DNA of 64,000 bases from Desulfatiglans anilini DSM 4660 (GCF_000422285.1 NZ_AULM01000003.1:248001-312000); one strand, 5' to 3'; counted from the first letter of the stretch, positions 1 through 64,000 are shown. The notes: a model not told the origin generated them from the letters alone. Program-made: numbers and translations.

Positions 1-2
1 CA

Positions 3-368
3 CTGAACGAGGCCATCTCGATCATCGAGGATCTGGAGCTGTCGGTGAAGTACATCGTCATGCGCGGCCGCCGTTTCAACGACATGCGCGGCTGGAACCT
101 CGATCCCCAGACCAAGCTCGAGCTGCGCCAGAAAGGTGTCATCAAAAACTACGGCACCGGCGGCATTCTGCTGACCGCCTCCATGCCGCTGGACGAGATC
201 ATCATCGTCCCGGATGAAGAGGTCGGGAAGATGCCGGTGCGCGAAAACCTGAAGACGGAGTCCATCGACCAGAAGACCCGGTTCAAAACCGGCTGGCTGG
301 TGTGGTCCGAGATCGGTCAGGGCATTACCCGCCCCGACATCATGGCCAAGGTCAAACTGGTTCCGTAA
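3..368 (+). CDS. Phage major capsid protein, C-terminal part (truncated by window edge)
   Basis: The reading frame is open from the first bases, so the gene starts upstream; about 121 residues are visible. The tail end contains a GxxPVRE..K segment and a hydrophobic stretch followed by W-S-E-I-G-Q-G, which resembles the C-terminus of HK97-fold capsid proteins. The position immediately before small head-completion genes supports this. An internal ATG at 45 is not a likely start because the frame is open upstream of it. If correct, this is the shell subunit of the prophage head and shows that the tail cluster belongs to a complete phage rather than a headless tailocin. The family call rests on context and weak similarity. 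Confidence 0.5.
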   Translation: MNEAISIIEDLELSVKYIVMRGRRFNDMRGWNLDPQTKLELRQKGVIKNYGTGGILLTASMPLDEIIIVPDEEVGKMPVRENLKTESIDQKTRFKTGWLVWSEIGQGITRPDIMAKVKLVP

Positions 369-386
369 TCCGGGAGGTGACGTGAG

Positions 387-746
387 ATGAATCGAATCAA
401 GAACATCCGTCCCGGCGTTCTGGTGATCCCCGACGCCGGGCTGAAACTCAAGCCCGGCCAAGTAGTCGAGGTGGAACGCCTCACCAAGCAGATCCAGGCG
501 GCGCTCAAGAACGGCCGCCTGGCCATGGCCGACAAACCGAAGCAGGAACCGCTCGCCCCTCCAGAGCCAGACCAGGACGCGGAACCGGTGGACCTGAGCA
601 AGCTCTCCGCCACCGACGCGATTTCCAAGGTCAACGAGGAGGCCAATCCGGAGACCCTCAAGGGCTACATGGAAACCGAAAAACGCCGCACGGTGATCGA
701 CGCGCTCAAGAGCCGTCTGGAGGGCCTGCAAGGTGCTGCTGAGTGA
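387..746 (+). CDS. Small phage head-region protein
   Basis: A 119-residue acidic, proline/glutamate-rich protein 18 nt downstream of the capsid gene, with a good ribosome site (GGGAGGTGA) before ATG 387. The N-terminus is compact (residues 1-45, basic). A low-complexity P/E/D linker spans about residues 50-75, and the C-terminus is helical. It overlaps the next gene by 14 nt, so it is part of the head operon. I do not recognise a family; a head decoration or accessory role is only positional inference. Confidence 0.6.
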   Translation: MNRIKNIRPGVLVIPDAGLKLKPGQVVEVERLTKQIQAALKNGRLAMADKPKQEPLAPPEPDQDAEPVDLSKLSATDAISKVNEEANPETLKGYMETEKRRTVIDALKSRLEGLQGAAE

Positions 747-1197
747 CCTGATCGCCGACCTGCGGCTCGACCTGTCCGATCCGGGCGCATCTCTCTTCGA
801 GGACCAGACTCTGGAGAGATGCGTCCGGAAAGCCGTTTTCCGGGTCGGCCGTGACCTCGACCAATCGCTGACGATCACGGTCGGAGAGATCACCCCCGAT
901 CCCACCGGCGAGGTCCGCGAGCTCCTGGTGATCATGGCGCAGATCCACGCCTGCCAGGTCATGCGTTCGGCCACCGCCAACGCCTTCTCCTTTTCCAGCG
1001 GCGACAAGAGAGTGGACAAAACTGGACAGCCCGGCCACTGGGCCAAGCTCGAGGCCGATCTGCTCGCCGACTACCGGCAGCGGCTCACCGAGCTGCGTCC
1101 GGCCACCCAGCTCGATCAGGAAGCCTACATCCTGACCCCGAGCGGCCTTACGCCGGTCATCTACGAACAAGGGATCGATCTCGATGTTGTTGAATGA
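733..1197 (+). CDS. Putative head-tail connector/adaptor protein
   Basis: A 154-residue protein starting at GTG 733, inside the end of the preceding gene (translational coupling). The N-terminus, L-x-D-L-I-A-D-L-R-L-D-L-S-D, followed by a helical body, resembles gp6/gp15-type adaptor subunits that sit between portal and tail. Its order (capsid, small protein, this, stopper-like protein, gp10-like protein) matches the usual connector order in siphophages and myophages. The assignment comes from gene order plus helical character rather than a clear motif. Confidence 0.5.
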   Translation: MLLSDLIADLRLDLSDPGASLFEDQTLERCVRKAVFRVGRDLDQSLTITVGEITPDPTGEVRELLVIMAQIHACQVMRSATANAFSFSSGDKRVDKTGQPGHWAKLEADLLADYRQRLTELRPATQLDQEAYILTPSGLTPVIYEQGIDLDVVE

Positions 1198-1543
1198 CCG
1201 GGAACGCGCCGAAGCCGTGGCCGATGTCGCCCGGCTGATCCTCTCCTCGGGCCAGACCGCACGCATCCTGCGCGTGGTTCCCGGCGAGCGGCTCTACGGC
1301 ACCGACGATGCCGAATACACGGAAATCTCCGTCATCCCCCTCGAACTGAACGAAACCCCGCCGGAGGAGCTGAGCGGCAAGATCGACGCGCTCGCCTGTG
1401 TCCTTCCGGATGCCGATGTCCGGGGTGAAGACCGCCTGGCCTCAGACAGGGAAACCTATCGCATACAGAGTGTGGAAGAAGAACACTTCTTCGGCACCGT
1501 CACTCACAAGAACCTGCAACTGGTGAAGCTCAATGGGCGTTAG
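1184..1543 (+). CDS. Putative head-tail stopper/joining protein
   Basis: A 119-residue protein starting at ATG 1184, overlapping the previous gene by 14 nt and ending in TAG. It is predominantly beta-like, with a C-terminal stretch ending in G-T-V-T-H-K-N-L-Q-L-V-K-L, as seen in small head-completion (stopper) proteins. It lies between the adaptor-like and gp10-like genes, the usual stopper position. Function is inferred from size and order. Confidence 0.45.
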   Translation: MLLNDRERAEAVADVARLILSSGQTARILRVVPGERLYGTDDAEYTEISVIPLELNETPPEELSGKIDALACVLPDADVRGEDRLASDRETYRIQSVEEEHFFGTVTHKNLQLVKLNGR

Positions 1544-2018
1544 GCGGACCGGTGACTGGGACAAGGCCCGCGCCAAGCTGACCACCGGCATGGGGCCGCG
1601 CCTGGCCACGGCCCTGCGTCAGGCCACGATCCGCAACGCCCTTTTTCTGGTGCGCGAGATCCAGCGGGGGATTCGCTCCCAGGCCCCGGGCGGACAGGCC
1701 TTCGTGAAACTCGCCGAGAGCACCATCGAGCGCAAAGGCTCAAGCAAGGCGCTCATCGACACCGGCTTTCTCGTCAACTCCATCACCCAAAAAATCATGG
1801 CCGACAAGGCGTTCGTCGGCCTGCTGCGCGGCACCGTCAACAAGGACGGGGAAGACATGGTGAACATCGGTGCCGTCATGGAGTACGGGGCCACCATCAA
1901 ACATCCGAACGGCGCGACCATCATCATCCCCGCCAGACCCTTTCTGCATCCGGTGATGGATAAGTACCGCGAGCAGATCCTCCAGAACTATCGCGAGGCG
2001 ATCCGCTCCGCGCTTTGA
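1533..2018 (+). CDS. HK97 gp10-like tail-completion protein
   Basis: A 161-residue protein starting at ATG 1533, 11 nt inside the previous gene. It contains the family pattern: an N-terminal helix, then L-I-D-T-G-F-L-V-N-S-I near residue 73, and near the C-terminus H-P-N-G-A-T-I-I-I-P-A-R-P-F-L. The D-T-G-x-L-x-x-S and PARPFL motifs are typical of HK97 gp10/minor tail Z-like proteins that join head and tail. It is the last head-side gene before the insertion. Its TGA (2016-2018) is the first three bases of the 34-bp repeat bordering the efflux operon. Confidence 0.75.
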   Translation: MGVRRTGDWDKARAKLTTGMGPRLATALRQATIRNALFLVREIQRGIRSQAPGGQAFVKLAESTIERKGSSKALIDTGFLVNSITQKIMADKAFVGLLRGTVNKDGEDMVNIGAVMEYGATIKHPNGATIIIPARPFLHPVMDKYREQILQNYREAIRSAL

Positions 2019-3505
2019 GCCTCCGACACATCGCCAGCGCTTCCGGTAATGCCATTTAATCCGCCGCCCATCGCCTGGTAAAACGCGGCAGTGTTGACCA
2101 GGCGTTTTGCCTGGCCTTCTGTCAGATCGAGTTCGGTTTGAAGCCGTTGCTGCTGTGCGATAAGCAGATCGTAATAGCTTACAGTTCCAAGCTTATACCG
2201 GCGCTGTGTCGACTCTAGGGACTTCCCTGAAGTGGAATCAGCGGCAGAAAGAGCCTCCAGCCTTTTTGAATCATTCTCCAATGCCCTCAGTACATCAGCT
2301 ACGTTGCGAAGAGCTTCCAGAACAACGGACTGGTAGTTTGCCGCAGCCGCATCGAAAGCGGCGAGAGCTGCTCTCTTTTCAGCGGGCAAGCCTGGATTGA
2401 ACAGGGGTTGTGTCAGCTGCCCCACCAGACTCCAAACAGCAGAACCACCGCCGAACAACGCACCGGTCGTCAGTGCCTGCGATCCAAGATCGGCACTAAG
2501 GTTGAGTTGGGGATATAGTTTCGATATTGCGACCCCGTATTCTGCATTAGAGGCGTGCAGCAACGCTTCAGCACCGAGAATATCCGGCCTTGCACGCACC
2601 AGTTCAGAGGGGATTAACAATGGCAACTCCGGCGGCAAGGTGAAATCCTCCAAGGTAAACGACGGCAACAAACTCTCTCCTGGAGCTTTACCCACAAGAA
2701 CGGCCAAAAAATGTTCGTTTTGTTGAAGTTGATAACGTAACGGCGGCAGTTTGGCGCGCGTTTGCTCCAACTGTGTCTGCAGGGCTAACGCATCGTCCGG
2801 TTCTCCATGACCAAGACGAATGCGTTCCCGGGTTAGTTCGAGTTGGTTTTCCTGCGACTTCAAGATGTTTTCTATAATTTCAGTCTGCCTTTTCAGGCTT
2901 GCCTGAGTGATGGCCGTTGTGACGATATTTGCCACCAATGTCAAACGAGCACCTTCCAATTGAAACTGCTGATAATCGCTCCGGGCAGCCAGAGCTTCCA
3001 ACGCCCTACGATTGCCCCCGGCCAGATCAAATGTATAGCGAACACCCACGCCAGCGTTGTAGAGACTGAATTCCCGTGCTTCTCCGGTTTGTCCTAATGT
3101 TCCAGGATTGAAGCGTTGGCGCTGGCCACCCAAGTTGCCCTCTAATTGTGGATAAAGCGTCGAACCAGCCCTCGCCGCGTAAAGTTCCTGAGCCTGACGC
3201 AAAGTAGCCTCTGCCGCCATCAGGGTTGGATTACGTTCCAGGGCCTCGCTGATGAGCATGTCTAGTTTGTCGGCACCCATCGCTCGCCACCAATGTTTTG
3301 TTAGTCGTTCTGCCTTAATAATGTTTTGTGGATCACCCAGCGTGGTGGGGGAGGAATTCAAACTTGTAGCCAGCGGGGTGGGAGTATAACCAATCACATC
3401 AGGGGGTGCCGGGCGCTGGAAGTCAGGCCCAACAGCACATCCTGTCAACGTCAGAAGACACATTCCTATCAGAGCATAATGAACAACCATATTATTATTT
3501 CCCAT
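1988..3505 (-). CDS. NodT/TolC-family outer-membrane efflux lipoprotein with aberrant C-terminus
   Basis: A 505-residue outer-membrane factor forming the exit duct of a tripartite pump. A signal peptide ends in the lipobox L-T-G-C (about residue 23), giving a lipid-anchored NodT-type protein. Typical features follow: the A-x-A-G-S-T-L-Y-P-Q stretch, the mid-protein P-x-x-L-P-L-L-I-P-S-E-L-V-R-A-R-P-D-I motif, and a repeat of these in the second half. The start (ATG 3503-3505) lies inside the end of the cytochrome gene. The last ~20 residues, after G-G-G-L-N-G, are read from the flanking 34-bp repeat and phage DNA; the native stop was lost at the junction. Confidence 0.9.
   Translation of the reverse strand: MGNNNMVVHYALIGMCLLTLTGCAVGPDFQRPAPPDVIGYTPTPLATSLNSSPTTLGDPQNIIKAERLTKHWWRAMGADKLDMLISEALERNPTLMAAEATLRQAQELYAARAGSTLYPQLEGNLGGQRQRFNPGTLGQTGEAREFSLYNAGVGVRYTFDLAGGNRRALEALAARSDYQQFQLEGARLTLVANIVTTAITQASLKRQTEIIENILKSQENQLELTRERIRLGHGEPDDALALQTQLEQTRAKLPPLRYQLQQNEHFLAVLVGKAPGESLLPSFTLEDFTLPPELPLLIPSELVRARPDILGAEALLHASNAEYGVAISKLYPQLNLSADLGSQALTTGALFGGGSAVWSLVGQLTQPLFNPGLPAEKRAALAAFDAAAANYQSVVLEALRNVADVLRALENDSKRLEALSAADSTSGKSLESTQRRYKLGTVSYYDLLIAQQQRLQTELDLTEGQAKRLVNTAAFYQAMGGGLNGITGSAGDVSEAQSAERIASR
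2016..2049 (+). repeat. 34-bp direct repeat, left copy (truncated phage element)
   Basis: Identical over 34 bp to 7775-7808. It includes CCGACAC (2023-2029), the 12-nt spacer and TCCGGTAA (2042-2049) of the phage intergenic element, but the final GTAA is replaced by insert sequence, so identity stops exactly here. It marks the left junction of the efflux-operon insertion. Confidence 0.92.
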
Positions 3506-3956
3506 AAAAATGCTCCTTGAAGGTTTTTCTAAAACTCTGGTGACAAGCGAGACAACTTTTTTGGAGTGTTGCGAACTGTGCTATCACCCCTTTACCGTCT
3601 TTTCTCATGGCGATTTCTTCTAATTCCTTTGCGGCTTGATGTGTCTGCTTGTCAAAACTTTTGAAGTTGCTCACATTGGAACCTGCAAAACCTAAAATGC
3701 GCATCTTCTCTGCTATCGGCGGCTGTGGATGATTGGCAATCTGCGGCGCAGTTCCCGCCACCTGTTCCCAGTCCTCTCTGGAAATGGCATCAGTCACTAT
3801 CTGCATGTTATTGCTCAATTCCTGCATGATATTTCTCAGCGAGAGCGCTTTGACTGCACTATCGTTCTCTTCGGCCCACGTTGCAGAACTGATTGCGGTT
3901 AAAATAGTCATGAGCACAACCAATGCGACTCGTTTAAGCCAGACGTCTTTTGTCAT
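3495..3956 (-). CDS. Cytochrome c'-like class II c-type cytochrome
   Basis: A 153-residue protein with an N-terminal signal peptide (hydrophobic residues 9-25, cleavage near A-T-W-A). A single haem-binding CxxCH (C-L-A-C-H) lies about 17 residues from the C-terminus, the usual position in cytochrome c'/c-556. Length and the mainly helical sequence fit this four-helix-bundle family, which binds NO or acts in periplasmic electron transfer. It lies between the ABC ATPase gene (24-nt gap) and the outer-membrane factor (11-nt overlap), so it is co-transcribed with the pump. A cytochrome in an efflux operon is unusual. Confidence 0.85.
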   Translation of the reverse strand: MTKDVWLKRVALVVLMTILTAISSATWAEENDSAVKALSLRNIMQELSNNMQIVTDAISREDWEQVAGTAPQIANHPQPPIAEKMRILGFAGSNVSNFKSFDKQTHQAAKELEEIAMRKDGKGVIAQFATLQKSCLACHQSFRKTFKEHFYGK

Positions 3957-3980
3957 TTTGAATACCTTTCTGTATTGATC

Positions 3981-4691
3981 TCATTCGAAACCACGTCCTT
4001 CGCCTTCTTCTTCATAGGTTACCCCGTCACGGATGTGATATATGCGTTTGAAGGTGGGAATGATTTTTTCATCGTGGGTGACGACAATAATGGCGGTCTC
4101 GAATTTTTTGGCCATATCGTTCAAGATCCGGATTACGGCCAGGGCGCGCTCACTATCAAGCGGAGCGGTCGGTTCATCGGCCAGTATTACCGGGGGACGA
4201 TTCACCAAGCCACGTGCAATAGCCACTCGTTGCTGTTCTCCACCAGAGAGTTGAGATGGCATGGCCTTGGCGCGATGCTCCACATCAAGCGCTTTAAACA
4301 ATCCTATTGCCCGTTTACGCGCCTCGGCATTTGGCATTCCCGCCAGCATGGGCAGAAGGGCTACGTTGTCGGTGACATCGAGGAAAGGAATCAGATAAGG
4401 TGCTTGGAATACAAAGCCTATCCGGTCCCGCCGCAAGGCACGAAGATCTTTGACCTTCCAGCCATCATCATAAATGACGTCATCTCCGAGTATCATTTTT
4501 CCGGCGGTCGGCTCGATCACCGCTCCCAAACATTTAAGGAGCGTGGTTTTGCCAGATCCAGAAGGACCTATCAGTCCAACGACCTCGCCCGGCGCAACGT
4601 GCATGTCGACGGTCTTTAGGGCATCAACGGCGGTATCGCCACTTCCATAACGTTTTTTTAACCCCTGGATACGAATACCTTTAGCAGTCAT
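3981..4691 (-). CDS. ABC exporter ATP-binding subunit (MacB/LolD/DevA type)
   Basis: A 236-residue ATPase powering the FtsX-type permease encoded just upstream (1-nt gap). Visible motifs: Walker A G-P-S-G-S-G-K-T-T (about residues 42-50), a Q-loop in F-V-F-Q-A-P, signature L-S-G-G-E-Q-Q-R (about 147-154), Walker B V-I-L-A-D-E-P and the H-loop V-V-T-H-D. After Walker B the usual T-G-N-L-D is T-A-P-L-D. Length is normal for the LolD/MacB/DevA group. The C-terminal tail is acidic and glycine-rich. Confidence 0.93.
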   Translation of the reverse strand: MTAKGIRIQGLKKRYGSGDTAVDALKTVDMHVAPGEVVGLIGPSGSGKTTLLKCLGAVIEPTAGKMILGDDVIYDDGWKVKDLRALRRDRIGFVFQAPYLIPFLDVTDNVALLPMLAGMPNAEARKRAIGLFKALDVEHRAKAMPSQLSGGEQQRVAIARGLVNRPPVILADEPTAPLDSERALAVIRILNDMAKKFETAIIVVTHDEKIIPTFKRIYHIRDGVTYEEEGEGRGFE

Positions 4692-4692
4692 G

Positions 4693-5898
4693 TCAGCCCC
4701 CTATGGCTTCGGCCGGATCGACTCTGAGCGCGGCACGAATGGCGATAATGCTCGACAGTACGCAGATCATAACCACGGCGATAAAACCCATAACGGAGTC
4801 GAGTGGTTGCAGCAGCACATATTTGGGAAAGATTGGCGCCATCAATAACGTTGCCGAAATCTTACCCACCACAAAGCCGATCAAACCTAAAGCGATGGAC
4901 TGTTGCATGATCAAACCGACAATGGTGCGATTTTTAGTGCCGATCAGTTTCAAGACAGCAATCTCACGAATTTTCCCGAGTGTCAGGGTGTAGATGATGA
5001 AGGCCACAATGGCGGAGCTGACAATCGAAAGGATCACCAGAAACATGAAGATCTGTCTGGCGGAGGTAGCGATCAGCTTACCAACCAAAATCTCCTCCAT
5101 CTGGCTGCGGGTATAGACGGTTAAGCGCTTCCAGCGGCGGATCGACTCAGCGACTTCTTCCGGGGCATGGCCCGGTTCAACCCGCACCAAAACCGCATTG
5201 ACGTAGGGGTTGGTGCTTTGCGAGGCAATAACCGCATCGAGCAGGCCTGGCACTCCGGGTCTGTTGAAAGCAGGGTTCTCGGCCGTGCGTCGACGCTGCT
5301 CTCGGATGGCGTCATTATCCTTGAGAAACTGTGCTTCCTGGGCGTCTTTAAGAGGAATGAACACCATCGGGTCGCCATTGGAAGAGACCATCCTTCTGGT
5401 CAGGCCGACTATGGTGTAGTGATTGCGGCGGATCTGGATTCGGTCGCCAAGTTTAAATCCGGAAGCTATGTCGGCGACGGCCTCGTAATGACTCCGAGTA
5501 ATCTGGCGACCCGCGACTAGATATGGCGGCCACCCGGGTGTCCCAGGTTCTCCAGGAGTGACGCCAGTAACCATGGCACGTACGTCACCATCTTGTTTTC
5601 CCACCTGCATGGTGAGATAAGTGATGTTTGCCGCCCGCTCCACCCCCGGCATGCCTCGAATCCCGCGCCAGATATCATCGTAGAGACTTGATGACTCAGC
5701 GTAGGGACCAAGAGTGTCCTTCTGTACCACCCAGAGATCAGCACCGCTATTGTCGAGCAACACTTTGGCATCATCCACCATGCCACGATAAATCCCTGCC
5801 ATAGACAGTGTGATGCCGATGAGTAGCCCAAGACCCATACCGGTGAAGACGAACTTACCCCAGGAGTGCATGATGTCGCGTCCTGCCAAGCTGATCAT
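4693..5898 (-). CDS. FtsX-like ABC permease (DevC/MacB type)
   Basis: A 401-residue inner-membrane permease. One membrane segment lies at about residues 15-38. A large periplasmic domain follows to about 270, and three further segments lie at about 280-302, 327-347 and 368-390. This is the FtsX/MacB topology, and the N-terminal part resembles DevC. It ends V-D-P-A-E-A-I-G-G, typical of the family. The start overlaps the adaptor gene by 4 nt. It works with the ATPase, adaptor and outer-membrane factor as a tripartite exporter; the substrate is not deducible. Confidence 0.88.
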   Translation of the reverse strand: MISLAGRDIMHSWGKFVFTGMGLGLLIGITLSMAGIYRGMVDDAKVLLDNSGADLWVVQKDTLGPYAESSSLYDDIWRGIRGMPGVERAANITYLTMQVGKQDGDVRAMVTGVTPGEPGTPGWPPYLVAGRQITRSHYEAVADIASGFKLGDRIQIRRNHYTIVGLTRRMVSSNGDPMVFIPLKDAQEAQFLKDNDAIREQRRRTAENPAFNRPGVPGLLDAVIASQSTNPYVNAVLVRVEPGHAPEEVAESIRRWKRLTVYTRSQMEEILVGKLIATSARQIFMFLVILSIVSSAIVAFIIYTLTLGKIREIAVLKLIGTKNRTIVGLIMQQSIALGLIGFVVGKISATLLMAPIFPKYVLLQPLDSVMGFIAVVMICVLSSIIAIRAALRVDPAEAIGG

Positions 5899-7046
5899 TG
5901 CGTCACCCCCGGAATATGGTCAACGACGTGAATCCGGCTATGCTCATTCAGGGCGTTTTCGCTGTAGGCCACTACTTGGTCACCAACCTTGAGCCCTTCT
6001 CGTATTTGAACACGACCCTCCAAATCGGCAATCCCCAGTGAAACTGCTGTAAAGCGAAGATCGCCATTAGTGACCTGCCACACGCCCAGTCTGCTATCCT
6101 TATGATGGATAGCGGCATTTGGGACAACCGGTGTTGCCGCAAGTGTCGGTAAGGTAATAGTGATTTCGGCCAGTTCGCCGATAGGTGGCAGCGGATCAGG
6201 AATTTGATCGAAGACAACCTTGGCCAGTGTTTCTTCCGTTACCGCGTCTGCCAGGGGTTCGACTCTCAGTACACGTCCAGCCTGCAGCTCACCTGCCTGA
6301 GAACGTAATGTGATCTGGGCTGATAAGCCTGCGGCGAGACCTCGCGCACGAATTTGATCGAAGCGGACATTGACCCACAGTGTGCTCGGGTCGATCAGCT
6401 CTACGACAGCCTGACCTGCAACCACGGTGGTTCCCGGGTCGGCATCACGCGAAACGACCAAGCCGTCAACTGGCGCAACCAGAGACAAATTGCTGCGCTG
6501 CGCCTCTAATGCCTCTCGTTCTGCACGTACACGAGATAGTTCCTCTCGCGCCGCAGTCAGCCCTGCTTTCGCAACCAAGAGGTCTTGTTGTTTAGTGGCT
6601 ACCACTTCCTCACTGGTGGACCGCGCTTTAAGTAACTGCTCGTAACGTAAAGCCTGTGTCTGCGCATAATCCTTACGCGCCTGCGCTTCGTTTAACTGAG
6701 CGTTTGCACGTTTCAGCGTGGCATCTTGAGCCCTGATACGTTCATCAAGGTCGACCGGGTCCATTTCGCCAAGCACTTGCCCGGCCTTGACACGCTCACC
6801 TACGTGTACGTCCAAGCGTTTGACTCGCCCCGCAAACGTTGGGCCAATTTTGTAGGTGTAACGAGCCTCAATGGTTCCGATGCCGAATAGTTTCGGTGAG
6901 ATGCTCTTGTTCTCGACGGTGGCTAATACAACTGATACCGGAGCAAGCGGCCCCGAACGCAAGGCCACATAGACAAAAAGCACAAGCAGAGGAAAAAGCA
7001 CAGCTATCAGCGCCAAGGTACGTTTTTGGAAGGGCAATTTTTTCAT
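5895..7046 (-). CDS. HlyD/RND-type periplasmic adaptor (membrane-fusion protein)
   Basis: A 383-residue adaptor with an N-terminal membrane anchor (about residues 10-30). The first half of a lipoyl-like barrel-sandwich domain contains G-R-V-K-R-L-D-V-H-V-G-E-R-V-K-A-G-Q. A coiled-coil hairpin spans about 100-195, then comes the second lipoyl half (L-V-A-P-V-D-G-L-V) and a C-terminal beta-barrel. It connects the permease to the outer-membrane factor. It is the first structural gene after tetR, and its ATG overlaps the tetR stop by 4 nt. The family assignment is secure; DevB or MacA type cannot be separated. Confidence 0.9.
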   Translation of the reverse strand: MKKLPFQKRTLALIAVLFPLLVLFVYVALRSGPLAPVSVVLATVENKSISPKLFGIGTIEARYTYKIGPTFAGRVKRLDVHVGERVKAGQVLGEMDPVDLDERIRAQDATLKRANAQLNEAQARKDYAQTQALRYEQLLKARSTSEEVVATKQQDLLVAKAGLTAAREELSRVRAEREALEAQRSNLSLVAPVDGLVVSRDADPGTTVVAGQAVVELIDPSTLWVNVRFDQIRARGLAAGLSAQITLRSQAGELQAGRVLRVEPLADAVTEETLAKVVFDQIPDPLPPIGELAEITITLPTLAATPVVPNAAIHHKDSRLGVWQVTNGDLRFTAVSLGIADLEGRVQIREGLKVGDQVVAYSENALNEHSRIHVVDHIPGVTQ

Positions 7047-7663
7047 GATGCACTCCTGATGCCCTGTTGATAGATGGCAAAAACTTTCGGTGCATTGCGA
7101 CGCATATGGCTGACATCTCCAGCTATCAACGATTGCATGACCAATCCTTGAATAGTGCCGATGAAGAGCGTGGCCGCAGCCTCGTTATCAAGTTTCCCAT
7201 CAAGCTCACCGCAGGCCTTTCCTTGTTCAAACAAACGATTGAGGCGCTCCCCATAACGGCGGATGAGCGTTTGCGCCATCCGCTTGGGCGCGGTTTCCTC
7301 AGATCGTTGCAATTCACCAAACAACATACGGGGAATACCGGGGTGCTCTGTTATAAAGTCCACATGCGCCATAAACATGCTTTCGAGTGCGGCAAGAGGA
7401 GAGGGCTCTGCATGAACTGCTTTTTCAATGCGGGACATTAATCGTTCGGCCACCCATTCCATAACAGCTTGTAAGATGGCATCCTTGTTTGGGAAATGAC
7501 GAAAAAGAGCGCCCTGGGTCAGTCCCATGCGTTTGGCTATGGCAGCCGTGGTAATCTCGCTCGGGTTCTGTTCACCAGCCAACTCGACCACCGCCTCTAC
7601 CGTCACTGCCCGTCGTTCCTCAGCCGGAAGATGTTTGTTTGATGAGTTCATATAAGCCTCCAT
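7043..7663 (-). CDS. TetR/AcrR-family transcriptional regulator
   Basis: A 206-residue repressor. The N-terminal HTH lies at about residues 38-68 (A-A-I-A-K-R-M-G-L-T-Q-G-A-L-F-R-H-F, then N-K-D-A-I-L). The C-terminal ligand-binding domain is helical and contains I-P-R-M-L-F-G-E-L, as in several efflux regulators. It is the first gene of the six-gene operon, with its promoter and a perfect palindrome just upstream, implying autoregulation of the whole exporter. A second in-frame ATG lies four codons downstream of the chosen start; the outer ATG is preceded by GGAGG. Confidence 0.93.
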   Translation of the reverse strand: MEAYMNSSNKHLPAEERRAVTVEAVVELAGEQNPSEITTAAIAKRMGLTQGALFRHFPNKDAILQAVMEWVAERLMSRIEKAVHAEPSPLAALESMFMAHVDFITEHPGIPRMLFGELQRSEETAPKRMAQTLIRRYGERLNRLFEQGKACGELDGKLDNEAAATLFIGTIQGLVMQSLIAGDVSHMRRNAPKVFAIYQQGIRSAS

Positions 7664-7670
7664 GAAAGTG

Positions 7671-7684
7671 AGTAATTGATTACT
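7671..7684. promoter_or_regulatory. Probable TetR operator palindrome
   Basis: A perfect inverted repeat AGTAAT-TG-ATTACT, 8 bp upstream of the tetR ATG and just downstream of the proposed -10. The spacing fits repression by blocking RNA polymerase. It is the only clear dyad in the tetR leader. Confidence 0.7.
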
Positions 7685-7686
7685 AT

Positions 7687-7714
7687 CTTTATTCCTTGTA
7701 CGGGATTTGTCAAC
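7687..7714 (-). promoter_or_regulatory. Sigma-70-like promoter of the efflux operon
   Basis: On the minus strand a perfect -35 TTGACA (7709-7714) is followed after 16-17 nt by an A/T-rich -10 candidate (TAAAGA/AAAGAT, about 7687-7693), directly abutting the operator palindrome. The -35 is strong and the -10 is poor. Confidence 0.6.
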
Positions 7715-7774
7715 CAGTTTTTTTGAAAAACTGTTGATGCTGAAGAAAGAGCCCCTCCGCAGTACCCTCCGCTC

Positions 7775-7808
7775 TGAGCCTCCGACACATCGCCAGCGCT
7801 TCCGGTAA
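7775..7808 (+). repeat. 34-bp direct repeat, right copy
   Basis: Identical to 2016-2049. Here the phage element continues intact past the repeat (GTAA at 7809-7812), so this side carries the original junction with the downstream tail gene. It begins with TGA as the left copy does, where TGA is the stop codon of the gp10-like gene. Confidence 0.92.
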
Positions 7809-7812
7809 GTAA
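7782..7812 (+). promoter_or_regulatory. Phage intergenic element, copy B (CCGACAC-N12-TCCGGTAAGTAA)
   Basis: CCGACAC at 7782-7788, a 12-nt spacer, and TCCGGTAAGTAA at 7801-7812, ending 24 nt before the TTG start of the next tail gene. The same bipartite sequence with identical spacing occurs at 16223-16253 and 23198-23228, and on the minus strand at 55738-55768. It may be a phage promoter: CCGACA as a -35-like and TAAGTA as a -10-like box, 18 nt apart. Confidence 0.65.
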
Positions 7813-7836
7813 CCAGGCAGAAAACGGAGGCGTCCC

Positions 7837-8385
7837 TTGAGCACGATACAGACCGTCACAGAAACCCTGATCCGCTTGGCCAAGCAGGCCATCCATCCGG
7901 ACACCGTGCTGGTGTTTCCGGATGACCTGTTCGAGGTCCAGCGCACCCCCAGTGTCATCCTCCAGGGGCCGAAGCTGGCGGAAGACCGCTTTCGCCGCAG
8001 CCAGAGCCGCCTGTTCGAGAAGAATGTCGCGGAGCTGAGTTTCGAGGAGTGCCGGTTTCCCCGGCTCTATCACCTCGATTTCGACCTGGTGGTGACCGTG
8101 GATCGGGAGGCCGAACTGCTCGGTTTTCACGAGTCGGTGTCGCGGTTCCTCCAGCTTCACCCGGAGATCGCCATCACCGACGAGGGCAGCCTGAACCTTA
8201 CCGAACTGGTTCCTCTGGGCGGCCTGGCCCGGGTGAACCTCTCCAATCTTCGGCAGAGCTCCGGACGCATCCGCATCGAATCCTGCCCGGTGTACGACGG
8301 CGACCTGCGCGACGGTCGGCTGATCCGGGACCGGACCTTCCAGTTTCACGGCGACGTGACAGAGCAACGAACCATTCAACCGTAA
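7837..8385 (+). CDS. Putative tail-terminator/tail-completion protein
   Basis: A 182-residue protein. The start chosen is TTG 7837 because ACGGAGG (7824-7830) lies 6 nt before it and no better ATG exists. The N-terminus is a helix followed by an alpha/beta body, as in gpU-like or Mu gp37-like terminators. It is the first gene after element copy B and sits just before the sheath block, the position where tail terminators are found. No diagnostic motif is visible, so the role is inferred from order and size. Confidence 0.45.
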   Translation: MSTIQTVTETLIRLAKQAIHPDTVLVFPDDLFEVQRTPSVILQGPKLAEDRFRRSQSRLFEKNVAELSFEECRFPRLYHLDFDLVVTVDREAELLGFHESVSRFLQLHPEIAITDEGSLNLTELVPLGGLARVNLSNLRQSSGRIRIESCPVYDGDLRDGRLIRDRTFQFHGDVTEQRTIQP

Positions 8386-8397
8386 AGGAGAACAACC

Positions 8398-8655
8398 GTG
8401 ATCGAGATCAGAAACCTGCAGTTCCAACCCCTGACGTTCAACCTCTCCGGCCAGGGAACCCTCCACCTCGGGCCGCGAGAGCGCAAGAGCATCGCCCGCA
8501 AGGACCTCTCCGCCGAGATCAAGACCGCCGGGAAACGCGGCCTGGTGCGCATTACCGACCTGACCGGCGGCGCGGAACCGGAGCCGGAAAAGCCCACGAC
8601 GACCGAGGACGCCGGAACCGATGAGGCCAAGACCACCAGCAAGCGGAGGAAATAA
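8398..8655 (+). CDS. Small phage tail-region protein
   Basis: An 85-residue protein starting at GTG 8398 after a strong AAAGGAG. The first ~55 residues form a short beta-rich domain (R-N-L-Q-F-Q-P-L-T-F-N-L, then G-P-R-E-R-K-S-I). The last 30 are charged, E/T/K-rich and end in K-R-R-K. Similar small proteins with acidic/basic tails often precede the sheath gene in myophages, but I cannot name the family. It ends 2 nt before the sheath start. Confidence 0.6.
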   Translation: MIEIRNLQFQPLTFNLSGQGTLHLGPRERKSIARKDLSAEIKTAGKRGLVRITDLTGGAEPEPEKPTTTEDAGTDEAKTTSKRRK

Positions 8656-8657
8656 CC

Positions 8658-10187
8658 ATGCCGACCTATCTATCGCCCGGGATTTACACCCGGGAAACGG
8701 ACTTCAGTTTCTATGTGAAGCAGATCTCGACCTCGTCGGCCGCCATGGTCGGGGTGGCCGAAAAAGGCCCGATCAACAAGCCCGTGCTGGTGACGAGCTG
8801 GGAGCAGTTCATCAACCGTTTCGGCTCCTACATCAACGAGAGCTATCTGGCCTACGCCGCCCGGGCGTTTTTCGACAACGGCGGCTCGGTCCTCTATGTC
8901 ACCCGCATCGCCCATCTCACCGATCCCACCGACCGGGACACTCTGACGGCGCTCAAGTCTTCCATCGTGCTGCAGAACCGGGAGGCGACGCCCGCCGACG
9001 CCCTGCGGATCGAGGCCGTGAACGAAGGCGTCTGGGGCGACCGACTCTCAGTCTCCATCGAGGACGGCTCCCTTGACCCGGCCAACCATTTCAACCTGGT
9101 GGTCCGGCACAAAGGCGATGTGGTCGAGGTGTTCAAGGATCTGAGCATGGACGAGACGCTGCCGAACCATGTGGAGCTGGCGATCAACGACCGCTCGGAT
9201 TTCATCCTGGTCCAGGATCTGGCCGCAGCAACGGGGACTCCCGGCGACCGTCCGGCATTGGGCGTGTTCACGCTCAGCGGCGGCGACAACGGGCTGACCG
9301 ATCTGGCCGATGCCGATTTCATCGGCGATCCCTCGCAGCATACCGGCCTCTATGGCTTTGACGAGATCGACGCCCTGAACCTGCTGATGGTTCCCGGCGT
9401 CACCACGGTGCCGGTGATCAACGCCGGAATCGCCTATGCCGAGGGGCGCAAGGATCTGCTGTTCATCGCCGACACGCCCATGCATCTGGAGCCGCTCGAA
9501 GCGGTCGACTTCCGCAAGGGACAAGGGATGTACAGCCACGCGGCATTCAACTCCTCCTACGCGGCGCTCTACTACCCCTGGCTGGAGATCAGCGATCCGG
9601 TCAACTCGCGCAAGAAGCTGGTGCCGCCCTGCGGCGCGGTGGCGGGCTGCATCGCCCGCAGCGACCAGAAGACCAACGTCTGGAACGCGCCCGCCGGTAT
9701 CGACCGTGGCCGCATCTTCAACACGCTCTCCCTAGCCTACAAGACCAGCCGTGGCGAGCGCGATGTGCTCTATCCGGAAGGGGTCAACGTCATCGCCGTG
9801 TTCCCCGACACCGGCATCAACATCTGGGGCCAGAAGACGCTGCAGAGCCAGCCCTCGGCCGTGGACCGTATCAACGTCCGCCGCCTGATGATGTTCATGG
9901 AGGAAGCTATCTCGGAATCCTCCCGCTTCGTGGTGTTCGAGCCGAACCATCCCCAGACCTGGCGTGCCCTCGGCCGCCTGATCAACCCCTTCCTGCAGGA
10001 CATCAAGGACAAGGGCGGCCTCTACGACTTCGCTTTCCAGTGCGACGAGGAGACCAACACCCCGGCGGTCATCGACCGCAACGAAATGGTGGCCCGCGTG
10101 TTCGTCAAGCCGACCAAGACGGCGGAGTTCATCGAGCTGAACTTCATCCTGACCAGCACCGGCGCGGACTTCAAAGAAATCATCTAA
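8658..10187 (+). CDS. Contractile tail sheath protein
   Basis: A 509-residue sheath subunit that polymerises around the tube and contracts on infection. The N-terminus P-T-Y-L-S-P-G-I-Y-T-R-E matches the common start of sheath proteins. The C-terminal domain contains R-R-L-M-M-F-M-E-E-A-I, F-V-V-F-E-P-N and the terminal beta strand F-I-L-T-S-T-G-A-D-F, a well-known sheath signature. Length is typical. The ribosome site GGAGGAAA precedes ATG 8658. It is followed 15 nt later by the tube gene, the standard sheath-tube pair. Confidence 0.95.
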   Translation: MPTYLSPGIYTRETDFSFYVKQISTSSAAMVGVAEKGPINKPVLVTSWEQFINRFGSYINESYLAYAARAFFDNGGSVLYVTRIAHLTDPTDRDTLTALKSSIVLQNREATPADALRIEAVNEGVWGDRLSVSIEDGSLDPANHFNLVVRHKGDVVEVFKDLSMDETLPNHVELAINDRSDFILVQDLAAATGTPGDRPALGVFTLSGGDNGLTDLADADFIGDPSQHTGLYGFDEIDALNLLMVPGVTTVPVINAGIAYAEGRKDLLFIADTPMHLEPLEAVDFRKGQGMYSHAAFNSSYAALYYPWLEISDPVNSRKKLVPPCGAVAGCIARSDQKTNVWNAPAGIDRGRIFNTLSLAYKTSRGERDVLYPEGVNVIAVFPDTGINIWGQKTLQSQPSAVDRINVRRLMMFMEEAISESSRFVVFEPNHPQTWRALGRLINPFLQDIKDKGGLYDFAFQCDEETNTPAVIDRNEMVARVFVKPTKTAEFIELNFILTSTGADFKEII

Positions 10188-10202
10188 CGGGAGAACACGG
10201 CT

Positions 10203-10664
10203 ATGAGAAGCGGAAACATGCCCAAGAGCCTTTACCAGAACTGGCAGTTCGCCATCGAGGTAAACGGCTTCGACGTGGCCCTGTTCCACAAGGGACAGGA
10301 GCCCAAAACCGAATTCGAGGAAGTGGCCTTTGCCCCGGCCGGGTCCATGTTCGACCAGAAGGTGGCGGGCCGGGTCAAGTTCGAGGACATCACCCTCGAG
10401 AAAGGCAACCTGCAGGACGGCTCCGACGAGGCGGCCCGCGAATGGATCAAGAAACAGGTGGACGTGAATGCCGTCACCGGAGGTCTTCCGGCCGACTACA
10501 TGCGCGACATCGACGTTGTCCGCTACGACCGCACCGGCAACGAGACCCGTCGCTGGACTCTGCATGGGGCCTGGGTGAAGGCGCTCGAATACGACGAGCT
10601 CGAGGGCGGCAACACCGAGAACACCATCGAGAAACTCACCATCTGCTTCCAATACTGGACCTAA
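10203..10664 (+). CDS. Tail tube protein (T4 gp19-like)
   Basis: A 153-residue tube subunit forming the inner pipe through which DNA passes. The core is a beta sandwich beginning N-W-Q-F-A-I-E-V-N-G, with E-F-E-E-V-A-F, and closing with E-K-L-T-I-C-F-Q-Y-W, as in gp19-like tube proteins of contractile phages and injection systems. The position directly after the sheath is diagnostic. An alternative start five codons in (M-P-K-S-L) is equally plausible; GGGAG precedes the outer ATG by about 8 nt. Confidence 0.92.
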   Translation: MRSGNMPKSLYQNWQFAIEVNGFDVALFHKGQEPKTEFEEVAFAPAGSMFDQKVAGRVKFEDITLEKGNLQDGSDEAAREWIKKQVDVNAVTGGLPADYMRDIDVVRYDRTGNETRRWTLHGAWVKALEYDELEGGNTENTIEKLTICFQYWT

Positions 10665-10679
10665 ACCGGAGGATCGACC

Positions 10680-11357
10680 ATGTACAGCTTTGAACTGCCA
10701 AGCGGCACTGAACTCGAGCTCCGGGAAATGACCGGGGCCGAGGAAGAACTGCTCACCAATCAGCGTCTGATCCGCTCCGGAGAGGCGATCAACCAGGTGC
10801 TCCGCAATTGTTTCGTCCGGCTGGGCGAGAAGACCGATCCCGATCTTTCCGAGGTGATGAATCTGCTCTCGGGTGACCGGCTGTTCGCCCTGGTCCGCCT
10901 ACGCCAGATTTCCCTCGGCGACGAGGTGGAGCTGGAGCTGAGCTGCCCGAACAGCGCCTGCCGCATGACCAACTTCGTGACCGTCAATCTCGAGGATCTC
11001 AAGATCACCCCTTACGGCGAAGAGCGGGAGTTCGCCTTCAAACTGCCCGGCTCGAAGAAAACCGTCCGCTTCGGATATCTCGACGGCCATAAGGAGAAGC
11101 GCCTGGCCAGCCTGCGCGAGCCCAACATCAGCTCGGCCATGCTCATCCGCATCCTCGACATCGACGGCAAGGCTCCCACCAAGAAGAGCCTGGCGGAAAT
11201 GTCGATGCGCGACCGCAACGCGCTGCGGCAGGAGATGTCGCGGGTCGACGCGGGAATCGACACCTCGGTCGAGACCGAATGCGATGGCTGCGGCACCAAG
11301 ATCCGCACCCGCCTGGAGGCCGAACCGGCTTTTTTGTTCCCCGGAGTTCGCTTGTAA
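10680..11357 (+). CDS. Tail assembly chaperone (short form), zinc-knuckle type
   Basis: A 225-residue protein between tube and tape measure, where tail assembly chaperones lie. The N-terminus is compact. Four cysteines are arranged C-P-N-S-A-C (about residue 89) and C-D-G-C (about residue 201), likely binding a metal. Near the end, the codons GCT TTT TTG give the slippery heptamer T_TTT_TTG (11330-11336). A -1 slip there enters the overlapping frame that runs to 11500 and ends directly before the tape-measure ATG. The short form stops at 11355-11357 and the predicted long form is about 273 residues. Confidence 0.75.
   Translation: MYSFELPSGTELELREMTGAEEELLTNQRLIRSGEAINQVLRNCFVRLGEKTDPDLSEVMNLLSGDRLFALVRLRQISLGDEVELELSCPNSACRMTNFVTVNLEDLKITPYGEEREFAFKLPGSKKTVRFGYLDGHKEKRLASLREPNISSAMLIRILDIDGKAPTKKSLAEMSMRDRNALRQEMSRVDAGIDTSVETECDGCGTKIRTRLEAEPAFLFPGVRL
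11330..11336 (+). promoter_or_regulatory. Predicted -1 ribosomal frameshift site (T_TTT_TTG)
   Basis: The zero-frame codons GCT-TTT-TTG place this heptamer in X_XXY_YYZ register. Slipping back one base continues G-T-T-C-C-C into the only open overlapping frame. The context (tail chaperone immediately before tape measure) is the classical site for this event. Confidence 0.65.
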
Positions 11358-11500
11358 GCGACGCATTCTTTCTCGCTTACGGCGGACTACATTGGGGCTG
11401 GTCGGAAACCCGCTCGCTGCCGCTCAGGGTCAGGCGTCAGTTCGTCGAGGCCCTCGAGCGGCAACTTGATTTTGAACGTGAGCAAACGGAACGGCGATAG
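11336..11500 (+). CDS. Tail chaperone frameshift extension (-1 frame)
   Basis: An open -1 frame overlapping the end of the chaperone gene. From the slippery site it encodes about 54 residues, including A-Y-G-G-L-H-W-G-W-S-E-T and a basic/acidic C-terminal helix, ending TAG at 11498-11500. No credible start codon and ribosome site serve it independently, so it is most likely made only as a fusion by -1 frameshifting, as in lambda G/GT and many myophages. The tape-measure ATG begins at the next base. Confidence 0.65.
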   Translation, partial: VPRSSLVSDAFFLAYGGLHWGWSETRSLPLRVRRQFVEALERQLDFEREQTERR

Positions 11501-14500
11501 ATGAACAGCGATCTCGGACTGGGCATAGTGGTATCGATGAAGGATGCGTTCTCGCAGAACGCGCAGCGCATCCGTGGCTCCATGATGGACCTCGATTCCA
11601 CCGTGGCGGACGCCAGTGAGCGGATGACCCGCAACCTGGACCGCATCCAGCAAGGCACCATGATGCTGGGGGCGGGACTGGCCCTGATGGCAGTACCCGC
11701 CGCCCTGGTCGCCTCCACCGCTGCGACCCAGAAAGCCCTGGGAGAGCTAGCGTCCCTCGGCGTGCAGGACCTCCGGGCCATCGAGGACGCCGCAGAATCC
11801 TTCACCAACCAATGGTCCGGTGCCGACAAGGCCGCCTTCATCACCGCCACCTACGACGTGAAATCGGCCCTGTCCAACCTCAGCGACGAGGCCGTGGGCG
11901 TCTTCACCTCCATGGCCGCCATGACCGCCAAGGCGACCAAGGCCACCACCCAGGAAATGGTCGGCACCTTCACCACGGCCTACGGGATCTTCAAGCCCAT
12001 CATGGCCGACATGAACGACATGGAATGGGCGACCGCCTTTTCCGGAGCCATGGCACAGACCGTGGCCTCGTTCAAAACCAACGGCACCCAGATGGCCGAC
12101 GCCATCAAGAACATCGGCGCGGTAGCGGCCGCGAGCAACATTCCGCTGAACGAGCAGCTCGCCGTGCTCGGCCAGCTCCAGACCACCATGCCCGGGTCCG
12201 AGGCAGGCACGCTGTACAAGGCGTTCATCATGAAGGCAGCCGAGGCCGGTGACGAGCTTGGCCTGTCCTTCACCGACACCAGCGGCCGTCTCAAGGGCGT
12301 GGTTCCCATCCTGCAGGAGATCAAACGCCAGTTCCCCGATCTCTCCAACGCCGCCGCCCAGGTGAAGCTGAAGAAGGCCTTCGGTTCCGACGAGGCGGTC
12401 AAGTTCCTGCTGCAGATGTCGGCGGGCATGGAGAGCCTCGAAGGCAATATCCAGTCGGTGGGCCGAGCCATGAAAACCGGCACGGCGGTCACCGAACAGA
12501 TGGCCGACGCCATGAACCAGGACATCGGAGCCCGATTCCTGCTCCTGCGCCAGCAGGTGGCCAACCTCAGCGAAATCCTGGGACGCACTCTGCTGCCGGT
12601 GGTCACGCCGGTGATCAACGGAGTCTCCCGCTTCATTCTGTTCCTGCAGCGCATGGCCAAATCGATGCCGGGCGTGACCCGGGTGGTCCTGGGGTTGTCC
12701 ATGGCCCTCGGCACCATTCTGGTCGTGGCCGGAGCCGTCACCGCCGCCGTAGGCATGGTGGGACTCATGCTGCCCGCCATCAAGGCCGGGTTCGTGGCCA
12801 TCAGCGCCGCGCTGGCCGGGGTGGGTTCGGCGGTCGCGACCTATTTTCTGCCTGTTACCGCGATCATCGCGGGCGTGATCCTCTCGGTGTATCTGCTCAA
12901 ACGCGCCTGGGAAACCAACTTCGGCGGCATTCAGGAGATCATCACCGGGGCCTGGAACAAGGTCACGCTGGTCTTCCAGGGGATCAGAGAGCTGGTTGGA
13001 TCGCTCAGCGGCGGCGTCGGGCAGATGTCGGCCGAACTGGCCCAGAAGCTCGAATCCGCCGGACTGCTGGGTTTCGTGGTCACCGTCTTCAAAGCCTATT
13101 AGCGCGTTCGCGAGGCGCTGGCCGGATTGTGGGGCGCTTTTTCTCATGCCTTTGTCCGCATCCGCGCCATCCTCGAACCGACCGTTCGCACCCTGATGAG
13201 CGCTTACGCGGCACTGGCCAGCGCGGTCTTTTCAGTGGTGGAGATCTTCGGCGTGGCCGCCAGCGCCACCGACGGGTCGTCCTGGCGCACCTTCGGCACG
13301 GTTATCGGCACCGTCGCCGGTGTGCTTCTGCAAGGTTTGGCATTCGCGCTGAAGATCGTGGCCTGGAACCTGTCGCTCATCGTCCGAGCCCTGGTGGTGG
13401 TGGTGCGCAGCGTGGTCTGGGTCGGCAAGGCCATCGTCGGGTCCCTGGTCGGAGCGGCCAAGTTCATCTACAAGTTCCTGTTGCCCGTGCGCATGATCGG
13501 CGAGGCCTTCGTGGCCGCCGGGAAGATCGTCTATTCCGTCTGGCAGGTGCTGACCGGCGACATCTCCCTGCTGGATGGGCTCAAGGCCATTGGCGGCGCG
13601 GTCTACGATTTTCTTGCCACCCCGTTCCGCTGGGCGCGGGATGTGGTGGTCGGCGTCTGGAATTTCATTTCCGGCATCTTCACCTCCATCGGTCGCCTGG
13701 TGGCCGACGCCGCCGGGCAGATCGGCCAGGCGATTTTGAATCTTCCGATCATCAGCACCCTGCGGGATCTGTTTGCCACCGTGCGCTCCTTCTTCGCCGG
13801 GGACACCACTTTCTTCGAGGCGGGCAAGAAGCTACTGATCACCCTGGGAGAAGGGATCTGGTCGGCGGTGACCTATCCATTCACCATGCTCAAGAACGCC
13901 CTCGGCAAGCTGCGCAATCTGCTGCCGTTCTCCGATGCCCGCGAGGGACCACTCGCCAGCCTGACCGCCTCCGGTTCCGCGCTGCTCAAGACCCTCGCCG
14001 ACGGCATGAGCCTTACCCAGACACTGCCCGCGAAAGTGTTCGGTTTCGCCGCTCGCGGGATTCTCTCGGCCGCTGCGGGAGCGTGGCAGCAGGTCAAAAC
14101 GGCGGGCGGAAACCTCATGGACGCCGCCTCGGCTCCCTTCCGGATGGCCGGGAAACTCTGGGATGGGTTGACCTCCGGCGCACAAACCGTCGCTGCCAAG
14201 GCCGGTGCCATCTTCGGCGGTCTCAAACAATCCCTGTTTGGCAACACGCCCGAACTGGCGATCAAGCCGCCCCAGGTCAATGCCTGGGACGCGCTGGCCA
14301 CGGGAGCCGTCAATCTCCGCGACCGGATCGTTGCCACGCTGTCCGCCGTCCCCGGGGCTGTGGGCCGAATCTTTGCCAGTGCCGGTACCGAGGGGCAATC
14401 TCTCTGGCAGAGGCTTTCCAGCGGCGCAAGCGCGGGCATTCAGGCGATCAAGGATAGAAGCGCCGGGATCGCCAACGGTTTGCTCTCCTCCGCTCGCGCC

Positions 14501-15136
14501 ATGCTGGGAGTCCAGACCCCGATTCCGCAGGTGGCCGAGCAGAAGCAACCGCTCAAGACCGCGCAGCCCGCCGAATCGATTGGGCAACGCATCATCGAAA
14601 GCGTGCTCAGTCTCGTGCCGCGTCTGGACGAGCGCCTGGTGCCCAAGGTCCTGAGCGCCATGCTGATGCTCCAGCCGGTCATGGCCACGGCCGCGCCGCA
14701 TCCGCAACAGATGAACGGCACCGTGCAGACCGTCGCGGCAGCCGTTGAGCCGGTAAGTAAGAGCTATATCAAGCCGTTCGCGGTGGAACCGGCACCGGAA
14801 ATCGGAAGTGCCTCTCTGGCTCCGGCCGGGATTGAACGGCCCAAGACGGCCGCGCCGACTCCGATAGCGAAGCCCCTGCAATCGGGACTGGCCGAGACGG
14901 TGCCTTCCGAACGGTTGATTACTCCGGCCCGCACCGCTCCCGCGACACCCCTGCGTGCAGAGGAAAGCGGTCCGGGGCTGCGCGAACTACTGGAATCGCT
15001 GCTCTCGCGCCTCGATGGCCTGGCCGACCGTCCGGTAGAACTGAGCGTGACCACCAACATCGATGGACGGAAGGTGGCCGAGGCGGTCTACAAGGACCTT
15101 CGCGAGCGGAAGATCAGAAACTACGAAACTCTTTGA
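11501..15136 (+). pseudogene. Tape-measure protein gene interrupted by one in-frame amber codon
   Basis: A single frame of 1212 codons encodes a tape-measure protein that sets tail length and is ejected through the tube. The N-terminal ~350 residues resemble the TP901/TMP domain (V-S-M-K-D-A-F-S-Q, then T-M-P-G-S-E-A-G-T-L-Y-K). Long helices with several hydrophobic segments follow, then a proline-rich C-terminal third. TAG at 13100-13102 (codon 534) is the only break; both sides continue without frameshift (F-K-A-Y-stop-R-V-R-E-A-L). TGG to TAG or CAG to TAG would explain it. It is either a recent nonsense mutation that kills the phage, host amber suppression, or a sequence error. Confidence 0.8.
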
Positions 15137-15144
15137 GAGGACCG

Positions 15145-15456
15145 ATGAAACGCATCTTTGTCTGCAGCCCGTTCGCGGGTGACATAGCCCGAAACGTCAA
15201 GGTAGCCGAGGCGCTTTGCCGACGGGTCATGAGAAACGGTCACGCGCCGTTCGCGCCGCACCTGTTGTATCCAACCTTTACCGATGACAGCGTTCCCGAG
15301 CAGCGGGAGACGGGCATCGCCTGCGGTCTGGCCTACATGGAATGTTGCGACGAGGTGTGGGCGTTCACCGGCAACGGTATTTCCAGCGGCATGCGGCGGG
15401 AACTCGACCGGGCCGGACAACTGGGCAAGCCGATCCTCGAGATCGCCGAGGTGTAA
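15145..15456 (+). CDS. DUF4406-like / nucleoside 2-deoxyribosyltransferase-fold protein
   Basis: A 103-residue protein starting at ATG 15145 (M-K-R-I-F-V-C-S-P-F), with GAGAGG just upstream. An initial beta strand followed by S-P-F-A-G-D-I-A-x-N, then H-A-P-F-A-P-H-L, D-E-V-W-A-F and S-S-G-M-x-x-E-L is the layout of small nucleoside 2-deoxyribosyltransferase-like proteins (DUF4406/DUF7768). These act on nucleotides or nucleotide-derived signals, but the activity here is unknown. An enzyme between tape measure and baseplate genes is out of place, so it may be a moron gene. Confidence 0.7.
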   Translation: MKRIFVCSPFAGDIARNVKVAEALCRRVMRNGHAPFAPHLLYPTFTDDSVPEQRETGIACGLAYMECCDEVWAFTGNGISSGMRRELDRAGQLGKPILEIAEV

Positions 15457-15459
15457 GCA

Positions 15460-15930
15460 ATGGCCTGGGATCAACAGCCCATCAAGGGATATCTGGTGGA
15501 CGCCGACACGGGGGAGCGGCTCGAATTCCAGTACAACCCCAACTCCATCAGCGACGAGAAGTCGACCGACTACGCGACGATCAAGATCCCCGGCATGAGC
15601 CACCCGCGCTACCAGTATGTCGCCGGGGAACCGCGCCGGATCGCCTTCAAGGTCGAGCTGTTCAAGGGGCCGGTGAAGCAGAAGGTCGACTGGCTCCGCT
15701 CGCTGCAATATCCGGAACACGCCGGAACCATGCTCAAGAACGCGCCGCACCGCGTGCTGCTTATCTTCGGCGATCTCTACCCGGGCGTGACCTGCATCGT
15801 CCGGCAGGTGAAGGCGCGGTTCTTCGGCCTGTTCGACCGGGACAACCTGCTACCGCAACGGGCCGAGGTGGACATCGTCCTCGAAGAATACGTGGACCGT
15901 TCCATTAACTGGTCGGAGGTACGTTCATGA
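15460..15930 (+). CDS. Tube-initiator/baseplate hub protein (CIS tube-associated, Afp7-like)
   Basis: A 156-residue protein with E-F-Q-Y-N-P-N-S-I near residue 23, the signature of contractile-injection-system tube/LysM-adaptor proteins (gp53/Afp7-like N-terminal domain). These sit between hub and tube and start tube assembly. It overlaps the next gene (LysM-like gpX) by 4 nt; in many systems the two are fused, and here they are separate. It follows the tape measure as expected. Confidence 0.75.
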   Translation: MAWDQQPIKGYLVDADTGERLEFQYNPNSISDEKSTDYATIKIPGMSHPRYQYVAGEPRRIAFKVELFKGPVKQKVDWLRSLQYPEHAGTMLKNAPHRVLLIFGDLYPGVTCIVRQVKARFFGLFDRDNLLPQRAEVDIVLEEYVDRSINWSEVRS

Positions 15931-16217
15931 TCGGCCGTGATTCCCGCTACGCCCGCTGCCTTCTCTACCGGGACAGTGATGGCACCTCCCTCGGCATGCG
16001 CCAGCGCATCGACACTACTCCGAGATATGACGACCGCCTGCACACCGTAGTCGAGGGCGACCGTCTGGATCTGCTCGCGCACCGCTATATGGGTGACGCC
16101 CGGCTCTGGTGGATCATCTGCGACTACAACGACCTCTTTTTCCCGTTGGCGCTCGAGCCAGGTTTGGCGCTGCGCATTCCCTCCCGCGAACACGTCCAGA
16201 TGCGCCTGCTCGACTGA
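15927..16217 (+). CDS. LysM-like tail protein (gpX type)
   Basis: A 96-residue protein whose core is a LysM-type fold: H-T-V-V-E-G-D-R-L-D-L-L-A-H-R-Y-M-G-D, then L-W-W-I-I-C-D-Y-N-D, then a P-G-L-x-L-R-I-P stretch. P2 gpX and related proteins use this fold to tie the tube to the hub. It ends 5 nt before element copy C, so it closes one transcriptional block. Confidence 0.85.
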   Translation: MIGRDSRYARCLLYRDSDGTSLGMRQRIDTTPRYDDRLHTVVEGDRLDLLAHRYMGDARLWWIICDYNDLFFPLALEPGLALRIPSREHVQMRLLD

Positions 16218-16222
16218 AGCGT

Positions 16223-16253
16223 CCGACACCTCGCCATGCCTTCCGGTAAGTAA
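16223..16253 (+). promoter_or_regulatory. Phage intergenic element, copy C
   Basis: CCGACAC (16223-16229), 12 nt, TCCGGTAAGTAA (16242-16253), complete match to the two conserved blocks. It starts 5 nt after the gpX-like stop and ends 30 nt before the ATG of the hub gene. It is placed as a promoter for the hub-spike block. Confidence 0.65.
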
Positions 16254-16283
16254 GCAGGGAACTGCGAACCGCCGGAGAAACGC

Positions 16284-17567
16284 ATGGATCTGGATACCTT
16301 CAAGCCGACATTTCTGATTCAGATCGAGGGACAAGACCTCTCGAAGGACATTACCCAGGAGATCACCTCGTTCGTCTTCACCGACAACGAGGAGGAGTTG
16401 GATGTCCTCGAACTGTCGGTAACCGACCGCAACCTGCAGTTCGTCGACGATCCGCTGTTCCAGGAAGGCAACGAGATCGTGGCCCGCTTCGGCTACGTGG
16501 GGAACCTCTCTCCGCGCAAGAAGGCGGTCATCAAGGACATCGATTACGACTTCCCGGAAAACGGCGATCCGACCATCCGCATCAAGGCCTACGACAAGGG
16601 CTTCAAACTCGCGGGCAAGGAGAACCAGAAGGTCTGGCAGAAACCCGCTCCCGGCATTCTCTATTCGGAAATCGCCGAACAGATCGCCGCCGCCAACGGC
16701 CTCACCCCGGTGGTCACGGCCACCAAGGGGACCCATCTCCGCGTCACCCAGAGCAACATCTCGGACGCCCAGTTCCTCAAGGAGCTGGCGGAAAAGGCCC
16801 GCGACCGCGATGGCGACGGTGTGAGCGGCTATGTCTTCTACATCCAGGACGACGAACTCCATTTCCATCCCCGCGAGCTCGATCAGACGCCGCTTCTGAC
16901 CCTCGAATTTTTCACCGACACCAAGGGCCTGCTGCGCTCGTTCCGCCCTAGCACCCAATCCCAGGGAGCCAAGGGCGCGGGTGTCGAGACCAAGACGGTC
17001 GGCGTCGACCCGCGCAAGAAGGACGTGGTCGAGCACAAGGCCAACAACGCCACCACCCCCGAGCGGACGGCCCTGGGCAAGCAGACCTATCTGGTCGACG
17101 GCAACACCGGCGAAGGCAGCTTCAAGGAACAGGAGACGGGGCAGATCGTGCCCAGCTTCGACCGATCCGAAGGCTTTCACGAAGAGCCGCGCCAGGAGCC
17201 CGCCCAGGACAGCGCCGAAGGCAAGTTCCGCGAGGCCGAGCTGCGGCAGGTCGAGGCGGATGCGGCCACCATCGGCATTCCCCAGCTACGCGCCAAGAAG
17301 AACGTCGAGATCAAGGGCGTGGGCCGGAAGTTTTCCGGCATCTACTACTGCCACTCGGTGCGCCACAGCATCAGCGGCGCTGGCTATCTCTGTGAACTCA
17401 AACTCAAGAAGAACGCCCTCGGCAAGGGCGCGGGCGACAAGTCCGCCGAGTCCCAGGGCAAACCCAACGATAAGGAGGCCCCGCCCACGCCGCAAAACGA
17501 GCCGCCAGCCATGGTGACCATCGACGCGGACTCCGGCGCGGTCACACAAGGAGGCGGCAATGGGTGA
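16284..17567 (+). CDS. Late control gene D-like baseplate hub protein
   Basis: A 427-residue hub protein. The N-terminal half (F-L-I-Q-I-E-G-Q-D, then a run of beta strands, I-L-Y-S-E-I-A-E-Q-I-A near residue 129, F-L-K-E-L-A near 160) is the gpD/T4 gp27/VgrG-like hub fold. The final third is hydrophilic and contains an E/A-rich helix, then a conserved G-V-G-R-K-F-S-G-I-Y-Y segment and a charged tail. It forms the platform on which spike gpV sits. The start ATG 16284 has GGAG upstream. It overlaps the M15 peptidase gene by 8 nt. Confidence 0.88.
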   Translation: MDLDTFKPTFLIQIEGQDLSKDITQEITSFVFTDNEEELDVLELSVTDRNLQFVDDPLFQEGNEIVARFGYVGNLSPRKKAVIKDIDYDFPENGDPTIRIKAYDKGFKLAGKENQKVWQKPAPGILYSEIAEQIAAANGLTPVVTATKGTHLRVTQSNISDAQFLKELAEKARDRDGDGVSGYVFYIQDDELHFHPRELDQTPLLTLEFFTDTKGLLRSFRPSTQSQGAKGAGVETKTVGVDPRKKDVVEHKANNATTPERTALGKQTYLVDGNTGEGSFKEQETGQIVPSFDRSEGFHEEPRQEPAQDSAEGKFREAELRQVEADAATIGIPQLRAKKNVEIKGVGRKFSGIYYCHSVRHSISGAGYLCELKLKKNALGKGAGDKSAESQGKPNDKEAPPTPQNEPPAMVTIDADSGAVTQGGGNG

Positions 17568-17934
17568 TCTCAGTAAGAATTTCAACCGTTCGGAATTCGC
17601 CTGCAAGGGCACGAACTGCTGCGGCCATTCGGCTGCAGTCCATCCCGACCTGGTCGACGCCCTGCAGACGCTGCGCGACCGCATCGGCAAACCGCTGTCC
17701 ATCACCAGCGGCTTCCGCTGCAACCGGCACAACAAGGCGGTGGGCGGCGCGGAGCAGAGTTTCCACACGCTGGGCATGGCGGCCGACGTGAGCTGTCCCG
17801 CAGGTGTTTCGCCCGAGGAACTGGCGGTCATCGCCGAGGAGATTCAACTCTTCCGCGAAGGCGGCATCGGCGTCTACGCCTCCTGGGTCCATGTCGATGT
17901 GCGCCAGTCGGGCAAGGCGAGGTGGCGGTCATGA
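17560..17934 (+). CDS. M15-family peptidase (D-Ala-D-Ala carboxypeptidase-like)
   Basis: A 124-residue zinc peptidase (Peptidase_M15_3). The motif S-x-H-x-x-G-x-A-A-D (about residues 67-76) and W-V-H-V-D (about 109-113) supply the metal ligands and catalytic residues. N-terminal F-x-x-S-E-F-A-C and C-C-G-H supply extra conserved cysteines. It likely cuts peptidoglycan crosslinks, either as a tail-associated lysin or as part of lysis. Overlap with both neighbours within the hub block favours an infection or lysis role. Confidence 0.9.
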   Translation: MGDLSKNFNRSEFACKGTNCCGHSAAVHPDLVDALQTLRDRIGKPLSITSGFRCNRHNKAVGGAEQSFHTLGMAADVSCPAGVSPEELAVIAEEIQLFREGGIGVYASWVHVDVRQSGKARWRS

Positions 17935-18350
17935 GCGCCGAAACCAAGACCCTGTTTTCCGGCACCGCGCTGGGTCTCTCCGGACCGCTCCGGGTGGAGA
18001 TCCTGCCCAATGGAATGACCGCGAGGCTGACCCAGCCGTTCCGTGTCCGCACCGGCGCTGGCCGCATCATCGAAGTGCCCGCTGGGTTCGAGACCGACTT
18101 CGCCTCGGTGCCGCGCCTGTTCTGGCGCGTGGTGCCGCCCTGGGGCCGATATTCCCCGGCGGCCGTCGTTCACGACTACCTCTACCACACCGGCAAGGTC
18201 TCGCGGATTGCTGCCGACCGCGTCTTTCTCGAACTGATGGCTGCCCTGGGTGTGCCTCTGTGGAAAAGGCAGGTCATGTATTGGGCGGTTCGCCTGGGCG
18301 GCTGGCTGGCCTGGGACGCCAGTCGAAAACGGGAGGCGGAGCATGCTTGA
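17931..18350 (+). CDS. DUF1353 phage protein
   Basis: A 139-residue protein starting at ATG 17931, overlapping the peptidase stop (ATGA). The motifs G-F-E-T-D-F-A-S-V-P-R (about residues 52-62) and A-A-V-V-H-D-Y-L-Y (about 77-85) are the DUF1353 signature. Its biochemical role is unknown, but it is common beside lysis and tail genes. It overlaps the spike gene start by 8 nt. Confidence 0.88.
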   Translation: MSAETKTLFSGTALGLSGPLRVEILPNGMTARLTQPFRVRTGAGRIIEVPAGFETDFASVPRLFWRVVPPWGRYSPAAVVHDYLYHTGKVSRIAADRVFLELMAALGVPLWKRQVMYWAVRLGGWLAWDASRKREAEHA

Positions 18351-19392
18351 AACCCGCGACCGTCAATCCGAGGAGCGCTACCGCAACCGCTGGTACGGCA
18401 AGTACCGGGCCTTCGTGCGCGACAACAACGATCCCGAACGCCTTGGCCGGGTCCGCCTGGAAATCCCCGCCGTGCTCGGCAGCGGGCGGGAGAACTGGTC
18501 CGAATGGGCCGCGCCCTGTTTTCCCTACGGCGGCAACGACGACACCGGCATGTTCCTGATCCCAGAAGAAGGAGCCTCGGTCTGGGCCGAGTTCGAGGGC
18601 GGCGTCGTCCAGCATCCGATCTGGACCGGGGTCTGGCTGGCCAAGAGCAATCCCGGTGAGCAGCCCGAAGAATCCAAGCGCACCTGCGCGAACGCCTTCT
18701 GTCATGACTGCGAGGACAAGGTCGAGCATCAGGCCAACCGGCACGACGATCTCGAACACAAGAAGTACCACGGCCATCCGCCGTATTACTGCCCACGCCT
18801 GAAGGTCCTGCTCAAGACCGAAACCGGCCACACCATCCTGGCCGATGACCGCGACGGCGACGAACTGCTGCGGATCATCGACCGCGCCGGACAGATCCTC
18901 ACCATGGAAGGGAAGGTGAAGCCGGAAATGCAGAGCGGCAACGCTCTGCGCCGAGGCACGAAGGACGCCGAGAAAGGCGACCAGCTCGACATCGCCTCGC
19001 AGATCGTCGGCTCCCGCGCCCGCATCCAGCTCACCGACCTCTCCCGCCAGCAGGTGATCCTCGAAGCCTGGCAGGACAAGGAGAAGGTCCACATCCTCTC
19101 GTGCGACAAGGGCCGCTCCCGCTGGCAGAAGATTCTCATCGATACCACCAAGGGTCGGGAGAAGGTTCACATCTGGGGACTCAACGGCACCCAGGAAATC
19201 CTCGTCGATTCCACCGCCGCCGCCGAACAGATCCGGCTCACCGACAAGGCCGGTCAGGTGGTGCGCATGAACGCCGCGCCCGGCCAGGAGAGCATCAGCG
19301 CCACCGACAAGTCCGGCAGCCTCGTGTTTATGGATGGGGTGGCTGGAAACATCATCATTCGCTCGACGAACACCGTCTTGATCAACACCTGA
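18343..19392 (+). CDS. Baseplate spike protein gpV/gp5-like
   Basis: A 349-residue protein starting at ATG 18343. An N-terminal OB-fold (G-K-Y-R-A-F-V-R-D, L-G-R-V-R-L-E-I-P, W-A-A-P-C near residue 53, E-E-G-A-S-V-W-A-E-F near 79) is the gp5/VgrG OB domain. The C-terminal half has repeats of about 15-20 residues around I-x-L-T-D and V-x-x-D-x-x, likely a trimeric beta-helix needle. It pierces the envelope during contraction and is capped by the PAAR protein encoded two genes later. Confidence 0.88.
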   Translation: MLETRDRQSEERYRNRWYGKYRAFVRDNNDPERLGRVRLEIPAVLGSGRENWSEWAAPCFPYGGNDDTGMFLIPEEGASVWAEFEGGVVQHPIWTGVWLAKSNPGEQPEESKRTCANAFCHDCEDKVEHQANRHDDLEHKKYHGHPPYYCPRLKVLLKTETGHTILADDRDGDELLRIIDRAGQILTMEGKVKPEMQSGNALRRGTKDAEKGDQLDIASQIVGSRARIQLTDLSRQQVILEAWQDKEKVHILSCDKGRSRWQKILIDTTKGREKVHIWGLNGTQEILVDSTAAAEQIRLTDKAGQVVRMNAAPGQESISATDKSGSLVFMDGVAGNIIIRSTNTVLINT

Positions 19393-19404
19393 AGGAAGCA
19401 TCGC

Positions 19405-19779
19405 ATGGGAGAAAGAACAACAACGCCCTCCGGACTCTCGGCCAGCGAGGAATTGCTGGCCAGGACCTTCGAGCATTGGCGGGAGGAATTCCGCAGCATC
19501 CTCGAAAACCACCGCCGGGAAATCCAGGACCGCCTCGAGAAGATCGAGCGCGAAATCGAGAAGAAATCGGACAAGGAAAACGTCGAGGTGCTGGTCCGCT
19601 CGATCTATTCCGATCTGCACCGGCACGCCGAGGAGATCGACCGGCTGCACGCCAGGGTCGGCTCCAAGATGGGGACCGAGACCATGTGGAAGATCGTCGG
19701 CCTGGTGTTGACCATCGGCAGCACCATCGGCGGACTCGTCGGCTTTCTGATCCATCTGTTGCTGAAGGTGAACCCATGA
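19405..19779 (+). CDS. Coiled-coil membrane protein, possible holin-like
   Basis: A 124-residue protein: a long charged coiled coil (about residues 22-90, repeated I-E-R-E-I-E patterns) followed by one hydrophobic segment (about 96-118, I-V-G-L-V-L-T-I-G-S-T-I-G-G-L) and a short basic tail. A single C-terminal membrane segment after a coiled coil is seen in some holin or spanin-like phage proteins, and also in membrane-anchored tail accessories. It overlaps the PAAR start by 4 nt. Function is uncertain. Confidence 0.6.
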   Translation: MGERTTTPSGLSASEELLARTFEHWREEFRSILENHRREIQDRLEKIEREIEKKSDKENVEVLVRSIYSDLHRHAEEIDRLHARVGSKMGTETMWKIVGLVLTIGSTIGGLVGFLIHLLLKVNP

Positions 19780-20039
19780 GCTCCCAGGCGCGACTCGGCG
19801 ACATCAGCAGTCACGGCGGCGTCATCATCACCGGGGCGAGCCGGACGCTGGACAACGGCATGCCGGTGGCCCGTATGGGGGATCTGCACGTCTGTCTCAT
19901 ACCAGGGCATGGCGTGACGCCCATCGTGACCGGCAGCTTCGACACCATCACTGAAGGATTGCCCAACGCCCGCATCGGCGACATCACCGCCTGCGGAGCC
20001 ATCATCGTCACCGGCAGTCCCGACACCATCGACAATTGA
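19776..20039 (+). CDS. PAAR-domain spike tip protein
   Basis: An 87-residue PAAR protein forming the metal-bound cone at the tip of the spike. Two halves show the paired pattern: A-R-L-G-D followed by H-G-G, I-I-T-G-A-S, then A-R-M-G-D-L-H-V-C; and A-R-I-G-D-I-T-A-C-G-A-I-I-V-T-G-S. The histidine and cysteine ligands are present. The downstream Ig-like genes probably encode partners or surface-exposed baseplate decorations. Confidence 0.88.
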   Translation: MSSQARLGDISSHGGVIITGASRTLDNGMPVARMGDLHVCLIPGHGVTPIVTGSFDTITEGLPNARIGDITACGAIIVTGSPDTIDN

Positions 20040-20049
20040 GGGGGACGCC

Positions 20050-20358
20050 ATGAACAATCTCGAACAGCCGCAGGAACCGCACTACTGGGATGTTTTCCCG
20101 AAGCTGATCCGGGTCTCGCGATCCCCATTCGTTCAGCGCATTCCGCTCTCGATCCGTGGCCTACCCGAAGCGCCAGTGTTCGAATCGTCCAATCCCGACG
20201 TGGCCAGTGTCGATGAAGACGGCAATGTCGAATGCGGCTTCGTTCCCGGAGCGGCCATGATTCTGGTCTGGGATTCGCCCGAGCGGCTCAGCCTGCGGCA
20301 CGTTCAGGTCGAGGTTTATGGCGGCGGCGTCTCCGCACCGGTGGAGGTTCCTTCATGA
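20050..20358 (+). CDS. Ig-like (Big2-type) small baseplate protein
   Basis: A 102-residue single-domain protein. The pattern P-x-L-I-R-V-S, V-F-E-S-S-N-P-D-V-A-S-V-D-E-D-G-N-V is the core of bacterial Ig-like group 2 domains, in which a value-versus-context strand pair ends in S-V-D-x-x-G. It is a near-paralogue of the N-terminal domain of the next protein (same W-x-V/F-P/Q-x-x-I-R layout). It overlaps that gene by 4 nt. The likely role is a surface or adhesive module. Confidence 0.7.
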   Translation: MNNLEQPQEPHYWDVFPKLIRVSRSPFVQRIPLSIRGLPEAPVFESSNPDVASVDEDGNVECGFVPGAAMILVWDSPERLSLRHVQVEVYGGGVSAPVEVPS

Positions 20359-21365
20359 CGGATACCCCGCCAACCTTTAGCCACTGGGAGGTTCAGCCTC
20401 GCTCCATTCGCCTCTCCGCTGGCGAGTTCGAGCAACGGGTTCCGCTCTCCCTACGCGGCGACGTGGACGCCCCGGTCTTTGCCTCCAGCAACACGGAGGT
20501 CGCGGAGATCGGGCCGGACGGTGTCGTTCGCTGCGGCTGGACCATCGGCAACGCCGTGCTCATGGTCTGGCGATCCTCGGTCCGGGACAGCCTCCGACAT
20601 GTACTGGTGGAGGTCCGCGATCCGTCCTGGTTCGCCGACCACCCGGACTTTGCCAGCGGAGCATCGGTCTTCCTCAGCGGCATGGTGGTCAACGCCCTCA
20701 ACACCAGCGGCGTCGGCAACGCGCTGATCGAATTCCGCCGCTCGGAAACCGGCCCGGCGGCGTTCCAGACCTTTGCCAACGCCTATGGCGGGTTCGAGCT
20801 GACCGTGTCCGAGGGGTTTTATTACGTGGAGGTCACCGCGCCGGGATACATCGCCTGGCATGGCTGGGTGAACGCCGACCCCAACACCTCCGGCGACATC
20901 CAGATCGTTCTCTCGCCCGAACTCGACGGCCAGGTCGCCCGCATCGTGTTGCAGTGGGGGCTCAACCCCCGGGATCTCGATTCCCATCTCACCGGACCGA
21001 CGCCATCGGGCGGTCGTTTCCATGTGTTCTATTCCCACACCATCGAAAACGAGGCGGCGGAATTGGACGTGGACGACACCAGTTCCTACGGGCCGGAGAC
21101 CATCACCATCCATCGGCTCATTCCCGGCGTCTACCGCTACGCGGTCCACGACTACACCAACCGCAACGCCAATCCGAGCACCGGCCTGGCGCAGTCCGGA
21201 GCATCGGTGAAAGTGTTCCTGAGCGATGGCCGTGAGCAGACCTTCACCGTTCCCAATGCCCCGGGCACGGTCTGGACCGTGTTCGAAATAGACGGTGCGA
21301 CCGGGACTGTGACGCCGGTCAACGCCATGAGCTATCAATCCCAACCCGCCAATGTCGGCATGTAA
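20355..21365 (+). CDS. Multidomain Ig-like + carboxypeptidase-regulatory-like + YfaP-like protein
   Basis: A 336-residue protein starting at ATG 20355. Domain order: a Big2-like domain (about residues 1-95), then a carboxypeptidase-regulatory-like beta sandwich (about 100-195; V-V-N-A-L-N-T-S-G-V-G-N-A-L-I, Y-G-G-F-E-L-T-V). Last is a YfaP/DUF2135-like domain (about 195-310; L-x-W-G-L-N-P-R-D-L-D-S-H-L and Y-R-Y-A-V-H-D-Y). The last two normally occur in surface or periplasmic proteins. No signal peptide is present, so it presumably decorates the baseplate or tip. Confidence 0.72.
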   Translation: MTDTPPTFSHWEVQPRSIRLSAGEFEQRVPLSLRGDVDAPVFASSNTEVAEIGPDGVVRCGWTIGNAVLMVWRSSVRDSLRHVLVEVRDPSWFADHPDFASGASVFLSGMVVNALNTSGVGNALIEFRRSETGPAAFQTFANAYGGFELTVSEGFYYVEVTAPGYIAWHGWVNADPNTSGDIQIVLSPELDGQVARIVLQWGLNPRDLDSHLTGPTPSGGRFHVFYSHTIENEAAELDVDDTSSYGPETITIHRLIPGVYRYAVHDYTNRNANPSTGLAQSGASVKVFLSDGREQTFTVPNAPGTVWTVFEIDGATGTVTPVNAMSYQSQPANVGM

Positions 21366-21377
21366 TGGAGGTTGTCG

Positions 21378-22268
21378 ATGATTTCCGAAGAACCCGCCGA
21401 CTTGCAGGCCACCATCGAACAAACCGATTCCGGCGAACAGCAGTATGTACTGCGGGCGCTCTGCGATCACCTGTCCGGCATCCGTGAGGAGCTTTCCGGC
21501 ATCCGCACGTTGCTGGAGGCCGGTCACGCCGCCTCGGAGGCGATGCGCGGGCAGGCCCAGGCCTATCTGGAGGCCCAGCAGGCCAGGACCCAGGAGTACC
21601 TGGAGCAGGTACCGATCGAGCCGGAGCCCGATTTCTATCCCTTCGTCGAACTGCCTGCGGGCACCGAACCCCGGGATCTGCCGGACGGCAACCGGCTCTT
21701 CACCTTGCCTGACGGCATGATCCTGCGGACCACGGACGACCAGCGAATCTGCGTTATCGACGCCGGGGAACAGCAGGTCATCACCCCCGGACCCGGCACG
21801 GCCATCGAGGTCGCCCCGGGACGCCTTTACACCCTGGTCGAGTCCTATCTGCGTTCGACCCAGGAGGCAGCCGGTATCAGCGGACTGCCTGCCGGGATCG
21901 AGCCGACCGCCATGGGCGCGGAACGCTTCGCGGTGGTTCTGCCCGAGGGCATCCGCCTCGACGTCGATCACCGGGAGAGGTTCATCACCCTGATCAACCC
22001 GGCCGGACCTATCGACATCATCGGCATCGGCCGCATCGATGGCATCGGCGAAACCATCGCTGCCCGTCTGCTCTCCGGCGGAGCCAAGGGATTCCAGTGC
22101 GGCCAGTCCGGCCACGGCGGGCTGATCGAGGCGGACGGAACCATCCATCTGGGACTCAAGAGCGGCCTGGATCTGGTGGTCCGGTTCCAGGGGGAAGCCA
22201 TCGACGACGGCGCACCGGAAAATGGCTGCTCAGGTCAATGCGGCATCGACTGCGAGGAGCGTACCTGA
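21378..22268 (+). CDS. Unknown baseplate-region protein with N-terminal coiled coil
   Basis: A 296-residue protein. ATG 21378 is chosen over an upstream TTG because GGAGG (21366-21370) lies 7 nt before it. The first ~80 residues form a heptad-like coiled coil with the repeat L-S-G-I-R, followed by a glutamine/alanine-rich helix. The remainder is beta-rich, with two similar segments (P-A-G-T-E-P, P-A-G-I-E-P; L-P-D-G-M-I-L, L-P-E-G-I-R-L), suggesting internal duplication. It ends in a cysteine cluster (C-S-G-Q-C-G-I-D-C). I do not recognise a family. It overlaps the gp25-like gene by 1 nt. Confidence 0.6.
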   Translation: MISEEPADLQATIEQTDSGEQQYVLRALCDHLSGIREELSGIRTLLEAGHAASEAMRGQAQAYLEAQQARTQEYLEQVPIEPEPDFYPFVELPAGTEPRDLPDGNRLFTLPDGMILRTTDDQRICVIDAGEQQVITPGPGTAIEVAPGRLYTLVESYLRSTQEAAGISGLPAGIEPTAMGAERFAVVLPEGIRLDVDHRERFITLINPAGPIDIIGIGRIDGIGETIAARLLSGGAKGFQCGQSGHGGLIEADGTIHLGLKSGLDLVVRFQGEAIDDGAPENGCSGQCGIDCEERT

Positions 22269-23185
22269 TGAGCTACGATTTCCTCGGCAAGGGGCTGCGG
22301 TATCCGTTCCGGTTTCAGTCTGTATCCGGCGGCACCCAGATTTCGACCGCCACCTCGCGGGAGCACGAGCATATCCGCGAAAGCATCCTGCAGATCCTCG
22401 GCACCCGGATCGGCGAACGGTTCATGAATCCGGAGTTCGGCTCCAGGCTGAAGGATCTGGTGTTCGAACAGAACGACGAGGTGCTCAAGGGCCTGCTGCG
22501 CCATTACGTGATCGACGCCATCAAGCGCTGGGAAAAGCGGGTGATCATCACGGAGGTGCGCTTCGACGACCGGCCGCTGAACATCGACGGCAACCTGCTG
22601 CTGGTACATATCGCCTACCGGGTGATCCAGAGCCAGGTGGACGGCAACCTGGTCTATCCCTTCTACAGAGAAGACCCGAACAATCCCGCGCCCAGCTATC
22701 CCCAGCCGGAACCCGAGCCGGAACCACCGCCGGTGCGCAGCGTGCGCCTGTCGCCAGACGTGCGCTCGCTGTTCAATCTGCTCTGGTTTGACGCGGCCGA
22801 GATGAGCCCCGACCCGAACGATTTTTTGGTCTGGCCAGCGGGGGAATACGAAGTCGCCTACATCGAGGGAGCCTTTCAGGACCGCAACGGCAAGTGGATC
22901 GTCAGCGATCCGGGTGACAACCACGGCCATTACCTGACGTTCGAGGGAGCGCCCGAAACGGAAACGCCCCAGGCCGAGCACGCCCTCTATCTGGCCGCGA
23001 GCGGTCTGGGCTTCGACACCCAGAGTCAGGCGGAAGACAACGCCGCTGGCACCGTTCACCGGATCAGCACGTCGGAGCCGGGCCGCATCGGTCTGTTCTA
23101 TTTCGAGGGCAAGAAGGAATCCCACTACCTCAACAACACCTCCGGGCAGCCCAATCCCGTCTGGCAACTGCGCGGCCCGCTCTGA
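22268..23185 (+). CDS. Baseplate wedge protein gp25-like with long C-terminal extension
   Basis: A 305-residue protein. Residues 1-140 are a gp25/gpW lysozyme-like fold (Y-P-F-R-F near 12, I-R-E-S-I-L-Q-I-L-G-T-R-I-G-E-R near 37-52, E-V-R-F near 98), the sheath-nucleating wedge subunit. A P/E-rich linker (about residues 140-160) joins a second, unrelated domain of ~145 residues. Ordinary gp25 proteins are only 110-140 residues, so this one is a fusion. It is the last gene before element copy D. Confidence 0.82.
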   Translation: MSYDFLGKGLRYPFRFQSVSGGTQISTATSREHEHIRESILQILGTRIGERFMNPEFGSRLKDLVFEQNDEVLKGLLRHYVIDAIKRWEKRVIITEVRFDDRPLNIDGNLLLVHIAYRVIQSQVDGNLVYPFYREDPNNPAPSYPQPEPEPEPPPVRSVRLSPDVRSLFNLLWFDAAEMSPDPNDFLVWPAGEYEVAYIEGAFQDRNGKWIVSDPGDNHGHYLTFEGAPETETPQAEHALYLAASGLGFDTQSQAEDNAAGTVHRISTSEPGRIGLFYFEGKKESHYLNNTSGQPNPVWQLRGPL

Positions 23186-23197
23186 GGCATCCCGCCT

Positions 23198-23228
23198 CCG
23201 ACACATCCAGGCCCCTTCCGGTAAGTAA
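23198..23228 (+). promoter_or_regulatory. Phage intergenic element, copy D
   Basis: CCGACAC (23198-23204), 12 nt, TCCGGTAAGTAA (23217-23228). It lies 12 nt after the gp25-like stop and 56 nt before the gpJ start. An 8-bp hairpin (GCGAGAGC 23237-23244, GCTCTCGC 23252-23259) follows in the leader, absent from the other copies. Confidence 0.65.
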
Positions 23229-23284
23229 CCGGCGTGGCGAGAGCATCAGGCGCTCTCGCATAACCGCCGAAAACCGGAGAGACC

Positions 23285-24694
23285 ATGGGCCGCGCAAGCA
23301 TCGGATACATCAACAAGGATTACGAATCGATCCGCCAGGAGCTGTTGGCGAAAATCCCGCAGCTCACCGACCGTTGGACCGATTTCAACCACTCCGATCT
23401 CGGCGTCGTCCTGCTCGATCTGTTCTGCGGCGTGGGCGACATGCTGGCCTACTACCTGGATGCCCAGGCGGCGGAGGCTTTCCTGCCCACGGCCCGCCAG
23501 CGGCAGAACGTCATCAACCTCTGCAAGCTCATCGGCTATCGGCTGGATTCACCGGTGGCCTCCACCACCACGCTGCGTTTTCGGCTCTCCGCCCCGCTTG
23601 GCAAGGACCTGACCATTCCGGCGGGAACGGCCTGCCGCGCCTTGTTGAATGACGGCGAGGCTGATTTCGAGACGGTCGAGGACGGCCTGCTACCGCGAGG
23701 CGTGCTCTCGGTGGATATTCCGGCCCGGCAAGGCGTGCGCCGCACCGAGACCTTCACTTCGACGGGGCTGCCATTCCAGCGCATCCGCCTGACCGGCGAC
23801 GTCATCGCCCAGGGCACCATCACCGTTACGGTGGGGGACGACGCCTGGAGCGAGGTCGATCACTTCCAGGACAGCCTGGCCGACAGCCGCCATTTCATGG
23901 CCGACCTGGACACCCTCGACATCTCCCCCCTGATTTTCGGCGACGGGCAAAGCGGCGCTGTACCCGCTCAGGGAAGCGCCATCGCCGTCAGCTATCTGCA
24001 GACCATCGGAGACCGGGGCAATCTCGGCCCGAACCGGATCACCCAACTGCTGAGCCCGATCTACCTCGACGGAGGCCAGGTTTCCCTGACCGTCACCAAT
24101 CCTGTGCCCGCCACCGGCGGCGCTTCGCGGGAAGCCCTCGAACACGCCCGCCGACAGGCACCGGCGGAGCTGCGCAGTCTCTGGAAAGCCGTCACCCTGG
24201 AGGATTACCAGGCGCTCGCCGAAGGTTACCCCGGCGTCGCCAAGGCCAAGGTGCTCGACACCAATGCCTGCCAAAACATCCGCTATTACAACGTCCAACT
24301 GGCCATCGCCCCCAACGGCGGCGGAATGCCCTCGGCGCTGCTCAAGCGGGACCTCGCGGAGTTTCTCGAACACCGCAAGGTCATCACGGTCGAGATCAAC
24401 CTGTTCGACCCGATCTACCGCCCCGTTTCCATCGACGCCGAGGTCTACGTCTGGCCCGGTGAACCGCTGGAAAACGTGCGCAGCCGCATCGAAGCCGCGC
24501 TCACCGATTTCTTTTCTTTCGACCGGGTCTCCTTCGGCCAGACCATCCACTTCTCCGACCTGGTGGCCCTGATCGATGGCGTGCGCGGCGTCAGCCACAT
24601 GCATCTCTACGCGCCCCAGCAGGACATCGAGCTGCGCCACGGCGAAATCCCGGTTCTCGGCAGCGTCAACCTCGATCTGCGGAGGGCCGGTTGA
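23285..24694 (+). CDS. Baseplate protein gpJ/gp6-like
   Basis: A 469-residue baseplate J-like protein. It starts at ATG 23285 after GGAGAG. Seen: Y-I-N-K-D-Y-E-S-I (about residue 8), a D-x-N-x-S-D-L-G-V-V-L-L-D-L segment, and near the C-terminus Y-R-P-V-S-I-D-A-E-V-Y-V and I-E-A-A-L-T-D-F-F-S-F-D, which are gpJ/gp6 features. It forms wedge dimers linking hub to fibres. It overlaps the gpI-like gene. Confidence 0.88.
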   Translation: MGRASIGYINKDYESIRQELLAKIPQLTDRWTDFNHSDLGVVLLDLFCGVGDMLAYYLDAQAAEAFLPTARQRQNVINLCKLIGYRLDSPVASTTTLRFRLSAPLGKDLTIPAGTACRALLNDGEADFETVEDGLLPRGVLSVDIPARQGVRRTETFTSTGLPFQRIRLTGDVIAQGTITVTVGDDAWSEVDHFQDSLADSRHFMADLDTLDISPLIFGDGQSGAVPAQGSAIAVSYLQTIGDRGNLGPNRITQLLSPIYLDGGQVSLTVTNPVPATGGASREALEHARRQAPAELRSLWKAVTLEDYQALAEGYPGVAKAKVLDTNACQNIRYYNVQLAIAPNGGGMPSALLKRDLAEFLEHRKVITVEINLFDPIYRPVSIDAEVYVWPGEPLENVRSRIEAALTDFFSFDRVSFGQTIHFSDLVALIDGVRGVSHMHLYAPQQDIELRHGEIPVLGSVNLDLRRAG

Positions 24695-26268
24695 TGTCGG
24701 ATTGGTTCAAGGACAATCTGCTCGGCCTGCTGCCGCCGCTTTACGAGCACAACGACGAGGCCGGTGACCTGCGCACCTTTCTGAGCCTTCCCGCCGGAAC
24801 GTTCGACGAACTCAAGCAGGCCATCGACGACTTCCCGACCATTTTTGACGTCGACCACTGCGACGAACGCTTCCTGCCGCTGCTGGCGAGACTCGTCGGC
24901 CTCGAAGTGGACGGCACCTGTTCGCCGGACTGCCAGCGCCGCCGTGTGCGGGAGGCGGTCGAGATCTATCGCCGCAAGGGCACCATTCCGGCCATCGAAC
25001 GCGACTTCGACTCGCTCGGTTGGCAGGGGGAACTGCAGGAGACCTTCCGCTCGGCTCTGCGTCTCAATGCTCGCTCCCGACTCAGCAACGCCAAACTGCC
25101 CGGGCTGGTGTTCAGCCTCGGCGTGTTTCGCGTGCTGTGTCTCAACCAGACCGAAGGGCTGCGGGACGCCCTGGTGTTTCACCATCCGGCGGGCACGCGC
25201 TGTTTCTGGCTCCAGTTTCTCCTGGAATGGATCGAAGGCGGCGCGATGCTCGACTTCGGGCACGCCAATGCCGTGCGCCGGATCGTATTGGCGTTTCTCG
25301 ACGAGACCTTCGTCCTTGGCCGCTCCTCGCTCGGTTCCTGCCGTCACCTGACCAACAAGCAAAGGGCCTGGGAGCTGCTGCAGCTCACCAGTACAACGGA
25401 GATGGTCCCGGAAATCGACCGGGCCGCCGTGAAGGTCTCCCGTTTTCACGGCCGCCAGAACCGGATGCGCCTGAACCACAAGGCCCTCAACGACTGGCGG
25501 CTGCCCTACACCCGTGTCGGCGAGGATCGGGTTTCCTTCTGTACGCCCGTCTACACCGGCCGCGACTTCGAAGGGGATGTGCTGGAAAGCGGCTTCGGGC
25601 TGGGCGAGAGCCATCTCAACCGCAAATCGCTGACCCATGGCGAGACCGAGCTGCGCTACTGCTTTCGGCAGAAGGACTTCTTTTTCGACACGCAGGCGGA
25701 ACCGGTCGAGCGTGCGGAGGCCAAGTACGATCTGCGCCTGCCCCTGGAATCCCGGCACCGCCTCTGCTTTCAGCTTGGCCGCGCCAGGCTCAACGCCGGT
25801 CTCGACCTCACCGCCAACCAGGGCGGCATCAGCAATCTGCTGCTCGCCTCCACCGCTGGCTGCGACGCGGACGTCACCCTGGCCGTGGACCGGATCGACC
25901 GATGGCGGCGGAGAGGGCCTGTGTTCCGGCTCAACGCGAACACCCTGAACACCCGGTATCTGAGCAATGCGAATCTGACCGGCGAACGGGCCTCGCTTGA
26001 AGTCTACGTGGACACGGGCTCTCTCCAGCGCCATCGGGTCGAGACCATGAAGCTGGGCGCGAGCCCGCTCAACACCACCGGCCTGCGCCTTTCCGTGGAT
26101 CGGACCCGACCCATGCGCGTCAGCCGCATGCGCCTCAACCAGGCCGGATTCCGCTGGTCGCGTCCTTCCTTCCGCTGGCTGTTCCGTCAGCAGGATCTGC
26201 ACGCGCCGACGCAGGCCGGGTTCGAGTCCGCCACCAACAACTATCGCGCCACCCAGTGGCCCATCTGA
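24694..26268 (+). CDS. Tail protein I-like, extended
   Basis: A 524-residue protein. ATG 24694 overlaps the gpJ stop and has GGAGGG 7 nt before it; an in-frame TTG lies one codon earlier. Residues 1-170 match P2 gpI-like wedge proteins: L-P-P-L-Y near 14, then P-L-L-A-R-L-V-G-L-E near 64 and Y-R-R-K-G-T-I-P-A-I near 92. The remaining ~350 residues are beta-strand-rich repeats with many L-N-x and R-L-x-N-x-L motifs (for example M-R-L-N-H-K-A-L-N and F-R-L-N-A-N-T-L-N), resembling a beta-helix or fibre-attachment region. Gene order J-I is canonical. Confidence 0.8.
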   Translation: MSDWFKDNLLGLLPPLYEHNDEAGDLRTFLSLPAGTFDELKQAIDDFPTIFDVDHCDERFLPLLARLVGLEVDGTCSPDCQRRRVREAVEIYRRKGTIPAIERDFDSLGWQGELQETFRSALRLNARSRLSNAKLPGLVFSLGVFRVLCLNQTEGLRDALVFHHPAGTRCFWLQFLLEWIEGGAMLDFGHANAVRRIVLAFLDETFVLGRSSLGSCRHLTNKQRAWELLQLTSTTEMVPEIDRAAVKVSRFHGRQNRMRLNHKALNDWRLPYTRVGEDRVSFCTPVYTGRDFEGDVLESGFGLGESHLNRKSLTHGETELRYCFRQKDFFFDTQAEPVERAEAKYDLRLPLESRHRLCFQLGRARLNAGLDLTANQGGISNLLLASTAGCDADVTLAVDRIDRWRRRGPVFRLNANTLNTRYLSNANLTGERASLEVYVDTGSLQRHRVETMKLGASPLNTTGLRLSVDRTRPMRVSRMRLNQAGFRWSRPSFRWLFRQQDLHAPTQAGFESATNNYRATQWPI

Positions 26269-26278
26269 AGGAGAACCC

Positions 26279-26872
26279 ATGGCGATTCACCTCTATCTTG
26301 ACGAAGCGCTGACCCAGCAGATTTCTGAGGGGGATTTCAGCCACCCCGAGGCCGAGAGCTACAACGGCACCGACGGCGATATCAAGGATCGGCAACTCTA
26401 CGTCGCCAACGAGCAGACGAGCCTCGCCTCGGCCATCGACGCGGCGCAGACCGCCATCGCCCTGGCCGAACCGCGCTTTTCCGACGGCGAACTCATCATC
26501 ATCGACGGCGAGCAGATGCTCGTCGAAAGCGGCGGCGGCACCGCCAATCTCACCGTGCAGCGGGGCGTGGCCAACACCGCTGCGGCCGCGCACGACGCAG
26601 GGACGAATGTCTATTCCGGCTACGACTACACCGGGCTGGTGCTCGATCCCATCGACGAAACCGGCACCGACGAATCGGTCTGGTACCGACTGGCCCTGAC
26701 CCAGGCCGAACTCGACACCGCCACCCAGGGGGCACCGCTCAACCTCAACGATAAGACCTTCCAGCAGACGCTCTCTTTCTGGCGGCGCTGCACCGTGCTC
26801 CCGGGCACCCCGGTGCAAAACAAACTCGACATCAAACTGCGCCTGACCGGCACGGAAAACCCGATTCTCTAA
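26279..26872 (+). CDS. Phage baseplate/tail fibre-region protein
   Basis: A 197-residue protein starting at ATG 26279 after AAGGAG. The middle contains A-I-A-L-A-E-P-R-F-S-D-G-E-L-I-I-I-D-G-E-Q-M, a pattern seen in phage proteins carrying short beta-sandwich units that define a quantity and its address (also recurring in the next protein as V-N-D-A-T-V-V-T-P-G-Q-D-Y-V-I). It is probably a structural component of the distal tail. The family is not certain. Confidence 0.55.
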   Translation: MAIHLYLDEALTQQISEGDFSHPEAESYNGTDGDIKDRQLYVANEQTSLASAIDAAQTAIALAEPRFSDGELIIIDGEQMLVESGGGTANLTVQRGVANTAAAAHDAGTNVYSGYDYTGLVLDPIDETGTDESVWYRLALTQAELDTATQGAPLNLNDKTFQQTLSFWRRCTVLPGTPVQNKLDIKLRLTGTENPIL

Positions 26873-26882
26873 GGAGGCCGCC

Positions 26883-27872
26883 ATGGCATACCACAGCATT
26901 CAAGGACTCGCCCACGGTCGGCTCGACCTGCTCAATCAACTGCGGACCTTTCTGGTGACCACCACCGGATGGACCCTGCACGACGACCAGTCGGCCGACC
27001 CGCAGCCGTATTTCGTCTTCAAGTCCCACGGGGAATCCGGGGCCGAGGACGTCTATCTGCAGTTCCGTATCAGCACCACCTCCGGGCGGATTCACGTCGC
27101 TGCATTCCAGTATTGGGACGCGGCCACCCACACCGGCGTCAACGAGGCTTCGCACACCAGTTACACCTACCTGCGGGTGGAGGACAGCGCCGACTTCATC
27201 TTCTGGCTGTTCGCCGACCTGGATCACGTCTTCGTGGTGACCAAGCTCGTCTCCACTTACTACGGCCATTACAGCGGATTGCTGAAACGGTTCTGGTCCG
27301 GGGCCGTCGCGCTCACGCAGGCAGCGGTCACTGCCGGAAGCGGCGTGGTGATTCAGGTCAACGACGCCACCGTGGTCACGCCCGGACAGGACTATGTGAT
27401 CAAGGACGACGCGGGCATCGAACGCGTGCGGGTGAGCGCCATCGACACCGCTGCCACGCCGAACACCATCACCGTCGAGACCCTCGTTCGGGATTACGCC
27501 TCGGGAGCCAAGATCGGCGAGGACCCGCAGCCGGTCGTCAACAGCTACTACAACGCGCCGGGCACCTTCTACGCCGTGAACAAATTCGACGGCTGGACCT
27601 CGGCGTCCGGGCAGCAGGGCCGCTGCGGCGCGGCAAATGGCGGGCTCCAGGGCGAAACCGATCCGGAGATGCGCTATGGCACCACCATCCTCTTTCCCTG
27701 GCTCGCCTCGATGTCCGGCTCCGCCGCCTACCAGGAACTGCGCGGCGAACTCATCGAAATCTTCGCCGTGGGCGGCGGCAATGTCGCCTCGGAAGACACC
27801 ATTCAAATCGGAACGGACAGCTACCGCGTGTTCAACCTGACCACCGGCGGCTGGTGCGCGGTGAAGGAGTAA
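26883..27872 (+). CDS. Large tail-associated structural protein
   Basis: A 329-residue protein after AAGGAGG. It begins Q-G-L-A-H-G-R-L-D-L-L-N-Q-L-R-T-F-L and is beta-rich throughout, with aromatic Y/F/W clusters (F-I-F-W-L-F-A-D-L-D-H near 104). A middle segment (about residues 155-205) resembles the unit in the preceding protein. Several contractile phages encode similar proteins between gpI and the fibres. The function is not known to me. Confidence 0.5.
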   Translation: MAYHSIQGLAHGRLDLLNQLRTFLVTTTGWTLHDDQSADPQPYFVFKSHGESGAEDVYLQFRISTTSGRIHVAAFQYWDAATHTGVNEASHTSYTYLRVEDSADFIFWLFADLDHVFVVTKLVSTYYGHYSGLLKRFWSGAVALTQAAVTAGSGVVIQVNDATVVTPGQDYVIKDDAGIERVRVSAIDTAATPNTITVETLVRDYASGAKIGEDPQPVVNSYYNAPGTFYAVNKFDGWTSASGQQGRCGAANGGLQGETDPEMRYGTTILFPWLASMSGSAAYQELRGELIEIFAVGGGNVASEDTIQIGTDSYRVFNLTTGGWCAVKE

Positions 27873-27876
27873 CGCC

Positions 27877-28008
27877 ATGGCAACTCAAAACGGAAAGCTC
27901 AAAACCGTCACCACGATCACCGGCCAGCGTCGCCCGGAAACGCTCCTGTCCATGAACCGTGGCCGGGCGCTCAAGCTCAGCGGGAGGATTCGCCGTGGCC
28001 GTGCATAA
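27877..28008 (+). CDS. 43-residue basic phage protein
   Basis: A short gene with ATG 27877 and TAA 28006-28008, 4 nt after the preceding stop. It is strongly basic (many R/K, including a C-terminal R-G-R-A). It contains GGGAGG (27982-27987), the ribosome site of the next gene, so the two are translationally linked. The overlap with GTG 27995 and the tight packing argue that it is translated. Confidence 0.45.
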   Translation: MATQNGKLKTVTTITGQRRPETLLSMNRGRALKLSGRIRRGRA

Positions 28009-28456
28009 GGGACAACTGGCATCCATCACCACCCGCCGAGGTATCCGGCGGCCAGAACTGCTCGCCATCGGCGCGGCGCAACCCGGAGCGCTCTTCGAGC
28101 TGTTTTCCGGGGCACCGGCCAGGCGCACGGTGATGGTCCGGGCCGACAGCGCGGTGCGGGTCGCCCATCGGCTCGAACGTCGATCCGACCTCGCGCTTCG
28201 CGTGAACAACCGCCTGAACCGGAGCGCTGACCTGTGGCTCGTCGTCCATGGTCGACTGGGCGTCGATGCCGACGCGGCGGTGCGGGTGACGCGCCCCTGG
28301 CTGCGGAGCATCGATACCAGCGTCCGGACATCCGGTACACACATCAGCCGATCCGACACCGTTCAGCGCATCGCGATCCCGGCCGGGCTGCTGGCCGACA
28401 CGCGCCAGATCCTGTTCGCGGTGCTAGTCGATCAAGACCACGAAATTCAGACCTAA
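27995..28456 (+). CDS. Phage tail-region protein, arginine-rich
   Basis: A 153-residue protein. GTG 27995 is chosen because GGGAGG lies 7 nt upstream. Internal repeats of about 21 residues are visible: V-R-A-D-S-A-V-R-V, L-R-V-N-N-R-L-N-R-S-A-D-L, V-D-A-D-A-A-V-R-V, each with R-x-x-D/N-x-x-V-R periodicity. This suggests a repetitive beta structure or fibre shaft. No known family is recognised. Confidence 0.55.
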   Translation: MAVHKGQLASITTRRGIRRPELLAIGAAQPGALFELFSGAPARRTVMVRADSAVRVAHRLERRSDLALRVNNRLNRSADLWLVVHGRLGVDADAAVRVTRPWLRSIDTSVRTSGTHISRSDTVQRIAIPAGLLADTRQILFAVLVDQDHEIQT

Positions 28457-28468
28457 AGGAGAACAGCA

Positions 28469-29002
28469 ATGGCACTGGGACTCATCGTCAAAACCGGCCG
28501 GATACTGACGGCCAAACTCCTCCTCGGCCAGGCCGTGGACGGCATCACCCACTGCGCCATCGGCGACGGGGATGCCAGCTTCACCGACCCGCAGAATCCG
28601 CCCGCGCCGGACATCGGCCAGACCGGACTCAGAAACGAACGCGCCCGCAAGCGCTACTACAAGCGGACCTTCCTCAAGGAGGACGCCGAAGGGGCGCTCC
28701 TGGTCAACGGCGTGCGCTACCTGGAAACCGGCGAGGAGACCAACACCATCGGCATCTTCTTTCGCTTCGACGAGGCCGAGGCCAACGGCATCACCATCCG
28801 CGAATACGGCTTCTTCGGCGGCGACGTGCAGTACGTGGAAAGCGTCACCGGGGATCTCGCCATGGGCGGCGTGTTCCATCAGGACACCAACCCGACCGGC
28901 GAGGTGCTGCACCCGGGCTACCTGTACGAGGTGAAGAACATTCCCGACTTCAACAAGATTTCCGACACCCGCGTGGAGCTGGTCGGGATCATCAAGATCT
29001 AA
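28469..29002 (+). CDS. Tail-collar/fibre-type baseplate protein
   Basis: A 177-residue protein starting at ATG 28469 after AAAGGAG. The beginning G-L-I-V-K-T-G-R-I-L-T-A-K and the core I-G-D-G-D-A-S-F-T-D-P-Q-N-P-P, A-P-x-x-x-x-T-G-L, I-R-E-Y-G-F-F-G-G-D resemble phage tail-collar fibre proteins (DUF3751-like) that join fibres to the baseplate. It precedes the large DUF4815 protein, as expected for a fibre block. Confidence 0.62.
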   Translation: MALGLIVKTGRILTAKLLLGQAVDGITHCAIGDGDASFTDPQNPPAPDIGQTGLRNERARKRYYKRTFLKEDAEGALLVNGVRYLETGEETNTIGIFFRFDEAEANGITIREYGFFGGDVQYVESVTGDLAMGGVFHQDTNPTGEVLHPGYLYEVKNIPDFNKISDTRVELVGIIKI

Positions 29003-29017
29003 CTGGAGGATTCAAAC

Positions 29018-32000
29018 ATGAGCATCTCACGCGAGACATTCGACCCGACCAAGAACTACAAGCGCATCCGCTACCATCAGGATCGCGACCTGCTGGATTC
29101 CGAACTCAACGAGCAGCAGGACATCATCAACCTGGAGCGGCGCAAGATCGCCGACATCCTGTTCAAGGAAGGCTCCATCATCATGGGTCTGGAGGTCAGC
29201 GCGGCCGCCAACGTCCTGACCCTGGCCCCGGGCGTGGTCTACATCGACGGCCATCTGGAACAGGTGAGCGGAGCGACCCTGACCTATGATCCGGCCACCA
29301 CCAGCGGGGCCGATTACGTTTATGTGGAGCTGCTGAAGTACAACTACGGCTACACCCAGGACCCGGCCCTGATCAATCCGGCCACCGGCGAGCCTACCGC
29401 CGAGCGGGAAAAATGGGTTCTCTCTCTCAAGGCGACGGATACCAGCGGCCAGACGCTGCCCAACAACGTGGCCGAGCGCCGGGTGATCCCGATCTACAAG
29501 TTCGACCGCGAGAGCGGCGACGTCACGCCCACGGTGCAGGAGAAGTCCAACCTATACCTGCGGGATCTGCTGGGCACGCTGCCGGGCAGCCGGATTACCG
29601 TCTCCTCGATCACCGAGGATCAGCTCTCCTTCGCCGCCGCCGAGGGGCTCAACTCCCTGATTCAGAACCTGGCCGAGCGCACCTTCGACCAGGCCGGAAG
29701 CTATCTGGTGCGGGGCTTCGACACCTTCATCGGCGGCGTCGACGACGACAGCGTGGAGGCGATCACCAACGCCGGACGCGCCTACATCCAGGGCTTCCGC
29801 CATCAACGCGATCTGCCCACCTCGACCCTGGTGCCCAAATCCATCGCCACCAAGTCGGTACGCGGCGAGCAGAAGACCTTCGACATCAACAAGCGCCGCT
29901 ATCCGGTCAACTCCACGCCGCTCAAGGAGACGACCCAGGTGGAAGCCATCGTCGAGATCACCCGCAACGTCACTCGCGGATCGGTGGGCGGCGGCGAAGA
30001 CCTGCTCGACCCCAATCCGGTGGTGGACATCCTCGAGGTCAGCCAGGGAGCGACCATCTTCCAGGAGGGCGTGGACTGGCAGCAGTCGGGCAACCATGTC
30101 GACTGGCTCGGCTCCGGCAACGAACCGGCCATCGGCACCACCTACACGGTGCGCTGGACCTACACCAAGCAGATGGTCAAGGGCACCGACTATGTGGACA
30201 GCGGCTGGTTCGGACAGGCCAACCATCCGGCGGCCGGGAACTATTTCTATCTGGTGACCGCCTACAACGCGAGCGGAGAGACGGCCTTCAACGCCGCTGC
30301 GGTCATTGCCCGAGCCACCGCAGCCGGGGAGATGAACAAGCTCTCCTGGCTGCCGGTCAGCGGCGCGACCGGCTATCGCGTCTACCGGGCCGCCACCAAC
30401 GGCGCACGCACCGATTACAAGCGCCTGATGGAACTGGGCAGCGAGGCGCTCTCCTACGTCGACGACGGTGTCGAGGAGATCGGCACCGCTTCGCCTTCCG
30501 CCACCAACACGGCCGGACTCAACATGTCGCCGGTGCAGCTCGAGCTGGGCAATCTCAATGTGATCAACTTCGGGCGCGGCAGCCTCGGCGACCAGCCGGT
30601 GAACGGTTCCAACTGCAGCCTGGACTACGACTATTACCTCGGCCGTCGCGACATCGTTTACGCCACCACCACCGAGATCAAGCGGCTGGAAGGGGCTCCG
30701 GCCGATTTCCCGAAGCTGCCCATCGTGCCGGAAAACGCCCTGGGGCTGGGCAGCATCGACTGCCCGCCCAACTCCACCGACATGGAGATCCGCAACTTCG
30801 GTCTGACCCGCATCACCATGGACCAGATCCACGACATCATTCAGGACGTCGAGGATCTGAAGTACAACGATGCCCAGTACCAGATGAACAACGAACTGCA
30901 GAACCGGGACGCCCAGACCAAGAAAGGCATCTACTCGGACGACTTCTCGAACACCGCCCAGTCGGACATCTACCACGCCGAATGGGACGCCCGGGTCAAC
31001 GAGATCGCCCGCTTCGTCGCGCCGGACCGCATTCCGCACTCCACCGTGCTCTCGGTCGATCAGGCGGGCAGCAACGCGAGCTTCTTCGGCAGCCTGGCGC
31101 TTTTGCCGGGCAACGAGACCGTGCTGGTGGAGCAGAACGACTGGTCCGAGGAGCGCAACATCAACCCCTACGCGGTGTTCGACAAGCCCCCGGCCATGCT
31201 GCAGATCACGCCCAACCTCGGGCGGCGCGGCCAGACCGGCATTGCCGTCACCGGTATCAACTTCACCCCGAGCAAGTCCGGCATCGTGCTGCGCTGCGAC
31301 GGCCAGGTGATGGCCAGCAACCTGATCAGCGACGAGGCCGGTCGGGTCAGCGCCTCCTTCACCATTCCGACCAACGCCCGCAACGGAAACCGCATCGTGG
31401 AGATGGCCGACGGCGTCTACTCGGCTCGGGCCAGCCTGCAGATCAACGATCCGCTGGTCATCACCCGCATCGAGCGCATCATAGAGAATCGCATCATCCG
31501 CGTGCCCGTGGTGCAGGTGGTCTGGCGCACCCAGACCATCTTCGTACCCCGCGATCCGCTGGCCCAGACCTTCAGCTTCACCCAAAACCAGGTGATCTCC
31601 AGCATCGGACTGCAGTTCACCGCCAGGGACCCGAGCATTCCGGTCACGGTGCAGATTCGCGGCGTTACCACCGGTCTGCCCAACGGCGTGGTGTTCGCCG
31701 AGAAGGTGCTGGCCCCGAACGAGATCAGCCTGAGCGGCGAGACCCGCATTCGCTTCGACGACCCGTTCTACGCCGAGGCCAATACCAGCTATGCCGTGGT
31801 GCTGCTGACCAACAGCACCAATTACAAGGTTCGCACCGCCACCCTTGGCAAGATGGGCCGCTGGGGCATCATCACCCGGCAGACCTACATGGAGGGCGTG
31901 CTGCTGGAGAGCTCCAACGCCGAGACCTGGACGCCGCTCAACGGCTCCGACCTGGCGATGAAGATCTACGGCTACAACTTCCAGTCCGAGGGGATGATCC

Positions 32001-32566
32001 GCTTCCAGCCGATCACCGGCGTGCAGTTCTCCGATATCAACCTCGACGAATACTCGGCCATCCCCCAGGGCACCGGCCTCGACTGGGAATACTCCACCGA
32101 CGGCGGCGTGACCTGGGACGCCATGGTTCCCGCCGAGGAGGAACGGCTGCCTAACCTCGCCACCCGGGTTCAGGTCCGCGTGCGTCTGAGCAGCTCGCTC
32201 TCCAACGACACTCCGGCCATCAACTTCCGCGACGTCAACCTGGTGGGCTACCTCAACAAAACCACCGGGGCCTACCTGACCCGCGAGAACGAGCTGACCC
32301 AGGGGGTGGAATCGACCAAGGCCTACGTGCAGATGCAAATCCCCAGCGGCACAACCCTGCAATGGTTCGCCAGTAACGACGGCGGCCTGACCTGGGAGGC
32401 GATGACCATCCAGGACACCCGGCCCATCGACGAGAACTGGACCGAATACACCCTGGTGCGCACCTTCACCGACAACACCGGCAACAAGGTCCGCTACAAG
32501 GCCGAGATGACCGGCACGCCGCTGATCTACCCGCGCATCCATTCGCTGGGCGCGACCCTGAGCTAA
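29018..32566 (+). CDS. DUF4815-type large tail/fibre protein
   Basis: A 1182-residue protein and the largest of the tail cluster. The N-terminal ~330 residues are the DUF4815 domain (F-D-P-T-K-N-Y-K-R-I-R-Y-H-Q-D-R-D-L-L-D-S-E-L-N-E-Q-Q, then A-P-G-V-V-Y-I-D-G-H). This is followed by an FN3-like segment (A-A-G-N-Y-F-Y-L-V-T-A-Y-N near 410-425), an IPT/TIG-like segment with a conserved P-N-L-G-R-R-G-Q-T-G-I-A-V-T-G near 728-742, and carbohydrate-binding-like beta sandwiches toward the C-terminus. It is likely the long central fibre or distal tail protein. Chromosomal prophages in several high-G+C bacteria carry it last in the tail operon. Confidence 0.72.
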   Translation: MSISRETFDPTKNYKRIRYHQDRDLLDSELNEQQDIINLERRKIADILFKEGSIIMGLEVSAAANVLTLAPGVVYIDGHLEQVSGATLTYDPATTSGADYVYVELLKYNYGYTQDPALINPATGEPTAEREKWVLSLKATDTSGQTLPNNVAERRVIPIYKFDRESGDVTPTVQEKSNLYLRDLLGTLPGSRITVSSITEDQLSFAAAEGLNSLIQNLAERTFDQAGSYLVRGFDTFIGGVDDDSVEAITNAGRAYIQGFRHQRDLPTSTLVPKSIATKSVRGEQKTFDINKRRYPVNSTPLKETTQVEAIVEITRNVTRGSVGGGEDLLDPNPVVDILEVSQGATIFQEGVDWQQSGNHVDWLGSGNEPAIGTTYTVRWTYTKQMVKGTDYVDSGWFGQANHPAAGNYFYLVTAYNASGETAFNAAAVIARATAAGEMNKLSWLPVSGATGYRVYRAATNGARTDYKRLMELGSEALSYVDDGVEEIGTASPSATNTAGLNMSPVQLELGNLNVINFGRGSLGDQPVNGSNCSLDYDYYLGRRDIVYATTTEIKRLEGAPADFPKLPIVPENALGLGSIDCPPNSTDMEIRNFGLTRITMDQIHDIIQDVEDLKYNDAQYQMNNELQNRDAQTKKGIYSDDFSNTAQSDIYHAEWDARVNEIARFVAPDRIPHSTVLSVDQAGSNASFFGSLALLPGNETVLVEQNDWSEERNINPYAVFDKPPAMLQITPNLGRRGQTGIAVTGINFTPSKSGIVLRCDGQVMASNLISDEAGRVSASFTIPTNARNGNRIVEMADGVYSARASLQINDPLVITRIERIIENRIIRVPVVQVVWRTQTIFVPRDPLAQTFSFTQNQVISSIGLQFTARDPSIPVTVQIRGVTTGLPNGVVFAEKVLAPNEISLSGETRIRFDDPFYAEANTSYAVVLLTNSTNYKVRTATLGKMGRWGIITRQTYMEGVLLESSNAETWTPLNGSDLAMKIYGYNFQSEGMIRFQPITGVQFSDINLDEYSAIPQGTGLDWEYSTDGGVTWDAMVPAEEERLPNLATRVQVRVRLSSSLSNDTPAINFRDVNLVGYLNKTTGAYLTRENELTQGVESTKAYVQMQIPSGTTLQWFASNDGGLTWEAMTIQDTRPIDENWTEYTLVRTFTDNTGNKVRYKAEMTGTPLIYPRIHSLGATLS

Positions 32567-32578
32567 GGAGGCACGGCC

Positions 32579-32836
32579 ATGATCGTTCGACGCAAAGGCG
32601 GCCTGACCGAGTTCATCCCGTCGCCGCAGGAGAAGCGCGACGGCCTGATCCGCGACCACGCCCTGGGCCTACTGGAGAATCTGCACCAGCGCCTGGCGCG
32701 GCTGGAACGGGCGTCAAAGCTGCCGACCGACGAAGCGGAGGCCTTCACGGCGCTGCTGGCGCGGATGCGGGCCGACGAGTCGCGCAACCTCGAGCTGCAC
32801 GCCAGCCTGATCACCGGCGAAACTGCTTCCGGCTGA
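32579..32836 (+). CDS. Small helical phage protein
   Basis: An 85-residue mostly helical protein starting at ATG 32579 after AAGGAGG, 12 nt after the DUF4815 gene. It has several K/R/E-rich helices and R-L-A-R-L-E-R. It is the last gene of the tail operon and is followed by a hairpin. The role is unknown; the position suggests a fibre-associated small protein or chaperone. Confidence 0.55.
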   Translation: MIVRRKGGLTEFIPSPQEKRDGLIRDHALGLLENLHQRLARLERASKLPTDEAEAFTALLARMRADESRNLELHASLITGETASG

Positions 32837-32860
32837 CCGGCTCGCTGCCACCGCCAACCC

Positions 32861-32898
32861 AGAAACCCCGGATACGGCCTGCCCGTTCCGGGGTTTCT
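32861..32898 (+). terminator. Hairpin at the end of the tail operon
   Basis: An 11-bp perfect stem, AGAAACCCCGG (32861-32871) with CCGGGGTTTCT (32888-32898), and a 16-nt loop. No U-run follows, so a Rho-independent terminator is possible but incomplete. It lies 24 nt after the last tail gene. Confidence 0.55.
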
Positions 32899-33085
32899 GC
32901 CGCCTGTGCCCCGCCCAATCCGGCCAAGTTCGCAAGTGATTGAAAATAAACGTGTTAAATGTCGGCTTCGGCTGTTCTTCTACTTGATTTGTGTCCGGAA
33001 AGAAGCATTCATTCATGGTGTAAGCAGAGGCTGAAAAGCCTTGCCAGACAACGACTTAGAAGCGCCATGAACGACGGAGGCACGC
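32899..33085. other. Intergenic region between tail operon and amidoligase module
   Basis: 187 bp with an A/T-rich patch (about 32940-32965) but no convincing -10/-35 pair. A good ribosome site (GGAGG, 33075-33079) precedes the amidoligase. No sequence resembling the phage element is present. The module probably has its own promoter here. Confidence 0.4.
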
Positions 33086-34048
33086 ATGAACCTGAAAGAG
33101 ATCCACTACGGGATCGAGATCGAGACCGTAAAACGCACCCGGGAACAGATCGCCTGGGCCATCCACTCGGTGGTGGGCGGCACGGTCCGCCATGTCGGTA
33201 TCCCCAGCAGCTATGACCCCTGGGAAGTCGAGGACCTGCGCGGCCGGGTCTGGAAGGTGGTGGGGGACGCCTCCCTGACCAGCGTCCCGGCCCATCTGCG
33301 GGCCGAGGTGGTCAGCCCGGTGCTCGGCTACGACGACATCCCGCAACTACAGGAGGCGGTCCGGGCCATCCGCCGCGCTGGGGGCAAGATCAACAGCCAG
33401 TGCGGCATCCACATCCATATCGATGCCGCGCCCTTCGATGGCAGGCACCTGGGTAACCTGGCCAAGATCATCTACAAGCAGGAGCCGCTGATCCTCCACG
33501 CCCTCGGCATCAGCCGCGACCGCCTCAACCGCTACACACGGCCAGTCAGCGACGAGCTGATCCAACGCATCGAACAGCATCGCCCCCGCACCAAGGATCA
33601 GCTCAACCGCATCTGGTACGGCTACCACAACCGCCAGCCCCAGCACTACGACAGCAGCCGCTACCACGGGGTCAACCTGCACAACGTCTGGTACCGGGGA
33701 ACGGTGGAGTTCCGCTGGTTCGAGGCGACCCTCCACGCGGGGCGAATCAAGGCCTACCTGCAATTCTGCCTCGCCGTCGCCGCCAAGGCGCTCAACGGCC
33801 GGGCCGCTTCCAGCCGCAAGCGAGACTTCGATCCCCAGAGCGCCAAGTACGACTTCCGGGTCTTCCTGCTCCACCTCGGCCTGATCGGCGATGAGTTCAA
33901 GACCGCCCGCAAGCATCTGATGGCCAACATGCCCGGCGACGCCGCCTTCAAGAACGGACGGCCCAAACCGGAGGACGTCCTTCCGGATGAAACCGAAACC
34001 ACCACTCTCACCAACGAGGCCGGGCAAGTTCCCGGCCTCACTGTTTAA
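33086..34048 (+). CDS. Phage amidoligase (ATP-dependent amide ligase of the COOH-NH2 ligase family)
   Basis: A 320-residue protein with the amidoligase pattern (PF12224-like): G-I-E-I-E-T near the N-terminus (residues 9-14), H-I-H-I-D (about 109-113) and E-F-R-W-F-E (about 210-215). These supply the conserved Glu/His residues of a glutamine-synthetase-type active site. Family members are predicted to form amide bonds between a carboxylate and an amine using ATP. Aravind's group described phage and bacterial amidoligases co-encoded with glutamine amidotransferase and gamma-glutamylcyclotransferase genes; both partners are here within 2 kb. The product is unknown. Confidence 0.82.
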
Positions 34049-34059
34049 GGAGGTGCCCC

Positions 34060-34581
34060 ATGAAGATTCTGATCCGCTCCACCACGCTGGACGGCGAACC
34101 GATCCCCGGCAGCGGGGAAACCATCCAGGCCGCCGACTGCCTCGAAGTTGTCGAGCTGATGCGCGGCCAGACGCCGTTCACCGCCAACCGAGCGCCCCGC
34201 GACTACATGACCGAGGTGCTTTCCGGCATCGAAGGCGGACCGACCCAGCCTCTGCCGGAGGACACCGCCGCTGCGGCCGCCGAGTTTCTCACTCGTCTGG
34301 CTCGGCACGGACTGATCGAGTTTCTGCCCGACGACAAGGCCAGCGATCCCTGGCCGGAACGCTTCCTCGAAGCCCTGGAAACGGTGCGGCTCTCCGGGCG
34401 CACCAACATGCTCGACCACCCGGAGGTGACCCGGCTGACCGCCGAGATGGGCTACCCGGAGGTGGCCGAGTGGCTGGCGGGTCACCGGCGCGAATACTCG
34501 ACCTTCGTCCTCGAAGGGACGAGACCGCTCGGTAAGAACTTCGGCGGCAAGGAGGACCCGGCTCCATGTGCGGACAAGTAG
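34060..34581 (+). CDS. Small partner protein of amidoligase module (DUF5049-like C-terminus)
   Basis: A 173-residue protein starting at ATG 34060, with AAGGAGG upstream. The C-terminal half contains R-L-S-G-R-T-N-M-L-D-H-P-E-V-T near 110-125 and E-M-G-Y-P-E-V, which resembles DUF5049, a small phage domain. It overlaps the glutamine amidotransferase gene by 16 nt. As the only non-enzyme of the module it is a candidate substrate or targeting protein; the link is inferred from gene order only. Confidence 0.55.
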   Translation: MKILIRSTTLDGEPIPGSGETIQAADCLEVVELMRGQTPFTANRAPRDYMTEVLSGIEGGPTQPLPEDTAAAAAEFLTRLARHGLIEFLPDDKASDPWPERFLEALETVRLSGRTNMLDHPEVTRLTAEMGYPEVAEWLAGHRREYSTFVLEGTRPLGKNFGGKEDPAPCADK

Positions 34582-35363
34582 GCATCATCTTCGGCCGCAA
34601 GCGCAGGCGGCCCGACGAGCGGGATTACCTGCGCGAGGTCTTCATCCGCATGCTGCTGCACAGCGAGGAGCGCGGCCCGCATGCCTCCGGTCTGGCCTGG
34701 CTCAAGACCGACGGCAGCTACCGTATCTTCAAGCGGCCGATGCGGGCGCACGAACTGGTCTACGAGAAGCCGTTCCAGGAGCTGCTCGGGCAGGTCGACA
34801 ACGAGACCACCATCCTCATGGGCCACACCCGCTGGCGCACCCGGGGCAACGAGTTCAACAGCCGCAACAACCATCCCATCCGGGCCGGGATCGTCATCGG
34901 CACCCACAACGGCACCATCTACAACGCCGATTATCTGTTCCGCCGTCTCGGGCTGCCGCGCTACGCCGAGGTGGACAGCGAGCTGATCTTCCGCCTGGCC
35001 GACCGTTTCGCGCCCGAAGGCCCCATCGACCAGGAGGGGCTAAAGAAGGCGCTTGCCCTCTGTCGCGGCCAGATGAGCGCCGTGCTGGCCTCGCGACTCG
35101 ACCCCGGCACCATCACCGTGCTCAAGGGCAACAAGCCGCTCTGCCTGCGCATCCACCGCCAGCACCGGGTGGTGCTCTATGCCTCGGACGACGCCTTTAT
35201 CGACTTTGCCGTGGACAACGAGAAGGTTTGGCGCGAGCTGGAGGTGCCGCCCATGACCATGCTCACCATCCGCCACGCGGATGTGCGGGCCATCGAGAAC
35301 AGCGAATTCCGCTTCATACCCCAGGAGCGCAAAGGGACACTGCCCGAAGGAGCGAATGCATGA
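34566..35363 (+). CDS. Class II (Ntn) glutamine amidotransferase
   Basis: A 265-residue protein starting at ATG 34566 directly followed by Cys (M-C-G), the N-terminal nucleophile exposed after Met removal. Family features: R-G-P-H-A-S-G-L near 38-45, G-H-T-R-W-R-T near 80-86, and H-N-G-T-I-Y-N near 113-119, corresponding to the GATase class II glutaminase core. It lacks a synthase partner domain, so it would supply ammonia, or act on a glutamine amide, for a separate enzyme such as the amidoligase. The next gene overlaps by 4 nt. Confidence 0.88.
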   Translation: MCGQVGIIFGRKRRRPDERDYLREVFIRMLLHSEERGPHASGLAWLKTDGSYRIFKRPMRAHELVYEKPFQELLGQVDNETTILMGHTRWRTRGNEFNSRNNHPIRAGIVIGTHNGTIYNADYLFRRLGLPRYAEVDSELIFRLADRFAPEGPIDQEGLKKALALCRGQMSAVLASRLDPGTITVLKGNKPLCLRIHRQHRVVLYASDDAFIDFAVDNEKVWRELEVPPMTMLTIRHADVRAIENSEFRFIPQERKGTLPEGANA

Positions 35364-35884
35364 ACATTGGAGACACCGCGAAGCTGAACACAAACCCGGA
35401 AGACACTCCCGAGATCTTCCTCCGGCTCTTCGTCTACGGCACCCTGAAACGGGGCTACTGGAACCATCAACGCTTCTGCGCCCAGGCCCGCAGCATCGAA
35501 CCGGCCGTGGTTTGGGGCAGGCTCTACCACCTCCACGCCGGTTTCCCGGCCCTCGAAGTGCCGGAAGGTCTCATCCTGGCCCGGGGCAGCGTTGATCCAC
35601 TGGCCGACGCCCGCAGACAGCACGAGATCGGCACGCCGCGCTTCGGACGCCCGACCGGCGACTGGGATCTGATCCATGGGGAACTGGTGACCTTCACCGA
35701 CCCGCAACGCGACCTGCCGCCCATCGACCGGCTGGAAGGATTTTGGCCCGGTGGGCACAGCATGTACCAGCGGGTGATGGTGGCGGTGCTGTGCGGGCGT
35801 ACCTCGATTCCTGCCTGGACCTACTGGATGCCCCGTGTTGAAAACGGCACCCGTCTTGACTCCGGCGTCTGGCATCGAGCGTGA
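35360..35884 (+). CDS. Gamma-glutamylcyclotransferase (GGCT/AIG2-like)
   Basis: A 174-residue protein starting at ATG 35360. The signature F-V-Y-G-T-L-K-R-G (about residues 24-32) is the GGCT/AIG2 phosphate/substrate-binding loop. D-R-L-E-G-F (about 136-141) carries a likely acid residue, and M-Y-Q-R (about 148) follows. GGCT enzymes release 5-oxoproline from gamma-glutamyl amines, so it could remove or process a gamma-glutamyl tag made by the amidoligase. It ends the phage-side block; a promoter for the restriction operon follows. Confidence 0.85.
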   Translation: MNIGDTAKLNTNPEDTPEIFLRLFVYGTLKRGYWNHQRFCAQARSIEPAVVWGRLYHLHAGFPALEVPEGLILARGSVDPLADARRQHEIGTPRFGRPTGDWDLIHGELVTFTDPQRDLPPIDRLEGFWPGGHSMYQRVMVAVLCGRTSIPAWTYWMPRVENGTRLDSGVWHRA

Positions 35885-35918
35885 TAGAAAATAATCGGCT
35901 CAAATCGGTAAAGATCGT

Positions 35919-35948
35919 TTGACATAGCACATAGCGTCTTTGTATATT
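35919..35948 (+). promoter_or_regulatory. Sigma-70 promoter of the type I restriction operon
   Basis: TTGACA (35919-35924) and TATATT (35943-35948) separated by 18 nt, the best promoter match in the window. It lies 97 nt upstream of the HTH gene. A dyad GGGAGAG (35967-35973)/CTCTCCC (35985-35991) in the leader could be an attenuator or binding site. Confidence 0.78.
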
Positions 35949-36044
35949 GATGGAGTTTTTTAACCTGGGAGAGGTGCGTCCAGTCTCTCCCGTTTCGCCT
36001 CTGGCGGACGTTGCAAACAACCAAAGCGCCCGTGGAGCAAGAGA

Positions 36045-36260
36045 ATGAACGAGATGGAAGACCGCTGGTTATCAATAACCGAGATTTGCAAGTACCTCGG
36101 GGTCAGCAACGACACCGTTTACAAGTGGATCGACAAGCATGGTATGCCCGCCCACCGCATGGGTCGTCTTTGGAAGTTCAAGAAGGACGAAGTGGACGCG
36201 TGGGTCAAGGCTGGCGGCGCGGCCGAGCCTGCGGAAACCGACAAGAAGCGCAAGGAGTAA
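36045..36260 (+). CDS. Excisionase/MerR-type HTH protein of the restriction operon
   Basis: A 71-residue DNA-binding protein. L-S-I-T-E-I-C-K-Y-L-G-V-S-N-D-T-V-Y-K-W-I near residues 9-29 is the HTH_17/excisionase winged-helix pattern, with R-M-G-R-L-W-K-F-K-K as the wing. A lysine-rich tail follows. Similar small HTH proteins often precede hsdM in type I operons, likely controlling expression. It is the first gene after the promoter. Confidence 0.85.
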   Translation: MNEMEDRWLSITEICKYLGVSNDTVYKWIDKHGMPAHRMGRLWKFKKDEVDAWVKAGGAAEPAETDKKRKE

Positions 36261-36269
36261 TAACGGGCT

Positions 36270-38402
36270 ATGAACCATGTGATCCACAACAGCATCGTGA
36301 ATTTTATCTGGGGTATCGCCGACGACGTGTTGCGCGATGTCTACGTGCGCGGCAAATACCGCGACGTGATCCTGCCCATGACGGTCATCCGCCGCCTCGA
36401 CGCGCTTTTGGAGCCGAGCAAGGAAAAAGTCCTCGGCATGAAGAAGCAGCTCGACGGGGCCGGGATTGCCAACCAGCACGCCGCGCTCTGCCAGGCTGCA
36501 GGCGAGGCCTTTTACAACGTCTCGCCCTTTACCCTGCGTGACCTGAAGAACCGCGCCAAGCAACAACAGCTCAAGGCCGATTTCGAAGCTTATCTGGACG
36601 GCTTTTCACCCAACGTCCAGGAGATTCTCGACAAGTTCAAGTTTCGCAACCAGATCCCCACGTTGATCGAGGCCGACATCCTCGGCCACCTGATCGAGAA
36701 GTTTCTCGACGGCCGCGTCAATCTGAGCCCCAAGCCGGTGCAGGACGTGGACGGAAACGAACTTCTCCCGGCGCTCGACAACCACTCCATGGGCACCATC
36801 TTCGAGGAGCTGATCCGCCGCTTCAACGAGGAGAACAACGAAGAGGCCGGAGAGCACTTCACGCCCCGCGACGTGGTCAAGCTCATGGCCGATCTGATCT
36901 TCCTGCCGGTGGCCGACGATATCGAGTCGGGCACCTACCTTGTCTATGACGGAGCCTGCGGCACCGGCGGAATGCTGACAGTGGCTGAAGAGCGCTTGGC
37001 CGAATTGGCCGAAAGCCACGGCAAGGACGTCTCCATTCACCTGTTCGGCCAGGAGGTGCAGCCGGAAACCTACGCCATCTCCAAGGCCGACCTGCTGCTC
37101 AAAGGCGAAGGGGCCGAGGCAGAGAATATGAAGTACGGCTCCACGCTCTCCAGCGATGCCTTCCCGTCGCAGGAATTCGATTTCATGCTCTCCAATCCGC
37201 CCTATGGCAAGAGCTGGAAGACCGACCTGGAGCGCCTGGGCGGCAAGGGCGATATCAAGGACCCGCGCTTTGTCACCCAGCACGGTGGCGACCCGGAATA
37301 CAAGATGATCACCCGCTCCTCGGACGGGCAGCTCATGTTCCTGGTCAATAAGCTCTCCAAGATGAAGCACACTACCCGCCTCGGTAGCCGCATCGCCGAA
37401 GTCCACAACGGCTCGTCGCTCTTCACCGGCGACGCCGGTCAGGGCGAGAGCAATGTCCGCCGCTGGATCATCGAGAACGACTGGCTGGAGGCCATCATCG
37501 CCCTGCCGGAGAACACGTTCTACAACACCGGCATCGCCACCTACATCTGGGTGCTGACCAACCGCAAGTCTGATACGCGCCGGGACAAGGTTCAGCTCAT
37601 CGACGCCACCGAATGGTACGTGCCGCTGCGGCGCAACCTCGGCAAGAAGAACTGCGAGTTCTCCGAGGAACACATCCGCGCCATCTGCGACCTGGTGGTC
37701 AATCCGGTCGAGACCGGGAAATCCAAGATCTTCCCCAACGAGGCCTTCGGCTACTGGAAGGTGACGGTGGATCGTCCGCTGCGTCTTGCCGTTGATCTGA
37801 GCCCGGCCCGGCTGGGTCGGTTCGAGCGGGCCTGCGCCAAGGCCAAGGAAGAGCCGCTGGCCAACCTGGCCCGCCGCGTGGCCAAGACGCTTGGAGCCGG
37901 TCCGCACCTGGATTTCAACGCCTTCGTGGATGCCTGCGACACCGATGCCGACAAGCACGGTGTCAAGCTCACCGCCAAGCGCAAGAAGCTGCTGCAGAGC
38001 GACCTCTGCGACACCAGCGAGGACGCCGCGCCGGTGCTGAAGAAGGTCCACAAGCCGGGCAAGACCACGCCCGACCCCATCCACGGCCTATTCGAGGCCG
38101 AGGTGGTCGGCAAACACTGCGTGGTTGAATACGAGCCGGATACCGCCCTGCGCGACACCGAACAGGTGCCGCTGCTGGAAGAAGGCGGCATCGAGGCGTT
38201 CTTCCAGCGCGAGGTGCTGCCCTACACCCCGGACGCCTGGATCGACCCGGGCAAGACACTGGTGGGCTACGAGATCTCCTTCACCCGCCATTTCTACCGG
38301 CCCGCGCCCATGCGCACCCTGGATGAAATCAAGGCCGATATCTACGCCCTGGAGCAGGAGACCGAAGGCCTTCTGGAACAGATTGTCGGGGAGGCTGAGT
38401 GA
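36270..38402 (+). CDS. hsdM: Type I restriction-modification DNA methyltransferase HsdM
   Basis: A 710-residue N6-adenine methyltransferase that modifies sites chosen by HsdS. The N-terminal helical domain is followed by the AdoMet motif D-G-A-C-G-T-G-G-M-L (about residues 228-237) and the catalytic N-P-P-Y (about 309-312). T-P-R-D-V-V near 198 is the usual pre-motif. It is about 200 residues longer than classical HsdM; the extra C-terminal region contains a charged segment. It overlaps hsdS by 1 nt. Confidence 0.93.
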   Translation: MNHVIHNSIVNFIWGIADDVLRDVYVRGKYRDVILPMTVIRRLDALLEPSKEKVLGMKKQLDGAGIANQHAALCQAAGEAFYNVSPFTLRDLKNRAKQQQLKADFEAYLDGFSPNVQEILDKFKFRNQIPTLIEADILGHLIEKFLDGRVNLSPKPVQDVDGNELLPALDNHSMGTIFEELIRRFNEENNEEAGEHFTPRDVVKLMADLIFLPVADDIESGTYLVYDGACGTGGMLTVAEERLAELAESHGKDVSIHLFGQEVQPETYAISKADLLLKGEGAEAENMKYGSTLSSDAFPSQEFDFMLSNPPYGKSWKTDLERLGGKGDIKDPRFVTQHGGDPEYKMITRSSDGQLMFLVNKLSKMKHTTRLGSRIAEVHNGSSLFTGDAGQGESNVRRWIIENDWLEAIIALPENTFYNTGIATYIWVLTNRKSDTRRDKVQLIDATEWYVPLRRNLGKKNCEFSEEHIRAICDLVVNPVETGKSKIFPNEAFGYWKVTVDRPLRLAVDLSPARLGRFERACAKAKEEPLANLARRVAKTLGAGPHLDFNAFVDACDTDADKHGVKLTAKRKKLLQSDLCDTSEDAAPVLKKVHKPGKTTPDPIHGLFEAEVVGKHCVVEYEPDTALRDTEQVPLLEEGGIEAFFQREVLPYTPDAWIDPGKTLVGYEISFTRHFYRPAPMRTLDEIKADIYALEQETEGLLEQIVGEAE

Positions 38403-39823
38403 TGAAGCTGGCCCCTTATCCAGAATACAAAGACGCGGGAGTGAGCTGGGTCGGGAGCATTCCAGCACATTGGCCTGAGATGCGGGCAAAGTATTACTTC
38501 AAAGAGATTGATGATCGCTCCCAAACAGGCGATGAAGAAATGCTCTCGGTGTCTCACATCACGGGAGTGACTCCCCGCAGCCAGAAGAACGTGACCATGT
38601 TCAAGGCCGAGTCGAATGTCGGTCAGAAACGTTGCCAACCCGGCGATCTGATCATCAATACGATGTGGGCCTGGATGTCTGCATTGGGCGTCTCGAACCA
38701 TGCTGGAATTGTGAGTCCTGCCTATGGTGTTTACCGACCAAGAAGCAACCAGGATTACGACTACTACTATCTCGACAGCCTGTTGCGGATTGGAGGATAT
38801 CGCTCGGAATACATTTGCCGGTCAACGGGCATTCGCTCTTCCCGGCTCAGGCTCTATCCCGATAAATTTCTGAGCATGCCGGTGGTCTGCCCTCCTCAGG
38901 AAGAGCAGCAAACCATCGCACGATTCCTGAAGGCACAAGACCGCTTGTTCCGAAAATTTATCCGCAACAAACGGCGGTTCATCGAACTGCTCAAGGAGCA
39001 GAAGCAGAACGTCATCAACCAGGCCGTGACCCGGGGGCTCAATCCCAACGTCAAACTCAAGCCCAGCGGCGTGGAATGGATCGGAGATATTCCGGAGCAT
39101 TGGGATGCCAGACGGCTCCGCACGCTGGCGGCGGTCAGGGCAAGTGGCGTCGACAAGAACACGAACGAGGACGAAGTCCCGGTCCTGCTCTGCAACTACG
39201 TGGACGTTTACAAGAACGACCGCATCACCGCCGCTATCGATTTCATGAAGGCCACGGCCACGCCGGAAGAGATTCGCGCTTTTGAGCTGAAAGCGGGCGA
39301 CGTAATCATCACCAAGGACTCCGAAAGTTGGGACGACATCGCCATTCCCACTTTCGTGCCCGAGGCTCTTCCCGGCATCGTTTGCGCCTATCACTTGGCC
39401 TTGATCCGACCGTTCTCAGGTGAAATCGAAGGCGAGTTTCTGTTCAGGGCATTCTCATCCGACCCAGTGGCAGACCAGTTCCGGATTGCCGCTACCGGCG
39501 TGACCCGCTTTGGCTTGGCGCAAGGTGCAATCAAGGGGGCGTTCTTCCCGCTCCCGCCGTTGGAGGAACAGCGGGCGATTATTGCTCACATCAATGAGAA
39601 GTGCGCCGAGATAAGCCAGGCGATTTCAAGGGCCGAGCGTGAGATCGAATTGATGCGCGAATACCGCACCCGACTGATTTCCGATGTGGTCACCGGTCAG
39701 GTGGATGTGCGCGGCATCGAGGTGCCAGAGATTGCCGACGAAGAGCTGCTGTCGCTGGATGAGGACACCGCCGATGCCGATGACGTGATTGATGACGAGG
39801 GGGACATGGATGAAACCGACTGA
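38402..39823 (+). CDS. hsdS: Type I restriction specificity subunit HsdS
   Basis: A 473-residue protein starting at ATG 38402 (TGATG overlap with hsdM). Two target-recognition domains (about residues 1-170 and 215-400) are separated by conserved helices. G-V-S-W-V-G-S-I-P-A-H-W near the N-terminus and G-V-E-W-I-G-D-I-P-E-H-W near 225 are the repeated starts of the two halves. The tail is acidic, D/E-rich. It defines a bipartite DNA site not readable here. It overlaps the nuclease gene by 14 nt. Confidence 0.93.
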   Translation: MKLAPYPEYKDAGVSWVGSIPAHWPEMRAKYYFKEIDDRSQTGDEEMLSVSHITGVTPRSQKNVTMFKAESNVGQKRCQPGDLIINTMWAWMSALGVSNHAGIVSPAYGVYRPRSNQDYDYYYLDSLLRIGGYRSEYICRSTGIRSSRLRLYPDKFLSMPVVCPPQEEQQTIARFLKAQDRLFRKFIRNKRRFIELLKEQKQNVINQAVTRGLNPNVKLKPSGVEWIGDIPEHWDARRLRTLAAVRASGVDKNTNEDEVPVLLCNYVDVYKNDRITAAIDFMKATATPEEIRAFELKAGDVIITKDSESWDDIAIPTFVPEALPGIVCAYHLALIRPFSGEIEGEFLFRAFSSDPVADQFRIAATGVTRFGLAQGAIKGAFFPLPPLEEQRAIIAHINEKCAEISQAISRAEREIELMREYRTRLISDVVTGQVDVRGIEVPEIADEELLSLDEDTADADDVIDDEGDMDETD

Positions 39824-40853
39824 CAAAACCCCAAAAAACAGCCTCGGCAAACCGCAGGACTACCCGGGCCTGCTGACCGAGATCAAGGAGCGCATCCGCT
39901 CCGCCCAGTATGAAGCCCTCAAGGCGGTCAACAAGGAGCTGGTCGGCCTGTACTGGGATATCGGCCGGATGATCGTGGAGCGGCAGGATGTTGAAGGCTG
40001 GGGCAAGGCGGTGGTGGAACAGCTCGCCGCCGATCTGCGGACGGAGTTTCCCGGCGTGGGCGGTTTCTCGTCCTCCAACCTCTGGCGGATGAAAGCCTTT
40101 TTCGAGGCGTACACCGGCCTGGAAAAACTCGCACCACTGGTGCGAGAAATCGGCTGGAGCCACAACCTGGCCATCCTGGAGCGCTGCAAGGACCCGCTGG
40201 AGCGGGAATTCTATCTGCGCATGACCCGCAAGTTCGGCTGGTCCAAGAATGTCCTCATTCACCAGATCGACAACCAGAGCTATGAAAAATCCCTGCTGGG
40301 CCAGACCAACTTCGACCAGGCGCTGACGCCGGAACTTCGCGCCCAGGCCAAGCTGGCGGTGAAGGACGAATACACCTTCGATTTTCTGGAACTGGGCGAG
40401 GAACACAGCGAGCGGGAGCTGGAGCGGGCGCTCATCGCCCGGATCGAGGATTTCCTCCGGGCCATGGGCGGCATGTTCGCCTTCATGGGCAGCCAATACC
40501 GGCTGGAGGTGGACGGCAAAGAGTTTTTCATCGACCTCTTGTTGTTTCACCGCCGTCTGCGCTGCCTTGTCGCCATTGAATTGAAAGTCGGCGAGTTCCT
40601 GCCGGAGTTCGTCGGCAAGATGCAGTTTTATCTGGCGGCTCTGGACCGGCAGGTCCGCCAGGAGGACGAGAACCCCTCCATCGGCATCATCCTGTGCAAG
40701 GAGAAGAGCCGCACGATTGTGGAATACGCCCTGCACGACGCCCGCAAGCCCATCGGCGTGGCCACCTATGAAATCACCAAGACCCTGCCCAAGGCGCTGA
40801 AAGGCCAACTGCCGTCGCCGAAGGACATCGCCCATTTGCTGGAGGATCTATGA
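39810..40853 (+). CDS. DUF1016 (YhcG-like) PDDEXK nuclease
   Basis: A 347-residue protein; ATG 39810 is chosen for its GAGGGGG. The N-terminal helical DUF1016_N domain includes V-G-L-Y-W-D-I-G (about residue 43) and L-R-x-E-F-P-G-V. The PDDEXK core is F-F-I-D-L-L-L-F-H near 236 and C-L-V-A-I-E-L-K-V-G near 248. YhcG proteins occur in defense islands and are proposed nucleases; insertion between hsdS and hsdR suggests an accessory of this restriction system. The ATG overlaps the HsdR start on the same ATGA pattern. Confidence 0.9.
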   Translation: MKPTDKTPKNSLGKPQDYPGLLTEIKERIRSAQYEALKAVNKELVGLYWDIGRMIVERQDVEGWGKAVVEQLAADLRTEFPGVGGFSSSNLWRMKAFFEAYTGLEKLAPLVREIGWSHNLAILERCKDPLEREFYLRMTRKFGWSKNVLIHQIDNQSYEKSLLGQTNFDQALTPELRAQAKLAVKDEYTFDFLELGEEHSERELERALIARIEDFLRAMGGMFAFMGSQYRLEVDGKEFFIDLLLFHRRLRCLVAIELKVGEFLPEFVGKMQFYLAALDRQVRQEDENPSIGIILCKEKSRTIVEYALHDARKPIGVATYEITKTLPKALKGQLPSPKDIAHLLEDL

Positions 40854-43800
40854 AACCGACCGACACCAGCGAAAAGGGCCTGGAGTCCATCATCGTCGCG
40901 TCCCTCGTGGAGGAGGCCGGATACGTTCAGGGCGACCCGCAGGACTACGACCGGGAACACGCTGTCGACCGGGCCAAGTTGCTGCAATTCCTCTCCGCCA
41001 CCCAGCCCGACACCTATGAGGCTCTTGGCATCGACGAGGAAGGCGGCTCTTCCAATCCTCGGCGCACCCAATTCCTGCACCGCCTGCAGGGCGAGATCGC
41101 CAAGCGCGGCGTGGTAGACGTGCTGCGCGGCGGCATCAAGCACGGCCCGGCCCATGTGGACCTTTTCTACGGCACGCCGACGCCAGGCAATGTGAAGGCG
41201 GCCGAGCGGTTCGCGGCCAACATCTTCAGCGTCACCCGCCAGTTACGCTACAGCCGCAATGAGACTGCGCTCTCCCTCGACATGGCCGTGTTCATCAACG
41301 GCCTGCCCATCGCCACCTTCGAACTCAAGAACAAACTCACCAAGCAGACGGTGCTTGATGCCGTGCAGCAGTACCAGCGCGACCGCGACCCGAAGGAGCT
41401 GCTGTTCCAGTTCGGCCGCTGCGTCGTCCATTTTGCCGTGGACGATCACGAGGTGCGTTTCTGCACCCACCTCAAGGGCAAGGGCTCGTGGTTTCTGCCG
41501 TTCGACAAAGGCTACAACGACGGCGCTGGCAATCCGCCCAACCCGGCCGGGCTCGCCACCGACTACCTGTGGAAGGAGACCCTCTCCAAAGAGGGCCTGA
41601 CCGATATCCTGGAAAACTACGCCCAGGTGGTGGAGGAAAAGGACGAGAAGACCGGCAAAAAGAGGTACAAGCAAATCTTCCCTCGCTACCACCAGTTAAA
41701 GGTGGTGCGCATGCTGCTGGCCAATGCCGCCGAGAGCGGCATCGGCAGGCGCTACCTGATCCAGCACTCGGCGGGCAGCGGCAAGAGCAACTCTATCGCC
41801 TGGCTGGCGCACCAGCTTGTGGGGCTGGAACACGAGAGCAAGGCGTTGTTCGATTCGGTCATCGTGGTCACCGACCGACGGGTGCTCGACAAACAGATCC
41901 GCGACACCATCAAGCAGTTCGCCCAGGTTTCCGCCACCGTCGGCCATGCCGAGCATTCCGGCGACCTGCGCCGCTTCCTCAAGGCCGGTAAGAAAATCAT
42001 CATCACCACGGTGCAGAAGTTCCCGTTCATCCTCGATGAGATCGGCGATGAACACCGCAAGAGCAAATTCGCCATCATCATCGACGAGGCCCATTCCAGC
42101 CAGGGCGGCAAAACCACCGCCGCCATGAACATGGCCGTTGCGGAAAAGCCGGGTGAATACAAGGCGGAATGGGATGAACTGGATACCGAGGACAAGATCA
42201 ACAAGATCATGGAAGGCCGGAAGATGGTGACCAACGCCAGCTACTTCGCCTTCACCGCGACCCCAAAGAACAAGACCCTGGAGATCTTCGGCGAGCCGGA
42301 CCCGCAGCCGGACGGCACCGTGAAGCACCACCCGTTCCACAGCTACACCATGAAGCAGGCCATCCAGGAGGGCTTCATCCTCGATGTGCTTAAGAACTAC
42401 ACCCCGGTGGAGAGCTACTACCGCCTGGCCAAGACAGTGGAGGACGATCCGCTCTTCGACGCCAACAAGGCCCAGAAAAAGCTGCGCCGCTATGTGGAGT
42501 CCCATGAGCACGCCATCCGCGAGAAGGCGGAGATCATGGTGGACCACTTCCACGCCCAGGTGATCGGCCACCGCAAGATCGGCGGCCATGCCCGGGCCAT
42601 GGTCATTACCAACGGCATCGAGCGGGCCATCCAGTATTTCCACGCCTTCAGGGACTACCTCAAGGAGTGCAAGAGCCCTTACGAGCCCATCGTGGCTTTT
42701 TCCGGGGAGCACGACTTTTCACATAAAGATTGGGGCGGCAAGAAAGTGACCGAAGCGACGCTGAACGGCTTCCCCAGCAGCCAGATCCCGGACAAGGTGC
42801 AACAGGACCCGTACCGCTTCCTGATCGTCGCCGACAAGTTCCAGACCGGCTACGACGAACCGCTGCTGCACACCATGTACGTGGACAAGGCGCTCTCCGG
42901 CATCAAGGCGGTGCAGACCCTCTCGCGACTCAATCGCGCCCATCCGCAAAAGCACGACACCTTTGTGCTCGATTTCTACAACGACTCGGAGACCATCCAG
43001 AAGTCGTTCGAGCCCTATTACCGCACCACCATCCTCAGTGACGAGACCGACCCCAATAAGCTGCACGACCTGAAGTCGGATCTGGACGGCTACCAGGTCT
43101 ATTCGCAGGCGCAAATCGACGATCTGGTGGGACTCTACCTGAACGGCGCGGACCGCGACAAGCTCGACCCGATCCTGGACGCATGCGTGGCCACCTACAA
43201 TGCCGATCTCGACGAAGACGGACAGGTGGACTTCAAGGGCAAGGCCAAGGCCGTCGTGCGCACCTACGGTTTTCTGTCCTCGATTCTGGCGTACTCGAAT
43301 GCCGACTGGGAAAAGCTGTCGATCTTTCTGAATTTCCTGATCCCGAAACTCCCCGCGCCCAAGGAAGAGGATCTGTCCCGGGGCATCCTGGAGGCCATCG
43401 ACATGGACAGCTACCGTGTCGAGGTGAAAACCAGCCTGAAGATAGGCCTTCCGGATCAGGATGCCGAAATCGGACCGGTGCCGACCAGCGGTGGTGGCCG
43501 CAAACCGGAACCGGAGCTGGACCAACTGAGCAACATCATCAAGGCGTTCAACGACCAGTTCGGCAACATCGATTGGAAGGACGGCGACAAGATCCGCAAG
43601 GTCATTGCCGAGGAGATCCCAGCCAAGGTAGCAGCGGACGCGGCCTACCAGAACGCCATGAAGAACAACGATAAGAAGACCGCCCGGATCGAGCACGACG
43701 CCGCGCTGCAACGCGTCATGATCGACCTCTTGTCCGACCACACCGAGCTGTTCAAGCAGTTCAGCGACAACCCGTCGTTCAAGAAATGGCTGGGCGACAC

Positions 43801-43867
43801 CATCTTCGGCGTGACCTATCAGCAACAGGCCGAACAATCCGCAACGGGGGCGAGCCATGGACGTTAG
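40850..43867 (+). CDS. hsdR: Type I restriction endonuclease HsdR
   Basis: A 1005-residue motor/nuclease subunit. The PDDEXK core lies near residues 140-160 (V-F-I-N-G-L-P-I-A-T-F-E-L-K-N). Walker A H-S-A-G-S-G-K-S is near 306, DEAH (A-I-I-I-D-E-A-H-S-S) near 410, and S-x-x-T-A-T-P follows (F-A-F-T-A-T-P-K-N). Helicase motifs V-VI are near 662-690 (F-Q-T-G-Y-D-E-P). It cuts DNA lacking methylation at a distance after translocation. It starts with ATGAAACCGAC, as the preceding gene does, which may reflect a duplicated start region. It overlaps the next gene by 11 nt. Confidence 0.95.
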   Translation: MKPTDTSEKGLESIIVASLVEEAGYVQGDPQDYDREHAVDRAKLLQFLSATQPDTYEALGIDEEGGSSNPRRTQFLHRLQGEIAKRGVVDVLRGGIKHGPAHVDLFYGTPTPGNVKAAERFAANIFSVTRQLRYSRNETALSLDMAVFINGLPIATFELKNKLTKQTVLDAVQQYQRDRDPKELLFQFGRCVVHFAVDDHEVRFCTHLKGKGSWFLPFDKGYNDGAGNPPNPAGLATDYLWKETLSKEGLTDILENYAQVVEEKDEKTGKKRYKQIFPRYHQLKVVRMLLANAAESGIGRRYLIQHSAGSGKSNSIAWLAHQLVGLEHESKALFDSVIVVTDRRVLDKQIRDTIKQFAQVSATVGHAEHSGDLRRFLKAGKKIIITTVQKFPFILDEIGDEHRKSKFAIIIDEAHSSQGGKTTAAMNMAVAEKPGEYKAEWDELDTEDKINKIMEGRKMVTNASYFAFTATPKNKTLEIFGEPDPQPDGTVKHHPFHSYTMKQAIQEGFILDVLKNYTPVESYYRLAKTVEDDPLFDANKAQKKLRRYVESHEHAIREKAEIMVDHFHAQVIGHRKIGGHARAMVITNGIERAIQYFHAFRDYLKECKSPYEPIVAFSGEHDFSHKDWGGKKVTEATLNGFPSSQIPDKVQQDPYRFLIVADKFQTGYDEPLLHTMYVDKALSGIKAVQTLSRLNRAHPQKHDTFVLDFYNDSETIQKSFEPYYRTTILSDETDPNKLHDLKSDLDGYQVYSQAQIDDLVGLYLNGADRDKLDPILDACVATYNADLDEDGQVDFKGKAKAVVRTYGFLSSILAYSNADWEKLSIFLNFLIPKLPAPKEEDLSRGILEAIDMDSYRVEVKTSLKIGLPDQDAEIGPVPTSGGGRKPEPELDQLSNIIKAFNDQFGNIDWKDGDKIRKVIAEEIPAKVAADAAYQNAMKNNDKKTARIEHDAALQRVMIDLLSDHTELFKQFSDNPSFKKWLGDTIFGVTYQQQAEQSATGASHGR

Positions 43868-44900
43868 AACGGCCGCCATTCAGGTTTTGCAGCAGGCCGG
43901 AACGGAACTGCACGCCAAGGATATCGCCGAGCAGATCATGGCTGCCGGTCTCTGGCAATCCGGAGGGAAAACCCCAGACGCCACTGTCAGCGCCCGGCTC
44001 TACTCCGACATCAAGAACAACGGAGACAAGTCACCCTTTGTAAAGGTCGGCCCTCAGACCTTCGCGCTTCGGAATTCCGCTGAAATACCGAGCAGCACTG
44101 GGCCGGTTCCTGCGGCCGTCGAGGAAGCCCCAAAACCTCATCCTACCAACGCGGGATTTTCCTTCACCGATTGTGCTCAGAAGGTGCTTGAGGAGTTCGG
44201 CGGGAAGAAGCCGATGCACTACAAGGAGATCACCGAGAAGGCCCTGGCGAAAGGATGGTTGGTGACAGGTGGCAAAACGCCCGAAGCCACCATGTACGCC
44301 CAGGTGATCACCGAGATCAAACGCCAGCAGAAACGCGGTGAGCGGCCCCGCTTCGTCCAGCACGGCCGTGGCTATGTGGGCCTGAGCCAATGGATGGGGC
44401 GTGGACTCGCATTCCAAATCGAGCAGCACAACCACCAGGTCCGCAAGGTCCTGCGCGAGCGCTTGCTGGCCATGAAGCCCGGTGAGTTCGAGGAGCTCAT
44501 CTCTCAGTTACTGGCGGAGATGGGTTTCGAGATGGTCGAGGTAACTAAACTCAGCGGCGACGGCGGCATCGATGTCAGGGGCACCCTGGTGGTTGGTGAC
44601 GTTGTCCGCATCAAGATGGCCGTCCAGGTCAAGAAATGGAAGCTCAAGAACAACATCCAAGCCCCGGTCGTGCAGCAGGTGCGCGGCAGCCTGGGGGCGC
44701 ACGAGCAAGGCCTGATCATCACCACCAGCGACTTCAGCCCCGGAGCCGTCAAGGAAGCTGCCCAGTCCGACAAGACACCCATCGCCCTGATGAATGGGGA
44801 ACAGCTTGTGATGCTCCTGATGGAACACGGCATCGGCGTCCATCGTTCGACGCCTGATTTGTTTGAAATTGATGAAGAATTCGGACCGGTGATGAAATGA
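43857..44900 (+). CDS. HARE-HTH + Mrr-like restriction endonuclease
   Basis: A 347-residue protein with two HARE-HTH (ASXL-type) winged-helix domains (about residues 3-70 and 103-175, each with K-T-P-D/E-A-T) and a C-terminal Mrr-type PDDEXK nuclease (about 200-345). Catalytic D-G-G-I-D-V is near 235 and Q-V-K-K-W-K near 258. HARE-HTH domains are proposed to read modified DNA, and Mrr enzymes cut modified DNA. The gene overlaps HsdR, so it is likely part of the same operon: a restriction system plus an enzyme that may target modified phage DNA. Confidence 0.85.
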   Translation: MDVRTAAIQVLQQAGTELHAKDIAEQIMAAGLWQSGGKTPDATVSARLYSDIKNNGDKSPFVKVGPQTFALRNSAEIPSSTGPVPAAVEEAPKPHPTNAGFSFTDCAQKVLEEFGGKKPMHYKEITEKALAKGWLVTGGKTPEATMYAQVITEIKRQQKRGERPRFVQHGRGYVGLSQWMGRGLAFQIEQHNHQVRKVLRERLLAMKPGEFEELISQLLAEMGFEMVEVTKLSGDGGIDVRGTLVVGDVVRIKMAVQVKKWKLKNNIQAPVVQQVRGSLGAHEQGLIITTSDFSPGAVKEAAQSDKTPIALMNGEQLVMLLMEHGIGVHRSTPDLFEIDEEFGPVMK

Positions 44901-44969
44901 CGGCGCGGATAGTTCGATTCTCCAAGACCGCAGAATGCATGCGGGACTGTCGATTGAGCGGGGTGAGAA

Positions 44970-45509
44970 ATGAATAGAGTTGATTTTTTGCTGGATGCCG
45001 ACGAACTGGTTCCAGTCATTGGGACACTGCAGGACGCTTTAACAAGACGCCCCAATCCTGAAGGTGAGCCGCATTTCGATCTGCAGACTGCGCTTGATAG
45101 TTGCGACGAATATTTTCAGAGCATTCGGGAGCTTACGGAAGCCACCGGAAGGCTCTCTACTCATGATCTGCTTCAGGCAGCAAACGGTATGTCATCGGGT
45201 TACCGGTGCTTTTGGGAGCGGCCATTCCCCCAGGGCCTGGAAATGGGACAGCCTCTGTTTTCGGCCGTTCTCGAACGGCCCATGCGCGAACTGCTGCGGA
45301 CGCTTCAGTCTCTCACAGAGGCTGAAAGCGGAGATTCTCTGGGTGAACCGCTGATTACTCTTGATGCAGAGGAGGAACTGAATTGTTTCAACTCGTGGCT
45401 TGATGGCCTTGCAGCCCATCAGAGAATTGGTTTGCGGCCTTCACAGGGGTATGGATTAGGGTCCTTGGCAGCCTCCTTCTTGCTGGGATGGTGGTTTGGG
45501 CGGGATTGA
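44970..45509 (+). CDS. Unknown protein with C-terminal hydrophobic segment
   Basis: A 179-residue protein. The N-terminal 150 residues are soluble and acidic. The last 17 (Y-G-L-G-S-L-A-A-S-F-L-L-G-W-W-F-G) form a short hydrophobic tail that could anchor it in the membrane. There is no recognisable motif. It lies between the Mrr-like gene (69-nt gap) and the DUF3553 gene (117-nt gap), so it is probably transcribed separately or in a defense-island unit. The start ATG 44970 has only a weak upstream GGGTGAG. Confidence 0.5.
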   Translation: MNRVDFLLDADELVPVIGTLQDALTRRPNPEGEPHFDLQTALDSCDEYFQSIRELTEATGRLSTHDLLQAANGMSSGYRCFWERPFPQGLEMGQPLFSAVLERPMRELLRTLQSLTEAESGDSLGEPLITLDAEEELNCFNSWLDGLAAHQRIGLRPSQGYGLGSLAASFLLGWWFGRD

Positions 45510-45626
45510 TACGTGTTCGGCAAGCGCCATTCTCTTTATGGTGTGTCATATTCTGACGCAGACATTGATTATCTTCATGGCGAACCGAGCGGCATGCTGC
45601 GATAAAGGAAAAAGGAGGATTGAACG

Positions 45627-46493
45627 ATGATTGCAACCGGGGATAAGGTGCGACACCCCAAGATGCCCGATTGGGGTATAGGGAAGGTGTTGGAGGTCAC
45701 ATCGGATGGAAAGGCCAGGATATTTTTCATCCATGCCGGGGAAAAGACCATTCTGTTGAGCCATGTCGATTTTGAAAAGATCGAAGGTGAAGAAGCTGCA
45801 CACCCAATACTCGACAATCCATCTTTTTTCGAACGCGCCACGGTCAAAGGGCACAGAAGTCTGCCCGACGCCCGGTTGGATTTTTTGAAGCTTTTCCCTG
45901 ATGGGTTTGAGGACGCCGGTTATCTCAACGAGGAACGTAATTACAAAGTCGCTGCCAGGGAGCTTCTGCTGGAATTGCTCAGCGAGCAGGCTTTCAGGGA
46001 ACTTCTCGGAAGCGGAAATTTCGATGAAATCGTGCGACGGGCTCTCCAGGTAGCCAATAAGACCAACCTGATTTTCCCCAACGAAAAGATGGGCCTCAAG
46101 GATGGCCTGAAAACCCCCGAACACATCCAGCTTTTTGCCGAGCGCTTATTCGACCTTCTTTACGGCAATGGCGAATTCAGGAAGCGATTTGAAACTTTCG
46201 CGGAATGCCTGGAAGAGATTGAGGCGGCCAAATGGACCACCATGACCTACTTTACATTTCTCGCATTCCCCGAAAAACACATGTTTCTCAAACCTGAAGT
46301 CACCAAGCATGCCGCTGCACTCACTAAGGCCGAGCTGAACTACAAGTCCGACCTGAATTGGGTGACTTATTCCTGCCTGCTCGATTTCGCCAGGTATCTC
46401 AAAGATGAGCTGGTCGCCATGGAAATGAACCCGCGTGACATGATTGATGTACAGTCATTCATGTGGTGCATTACGCCCGGGAAGTACGACTGA
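45627..46493 (+). CDS. DUF3553-domain protein (defense-cluster component, ZacA-like?)
   Basis: A 288-residue protein starting at ATG 45627, with a strong AAAGGAGG. The N-terminal ~50 residues (G-D-K-V-R-H-P, W-G-I-G-K-V-L-E-V) match DUF3553, a small SH3-like fold also found in RecQ/UvrD-like helicases. The rest is helical. It is the first of four tightly packed genes with a DUF6361 protein, PLD-family nuclease and helicase. Its position suggests the first subunit of an Azaca-like defense system, but that label is from memory. Confidence 0.6.
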   Translation: MIATGDKVRHPKMPDWGIGKVLEVTSDGKARIFFIHAGEKTILLSHVDFEKIEGEEAAHPILDNPSFFERATVKGHRSLPDARLDFLKLFPDGFEDAGYLNEERNYKVAARELLLELLSEQAFRELLGSGNFDEIVRRALQVANKTNLIFPNEKMGLKDGLKTPEHIQLFAERLFDLLYGNGEFRKRFETFAECLEEIEAAKWTTMTYFTFLAFPEKHMFLKPEVTKHAAALTKAELNYKSDLNWVTYSCLLDFARYLKDELVAMEMNPRDMIDVQSFMWCITPGKYD

Positions 46494-46494
46494 T

Positions 46495-47724
46495 ATGCCT
46501 TCCGTCCTTGCATGGATTGACCATGACTCGAAAGCGAGGGAACGCACGCTTCGCATCCTTTCCCTTTTCCAGGAAAAGGAAAGTCGTGACGAGCTTGGGC
46601 TCGGTTCCGTTCGGGACAGCTTTGCCGATCAGTTGTTCCCAGGAACGAGTACGATCCAGACGCGCCTCCGCTACATGCTTTTCGTGCCATGGATTTACCA
46701 TTCGCTGGAAGAGAAGCGACTACCTGCAGAGAGTTTTTCGATCCAGGCTGACAAGCTGGAAAGAGACCTGGTTCAGCCATTGATGGATTCAGATGATCAG
46801 GCTGGCGTCTTTGGTAAGACCGCAGGAAAGAGGCTCAAACGTTTGCCCAGCTCCGTCTACTGGGCCGGTCTCGGTGTCTGGGGAATACGCATTACGCCAT
46901 TCTCGCAGGACGAATATCACAGGCGCATCGAAGAAACTTACCGTCGCCGGAATGCCCTGAAGGCTCTTGAGAAAGACGCAAAGGCACGAGGAGACGATGT
47001 CGACGTTGATCAGCGGATGGCCGCTCTCAGTTGGCATCCTCGATTGCCAGCACCTCCGGAAGATTTTCCGGGGGCGGTGAACTTCGCTTTAACCAGGGAA
47101 GAGTCTGAATTTGTTCGGGATCGCATCCAGGTCGCTTGCCCCAACAGTCTCCTCTCTTTCTTGGCACTGCACTGCGAACCCGCCGACACCCAAGCCCCAT
47201 GGGAACATCCGGACTACAGCAGCTATTCGGAACAGCATAAAGAACTTCTGACCCACGCACGGCTGTTCTCGGAGGTGATGCATGGAGCGGCGCTCTCGTA
47301 CAACGTTCAGCTCGCCAGGCTTCGAAACCATGACGACCTTGTCGCCGAGCATCAGGCAAGTTTCGACGAATGGACCGCAAATCTTCCCCTGGAGGAGATT
47401 CGCGCCTGGTCTGTGAGCCGCCTCTGGGAGTTGACGATAGATCATGGCCACACCATCACCCCGCAAACGAGATCCTTCGTTCAGCAATGGATCGACCATA
47501 CCCGGAAGTCCCCCAGCGACCTCCTTTCTTACGCCGAGGCGCTCACCCTGATCAAAAGAAGAGAAATGAAACTCAAGGGCACGCGTTCCCGATTCAGGAA
47601 CCAGAGGGCGCTCGAGCAGTGGGGCGGGTACTCCGGCGTCGGAAGACTCGTTTATCGCTGGCCGAATGTGAAGGTGCTTTTGAACGACCTGTACCAGGGG
47701 ATGAACCGGGAGGAGCAATGCTGA
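46495..47724 (+). CDS. DUF6361-family protein
   Basis: A 409-residue protein starting at ATG 46495, 1 nt after the previous stop. G-L-G-S-V-R-D-S-F-A-D-Q-L-F-P-G-T-S-T near residues 36-54, followed by R-L-R-Y-M-L-F-V-P-W, is the DUF6361 signature. The protein is mainly helical with no obvious catalytic motif. It overlaps the next gene by 7 nt, so all four genes form one operon. Its fixed association with PLD and helicase genes implies a structural or recognition role. Confidence 0.8.
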   Translation: MPSVLAWIDHDSKARERTLRILSLFQEKESRDELGLGSVRDSFADQLFPGTSTIQTRLRYMLFVPWIYHSLEEKRLPAESFSIQADKLERDLVQPLMDSDDQAGVFGKTAGKRLKRLPSSVYWAGLGVWGIRITPFSQDEYHRRIEETYRRRNALKALEKDAKARGDDVDVDQRMAALSWHPRLPAPPEDFPGAVNFALTREESEFVRDRIQVACPNSLLSFLALHCEPADTQAPWEHPDYSSYSEQHKELLTHARLFSEVMHGAALSYNVQLARLRNHDDLVAEHQASFDEWTANLPLEEIRAWSVSRLWELTIDHGHTITPQTRSFVQQWIDHTRKSPSDLLSYAEALTLIKRREMKLKGTRSRFRNQRALEQWGGYSGVGRLVYRWPNVKVLLNDLYQGMNREEQC

Positions 47725-49532
47725 ACCCAAACTCCCGGAGCCTTTATACCTCTGCACTGACCCCACCGCCGGGGATGATGTTCGATGAGGCTGTTGCGAC
47801 CACCTTTTCGATGGACCCAGCCCTACTGCTTGAGGCACCTGTCTATCTGGCGTTAATGGCGGCGGATGGTCAGACCGATCCTGACCCGTTGTCTGTGCTT
47901 GAAGCCATCCGCAGGTACTCGAAACGCATCACCGTCTATGTGCAACGAGGACGGATTCAGGTGCCCCAGATTGCCAAGCCCAACCCCTTGTTTGGGTTTC
48001 TGGAGGAAATGGTTGTCGAGGTAACGGCCCCTGGCGGAGGCGTCTTCCATCCAAAAGTCTGGGCAATCCGCTTTATCAGCCCTGATCAAAGCAGCTCGAT
48101 GTATCGTCTGGTGGTCCTGACGAGGAATATGACCACCGATCAGTCCTGGGACTTGTCACTTCAGCTCGAAGGCACGATTACAGGTAGGAAGTCCAAATCA
48201 AATAAACCGCTGGCACATTTCTTCAAGACACTTCCTGATCTGGCTACCGGACCAACGGAATCGGGCAGGAGCGAGCAAGCTCTCAGATTCGCGGACGAGC
48301 TACATCGAGTCCAGTGGGAACTCCCCGACGGCTTTGACGAGCTGACCTTCTATCTTCCAGGAACGAAAGGGTTTGACTGGGAGCCTCCCATGGCAAATCG
48401 GATGGCCGTCATCTCGCCGTTCTGTTCTGACGAAGCCCTGCGGGCACTGACGAAAAAAACCAAGGCCGCTGATGCTCTCATCTCACGCCCTGAGTCATTG
48501 TCAGCCCTGAAGAAGGAGACTCTCGAGATCTTCACGCAATGTCTTCATCTGGACGACGCGGCGGAAACCGAGGATGGCGAGGAAGAAGAAGCCACCGAAC
48601 AGCCGCTTGCGACCGGTCTTCATGCAAAGGTCTATCTGTTTGAGACCCGATACTATTCGGATTACACCCATGTGATCATGGGGTCCGCGAATGCAACCAA
48701 CGCGGCGCTGAGCGCTTCGAAAAATATCGAGATTCTGGTCGGGCTGGTTGGCCGGAAGAGTAAAGTTGGCGGCATCGACGAGCTTCTTGGCGCTGACGGA
48801 TTAGGTGAATATCTTGTCGATTTCGACACGAGCAAGGAAGCAGAGATTGATGCGTTCCGGCAGGCGGCTGAGGAATCCGTTGAGAGGGCTCGCTCCCGGA
48901 TAGCTGAAGCAGCTCTGTCCATCGAATGCAGCCCGGGATCGAAGGACGGCCTGTGGGCATTGGTGTTGACGGGCAAAATCCCATCCCTTGAGGGGATTGT
49001 CAGTGCTTCGGCATGGCCGATAACCGTTACCCGGGACTTTGCTGTGAACATCCAGGACAACGATGCTCATGGCGGGATCAGGCTCGGAGATTTCTCCGCC
49101 TCTTCTGTAACGGGCCTCATCGCGTTTGAGCTTAAGACCAACCATCCGGACGTTACGGCCAGATTTGTACTGAATATTCCCGTTACCGGCGTTCCAGACG
49201 AACGCAACTCTGCCATCCTGCAAACCGTGATCAGCAATCAGGAGGGATTCCTGCGTTATCTCCTGCTCTTGCTGGGCGATGATAATGTATCCGGACTTGA
49301 TCCAGATAGTGGCTCCGGGTTTGCCAAATGGTTGGCCCGGTTGGCCGACGGTGAGGACATCCCGCTACTGGAAGAGCTGACCCGCACGTACAGTCGACAC
49401 CCGGAGAGACTGGCGGAAATCTCGGGGCTGGTTCGTGATCTGTCCCAGGGAAGCAAGAATGCGATTATCCCCGAGGATTTTTTAGACCTCTGGACGGTTT
49501 TTGAATCGGCTATCGGGAGGCGTGATGCGTAG
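47718..49532 (+). CDS. PLD-superfamily nuclease of the defense cluster
   Basis: A 604-residue protein starting at ATG 47718. Two HxK motifs are visible: F-H-P-K-V-W near residue 113 with L-T-R-N-M-T some 25 residues on, and L-H-A-K-V-Y-L-F near 302 with G-S-A-N-A-T near 322. The H-K-N pairs are the active-site set of phospholipase D-type nucleases as in DISARM DrmC. The C-terminal ~230 residues have no clear family. It overlaps the helicase start by 8 nt. Confidence 0.85.
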   Translation: MLNPNSRSLYTSALTPPPGMMFDEAVATTFSMDPALLLEAPVYLALMAADGQTDPDPLSVLEAIRRYSKRITVYVQRGRIQVPQIAKPNPLFGFLEEMVVEVTAPGGGVFHPKVWAIRFISPDQSSSMYRLVVLTRNMTTDQSWDLSLQLEGTITGRKSKSNKPLAHFFKTLPDLATGPTESGRSEQALRFADELHRVQWELPDGFDELTFYLPGTKGFDWEPPMANRMAVISPFCSDEALRALTKKTKAADALISRPESLSALKKETLEIFTQCLHLDDAAETEDGEEEEATEQPLATGLHAKVYLFETRYYSDYTHVIMGSANATNAALSASKNIEILVGLVGRKSKVGGIDELLGADGLGEYLVDFDTSKEAEIDAFRQAAEESVERARSRIAEAALSIECSPGSKDGLWALVLTGKIPSLEGIVSASAWPITVTRDFAVNIQDNDAHGGIRLGDFSASSVTGLIAFELKTNHPDVTARFVLNIPVTGVPDERNSAILQTVISNQEGFLRYLLLLLGDDNVSGLDPDSGSGFAKWLARLADGEDIPLLEELTRTYSRHPERLAEISGLVRDLSQGSKNAIIPEDFLDLWTVFESAIGRRDA

Positions 49533-52500
49533 CAACCGCTTTTTATCAACTCCCGCCTTGGCCGGTCTGAAAAATTTCCAGAGGAAGACCGTGGATTACG
49601 TCTTCAAGCGGCTCTATGACGATGACCCAACTTCCCGTTTTCTGATCGCCGATGAAGTTGGACTCGGGAAAACGCTTGTCGCCCGGGGAATTATCGCCAA
49701 GACCTTGGAGCACCTTCAGGACGAGGTGGATCGGGTCGATGTGATCTATATCTGCTCCAATGCCGCCATCGCAACCCAAAATGTCAATCGGCTCAATGTC
49801 AGCGACACTGATGGTTTTTCAATCGCCACGCGGCTGACTTACCTTCCCAGACAAGTGCGGTCACTGCGAAAGAACAAGGTGAATTTCATCAGCCTGACGC
49901 CCGGCACCGCCTTCGACCATGCGCGTAGTCGAGGGGGGCATGCCGACGAACGGGCTATCCTCTATCGGATGCTGTACGACTTGCCCCTGGCGCAAAATGA
50001 ACGGCGTAGACGGCTGCGCGTAGGCCTCCTCAACATTCTTCAGGCGACAGCAGGGAAGGATAACTGGCGAGCCAAGGCCAAAAACCTACCAGCGGAGGAT
50101 CTGGATGCAGACCTTTCCAAGGCCTTCCGCCGGGCAGTTCTAGAGGATGCCAAATTATATGCAGCCTTGAAGGAAGGCTGTGAACGCTTTGCTCGTTACC
50201 GGGACTACAGCAGAATCCCCTGGGAGGACTCTGAGCTTCGCTACGACCTGATCGGAAAACTCAGAAGCAAGCTGGCGTCAGTGTGCCTTTCCGCGCTTGA
50301 GCCCGATTTGGTCATCCTTGATGAGTTCCAACGATTCAAACACCTGTTGGATGGCGATGACGAAGCCTCCATGCTGGCGACCGCGCTCTTTGAACATCCC
50401 GACGTTCGCGTTCTCCTGCTGTCCGCAACGCCCTACAAGATGTTCACCCTCGACCAGGAGAATGACGAGGACGACCACTATCCAGATTTCATCAGGACGC
50501 TGAACTTCCTCTTCAATGATTCCGGTGAGGTCGATGCGGTCAAAAATCTCTTGTCAGAACATCGAACGACGCTCCATGCCTGCGCGAAGGGGTCGGTATG
50601 TCAACCGGGGAAAAAGGCCGAACTTGAACGAGCGCTCCTGAAGGTCATGTGTCGAACAGAACGGGTCGCGACGACTCGTGATCATAACTCGATGCTGACC
50701 GAGATTGAACGGATGGCTCCCCTTACGCCAGCGGACCTTCAGCACGCCGCGACGGTTGACGCAGTGGCAATCTGTGTCAAGGCCGGGGAGCCAATCGAAT
50801 ACTGGAAGTCTGCGCCTTACCTGATCAACTTTCTGAAGCATTATGAGCTGCGGCATAAGCTGGATGCCCAGTTGAATGCCCCTTCAGATGCTCTTCGCGG
50901 AACTCTTTCGTCGGCAAATGGGCAGTTGCTGACGAAGGGTAAATTTGAAGGCTATCAGGCTCTCGATCCTGCCAATCCGAGGATGCGCGTACTTTTTGAA
51001 GACACGATTGATAAGGCCATGTGGCAGCTTTTATGGATGCCGCCTTCCATGCCGTATATCGAGCCTGGCGGCGCATACCAGGACAAGGATGGCTTGACCA
51101 AGGCCCTTGTGTTTTCCTCTTGGAGTGCTGTTCCGGACGCGATTGCGTCGATCTGCTCCTACGAAGCCGAACGGAAGATGATCGCCGGAACCTCGGTTTC
51201 CCACAGCGAACTCTATGACAAGATTAAGCCATTGCTGAGGTTTGCGGTGGCCTCAAATGATAATCGCCTGACTGGTATGCCGGTTATTGCCTGGTTGCTG
51301 CCGTCCCCAACCCTTGCCACCAAGATTGACCCGCTTGAGATTGCTCTGGGCCGTGGAACCGGACCACTGGACGTCCAGGAGCTGAGGGACGAGGTCAAGG
51401 CTATTTGCCGCAGTTTGGTCGAGACCCTGCCTGATGCCGGGGAAGGGACGCGGGCTGATGAGCGATGGTATTGGGCGGCTCCCATTCTTCTCGATTCCCA
51501 TAATAGATTGTTGGACTGGTGTAAGAGCCATTCGGGATGGAGATCCGCTACGCCGGACCATGAATCAGGCACCCGTTTCAAAGATCACATCGACCTGCTG
51601 GTCAGCATGGCGGAGGGCAACATTCCTCTCGGTCCTCAGCCAGATGATCTGGTCGATGTGCTTTGCGATCTGGCTCTTGCCGGTCCAGGCGTGTGTGCCT
51701 TGCGAGCACTTCGCCGTATCGGTGTCGGGATCGATGCGGGCGATCCGAACCTTCTGTCGGCCGCAGCCAGAATCGCATCCGGCTTCCGATCTCTTTTCAA
51801 TATGCCGGAGACGATTGCCATGCTGCGAGGCTCCGGCGAGGACACTTATTGGCGGTTAACGCTTCAGTACGGTATCGACGGCAATCTCCAATCGGTGCTC
51901 GACGAATATGTGCATGTCCTTCGAGAGTCTTTGGGTCTCCAAGAGCACTCACCGGAAGGACAGGTGGCTGGCATAGCCGAGTGCATCCAATCGGTGTTGT
52001 CACTGCGAACCGCGCAGATTCGAATCGACGAAATAAAGATGTCGGGCGACGGCTTTGCTCTCGATGATTTCAACACCCGCTGTCGTTTCGCGCTCCGGTT
52101 CGGGGATATTCGAGACGACAACAACCAGGCTCTCGTTCGCGCAGACTCGGTACGGGACGCCTTCAACTCACCGTTTCGTCCCTTTGTTCTGGCGTCGACC
52201 TCGATAGGTCAGGAAGGGTTGGACTTCCACACTTGGTGCCATGCCGTGGTCCATTGGAACCTGCCTTCCAATCCCGTTGATCTTGAACAGCGCGAAGGCC
52301 GGGTTCATCGGTATAAAGGCCATGCGGTCAGAAAGAATGTTGCGGAACGGTATGGTCTGACTGCTCTCTCCGTGGCGCATGAGGGAGGCGATCCGTGGCA
52401 GACCCTTTTTCAGATCGCGGCCCAAGGCAAATCCAATGGGCATTCCGATCTCATCCCGTATTGGATCTTCGAGGATGGTTCCGCCCGGGTGGAGCGCCGC

Positions 52501-52764
52501 ATTCCTCTGCTCCCGTACAGCAAGGAGGTTGGGAAACTCAAACGGCTGAAGCAAGGGTTGGCCCTCTATCGGATGGTTTTCGGTCAACCCCGCCAGGAAG
52601 ATCTGCTGTTCAGCCTTAGCCAGAACGGTAACCATGAGTCAGCGGATTTGGCCGACTGGCTGATTTCGCTTCAACCCCCGGAAACTGTTTTGAATGATGA
52701 ACCGGCCGAGGAAAACGCACTGATCCTGCCTCCGGCAAAGTCTGTTCAGGGTATTAGCAATTGA
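49525..52764 (+). CDS. SNF2/HepA-like large helicase of the defense cluster
   Basis: A 1079-residue superfamily-2 helicase. ATG 49525 is chosen for GGGAGG 4 nt upstream. Motif I A-D-E-V-G-L-G-K-T is near residues 39-47, motif II V-I-L-D-E-F-Q near 263-269, motif III L-S-A-T-P near 299-303, and motifs V-VI Q-E-G-L-D-F (about 896) and Q-R-E-G-R-V-H-R (about 922). About 590 residues separate motif III from V, a very large insertion between the two helicase halves. Together with the PLD nuclease it would translocate on and cut foreign DNA. Confidence 0.88.
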   Translation: MRSNRFLSTPALAGLKNFQRKTVDYVFKRLYDDDPTSRFLIADEVGLGKTLVARGIIAKTLEHLQDEVDRVDVIYICSNAAIATQNVNRLNVSDTDGFSIATRLTYLPRQVRSLRKNKVNFISLTPGTAFDHARSRGGHADERAILYRMLYDLPLAQNERRRRLRVGLLNILQATAGKDNWRAKAKNLPAEDLDADLSKAFRRAVLEDAKLYAALKEGCERFARYRDYSRIPWEDSELRYDLIGKLRSKLASVCLSALEPDLVILDEFQRFKHLLDGDDEASMLATALFEHPDVRVLLLSATPYKMFTLDQENDEDDHYPDFIRTLNFLFNDSGEVDAVKNLLSEHRTTLHACAKGSVCQPGKKAELERALLKVMCRTERVATTRDHNSMLTEIERMAPLTPADLQHAATVDAVAICVKAGEPIEYWKSAPYLINFLKHYELRHKLDAQLNAPSDALRGTLSSANGQLLTKGKFEGYQALDPANPRMRVLFEDTIDKAMWQLLWMPPSMPYIEPGGAYQDKDGLTKALVFSSWSAVPDAIASICSYEAERKMIAGTSVSHSELYDKIKPLLRFAVASNDNRLTGMPVIAWLLPSPTLATKIDPLEIALGRGTGPLDVQELRDEVKAICRSLVETLPDAGEGTRADERWYWAAPILLDSHNRLLDWCKSHSGWRSATPDHESGTRFKDHIDLLVSMAEGNIPLGPQPDDLVDVLCDLALAGPGVCALRALRRIGVGIDAGDPNLLSAAARIASGFRSLFNMPETIAMLRGSGEDTYWRLTLQYGIDGNLQSVLDEYVHVLRESLGLQEHSPEGQVAGIAECIQSVLSLRTAQIRIDEIKMSGDGFALDDFNTRCRFALRFGDIRDDNNQALVRADSVRDAFNSPFRPFVLASTSIGQEGLDFHTWCHAVVHWNLPSNPVDLEQREGRVHRYKGHAVRKNVAERYGLTALSVAHEGGDPWQTLFQIAAQGKSNGHSDLIPYWIFEDGSARVERRIPLLPYSKEVGKLKRLKQGLALYRMVFGQPRQEDLLFSLSQNGNHESADLADWLISLQPPETVLNDEPAEENALILPPAKSVQGISN

Positions 52765-52777
52765 TACGAGGGACCGC

Positions 52778-53644
52778 ATGAGTTTTTCAAAGGAAATCGT
52801 CGAAGATGCATTAGTCGCCTGTGGACGATCATGCTGCATTTGCCACAAATTCTGTGGGGTACGAATTGAGACGCACCATCTTAAACCAAAGCACCTTGGT
52901 GGTGACGACAGCCTTGAGAACTGCATTCCCCTCTGTTTTGATTGCCATGCGGAAGTCGAACACTACAACAATAACCATCCGCGAGGACGCAAGTTCTCGG
53001 AGGGAGAACTCAGGAAACATCGGGACAACTGGTACAGCATGGTTCGCGAGCTAAATACGCCGCTTCCACGTCCTGAAAATTCTGTCCACGTTATTCAGGC
53101 GGTGAATGGCAAAGGAAATATGGTAGCCGGTCGAGACCTGAATATTGTTACCGAGAGAGTGGTCAAAAAAACTGTCGTACAGACTGATCCGGGCGGTAAG
53201 CACATTGCAAATTCTACAGCTCGAAAAATCCAAGAGCTTGTAAAGGAATTTATCGATCTCCATACGGCGGCCGAAAAAGATCCCCAGCGTGCTGCTCAGC
53301 GTATTTGGAGTGGCATCAAGAAGGAATTCAATGTCACCACGTACAAGGAGATACCGGCCGAGAAGTCTGATGAAGCCATTCAATGGTTGTATGCTCAAAT
53401 TGCCATGGCTCGTCCGAAGATCAGGCGCAAGGCTCCGGAGCGGTGGAAGCAAAGTTTCTATAAGCCGATATATGCCCGAGCTAACGAACTTGGGATGTCA
53501 AAAGAAGAACTCTATACGATTGCACAAACACGACTTGAATTGAAGAAACCGGTCGGTTCACTAAAAGACCTGACCCAGAAGAACCTTGAAAAATTACACC
53601 ATATTATGATTGGCGAGGTTAACAAATCGAAGCGCGGGGATTGA
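52778..53644 (+). CDS. HNH endonuclease fused to ORF6C-like domain
   Basis: A 288-residue protein. The N-terminal HNH fold (about residues 15-70) shows C-x-x-C (C-C-I-C-H-K), T-H-H-L-K-P-K-H-L-G-G-D, N-C-I-P-L-C and C-H-A-E. A short recurring motif M-V-A-G-R-D-L-N-I lies near 113-122. The C-terminal ~140 residues resemble phage ORF6C/P22-AR-type domains (I-W-S-G-I-K-K-E-F, then A-I-Q-W-L). This fusion is unusual: a nuclease head on a domain normally found in phage antirepressors. It begins 13 nt after the helicase stop, so it may be part of the same island unit. Confidence 0.7.
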   Translation: MSFSKEIVEDALVACGRSCCICHKFCGVRIETHHLKPKHLGGDDSLENCIPLCFDCHAEVEHYNNNHPRGRKFSEGELRKHRDNWYSMVRELNTPLPRPENSVHVIQAVNGKGNMVAGRDLNIVTERVVKKTVVQTDPGGKHIANSTARKIQELVKEFIDLHTAAEKDPQRAAQRIWSGIKKEFNVTTYKEIPAEKSDEAIQWLYAQIAMARPKIRRKAPERWKQSFYKPIYARANELGMSKEELYTIAQTRLELKKPVGSLKDLTQKNLEKLHHIMIGEVNKSKRGD

Positions 53645-53647
53645 TCA

Positions 53648-54082
53648 GTGGAAAAGCCAGATACGCCTTTTGGGCCAAATAAATTGGGTCGGAAACACAT
53701 CAAGAGCTTTGCCAGCGGCATCGCTCATATGTTTTCCTGTTCGGCCCAGCATTATGCCTGGCTGGCGTATCAGCACCAGTTGCCGACGGTGACAATTGAC
53801 CTCCTGGAGCTGCGAATCGAACCCGCTGAATTCGACATTGAAAGGAACCGGATTCTCGCCGGGATGTGTCAGAGAACACTCCTCCGAAACGCCGGGCAAC
53901 TGGCACCGCCTGGCGCTGTGGTTACGGCGTCTCTCTCTGCCCACTTCGGGATTGATGACTATTCGGAAGACGGCCGTTCTGCCTCGATTGGCAGGTCCGT
54001 TTTCACCGTGATCCTGACCGATGACCGAGGCAAGGAGTGGCGTGTTGACCATGCTGAGGAGAAGATGCTGATAGATGATTGA
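53648..54082 (+). CDS. Unknown 144-residue protein
   Basis: The start is GTG 53648, 3 nt after the HNH gene stop; the next gene overlaps by 8 nt, so three genes are coupled. The sequence is mixed alpha/beta with no motif that I recognise (H-Y-A-W-L-A-Y-Q-H-Q near 35, L-L-R-N-A-G-Q-L-A-P-P-G-A near 78). It could be a partner or immunity-like protein of the neighbours. Confidence 0.5.
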   Translation: MEKPDTPFGPNKLGRKHIKSFASGIAHMFSCSAQHYAWLAYQHQLPTVTIDLLELRIEPAEFDIERNRILAGMCQRTLLRNAGQLAPPGAVVTASLSAHFGIDDYSEDGRSASIGRSVFTVILTDDRGKEWRVDHAEEKMLIDD

Positions 54083-55112
54083 GGACACGCAAAGGGCGGA
54101 TATGCACGCTATCGCAGAATTTCAGGAGAGGAGGCATGCTTTTGACCAGCTATGTAATCAGCTCTGGAATCCTAACGGGGAACCGTATGAGGTTTTCAAT
54201 CGCTGTGCCTGTCCCGCGTGTGGGTACCCAACCATCGGCGAGCGTTCTCGATACGATATGTGTCTCTTGTGCAAATGGGAGGATGACGGCCAGGACGATG
54301 ATAGTGCCGACGAGATTTGGGGTGGGCCAAACGGAAATTATTCGTTAACAGACGCGAGGCTGAATTTTTCCCGTTTTGGCAGCATGTACCCTCCGGATGA
54401 TATTTCCGGATCTGAGTGGGCGAACAAAGACGTTGAGGAAAAGAACAGGCTCAGAAAATTGTATGATTCTCTGCTAATTATCTCTGACAGGAAAAAGCTC
54501 GCGGAACAGATATTGGCAGTGAAAAGGCTTGAAGGGTCACCGGCGACACTTGAGGAATATCTATCACGGAAACCTCTGCGCTATGATCAGCGAAAGGGAG
54601 TGTTCCTCGATGATTGGTGGTTAGCTCACCCCGTTTGGGAGGGGACCCTTTACGGATATGGAAGGGTTACCCGAGAATCAGCAGTTAGATATTCTCTTCA
54701 GCGCTTAAGCCGAATGGAGGATCTCTGCGAACGTCTCAGAGGGAAAGTTCCTGCTTTTGATCGTTGTCCCTGTCCGGCTTGCGGGCTTCCAACTGTACCA
54801 ACAGGTGATCAACGATGTCTGTTATGTGGCTGGCCGGATAATCGATCCGAACTGGATGTCTCCGGCAGCGAAGATAAGCCTTCGCACCTGGATTATTCTT
54901 TGACTGAGGCGCGGATAAATTTTGAAAAGTATCTGACAATGTATTGCCCGGAGGATGAGCCGAATTTCAGTGGAAGCCAGACAAGTCTGTTGAATAAATG
55001 CCTACTAATTCGGGCGTATTTGGATCTCTCTGCAGGCAGCTTCCAGCTTGAAAACCAGATACGTGAGATTCTGGATCTTGAGAAAGAAGTCCTGAACGAG
55101 AGGGAGTTATAG
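54075..55112 (+). CDS. Tandem CPCC-domain protein
   Basis: A 345-residue protein with two cysteine-rich CPCC-type domains. C-A-C-P-A-C-G-Y-P-T-I near 45-55 with C-L-L-C-K-W-E-D-D-G is the first. C-P-C-P-A-C-G-L-P-T-V near 233-243 with C-L-L-C-G-W is the second, each ending Y-S-L-T-D/E-A-R-L/I-N-F. CPCC domains occur in proteins linked to bacterial toxin-immunity loci, function unproved. Normal members have one copy. It overlaps the previous gene by 8 nt, suggesting a co-translated pair. Confidence 0.75.
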   Translation: MIEDTQRADMHAIAEFQERRHAFDQLCNQLWNPNGEPYEVFNRCACPACGYPTIGERSRYDMCLLCKWEDDGQDDDSADEIWGGPNGNYSLTDARLNFSRFGSMYPPDDISGSEWANKDVEEKNRLRKLYDSLLIISDRKKLAEQILAVKRLEGSPATLEEYLSRKPLRYDQRKGVFLDDWWLAHPVWEGTLYGYGRVTRESAVRYSLQRLSRMEDLCERLRGKVPAFDRCPCPACGLPTVPTGDQRCLLCGWPDNRSELDVSGSEDKPSHLDYSLTEARINFEKYLTMYCPEDEPNFSGSQTSLLNKCLLIRAYLDLSAGSFQLENQIREILDLEKEVLNEREL

Positions 55113-55507
55113 GTCACCGCCTTCGCGGCAATGCCAATTCGATTCCCATTTTGGGAACCGAACCTGCGTCCGAAAACTGGATTCGAAGTTGTTGCTGCTC
55201 GACGCCAGGTATCCGGTTTTACTGCAAACCCGTAACCCTCGTCCGGTGCCGGGAAATCAGGGGAGAAATTCGTTTCTCTGGTCGGGTTGGTGGGAAATGG
55301 TTGTGCGAGATGACTTCGGCGTTTATTATCAAGGGGTTACGAGGATCACGGGCTTTGAGACTGATTTGCGCCAGGTCGACGCACCCTCCACCATTCAAAA
55401 AAGTCAGACCCGTCCACTGACCGCGTCCGGTTGCTGGGCGGGTTTTATTTTTATACGTATTGTCAGCGAATTACGTCGGCTTCAGGGCGTCGGCGCTGCC
55501 GCCGCAA
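55113..55507. other. Non-coding or eroded region between defense island halves
   Basis: 395 bp without a convincing gene. A plus-strand frame (55189 onward) contains L-L-L-D-A-R-Y-P-V-L-L-Q and W-W-E-M-V-V-R-D-D-F-G-V-Y-Y-Q-G, which reads like real protein and could be the remnant of a lost gene, but the start and end are missing. A plus-strand terminator lies at 55409-55453. Confidence 0.45.
55409..55453 (+). terminator. Putative Rho-independent terminator
   Basis: CCCGTCC (55409-55415) pairs with GGGCGGG (55436-55442; one G-T pair), followed by a T-rich tract at 55443-55452. The 20-nt loop is long. It would stop plus-strand transcription from the CPCC gene block. Confidence 0.5.
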
Positions 55508-55696
55508 TCACTCCCTTTTCGGGAAGCTTGTCATACCCCGCTTGTCTTTCGCCTCAAAATTCTCCGCATTCTTACCCCCATTCTCCGGACCTCGTCCGGA
55601 CTCCTGCATTTTTTCCCGCAGCCGCTGTTCGGCGATCTCGTCGGCAAACTGGTTGATACTCTTCATAATTCCGTCAAACAGGTCGTTGATGTCCAC
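55508..55696 (-). CDS. 62-residue phage-linked small protein
   Basis: GTG 55694-55696 with GAGGAG 8 nt upstream starts a 62-residue hydrophilic protein (M-D-I-N-D-L-F-D-G-I-M-K-S-I-N-Q-F-A-D-E). The C-terminal half is K/E/N-rich and probably disordered. Its upstream DNA carries a full copy of the phage intergenic element (55738-55768, minus), as the tail-operon genes do. This argues that it derives from the same or a related prophage. No family is recognised. Confidence 0.55.
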   Translation of the reverse strand: MDINDLFDGIMKSINQFADEIAEQRLREKMQESGRGPENGGKNAENFEAKDKRGMTSFPKRE

Positions 55697-55737
55697 GGTC
55701 GGTCGCTCCTCGTTGTGAATTCTGATTGCTTCCCCGC

Positions 55738-55768
55738 TTACTTACCGGAGAGATGGAGAAAGTGTCGG
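55738..55768 (-). promoter_or_regulatory. Phage intergenic element, copy E (minus strand)
   Basis: On the minus strand: CCGACAC (55768-55762), 12 nt, TCCGGTAAGTAA (55749-55738), both blocks complete. It lies 41 nt upstream of the small-protein start codon, the same arrangement as copies B, C and D. Confidence 0.65.
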
Positions 55769-55806
55769 GCGGTGGCTGATTTTTTTCATGACTGCTCCCA
55801 TGGCCC

Positions 55807-55837
55807 TTACTTTCCGGGTGGCGTTGGCATGTGTCGG
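55807..55837 (-). promoter_or_regulatory. Phage intergenic element, copy E2 (degenerate, minus strand)
   Basis: On the minus strand: CCGACAC (55837-55831), 12 nt, CCCGGAAAGTAA (55818-55807), which is 10 of 12 matches in the second block. It lies 38 bp upstream of copy E, so two tandem copies face the 62-residue gene. Between them a 15-codon minus-strand ORF (ATG 55785) ends inside copy E. Confidence 0.55.
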
Positions 55838-55980
55838 AAAATTCTATAATATTCGCAGACTTTCCGTTTTCCACATGCGTTGTCACCTGCTATATTGAGG
55901 GCCGTAATTGTACATTGGGCACATTGCGCGCGCTCGCTGCCAATGAATTAGTGGCGCATCAGGAATTGAGGCAAACCGAT

Positions 55981-57060
55981 ATGGCAAAGGCACCGGAAAA
56001 TTTTGCAGAGACGGTCAAGGAGCATCTCCCCCACGAGCCACGCTGGCCCAACGTCGGCGAGAAGCTCATCGCCCAGGACCGCCGTATCTACGTCTCGACT
56101 TATCCGACCATGCTCAACATCATCCGGGACGAGTCGCAACAGCTCTCGCCACACTTTTTCGATTTCATCGTGGTCGATGAAAGCCACCGCTCCATCTACA
56201 ACACCTATAAAGAGGTGCTGGACTATTTCAAGACCATCACCCTGGGCCTCACCGCCACGCCCACCGATATCATCGACCACAACACCTTCCAGCTCTTTCA
56301 CTGCGAAGACGGCCTTCCCACTTTTGCCTACACCTTTGAAGAGGCGGTCAACAATGTGCCGGGCTATCTGTGCAGTTTCCAGGTGATGAAGATCCAGACC
56401 CGCTTCCAGATGGAGGGGATCAGCAAGCGCACCATCTCGCTGGAAGACCAGAAAAAGCTGCTGCTGGAAGGCAAGGAACTTGAGGAGATCAACTTCGAGG
56501 GTTCGCAGCTGGAAAAGCAGGTGATCAACAAGGGGACCAATGCCCTCATCGTCAAGGAGTTCATGGAGGAGTGCATCAAGGACGGAAGCGGCGTGTTGCC
56601 CGGCAAGACCATCTTCTTCTGCTCCTCCAAGGCCCATGCCCGGCGTATCGAAGAGATCTTCGACAAGCTCTTCCCTCAATATAAAGGCGAGCTGGCCGAG
56701 TTGCTCCATGCCGAGCACCCGCAAATCACCGAAGACCTGCTGCGCCAGGTCTACAAAAACCGCAAGGCCCGCTTCATCCAGTTCATCCGCCACATCCTCG
56801 GCATCGAGATCCTGAAGAGCTTCCCGGAAACGGTCAGCGAAGCCTTCGATCAGTTCATCGGACAGCACACGAACCTTTCCAGTCGTCAGCTGGAGTTCCT
56901 GAACCTGCTCAAGGGCTTCATCATCGAGCGCGAGAAGATCGAGAAGAAAGACCTCATCAACGCACCGTTCACGGTCATCCACCCGCAGGGGATTCGCGGT
57001 GTGTTCAGTCCGGCGGAGATCAACGAAATCTTGCAGCTCACCGAGCGACTGGCGGCCTGA
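55981..57060 (+). pseudogene. hsdR: hsdR remnant of a second type I system
   Basis: In frame from about 55981 and recognisable as HsdR motor sequence from F-A-E-T-V-K-E-H-L-P (about 55999): Y-P-T-M-L, V-V-D-E-S-H-R-S-I-Y-N, L-G-L-T-A-T-P-T-D, K-T-I-F-F-C-S-S-K-A-H-A. At about 56710-56730 it jumps from motif IV (P-Q-Y-K-G-E-L-A-E) straight to the C-terminal helical domain (L-R-Q-V-Y-K-N-R-K-A-R-F), so motifs V and VI are deleted. The nuclease domain and Walker A region are also missing. It cannot be functional. It ends TGA 57058-57060, overlapping a small ORF. Confidence 0.85.
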
Positions 57061-57203
57061 TGAATATGAACCGGGAAAAACACGACAACGGGGTCGATAT
57101 CGACCCCTTTAGATATGATGAGCATCTGCAGATTACGCGCATGAGAGCAGATTCTAATTATGGCGAATTCGCCACAATTAACCTGGAGAAATATTATGCC
57201 TAA
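57060..57203 (+). CDS. 47-residue small ORF with palindromic core
   Basis: ATG 57060 overlaps the hsdR remnant stop (ATGA), and the TAA (57201-57203) lies inside the start of the KilA-N gene, so it is coupled on both sides. The protein is acidic and polar (H-D-N-G-V-D-I-D-P-F-R-Y-D). An 18-bp perfect palindrome (57090-57107) forms its centre. No known family is seen; translation is suggested only by the overlaps. Confidence 0.4.
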   Translation: MNMNREKHDNGVDIDPFRYDEHLQITRMRADSNYGEFATINLEKYYA

Positions 57204-58016
57204 GAACAGGAAAATAGAAGTTCAAGGCGCTGAGATAGCCGTCGTTAATAATCAAGAGCAGGATTTTATTTCACTGACAGATATTGCACGGTACAAAACA
57301 GATGACACCAGCGCTGTTATAGGCAACTGGATGCCCAACCGGAATACGATTGAGTTTTTAGGGATTTGGGAGTCGTTATATAATCCCAATTTTAAACCCC
57401 TCGAATTCGAGGGTTTAAAAAACAGGCGGGGCTCAATGCATTTACCCTTTCTCCTCAGAAATGGGTAACGACCACAAATGCCATCGGTTTTGTCGTTAAA
57501 TCAGGTAGATATGGAGGCACATACGCCCATAAGGACATTACTTTCAAGTTTGCCAGTTGGATCTCTGTCGAATTTGAACTCTACGTTGTTAAGGAATTTC
57601 AACGCCTTAAAGAAGAAGAGCAAAAGCAGCTTGGATGGTCCGCCAAGCGAGAATTGGCCAAAATCAATTACCGCATCCACACCGACGCCATCAAGACGAA
57701 CCTGGTCCCGCCCGAGGTGTCGTCCCAACAGATCAATTTCATCTATGCCAGCGAAGCGGACTTGCTGAACATGGCCCTGTTCGGCAAAACAGCGAAGCAG
57801 TGGCGGGACGAGAACCCGGACCACAAAGGCAATATCCGCGACGAAGCCAATGTCTCCCAGCTTGTCTGCCTAGCCAATCTTGAAACCCTGAACGCCCATT
57901 TCATTCATCAGGGACTGCCGCAGGCCGAGCGGCTGAAAATCCTGAACCAGACCGCCATTCACCAGATGAAACTCCTGCTTGCCGACAGAAACGTCGGGCG
58001 GTTGGAAAAAGATTGA
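57196..58016 (+). pseudogene. KilA-N domain protein, frameshifted (or -1 recoded)
   Basis: ATG 57196 with CTGGAG upstream begins I-E-V-Q-G-A-E-I-A-V, D-F-I-S-L-T-D-I-A-R-Y, the KilA-N DNA-binding domain of phage antirepressor-type proteins. At 57417-57423 the heptamer A_AAA_AAC is in register; the zero frame stops at TAA 57466-57468, while a -1 shift continues Q-A-G-L-N-A-F-T-L, N-A-I-G-F, G-R-Y-G-G-T-Y-A-H-K-D and a C-terminal helical region to 58016. The recoded protein would be about 273 residues. A single missing base is equally possible. A near-palindrome (about 57390-57420) ends on the slippery run. Confidence 0.75.
57417..57423 (+). promoter_or_regulatory. Candidate -1 frameshift heptamer A_AAA_AAC
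   Basis: Zero-frame codons TTA-AAA-AAC place the heptamer in slippery register. A -1 slip exactly restores the KilA-N frame (next codons CAG GCG GGG). The same heptamer drives IS1 transposase frameshifting. Whether it is used here or marks a deleted base cannot be told from sequence. Confidence 0.45.
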
Positions 58017-58417
58017 TGAACCACGAAACACACGAAAATCACGAAAAGGTTCTTTTTAAAGAGGAGTGCTATGCCATTCAGGGAGCGATTTTTGAGGTCT
58101 ATCGTGAAATGGGCTGCGGTTTTCTGGAGGCGGTTTATCAGGAATGTCTGGAGCGAGAGTTGACGACACGAGGCATTCCGTTTGTTGCCCAAACTGATTT
58201 GACGCTGAACTACAAAGGTGAACCGCTCAAACAAACCTACAAACCCGATTTTATCTGCTTCGGGAAGATCATTGTCGAGCTGAAGGCGGTCAAGGAGATT
58301 GCCCCTGAGCATAAGGCTCAAGTGATCAACTATCTCAAGGCAACCGGCATGCGGCTTGGATTGCTGGTCAACTTCGGTCACTACCCGAAAGTCAAGATAG
58401 AGCGAATTATTTTATGA
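58016..58417 (+). CDS. GxxExxY family protein (predicted PDDEXK-type)
   Basis: A 133-residue protein starting at ATG 58016, overlapping the previous stop. It contains G-C-G-F-L-E-A-V-Y (G-x-x-E-x-x-Y) near 34-42, P-D-F-I-C-F near 80 and I-V-E-L-K-A-V near 88-94, the D-ExK layout of small nuclease-like GxxExxY proteins. The N-terminal H-E-T-H-E-N-H-E-K is read from a short CACGAA repeat that also flanks the 3' end. Function is unproved, but members are common in mobile and defense regions. Confidence 0.85.
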   Translation: MNHETHENHEKVLFKEECYAIQGAIFEVYREMGCGFLEAVYQECLERELTTRGIPFVAQTDLTLNYKGEPLKQTYKPDFICFGKIIVELKAVKEIAPEHKAQVINYLKATGMRLGLLVNFGHYPKVKIERIIL

Positions 58418-58506
58418 ACCACGAGATACAAGAAAAGCACGAAAGAATAATTGTTTTTAAATTTTGTGTGGTTCGTGTGTTTCGTGGGTAAAAAAGGAAT
58501 CTAACC
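58418..58506. repeat. Inverted CACGAA-rich repeats flanking the GxxExxY gene
   Basis: Copies of a CCACGAAACACACGAA-like motif occur at the 5' end of the GxxExxY gene (58019-58050), just after its stop (58418-58447), and inverted at 58467-58491 (GTGGTTCGTGTGTTTCGTGG). The gene is thus framed by short direct and inverted copies, as in a small mobile cassette. The inverted copy directly precedes hsdM. Confidence 0.65.
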
Positions 58507-60164
58507 ATGCTCCAAAACAACCCCAACTCAAAAGCAAGATCGACCAGCTCTGGAACAAATTCTGGTCCGGCGGCATCTCCAATCCGCTCACCGCCCTCGA
58601 GCAGATCACCTACCTGCTGTTCATGAAGCGCCTCGACGAGCTGGATCAGAAGAAGCAGGCCGATGCCGAATGGACCGGCGAGCCCTACACCTCGAAGTTC
58701 GCGGGCCAGTGGATTCCGCCCGAATACCGCGACAAGGACGGGGCCGACCACTACTCCGTCGACAAGCGCACCCTGCGCTGGAGCGAGTTCAAGCGCATGC
58801 AGGCCGAGGAGATGTTGCAGCATGTGCAGACCAAGGTCTTTCCCTTCCTCAAGGACATGAACAGGGCCGAAAGCAACTTCACCCACCACCTGCGTAACGC
58901 CGTGTTCATCATTCCCAAACCGGCCCTGCTGGTGGAGGCGGTGAAGACCATCGACGAGATCTTCGAGATCATGGAGAAGGACTCGCAGGAGAAGGGCCAG
59001 GCCTTTCAGGACATCCAGGGCGATGTCTACGAGATGCTCCTCTCCGAGATCGCCGGCGCGGGCAAGAACGGTCAGTTCCGCACCCCGCGCCACATCATCA
59101 AGCTGATGGCCGATCTGGTGCGGCCGCAGCTGGGCCACCGCATCGCCGACCCGGCCTGCGGTTCCGGCGGTTTTTTGCTTGGCGCTTACCAGCACATCGT
59201 CACCGAACTGGCAAAGAAAGCTGGTGCCAAGGATTTGCAGGCGGACGAAGACGGTTTTGTCCGCACCTCGGTGGCCGCCGGACTCACCGAAAAGGCCCAG
59301 GCTATCCTGTAAGCCTCCCTCTTCGGTTACGACATCGACAGCACCATGGTGCGCCTGGGGCTGATGAACCTGATGATGCACGGCATCGACGAGCCCAACA
59401 TCGACTACTAGGACACCCTCTCCAAGAGCTACCTGGAAGAGGCCGAATACGACATCGTCATGGCCAACCCGCCCTTTACCGGCAGCATCGACAAGGGGGA
59501 CATCAACGAAAACCTCACCCTCGCCACCACCAAGACCGAGTTGCTCTTTGTCGAGAACCTCTACCGCCTGCTGAAAAAGGGCGGCACCGCCTGCGTCATC
59601 GTGCCGCAAGGGGTGCTGTTCGGCTCCGGCGGCGCGTTCAAAACGTTGCGGCAGCTGCTGGTGGAGCGCTGCAACCTCAAGGCCGTCATCACCATGCCGA
59701 GCGGGGTGTTCAAGCCCTGCGCCGGGGTCAGCACCGCGATCCTGCTCTTTACCAAGGTCTGGGGGGCAAAGGACAAGGTGACGCAACCGGCCACGGAGCA
59801 CGTCTGGTTCTATGAGATGCAGACTGACGGCTACTCGCTGGACGACAAGCGGACCAAGCAGGAGGGGTATGGGGATTTGCAGGATATCGTGGCGCGGTTC
59901 CATGGGCGGGATGCGGAGAAGGATACGGATCGCACCGCGAAATGGTTTTGTGTGGCGCGGGCAGACATCGAGGCCGAGGGCTATGACCTGTCGCTGAGTC
60001 GGTATAAGGAGGATGTGTTTGAAGAGGTGGAGTATGACAAACCTGCCGATATTTTGAAGCGGCTTATTGAGGCGGAAGTGGGCGAGGCAGACGACGACGA
60101 ACTCGCCAAAGTACAAAGCGGCATTGTGCGCGAGCTGCTGGAGCTGAGGGGGATGGTTGGATGA
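58507..60164 (+). pseudogene. hsdM: hsdM of the second type I system, inactivated
   Basis: A gene of normal HsdM length (about 550 codons) with K-I-D-Q-L-W-N-K-F-W, A-D-P-A-C-G-S-G-G-F-L (AdoMet motif) and M-A-N-P-P-F (catalytic N-P-P-F). Three lesions are visible. The ATG at 58507 is one base out of frame with the body (one missing G would give ATG-GCT-CCA). TAA lies at 59310-59312 and TAG at 59409-59411. Both stops are in frame, and the protein continues perfectly on both sides. It overlaps hsdS by 4 nt. Confidence 0.88.
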
Positions 60165-61672
60165 AACAGGATAAACTTACCAACCTGTTTGACTTCCTCC
60201 CCAAGTCCAAGGTCAAAGCTGGCGACGGACTTGAGGCCGGCAAATACCCTTTTTACACATCCAGTGAGAACCAGTCCAAATATCTGGATGAATTTCAGCA
60301 TGAGCCAGGCTGCCTTGTGTTTGGCACAGGGGGCAAGGCCAGCGTGTATTTCACGACCAGCCGTTTTGCCACCTCAACGGATTGCATCACCATACGGCCC
60401 AAGCCAAAGGCCACGATTGATGCAGGCTATGTTTTCCAATTTTTCAAGGGCAATATGCAGGTCCTTGAAAGCGGTTTCAAAGGGGCGGGTCTCAAACACA
60501 TTTCCAAGGCCTATCTCTCGGCAATTCAAATTCCTCACCCTGAAGAGATCGACGACCAAAAGCGCATTGGTCATCTGCTCGGCAAGGTGGAAGGGCTGAT
60601 CGCCCGGCGCAAACAACACCTGCAACAACTCGAGGACCTGCTCAAAAGCGTCTTTCTGGAGATGTTCGGCGACCCCGTGCGGAATGAGAAGGGGTGGGAT
60701 ACAGAGCCACTTGGAAAACTTGCAACAATAGAGCGCGGTCGGTTCTCACCACGCCCACGAAATGACCCGAAATTTTATAACGGGGCCTACCCATTTATTC
60801 AAACTGGTGACATTAGCCGGTCAAATGGACGGCTTCGAGAATACACTCAGACGCTTAACGATTTTGGCATCAAAGTAAGCAAGAAATTCGATGTCGGCAC
60901 GATTGTGATCGCAATTGTTGGCGCGACAATCGGTGAAACAGCCATTCTTCAAATTTCAACCTATGCTCCCGACTCCGTCATCGGCATTACGCCAAGAGCT
61001 GTAAGCAAAGAAACAGAATCAGTTTTCATTGAATTTTTGCTCCGTTTCTGGAAACCCGTGCTCAGAGCTAGAGCACCTGAGGCGGCAAGGGCGAACATTA
61101 ATATCGAGACATTACGTCCTTTGCCCATTATCTGACCACTGGAGAATGACCGAGAAAAATTCGCCGCCATAGTCGAAAAAGTCGAAAGTATCCAATCCCG
61201 CTACCAGCAAAGCCTGACCGATCTGGAAAGCCTCTATGGCGCATTGAGCCAGAAGGCGTTCAAGGGTAAGCTGGATCTGTCGCGGGTGGTGCTGCCAGCG
61301 GAAGGCCCTGAGATTCTTGAGAAAGAAAAGATCGATATTGAGGAAAAACAACCCATGGAGCCACTGTTCGAGTTGCCTGCACCCGAAGAGCTTGCCGTAT
61401 TGCAAACCGCCGAAGGCCGTAAATCCCTGCTGGGTGAGTGGCTGAACGCCTGGCTGGAGCAACTGGGTGGTGCACCCTTTGCTGCGCAGAAATTTATGGA
61501 TGCCGCCCGGCAACGGCTGTGGGAACTGGCGGAAGATGAAGCACCGGACTGGGGCGCGGCGGAATACGACGAAATCAAGGCCTGGGTCTTCGAGGCTCTG
61601 GAACAGGGCCGCCTGACCCAGGGCTACGACGATGCCAACAACCGCGTGCAGATTATAGAGGCAAAGGGATAA
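60161..61672 (+). pseudogene. hsdS: hsdS of the second type I system, with one nonsense codon
   Basis: A 504-codon frame. The first TRD is at about residues 1-145; the conserved helix R-I-G-H-L-L-G-K-V-E-G-L-I-A-R-R is near 136-151, then a second TRD. TGA at 61133-61135 (codon 325) interrupts P-L-P-I-I-stop-P-L-E-N-D, just before the second conserved helix (F-A-A-I-V-E-K-V-E-S-I). The remaining frame is intact to TAA 61672, including a C-terminal extension with an acidic stretch. CGA to TGA is a possible origin. It overlaps the pseudo-hsdM stop. Confidence 0.85.
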
Positions 61673-61678
61673 CGCCGG

Positions 61679-63361
61679 ATGAAACTCCTGCGCCTCAAAA
61701 TCACCGATCCGAAGGGCTTTCGCAGCCTGCAAGCGGGGTTTGAGTACCAGTTCCGCAGCGAGTGGGATTTGCAGGAGGAGCAGGGCTTTGCCCCCTTCGT
61801 CTGCGCCGGACCCAATGGTAGCGGCAAGTCGAACCTGCTGGAGGCGCTGGCGGCGATCTTCTACCACCTGGAGTGCATCTATCTGGAGAACCTGCCGGAC
61901 AGTTTCCCGTTCGAGGAAGAGGCCAACCCCGGCGGCTTTCGCAGTGAAACAGCGACCCCGGATGGTTTCGAAATCGAATACCTGATCCGCCCGCTGGATG
62001 CCTTGAAGACCAAGGGCCACGAAGGCCAGGCCCATGTGCGCATCGCAAAGCAGCCCGGCGAAGCGCCCCGGTGGTTCCTGCTAAATCATGCGGAGCAGGA
62101 AGGCGCGTTGGAGCTGACCATCGGCCAGACCCTGGCCCGCCAACTGCTGCCGGATTACATCCTCGGCTACTCCTCCGGAGAGAACGAAATCCTCAGCCTG
62201 CCGTTTTTCAAGATGCGCTTTGTCCAGTTCGATAGATACGGGCAGGCGCTGAAGCAGCAGTTACCCTATCCCGGCCGCCCGGAATCGCGGCTGGTCTACC
62301 TCGACAGCGGTTTCAGCCAGGCGATCCTGCTTTGCAATCTGCTGTTTCAGCATGCCGATGCGCTCACGCCCTTCCGCGACGATGTGAAAATCAAGGAACT
62401 CAAGGAGTTCCGCATCATCATCCGGCGCAGCATCGAGGTGGAGGAAGGCCAGATCCCGGCCTTCGGCAGTCAGGATGAGAGCAAGCGAGAGTCCATCGAA
62501 GAGATCATCAGAAACCACCCGGCCCTGAGCGCCATCGAAGACGAGAGCCAGACTAAGCGGTATCGCGTCAATCTGGTGCAGCTGCTCGATGGCGGCGACA
62601 CCAGCGACAAGGTCATCCCGCGCCTGATGCGCTGCGCCACCTGCTGGTATCTCGACGAGGCCAGCGACACCCTCTATCTCGATTACCGGGTCAACGACGC
62701 CACCCGGCAGGCCTTCCGCGAGAACTTCGACTTCGAGGTCAACGGCTCGCCCATTACTTTGTTCCAGGCCTTTCAGGTGCTGCTGACGTTGAATCTCTTT
62801 TCCGTAAGCGATTCATTGAAGGCCGATCTCTACCAGTCCGACAGCCACTATGTGAGCGAGACGGTGCCGACCCTGGCCTCGGACGAGCGCATCATGCGCT
62901 TCAAGTTCGTCAAGTTCCGCAAGACCGACGAGGCCGAGCCGGTGATGCTCAAGAACCTCTCCGACGGCGAACTCCAGCTGCTGCACAGCCTGGGCCTCTG
63001 CCTACTGTTCAAGAACACCCAGAGCCTGTTTCTGCTCGAAGAGCCGGAGACCCATTTCAACCCCGACTGGCGCGACTATTTCGTCACCGGCCTGGAAACC
63101 CAGATGGTCGAGGTGCGCGAACGTAGCGAACAGGTCATCCGCCGCGACGTACTGGTGAAACAACACGGCCTGAACGAGCGCCAGGGGAAGGCGCTGGGCT
63201 ACCTCCTCCAGCATGGCCAGCTGACCATCCAGGATTTTGAAGCGCTCTGCCCGACTGTCAACCGCCGCAGCCTGCAGCGGGACCTGAAGGGGATGCTGGA
63301 CAAGAATCTGATCACCGCCGAGGGGGCGACCAATCAACTTGTCTATCGATTTCCTGGGTGA
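61679..63361 (+). CDS. Restriction-system-associated AAA family ATPase
   Basis: A 560-residue ATP-binding protein, intact, 6 nt after the pseudo-hsdS. Walker [15 protein letters not shown] lies at about residues 43-56. The ABC-like signature L-S-D-G-E-L-Q-L-L is near 429-437 and Walker [10 protein letters not shown] near 455-463. A winged-helix tail is near 490-560. NCBI annotates such proteins as restriction-system-associated AAA ATPases; the role is unknown, possibly SMC-like sensing. It is the only undamaged gene of this cassette. Confidence 0.82.
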
Positions 63362-63567
63362 CTTCCGGGGTAACTTGCGACAAACTCGCGACACAGGTCA
63401 CGGCATGAGGCTTATGCGCGGATGGACCGAGCTATTAAGCAGCGCTTAACAACTGGCGCGTGAAGCCCACGACACGGCTTGCGAAAGACCGCCCCACCAG
63501 CCTCACCGATCAAGTACCGACCAAGTAACCGATCAAGTAGGTTCAACCCCATTCAGGAACTGGCGTT
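63362..63567. other. Intergenic region with tandem repeats
   Basis: 206 bp without a gene. Frames show broken T-D-Q-V-like codons, suggesting the degraded end of a protein with such repeats. Three near-identical units (CCGATCAAGTA 63506-63516, CCGACCAAGTA 63517-63527, CCGATCAAGTA 63529-63539) lie just before the next gene. Confidence 0.5.
63506..63539 (+). repeat. Three tandem 11-bp repeats
   Basis: Units CCGATCAAGTA, CCGACCAAGTA and CCGATCAAGTA, separated by 0 and 1 nt. They could be iterons, binding sites or the remnant of a T-D-Q-V coding repeat; in-frame stop codons favour the last. Confidence 0.55.
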
Positions 63568-63879
63568 ATGGACACCGAAGATCTGACTGAAATGGCTTGG
63601 GGCGTCATTTTCAGTGCATCCCAAGTCTCGGATACTTTGAAAGCCGAACTCGGAGCAATGGCCAGCCGGTTCAAAACCGAGGATGAATGGCTGCGAGGAG
63701 TTTGTGCTCATCTGGGGGAAATCTTCGAAGACCCAGCCGAGTACGTCGACTCCTGGGACATGCAGGACACTGAGGCTGTTACGGCAACCATGATCGGCAG
63801 CATTGCAGTGGAACTCCGTGATAGAGTGGAGAGCGTTTTGTCCACGCCAATGAACAAACGAGGCTCACGGTCATGGTGA
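63568..63879 (+). CDS. Unknown 103-residue acidic protein
   Basis: ATG 63568 begins a helical acidic protein (E-D-L-T-E-M-A-W-G-V-I-F-S-A-S) with no recognisable motif; the ribosome site is weak. The stop TGA (63877-63879) overlaps the start of the next gene (ATG 63873), so the two are coupled. Confidence 0.5.
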   Translation: MDTEDLTEMAWGVIFSASQVSDTLKAELGAMASRFKTEDEWLRGVCAHLGEIFEDPAEYVDSWDMQDTEAVTATMIGSIAVELRDRVESVLSTPMNKRGSRSW

Positions 63880-64000
63880 TTATAAAGATGCCGGAACGTA
63901 TCAAGCCAAGGTTCAGTCGCTATATCGGCATCGACTACTCTGGTGCGGAAACCCCGGACTCCAGCCTGAATGGACTCCGGGTCTATGAGGCTGATCGTGA
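63873..64000 (+). CDS. Start of an unknown protein with IDYSGAE motif (truncated by window edge)
   Basis: Forty-two residues are visible, starting at ATG 63873. The sequence Y-I-G-I-D-Y-S-G-A-E-T-P resembles the first strand of an RNase H-like or DUF429-type fold with an acidic residue in the IDxS position. The gene continues beyond the window, so the family is uncertain. Confidence 0.45.
   Translation, partial: MVIIKMPERIKPRFSRYIGIDYSGAETPDSSLNGLRVYEADR

What the first reader, a model, noticed from the sequence alone, without database searches (positions are those of the whole stretch)
33086..35884. Complete amidoligase / small protein / glutamine amidotransferase / GGCT module in a prophage
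Four genes in a row: an amidoligase with G-I-E-I-E-T, H-I-H-I-D and E-F-R-W-F-E, a 173-residue DUF5049-like protein, a class II glutaminase with N-terminal Cys, and a gamma-glutamylcyclotransferase with the FVYGTLKRG loop. The last three overlap. Established: comparative genomics (Aravind group) predicted that such gene sets make amide-linked peptide or small-molecule tags. Inference: the amidoligase attaches an amine or glutamine to a carboxylate, the GATase manages glutamine amide chemistry, and the cyclotransferase trims gamma-glutamyl groups. The small partner or a host protein may be the target. I know of no assigned function.
Basis: partly seen in the sequence, partly recalled or inferred. 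Interest (0 to 1): 0.78.

Follow-up and report, generated by a model that had tools for sequence, protein, structure and literature searches.

The report
Phage amide-bond ligase and eraser cassette
A prophage carries four adjacent genes that look like a working set for making and breaking glutamate-type amide bonds; such sets were already predicted in other phages and their target is still unknown, but here the set is fixed in a phage found almost unchanged in bacteria of different phyla, and across gut phages the bond-breaking enzyme is kept only where the bond-making enzyme still looks catalytically active.

Summary
Window 33086-35884 holds four intact genes: a GS/GCL-like amidoligase (PF12224, 8e-71), a 173-aa small protein ending in DUF5049, a class II glutaminase with Cys2, and a GGACT cyclotransferase. 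Catalytic-type residues are conserved, and the predicted ligase structure matches YbdK, glutamate-cysteine ligase, glutamine synthetase and Dop/PafA. The order is nearly fixed in this contractile-tailed prophage lineage: among 11 viral loci chosen only by the upstream tail gene, with at least 5.4 kb downstream, nine have all four genes and two have none. The ligase evolves very slowly (dN/dS 0.04).

The recurring core is ligase plus a gamma-glutamyl-cleaving enzyme. In 47 gut Heliusvirales records with a ligase homologue, cyclotransferase occurs in 32 of 33 with an active-type ligase and 0 of 14 with only a degenerate paralogue. The glutaminase is optional. DUF5049 is dispensable, and the C-terminal CADK is an overlap artefact, not a tag. 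Best reading: a cassette that writes and erases gamma-glutamyl-type amides, most likely on an envelope peptide or amine. That idea is published as a prediction (Iyer 2009; phage 'peptidoglycan modification cassette'). New variant of a known kind; target unproven.

The parts
33086..34048 (+). GS/GCL-like carboxylate-amine ligase (Amidoligase_2), 320 aa; putative metal/ATP-site residues E11, E13, D61, E74, H109, H111, E208, R210
   Evidence: PF12224 8.3e-71; those residues invariant in 22 aligned proteins; AlphaFold2 pLDDT 88.6; VIA Z 13.5 YbdK-type, 13.3 plant GCL, 10-11 GS and Dop/PafA
34060..34581 (+). Small protein, 173 aa: conserved N-terminal domain of about 95 aa (unknown) plus a dispensable C-terminal DUF5049 helical domain (105-153)
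   Evidence: PF16468 6.6e-13; alignment with the 113-aa lineage lacking DUF5049; model pLDDT 79.5; no usable PDB match
34566..35363 (+). Stand-alone class II glutamine amidotransferase (Ntn glutaminase), 265 aa; Cys2, R36-G37, HTRW 87-90, N115-G116, D137
   Evidence: PF13522 1.1e-21; phmmer to GlmS glutaminase 1xff 5e-9; residue conservation
35360..35884 (+). Gamma-glutamylamine cyclotransferase family (GGACT/AIG2-like), 174 aa; YGTL loop 26-29 and putative catalytic Glu126; the 3' end is variable between copies
   Evidence: PF06094 6.3e-20; conservation
32860..32899 (.). Perfect 13-bp inverted repeat with 14-nt loop between orf85 and the ligase, directly before insertion hotspot A (alignments break at 32900/32928 in several relatives)
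   Evidence: blastn breakpoints in L008, L030, L032; insert with mer-like genes there in L030
29018..32566 (+). DUF4815 tail-region protein, the upstream phage gene used as an independent bait
   Evidence: PF16075 1.7e-100; loci chosen with it
32579..32836 (+). orf85, small phage gene between DUF4815 and hotspot A, no family match
35919..35948 (+). Sigma-70-like promoter match (11 of 12) reading into hotspot B, just after the module
   Evidence: 0.5 expected by shuffling; a consensus match only
36045..36260 (+). HTH/excisionase-like gene (mad1-like) at the start of the variable defence cargo (hotspot B)
   Evidence: TIGR01764 2.2e-22, MADS1 78.7 bits just under its cut-off of 80; mad1
36270..63361 (+). 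Variable cargo: type I RM with a PDC-S02 gene, Mrr/HARE-HTH gene, ZacB/ZacC, a second type I RM set, AAA ATPase

Best explanation
The four genes are a phage cassette that makes and removes gamma-glutamyl-type amide bonds. Step 1 (fold and residues shown, reaction inferred): the amidoligase uses ATP to activate a carboxyl group, most likely the gamma-carboxyl of glutamate or of a glutamyl residue, and joins it to an amine. Step 2 (inferred): the stand-alone class II glutaminase either feeds it ammonia from glutamine or hydrolyses a gamma-glutamyl amide as EgtC does. Step 3 (inferred from family): the GGACT protein releases the gamma-glutamyl group as 5-oxoproline, so the modification is reversible or a by-product is cleared. 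The small protein is probably an accessory subunit. The most likely target is a peptide or amine of the host envelope, changed during infection or lysogeny so that the cell is harder for other phages to infect. The target is the weakest step.
For: The predicted ligase fold matches enzymes that work on a glutamate gamma-carboxyl: YbdK, GCL, GshAB, GS, Dop/PafA. Catalytic-type residues are invariant and dN/dS is 0.036. En bloc inheritance: of 23 loci chosen by DUF4815 alone, 19 of the 21 with useful downstream sequence have the ligase; of 11 with at least 5.4 kb downstream, nine have all four genes and two have none. Cyclotransferase tracks catalysis: in Heliusvirales 32 of 33 records with an active-type ligase have GGACT, usually about 0.1 kb downstream, against 0 of 14 with only a degenerate paralogue; the paralogues read in full lost ExE, HxH and ExR. 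PV036437 lost the active ligase and most of GGACT in one deletion relative to PV036446, whose flanks are 98% and 95% identical. One phage without GGACT has class II GATase plus Peptidase_C26, the family of gamma-glutamyl hydrolases. Similar cassettes are reported in lytic podoviruses. The block sits between two cargo hotspots, as expected of a moron.
Against: No biochemical or genetic data. The fold does not fix the acyl donor or amine. Amidoligases L058 and L059, outside this phage lineage, have no GGACT nearby, and most non-phage-type ligases in 395 same-phylum genomes have neither partner within about 1.3 kb. The glutaminase is missing from several ligase+GGACT phages. Envelope targeting and superinfection exclusion rest on literature predictions only. 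The exception PV036454 has only a motif-level Ntn-like neighbour without a significant curated match. Related records are not independent, so the Fisher values overstate significance.
Confidence: 0.45

Rival explanations
1. Auxiliary nitrogen or amine metabolism: the enzymes form a gamma-glutamyl cycle on free amino acids or polyamines (as in the Puu pathway or glutathione turnover) to supply nitrogen or adjust polyamines during phage growth, without any surface target.
For: The structural relatives act on gamma-glutamyl bonds; a Planctomycetes phage with the same enzyme set was reported to promote host growth with nitrate or ammonium (PMC10945688); Peptidase_C26, the PuuD family, occurs in a related cassette.
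Against: The ligase is under far stronger constraint than its partners, and a dedicated phage ligase would be odd when hosts have their own GS and GCL; the growth data did not test these genes singly.
Confidence: 0.22
2. Protein modification: the ligase adds glutamate or an amine to a carboxylate of a phage virion or host protein (for counter-defence, takeover or virion maturation) and GGACT/glutaminase trims it, analogous in logic to PafA/Dop.
For: Dop/PafA are among the structural matches; in this lineage the genes lie downstream of tail genes; degenerate paralogues keep the C-terminal KYxFRxFLLxLGxIG region, which suggests a binding role separate from catalysis.
Against: YbdK and GCL match better and GS as well; no tag-like terminus is conserved in the small protein; the same enzymes sit away from structural genes in other phages.
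Confidence: 0.2
3. The genes make a small secreted or signalling metabolite (amide-linked peptide or gamma-glutamyl compound).
For: Iyer et al. 2009 proposed such pathways for amidoligases generally (own knowledge; paper not held); efflux cargo is present elsewhere in the same prophage and next to the module in L031.
Against: No precursor peptide or other biosynthetic gene is conserved with the block; the efflux genes are variable cargo, not part of it.
Confidence: 0.08
4. Passive cargo without benefit to the phage, carried by hitch-hiking between two insertion hotspots.
For: Flanked by hotspots A and B; absent in L095 and L097; decayed in L054 and L056.
Against: Present in 19 of 21 lineage members chosen by another gene and dN/dS as low as 0.036.
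Confidence: 0.05

Closest known systems
Phage amidoligase/GATase/GGCT cassette of phiEco32, LUZ24/tf and RIO-1-like podoviruses ('peptidoglycan modification cassette', PMC5498523; predicted by Iyer et al. 2009)
   Same: GS-like amidoligase, class II glutaminase and GGCT/AIG2-like gene in one phage gene set
   Different: Here four compact genes in a temperate contractile-tailed phage, placed after the tail genes between two cargo sites; no second amidoligase or R2K ATP-grasp detected (the PF14395 and R2K_2 searches had no positive control); an added small DUF5049 protein
YbdK / glutamate-cysteine ligase / glutamine synthetase / Pup ligase PafA and Dop (GS-like carboxylate-amine ligases)
   Same: Same fold by predicted structure (Z 10-13.5) and conserved acidic/His residues
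   Different: Little sequence identity (about 8-17%); no solved structure is detectable by sequence and I know of no established substrate for the Amidoligase_2 family
BtrG / GGACT gamma-glutamylamine cyclotransferases
   Same: YGTL loop and conserved Glu; paired with a ligase as in the butirosin pathway (own knowledge)
   Different: Partner ligase is GS-like, not ATP-grasp; substrate unknown
Ca. Heliusvirales gut-phage amidoligase + GGCT pair
   Same: Ligase followed by a GGACT gene, about 0.1 kb apart
   Different: No class II glutaminase detected in the records tested; a degenerate second ligase is common there; DUF5049 is found beside the degenerate paralogue

Membership tests
GS-like carboxylate-amine ligase (Amidoligase_2, PF12224) | Profile match over the whole domain | tested here: met
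   239 bits against cut-off 22, profile 2-244/245
GS-like carboxylate-amine ligase (Amidoligase_2, PF12224) | GS/GCL fold | tested here: met
   Model pLDDT 88.6; Z 13.5 (235 aligned, rmsd 4.1) to 1tt4 and 13.3 (250 aligned, rmsd 4.0) to 2gwc
GS-like carboxylate-amine ligase (Amidoligase_2, PF12224) | Conserved metal/ATP-site acidic and His residues | tested here: met
   E11, E13, D61, E74, H109, H111, E208, R210 invariant in 22 sequences; their spatial overlay on a solved active site was not done
GS-like carboxylate-amine ligase (Amidoligase_2, PF12224) | ATP-dependent amide bond formation | not testable with these tools
   Needs enzymology
Class II glutamine amidotransferase | N-terminal Cys nucleophile and Arg/Asn-Gly/Asp glutamine-site motifs | tested here: met
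   Cys2, R89, N115-G116, D137 conserved; exceptions are L056 (Cys lost, start in another frame) and L007 (D to E)
Class II glutamine amidotransferase | Glutaminase activity and ammonia channelled to a synthase partner | not testable with these tools
   Stand-alone domain; the partner would have to be the ligase
GGACT / AIG2-like cyclotransferase | YGTL/S loop plus catalytic Glu | tested here: met
   Y26-L29 invariant in 20; E126 in 19 of 20, the exception L027 diverging from about residue 75 on, as if out of frame
GGACT / AIG2-like cyclotransferase | Release of 5-oxoproline from a gamma-glutamylamine | not testable with these tools
   Needs enzymology
DUF5049 (PF16468) | Profile match | tested here: met
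   6.6e-13 at residues 105-153; the domain is absent in the L008/L010/L050 lineage
phiEco32/RIO-1/LUZ24 phage amidoligase cassette | Amidoligase + class II GATase + GGCT in one gene set | tested here: met
phiEco32/RIO-1/LUZ24 phage amidoligase cassette | Second amidoligase and ATP-grasp enzyme | tested here: inconclusive
   Only one PF12224 match in the whole genome; no COOH-NH2_lig, R2K_2 or R2K_3 match in G000, but the first two searches had no positive control; none seen among the ORFs scanned
phiEco32/RIO-1/LUZ24 phage amidoligase cassette | Change of host peptidoglycan, superinfection exclusion | not testable with these tools
   Not found demonstrated for any member in the papers read

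The most novel reading that the evidence does not exclude
Phages carry a reversible gamma-glutamyl writer/eraser system in which the eraser is kept only beside a catalytically competent writer, while degenerate writer paralogues persist in phages that lost the eraser; a promiscuous ssrA-associated phage has spread one version, almost unchanged, among bacterial phyla, which implies a target (an envelope peptide or common amine) conserved across phyla.
Probability: 0.3. Interest if true: 0.75.

Novelty: new variant of a known kind. Interest (0 to 1): 0.46.

Why it matters
Phage amidoligase cassettes have been described since 2009, but in the papers read here none has an established function. This study narrows the unit to test: a ligase plus a gamma-glutamyl-cleaving enzyme, with the glutaminase optional and DUF5049 dispensable. 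It also supplies natural controls: lineage members without the block, degenerate paralogues, and a pair of phages with closely similar flanks in which writer and eraser were lost together. The window's version is maintained in hosts of different phyla, so its target should be something those hosts share.

Tried and rejected
Peptide tag in the small protein: rejected as unsupported, because CADK is the overlap frame of ATGTGCGGACAAG and lineages with a 1-base overlap end differently. DUF5049 as essential partner: rejected (absent in L008/L010/L050; present in Heliusvirales W04/W05 without an active-type ligase). First taken as ligase-negative, W04/W05 proved to hold degenerate ligase paralogues. 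A first GGACT profile wrongly included a neighbouring ORF and was rebuilt. PDB fold of the small protein: no usable match (Foldseek E at least 0.87, best VIA Z 3.1); this does not show a new fold, and the N-terminal domain was not searched alone. PDB sequence search for the ligase, small protein and GGACT: only chance-level hits. RNA families in 28000-40000: none. Promoter directly before the ligase: none found by the simple scan. DUF5049 in papers: none. Iyer 2009 and the Marvin phage paper could not be read. A right-hand att repeat of the ssrA end was not found in the window or L068.

Full report
WHAT IS THERE. The four genes are real and intact: Amidoligase_2 33086-34048, a 173-aa protein 34060-34581, a class II glutaminase 34566-35363 and a GGACT-family cyclotransferase 35360-35884, the last three overlapping. 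They lie downstream of a contractile-tail gene run (sheath, gp19 tube, CIS tube, baseplate J, Tail_P2_I, DUF4815). The prophage reaches upstream of the window to terminase, portal and an integrase of the phrog_95 family beside a tmRNA gene.

ENZYMES. The ligase model (pLDDT 88.6) matches YbdK, plant GCL, GshAB, E. coli GCL, glutamine synthetase and Dop/PafA. E11, E13, D61, E74, H109, H111, E208 and R210 are invariant in 22 relatives down to 39% identity. From established knowledge, GS, GCL and Pup ligase all activate a glutamate gamma-carboxyl; extending that to this enzyme is inference. The glutaminase keeps Cys2, the Arg, Asn-Gly and Asp motifs, and is closest in the PDB to the GlmS glutaminase domain. 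The cyclotransferase keeps YGTL and the conserved Glu. Spatial overlay of the active sites was not done.

SMALL PROTEIN. Only its last third is DUF5049. A related lineage (L008, L010, L050) has a 113-aa version without that domain, so the N-terminal 95 residues are the constant part. CADK at the C-terminus is forced by the overlap with the glutaminase start. I find no basis for calling it a tag. Its predicted fold had no usable match in the PDB search, which does not prove a new fold.

CONSERVATION WITHIN THE LINEAGE. Loci chosen by the ligase show the same order in essentially all sufficiently long members of this phage lineage. To avoid choosing on the answer I also chose IMG/VR loci by DUF4815 alone: 23 loci, two of them without useful sequence downstream; 19 of the other 21 have the ligase. 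Of the 11 with at least 5.4 kb downstream, nine have all four genes and two (L095, L097) have none, carrying type I RM genes there instead. So the block comes and goes as a unit. In L084 and L085 the ligase gene is split by an insert; in L084 this holds a group II intron RNA and its reverse transcriptase. dN/dS against 12 close relatives: ligase 0.036, small protein 0.13, glutaminase 0.13, cyclotransferase 0.30, the last raised by a variable 3' end.

CONSERVATION ACROSS PHAGES. In 17 phage or virus records, 12 of 13 with a PF12224 ligase have GGACT and 0 of 4 without it do; the glutaminase is in 8 of 13 and DUF5049 varies independently. In the Heliusvirales series, 47 records hold a ligase homologue: 32 active-type with GGACT, 1 active-type without, 0 GGACT without an active-type ligase (PV036437 keeps a 30% remnant), 14 with neither (Fisher 4e-11, inflated by relatedness). 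Those 14 carry only a paralogue; the paralogues read in full lack ExE, HxH and ExR but keep the C-terminal region, and two that were scanned belong to the same phrog family. The activity class of most records is inferred from similarity, not read residue by residue. PV036437 lost the active ligase and most of GGACT in one deletion relative to PV036446. The two records without GGACT have other candidate gamma-glutamyl enzymes: glutaminase plus Peptidase_C26 in ON857932, and an Ntn-like ORF recognised by motif only in PV036454. Counter-examples: L058 and L059 ligases without GGACT, and most non-phage-type ligases in 395 same-phylum genomes.

MECHANISM. I commit to a reversible gamma-glutamyl-amide cassette: ligase writes, GGACT erases or clears, glutaminase supplies ammonia or hydrolyses. 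What is shown is fold, residues, linkage and constraint. What is inferred is the reaction, the gamma-carboxyl and the direction. What is guessed is the target; envelope modification against other phages is the published prediction and I give it the edge, not more.

KNOWN OR NEW. The enzyme trio in phages is known from RIO-1, phiEco32 and LUZ24-like podoviruses; ligase and glutaminase are reported in OM43 phages; ligase plus GGCT was annotated in Clostridium prophages. New here, as far as these tools show, are the compact four-gene form, its en bloc fixation in a cross-phylum temperate phage, and the tie between eraser and catalytic competence. Hence: new variant of a known kind.

THE CARRIER. 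The region from about 25 to 35.8 kb is about 95% identical at DNA level, over the stretch held for each locus, in isolates of Desulfobulbus, Desulfofustis and Desulfosarcina, Dichelobacter nodosus VPI 2340 and Ectothiorhodospira, and in MAGs assigned to Synergistaceae and Opitutaceae (binning not verified). In D. nodosus the segment is an 8-kb remnant in an AT-rich contig, bounded by a copy of the ssrA 3' end and next to a BrxC gene. PMC2593044 reports that the virulence-related locus vrl of that species integrates into ssrA, and its authors raised the possibility that it is a prophage; whether this contig is the vrl was not tested.

Noticed in passing
window 25085-35832; L003, L022, L024, L029, L030, L031, L038, L039, L051, L021: The phage region is about 95% identical at DNA level in isolates of Desulfobacterota and Gammaproteobacteria and in MAGs of other phyla: very recent spread across phyla, or an unusually broad host range.
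   Followed up: partly
L125 (G405:C10) 5174-17270; L069 5122-6181: Dichelobacter nodosus VPI 2340 holds an 8-kb remnant of this phage, bounded by a copy of the ssrA 3' end and next to a BrxC gene; the window's prophage also sits beside ssrA. This may bear on the origin of the vrl locus, which is known to integrate into ssrA.
   Followed up: partly
L071 4086-4787, L072 3146-3796, L018 19109-19873, L020 5560-6288, L019 8907-9770 (-): Degenerate amidoligase paralogues in gut phages that keep only the C-terminal KYxFRxFLLxLGxIG region well; annotated 'virulence-related protein' in some streptococcal phages.
   Followed up: partly
Heliusvirales records: DUF5049 hits fall in 6 of the 14 records with only a degenerate ligase and in none of the 33 with an active-type ligase.
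   Followed up: no
L030 5023-7843 (hotspot A): A mercury-resistance-like set (MerR-, MerT/P- and MerA-like ORFs, named by eye) inserted between orf85 and the ligase in the Ectothiorhodospira copy.
   Followed up: no
window 36045-63361: Defence cargo: two type I RM sets, PDC-S02, an Mrr/HARE-HTH gene, ZacB/ZacC and an AAA ATPase behind a mad1-like HTH gene; the cargo differs between relatives.
   Followed up: partly
window 1988-7046 (-): Outer-membrane efflux protein, MacB-like permease and HlyD-like genes of lower GC inside the prophage; L031 has OEP/HlyD-like ORFs (by eye) just after its GGACT.
   Followed up: no
L084 13884-16131: The amidoligase gene is interrupted by an insert with a group II intron RNA and its reverse transcriptase.
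   Followed up: partly
L027, L028, L031, L044 between glutaminase and GGACT: A minus-strand 125-aa four-helix-bundle (S23/IVP-like, by eye) gene inserted in L031 and L044; L027 and L028 have a gap of the same size at the same point.
   Followed up: no
L069 9254-12134: QatC/QueC-like gene (700 aa) with a preceding gene near the prophage integrase, a possible further defence cargo site.
   Followed up: no
window 35500-35900 and relatives: The 3' end of the GGACT gene diverges abruptly between otherwise 95% identical copies, as if cargo exchange cuts into the gene.
   Followed up: no
L054 8549-9295; L056 7935-9767: Decayed copies: a deletion fuses the small protein to GGACT and removes the glutaminase (Desulfoprunum); truncated ligase and loss of the glutaminase Cys (Achromobacter).
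   Followed up: no
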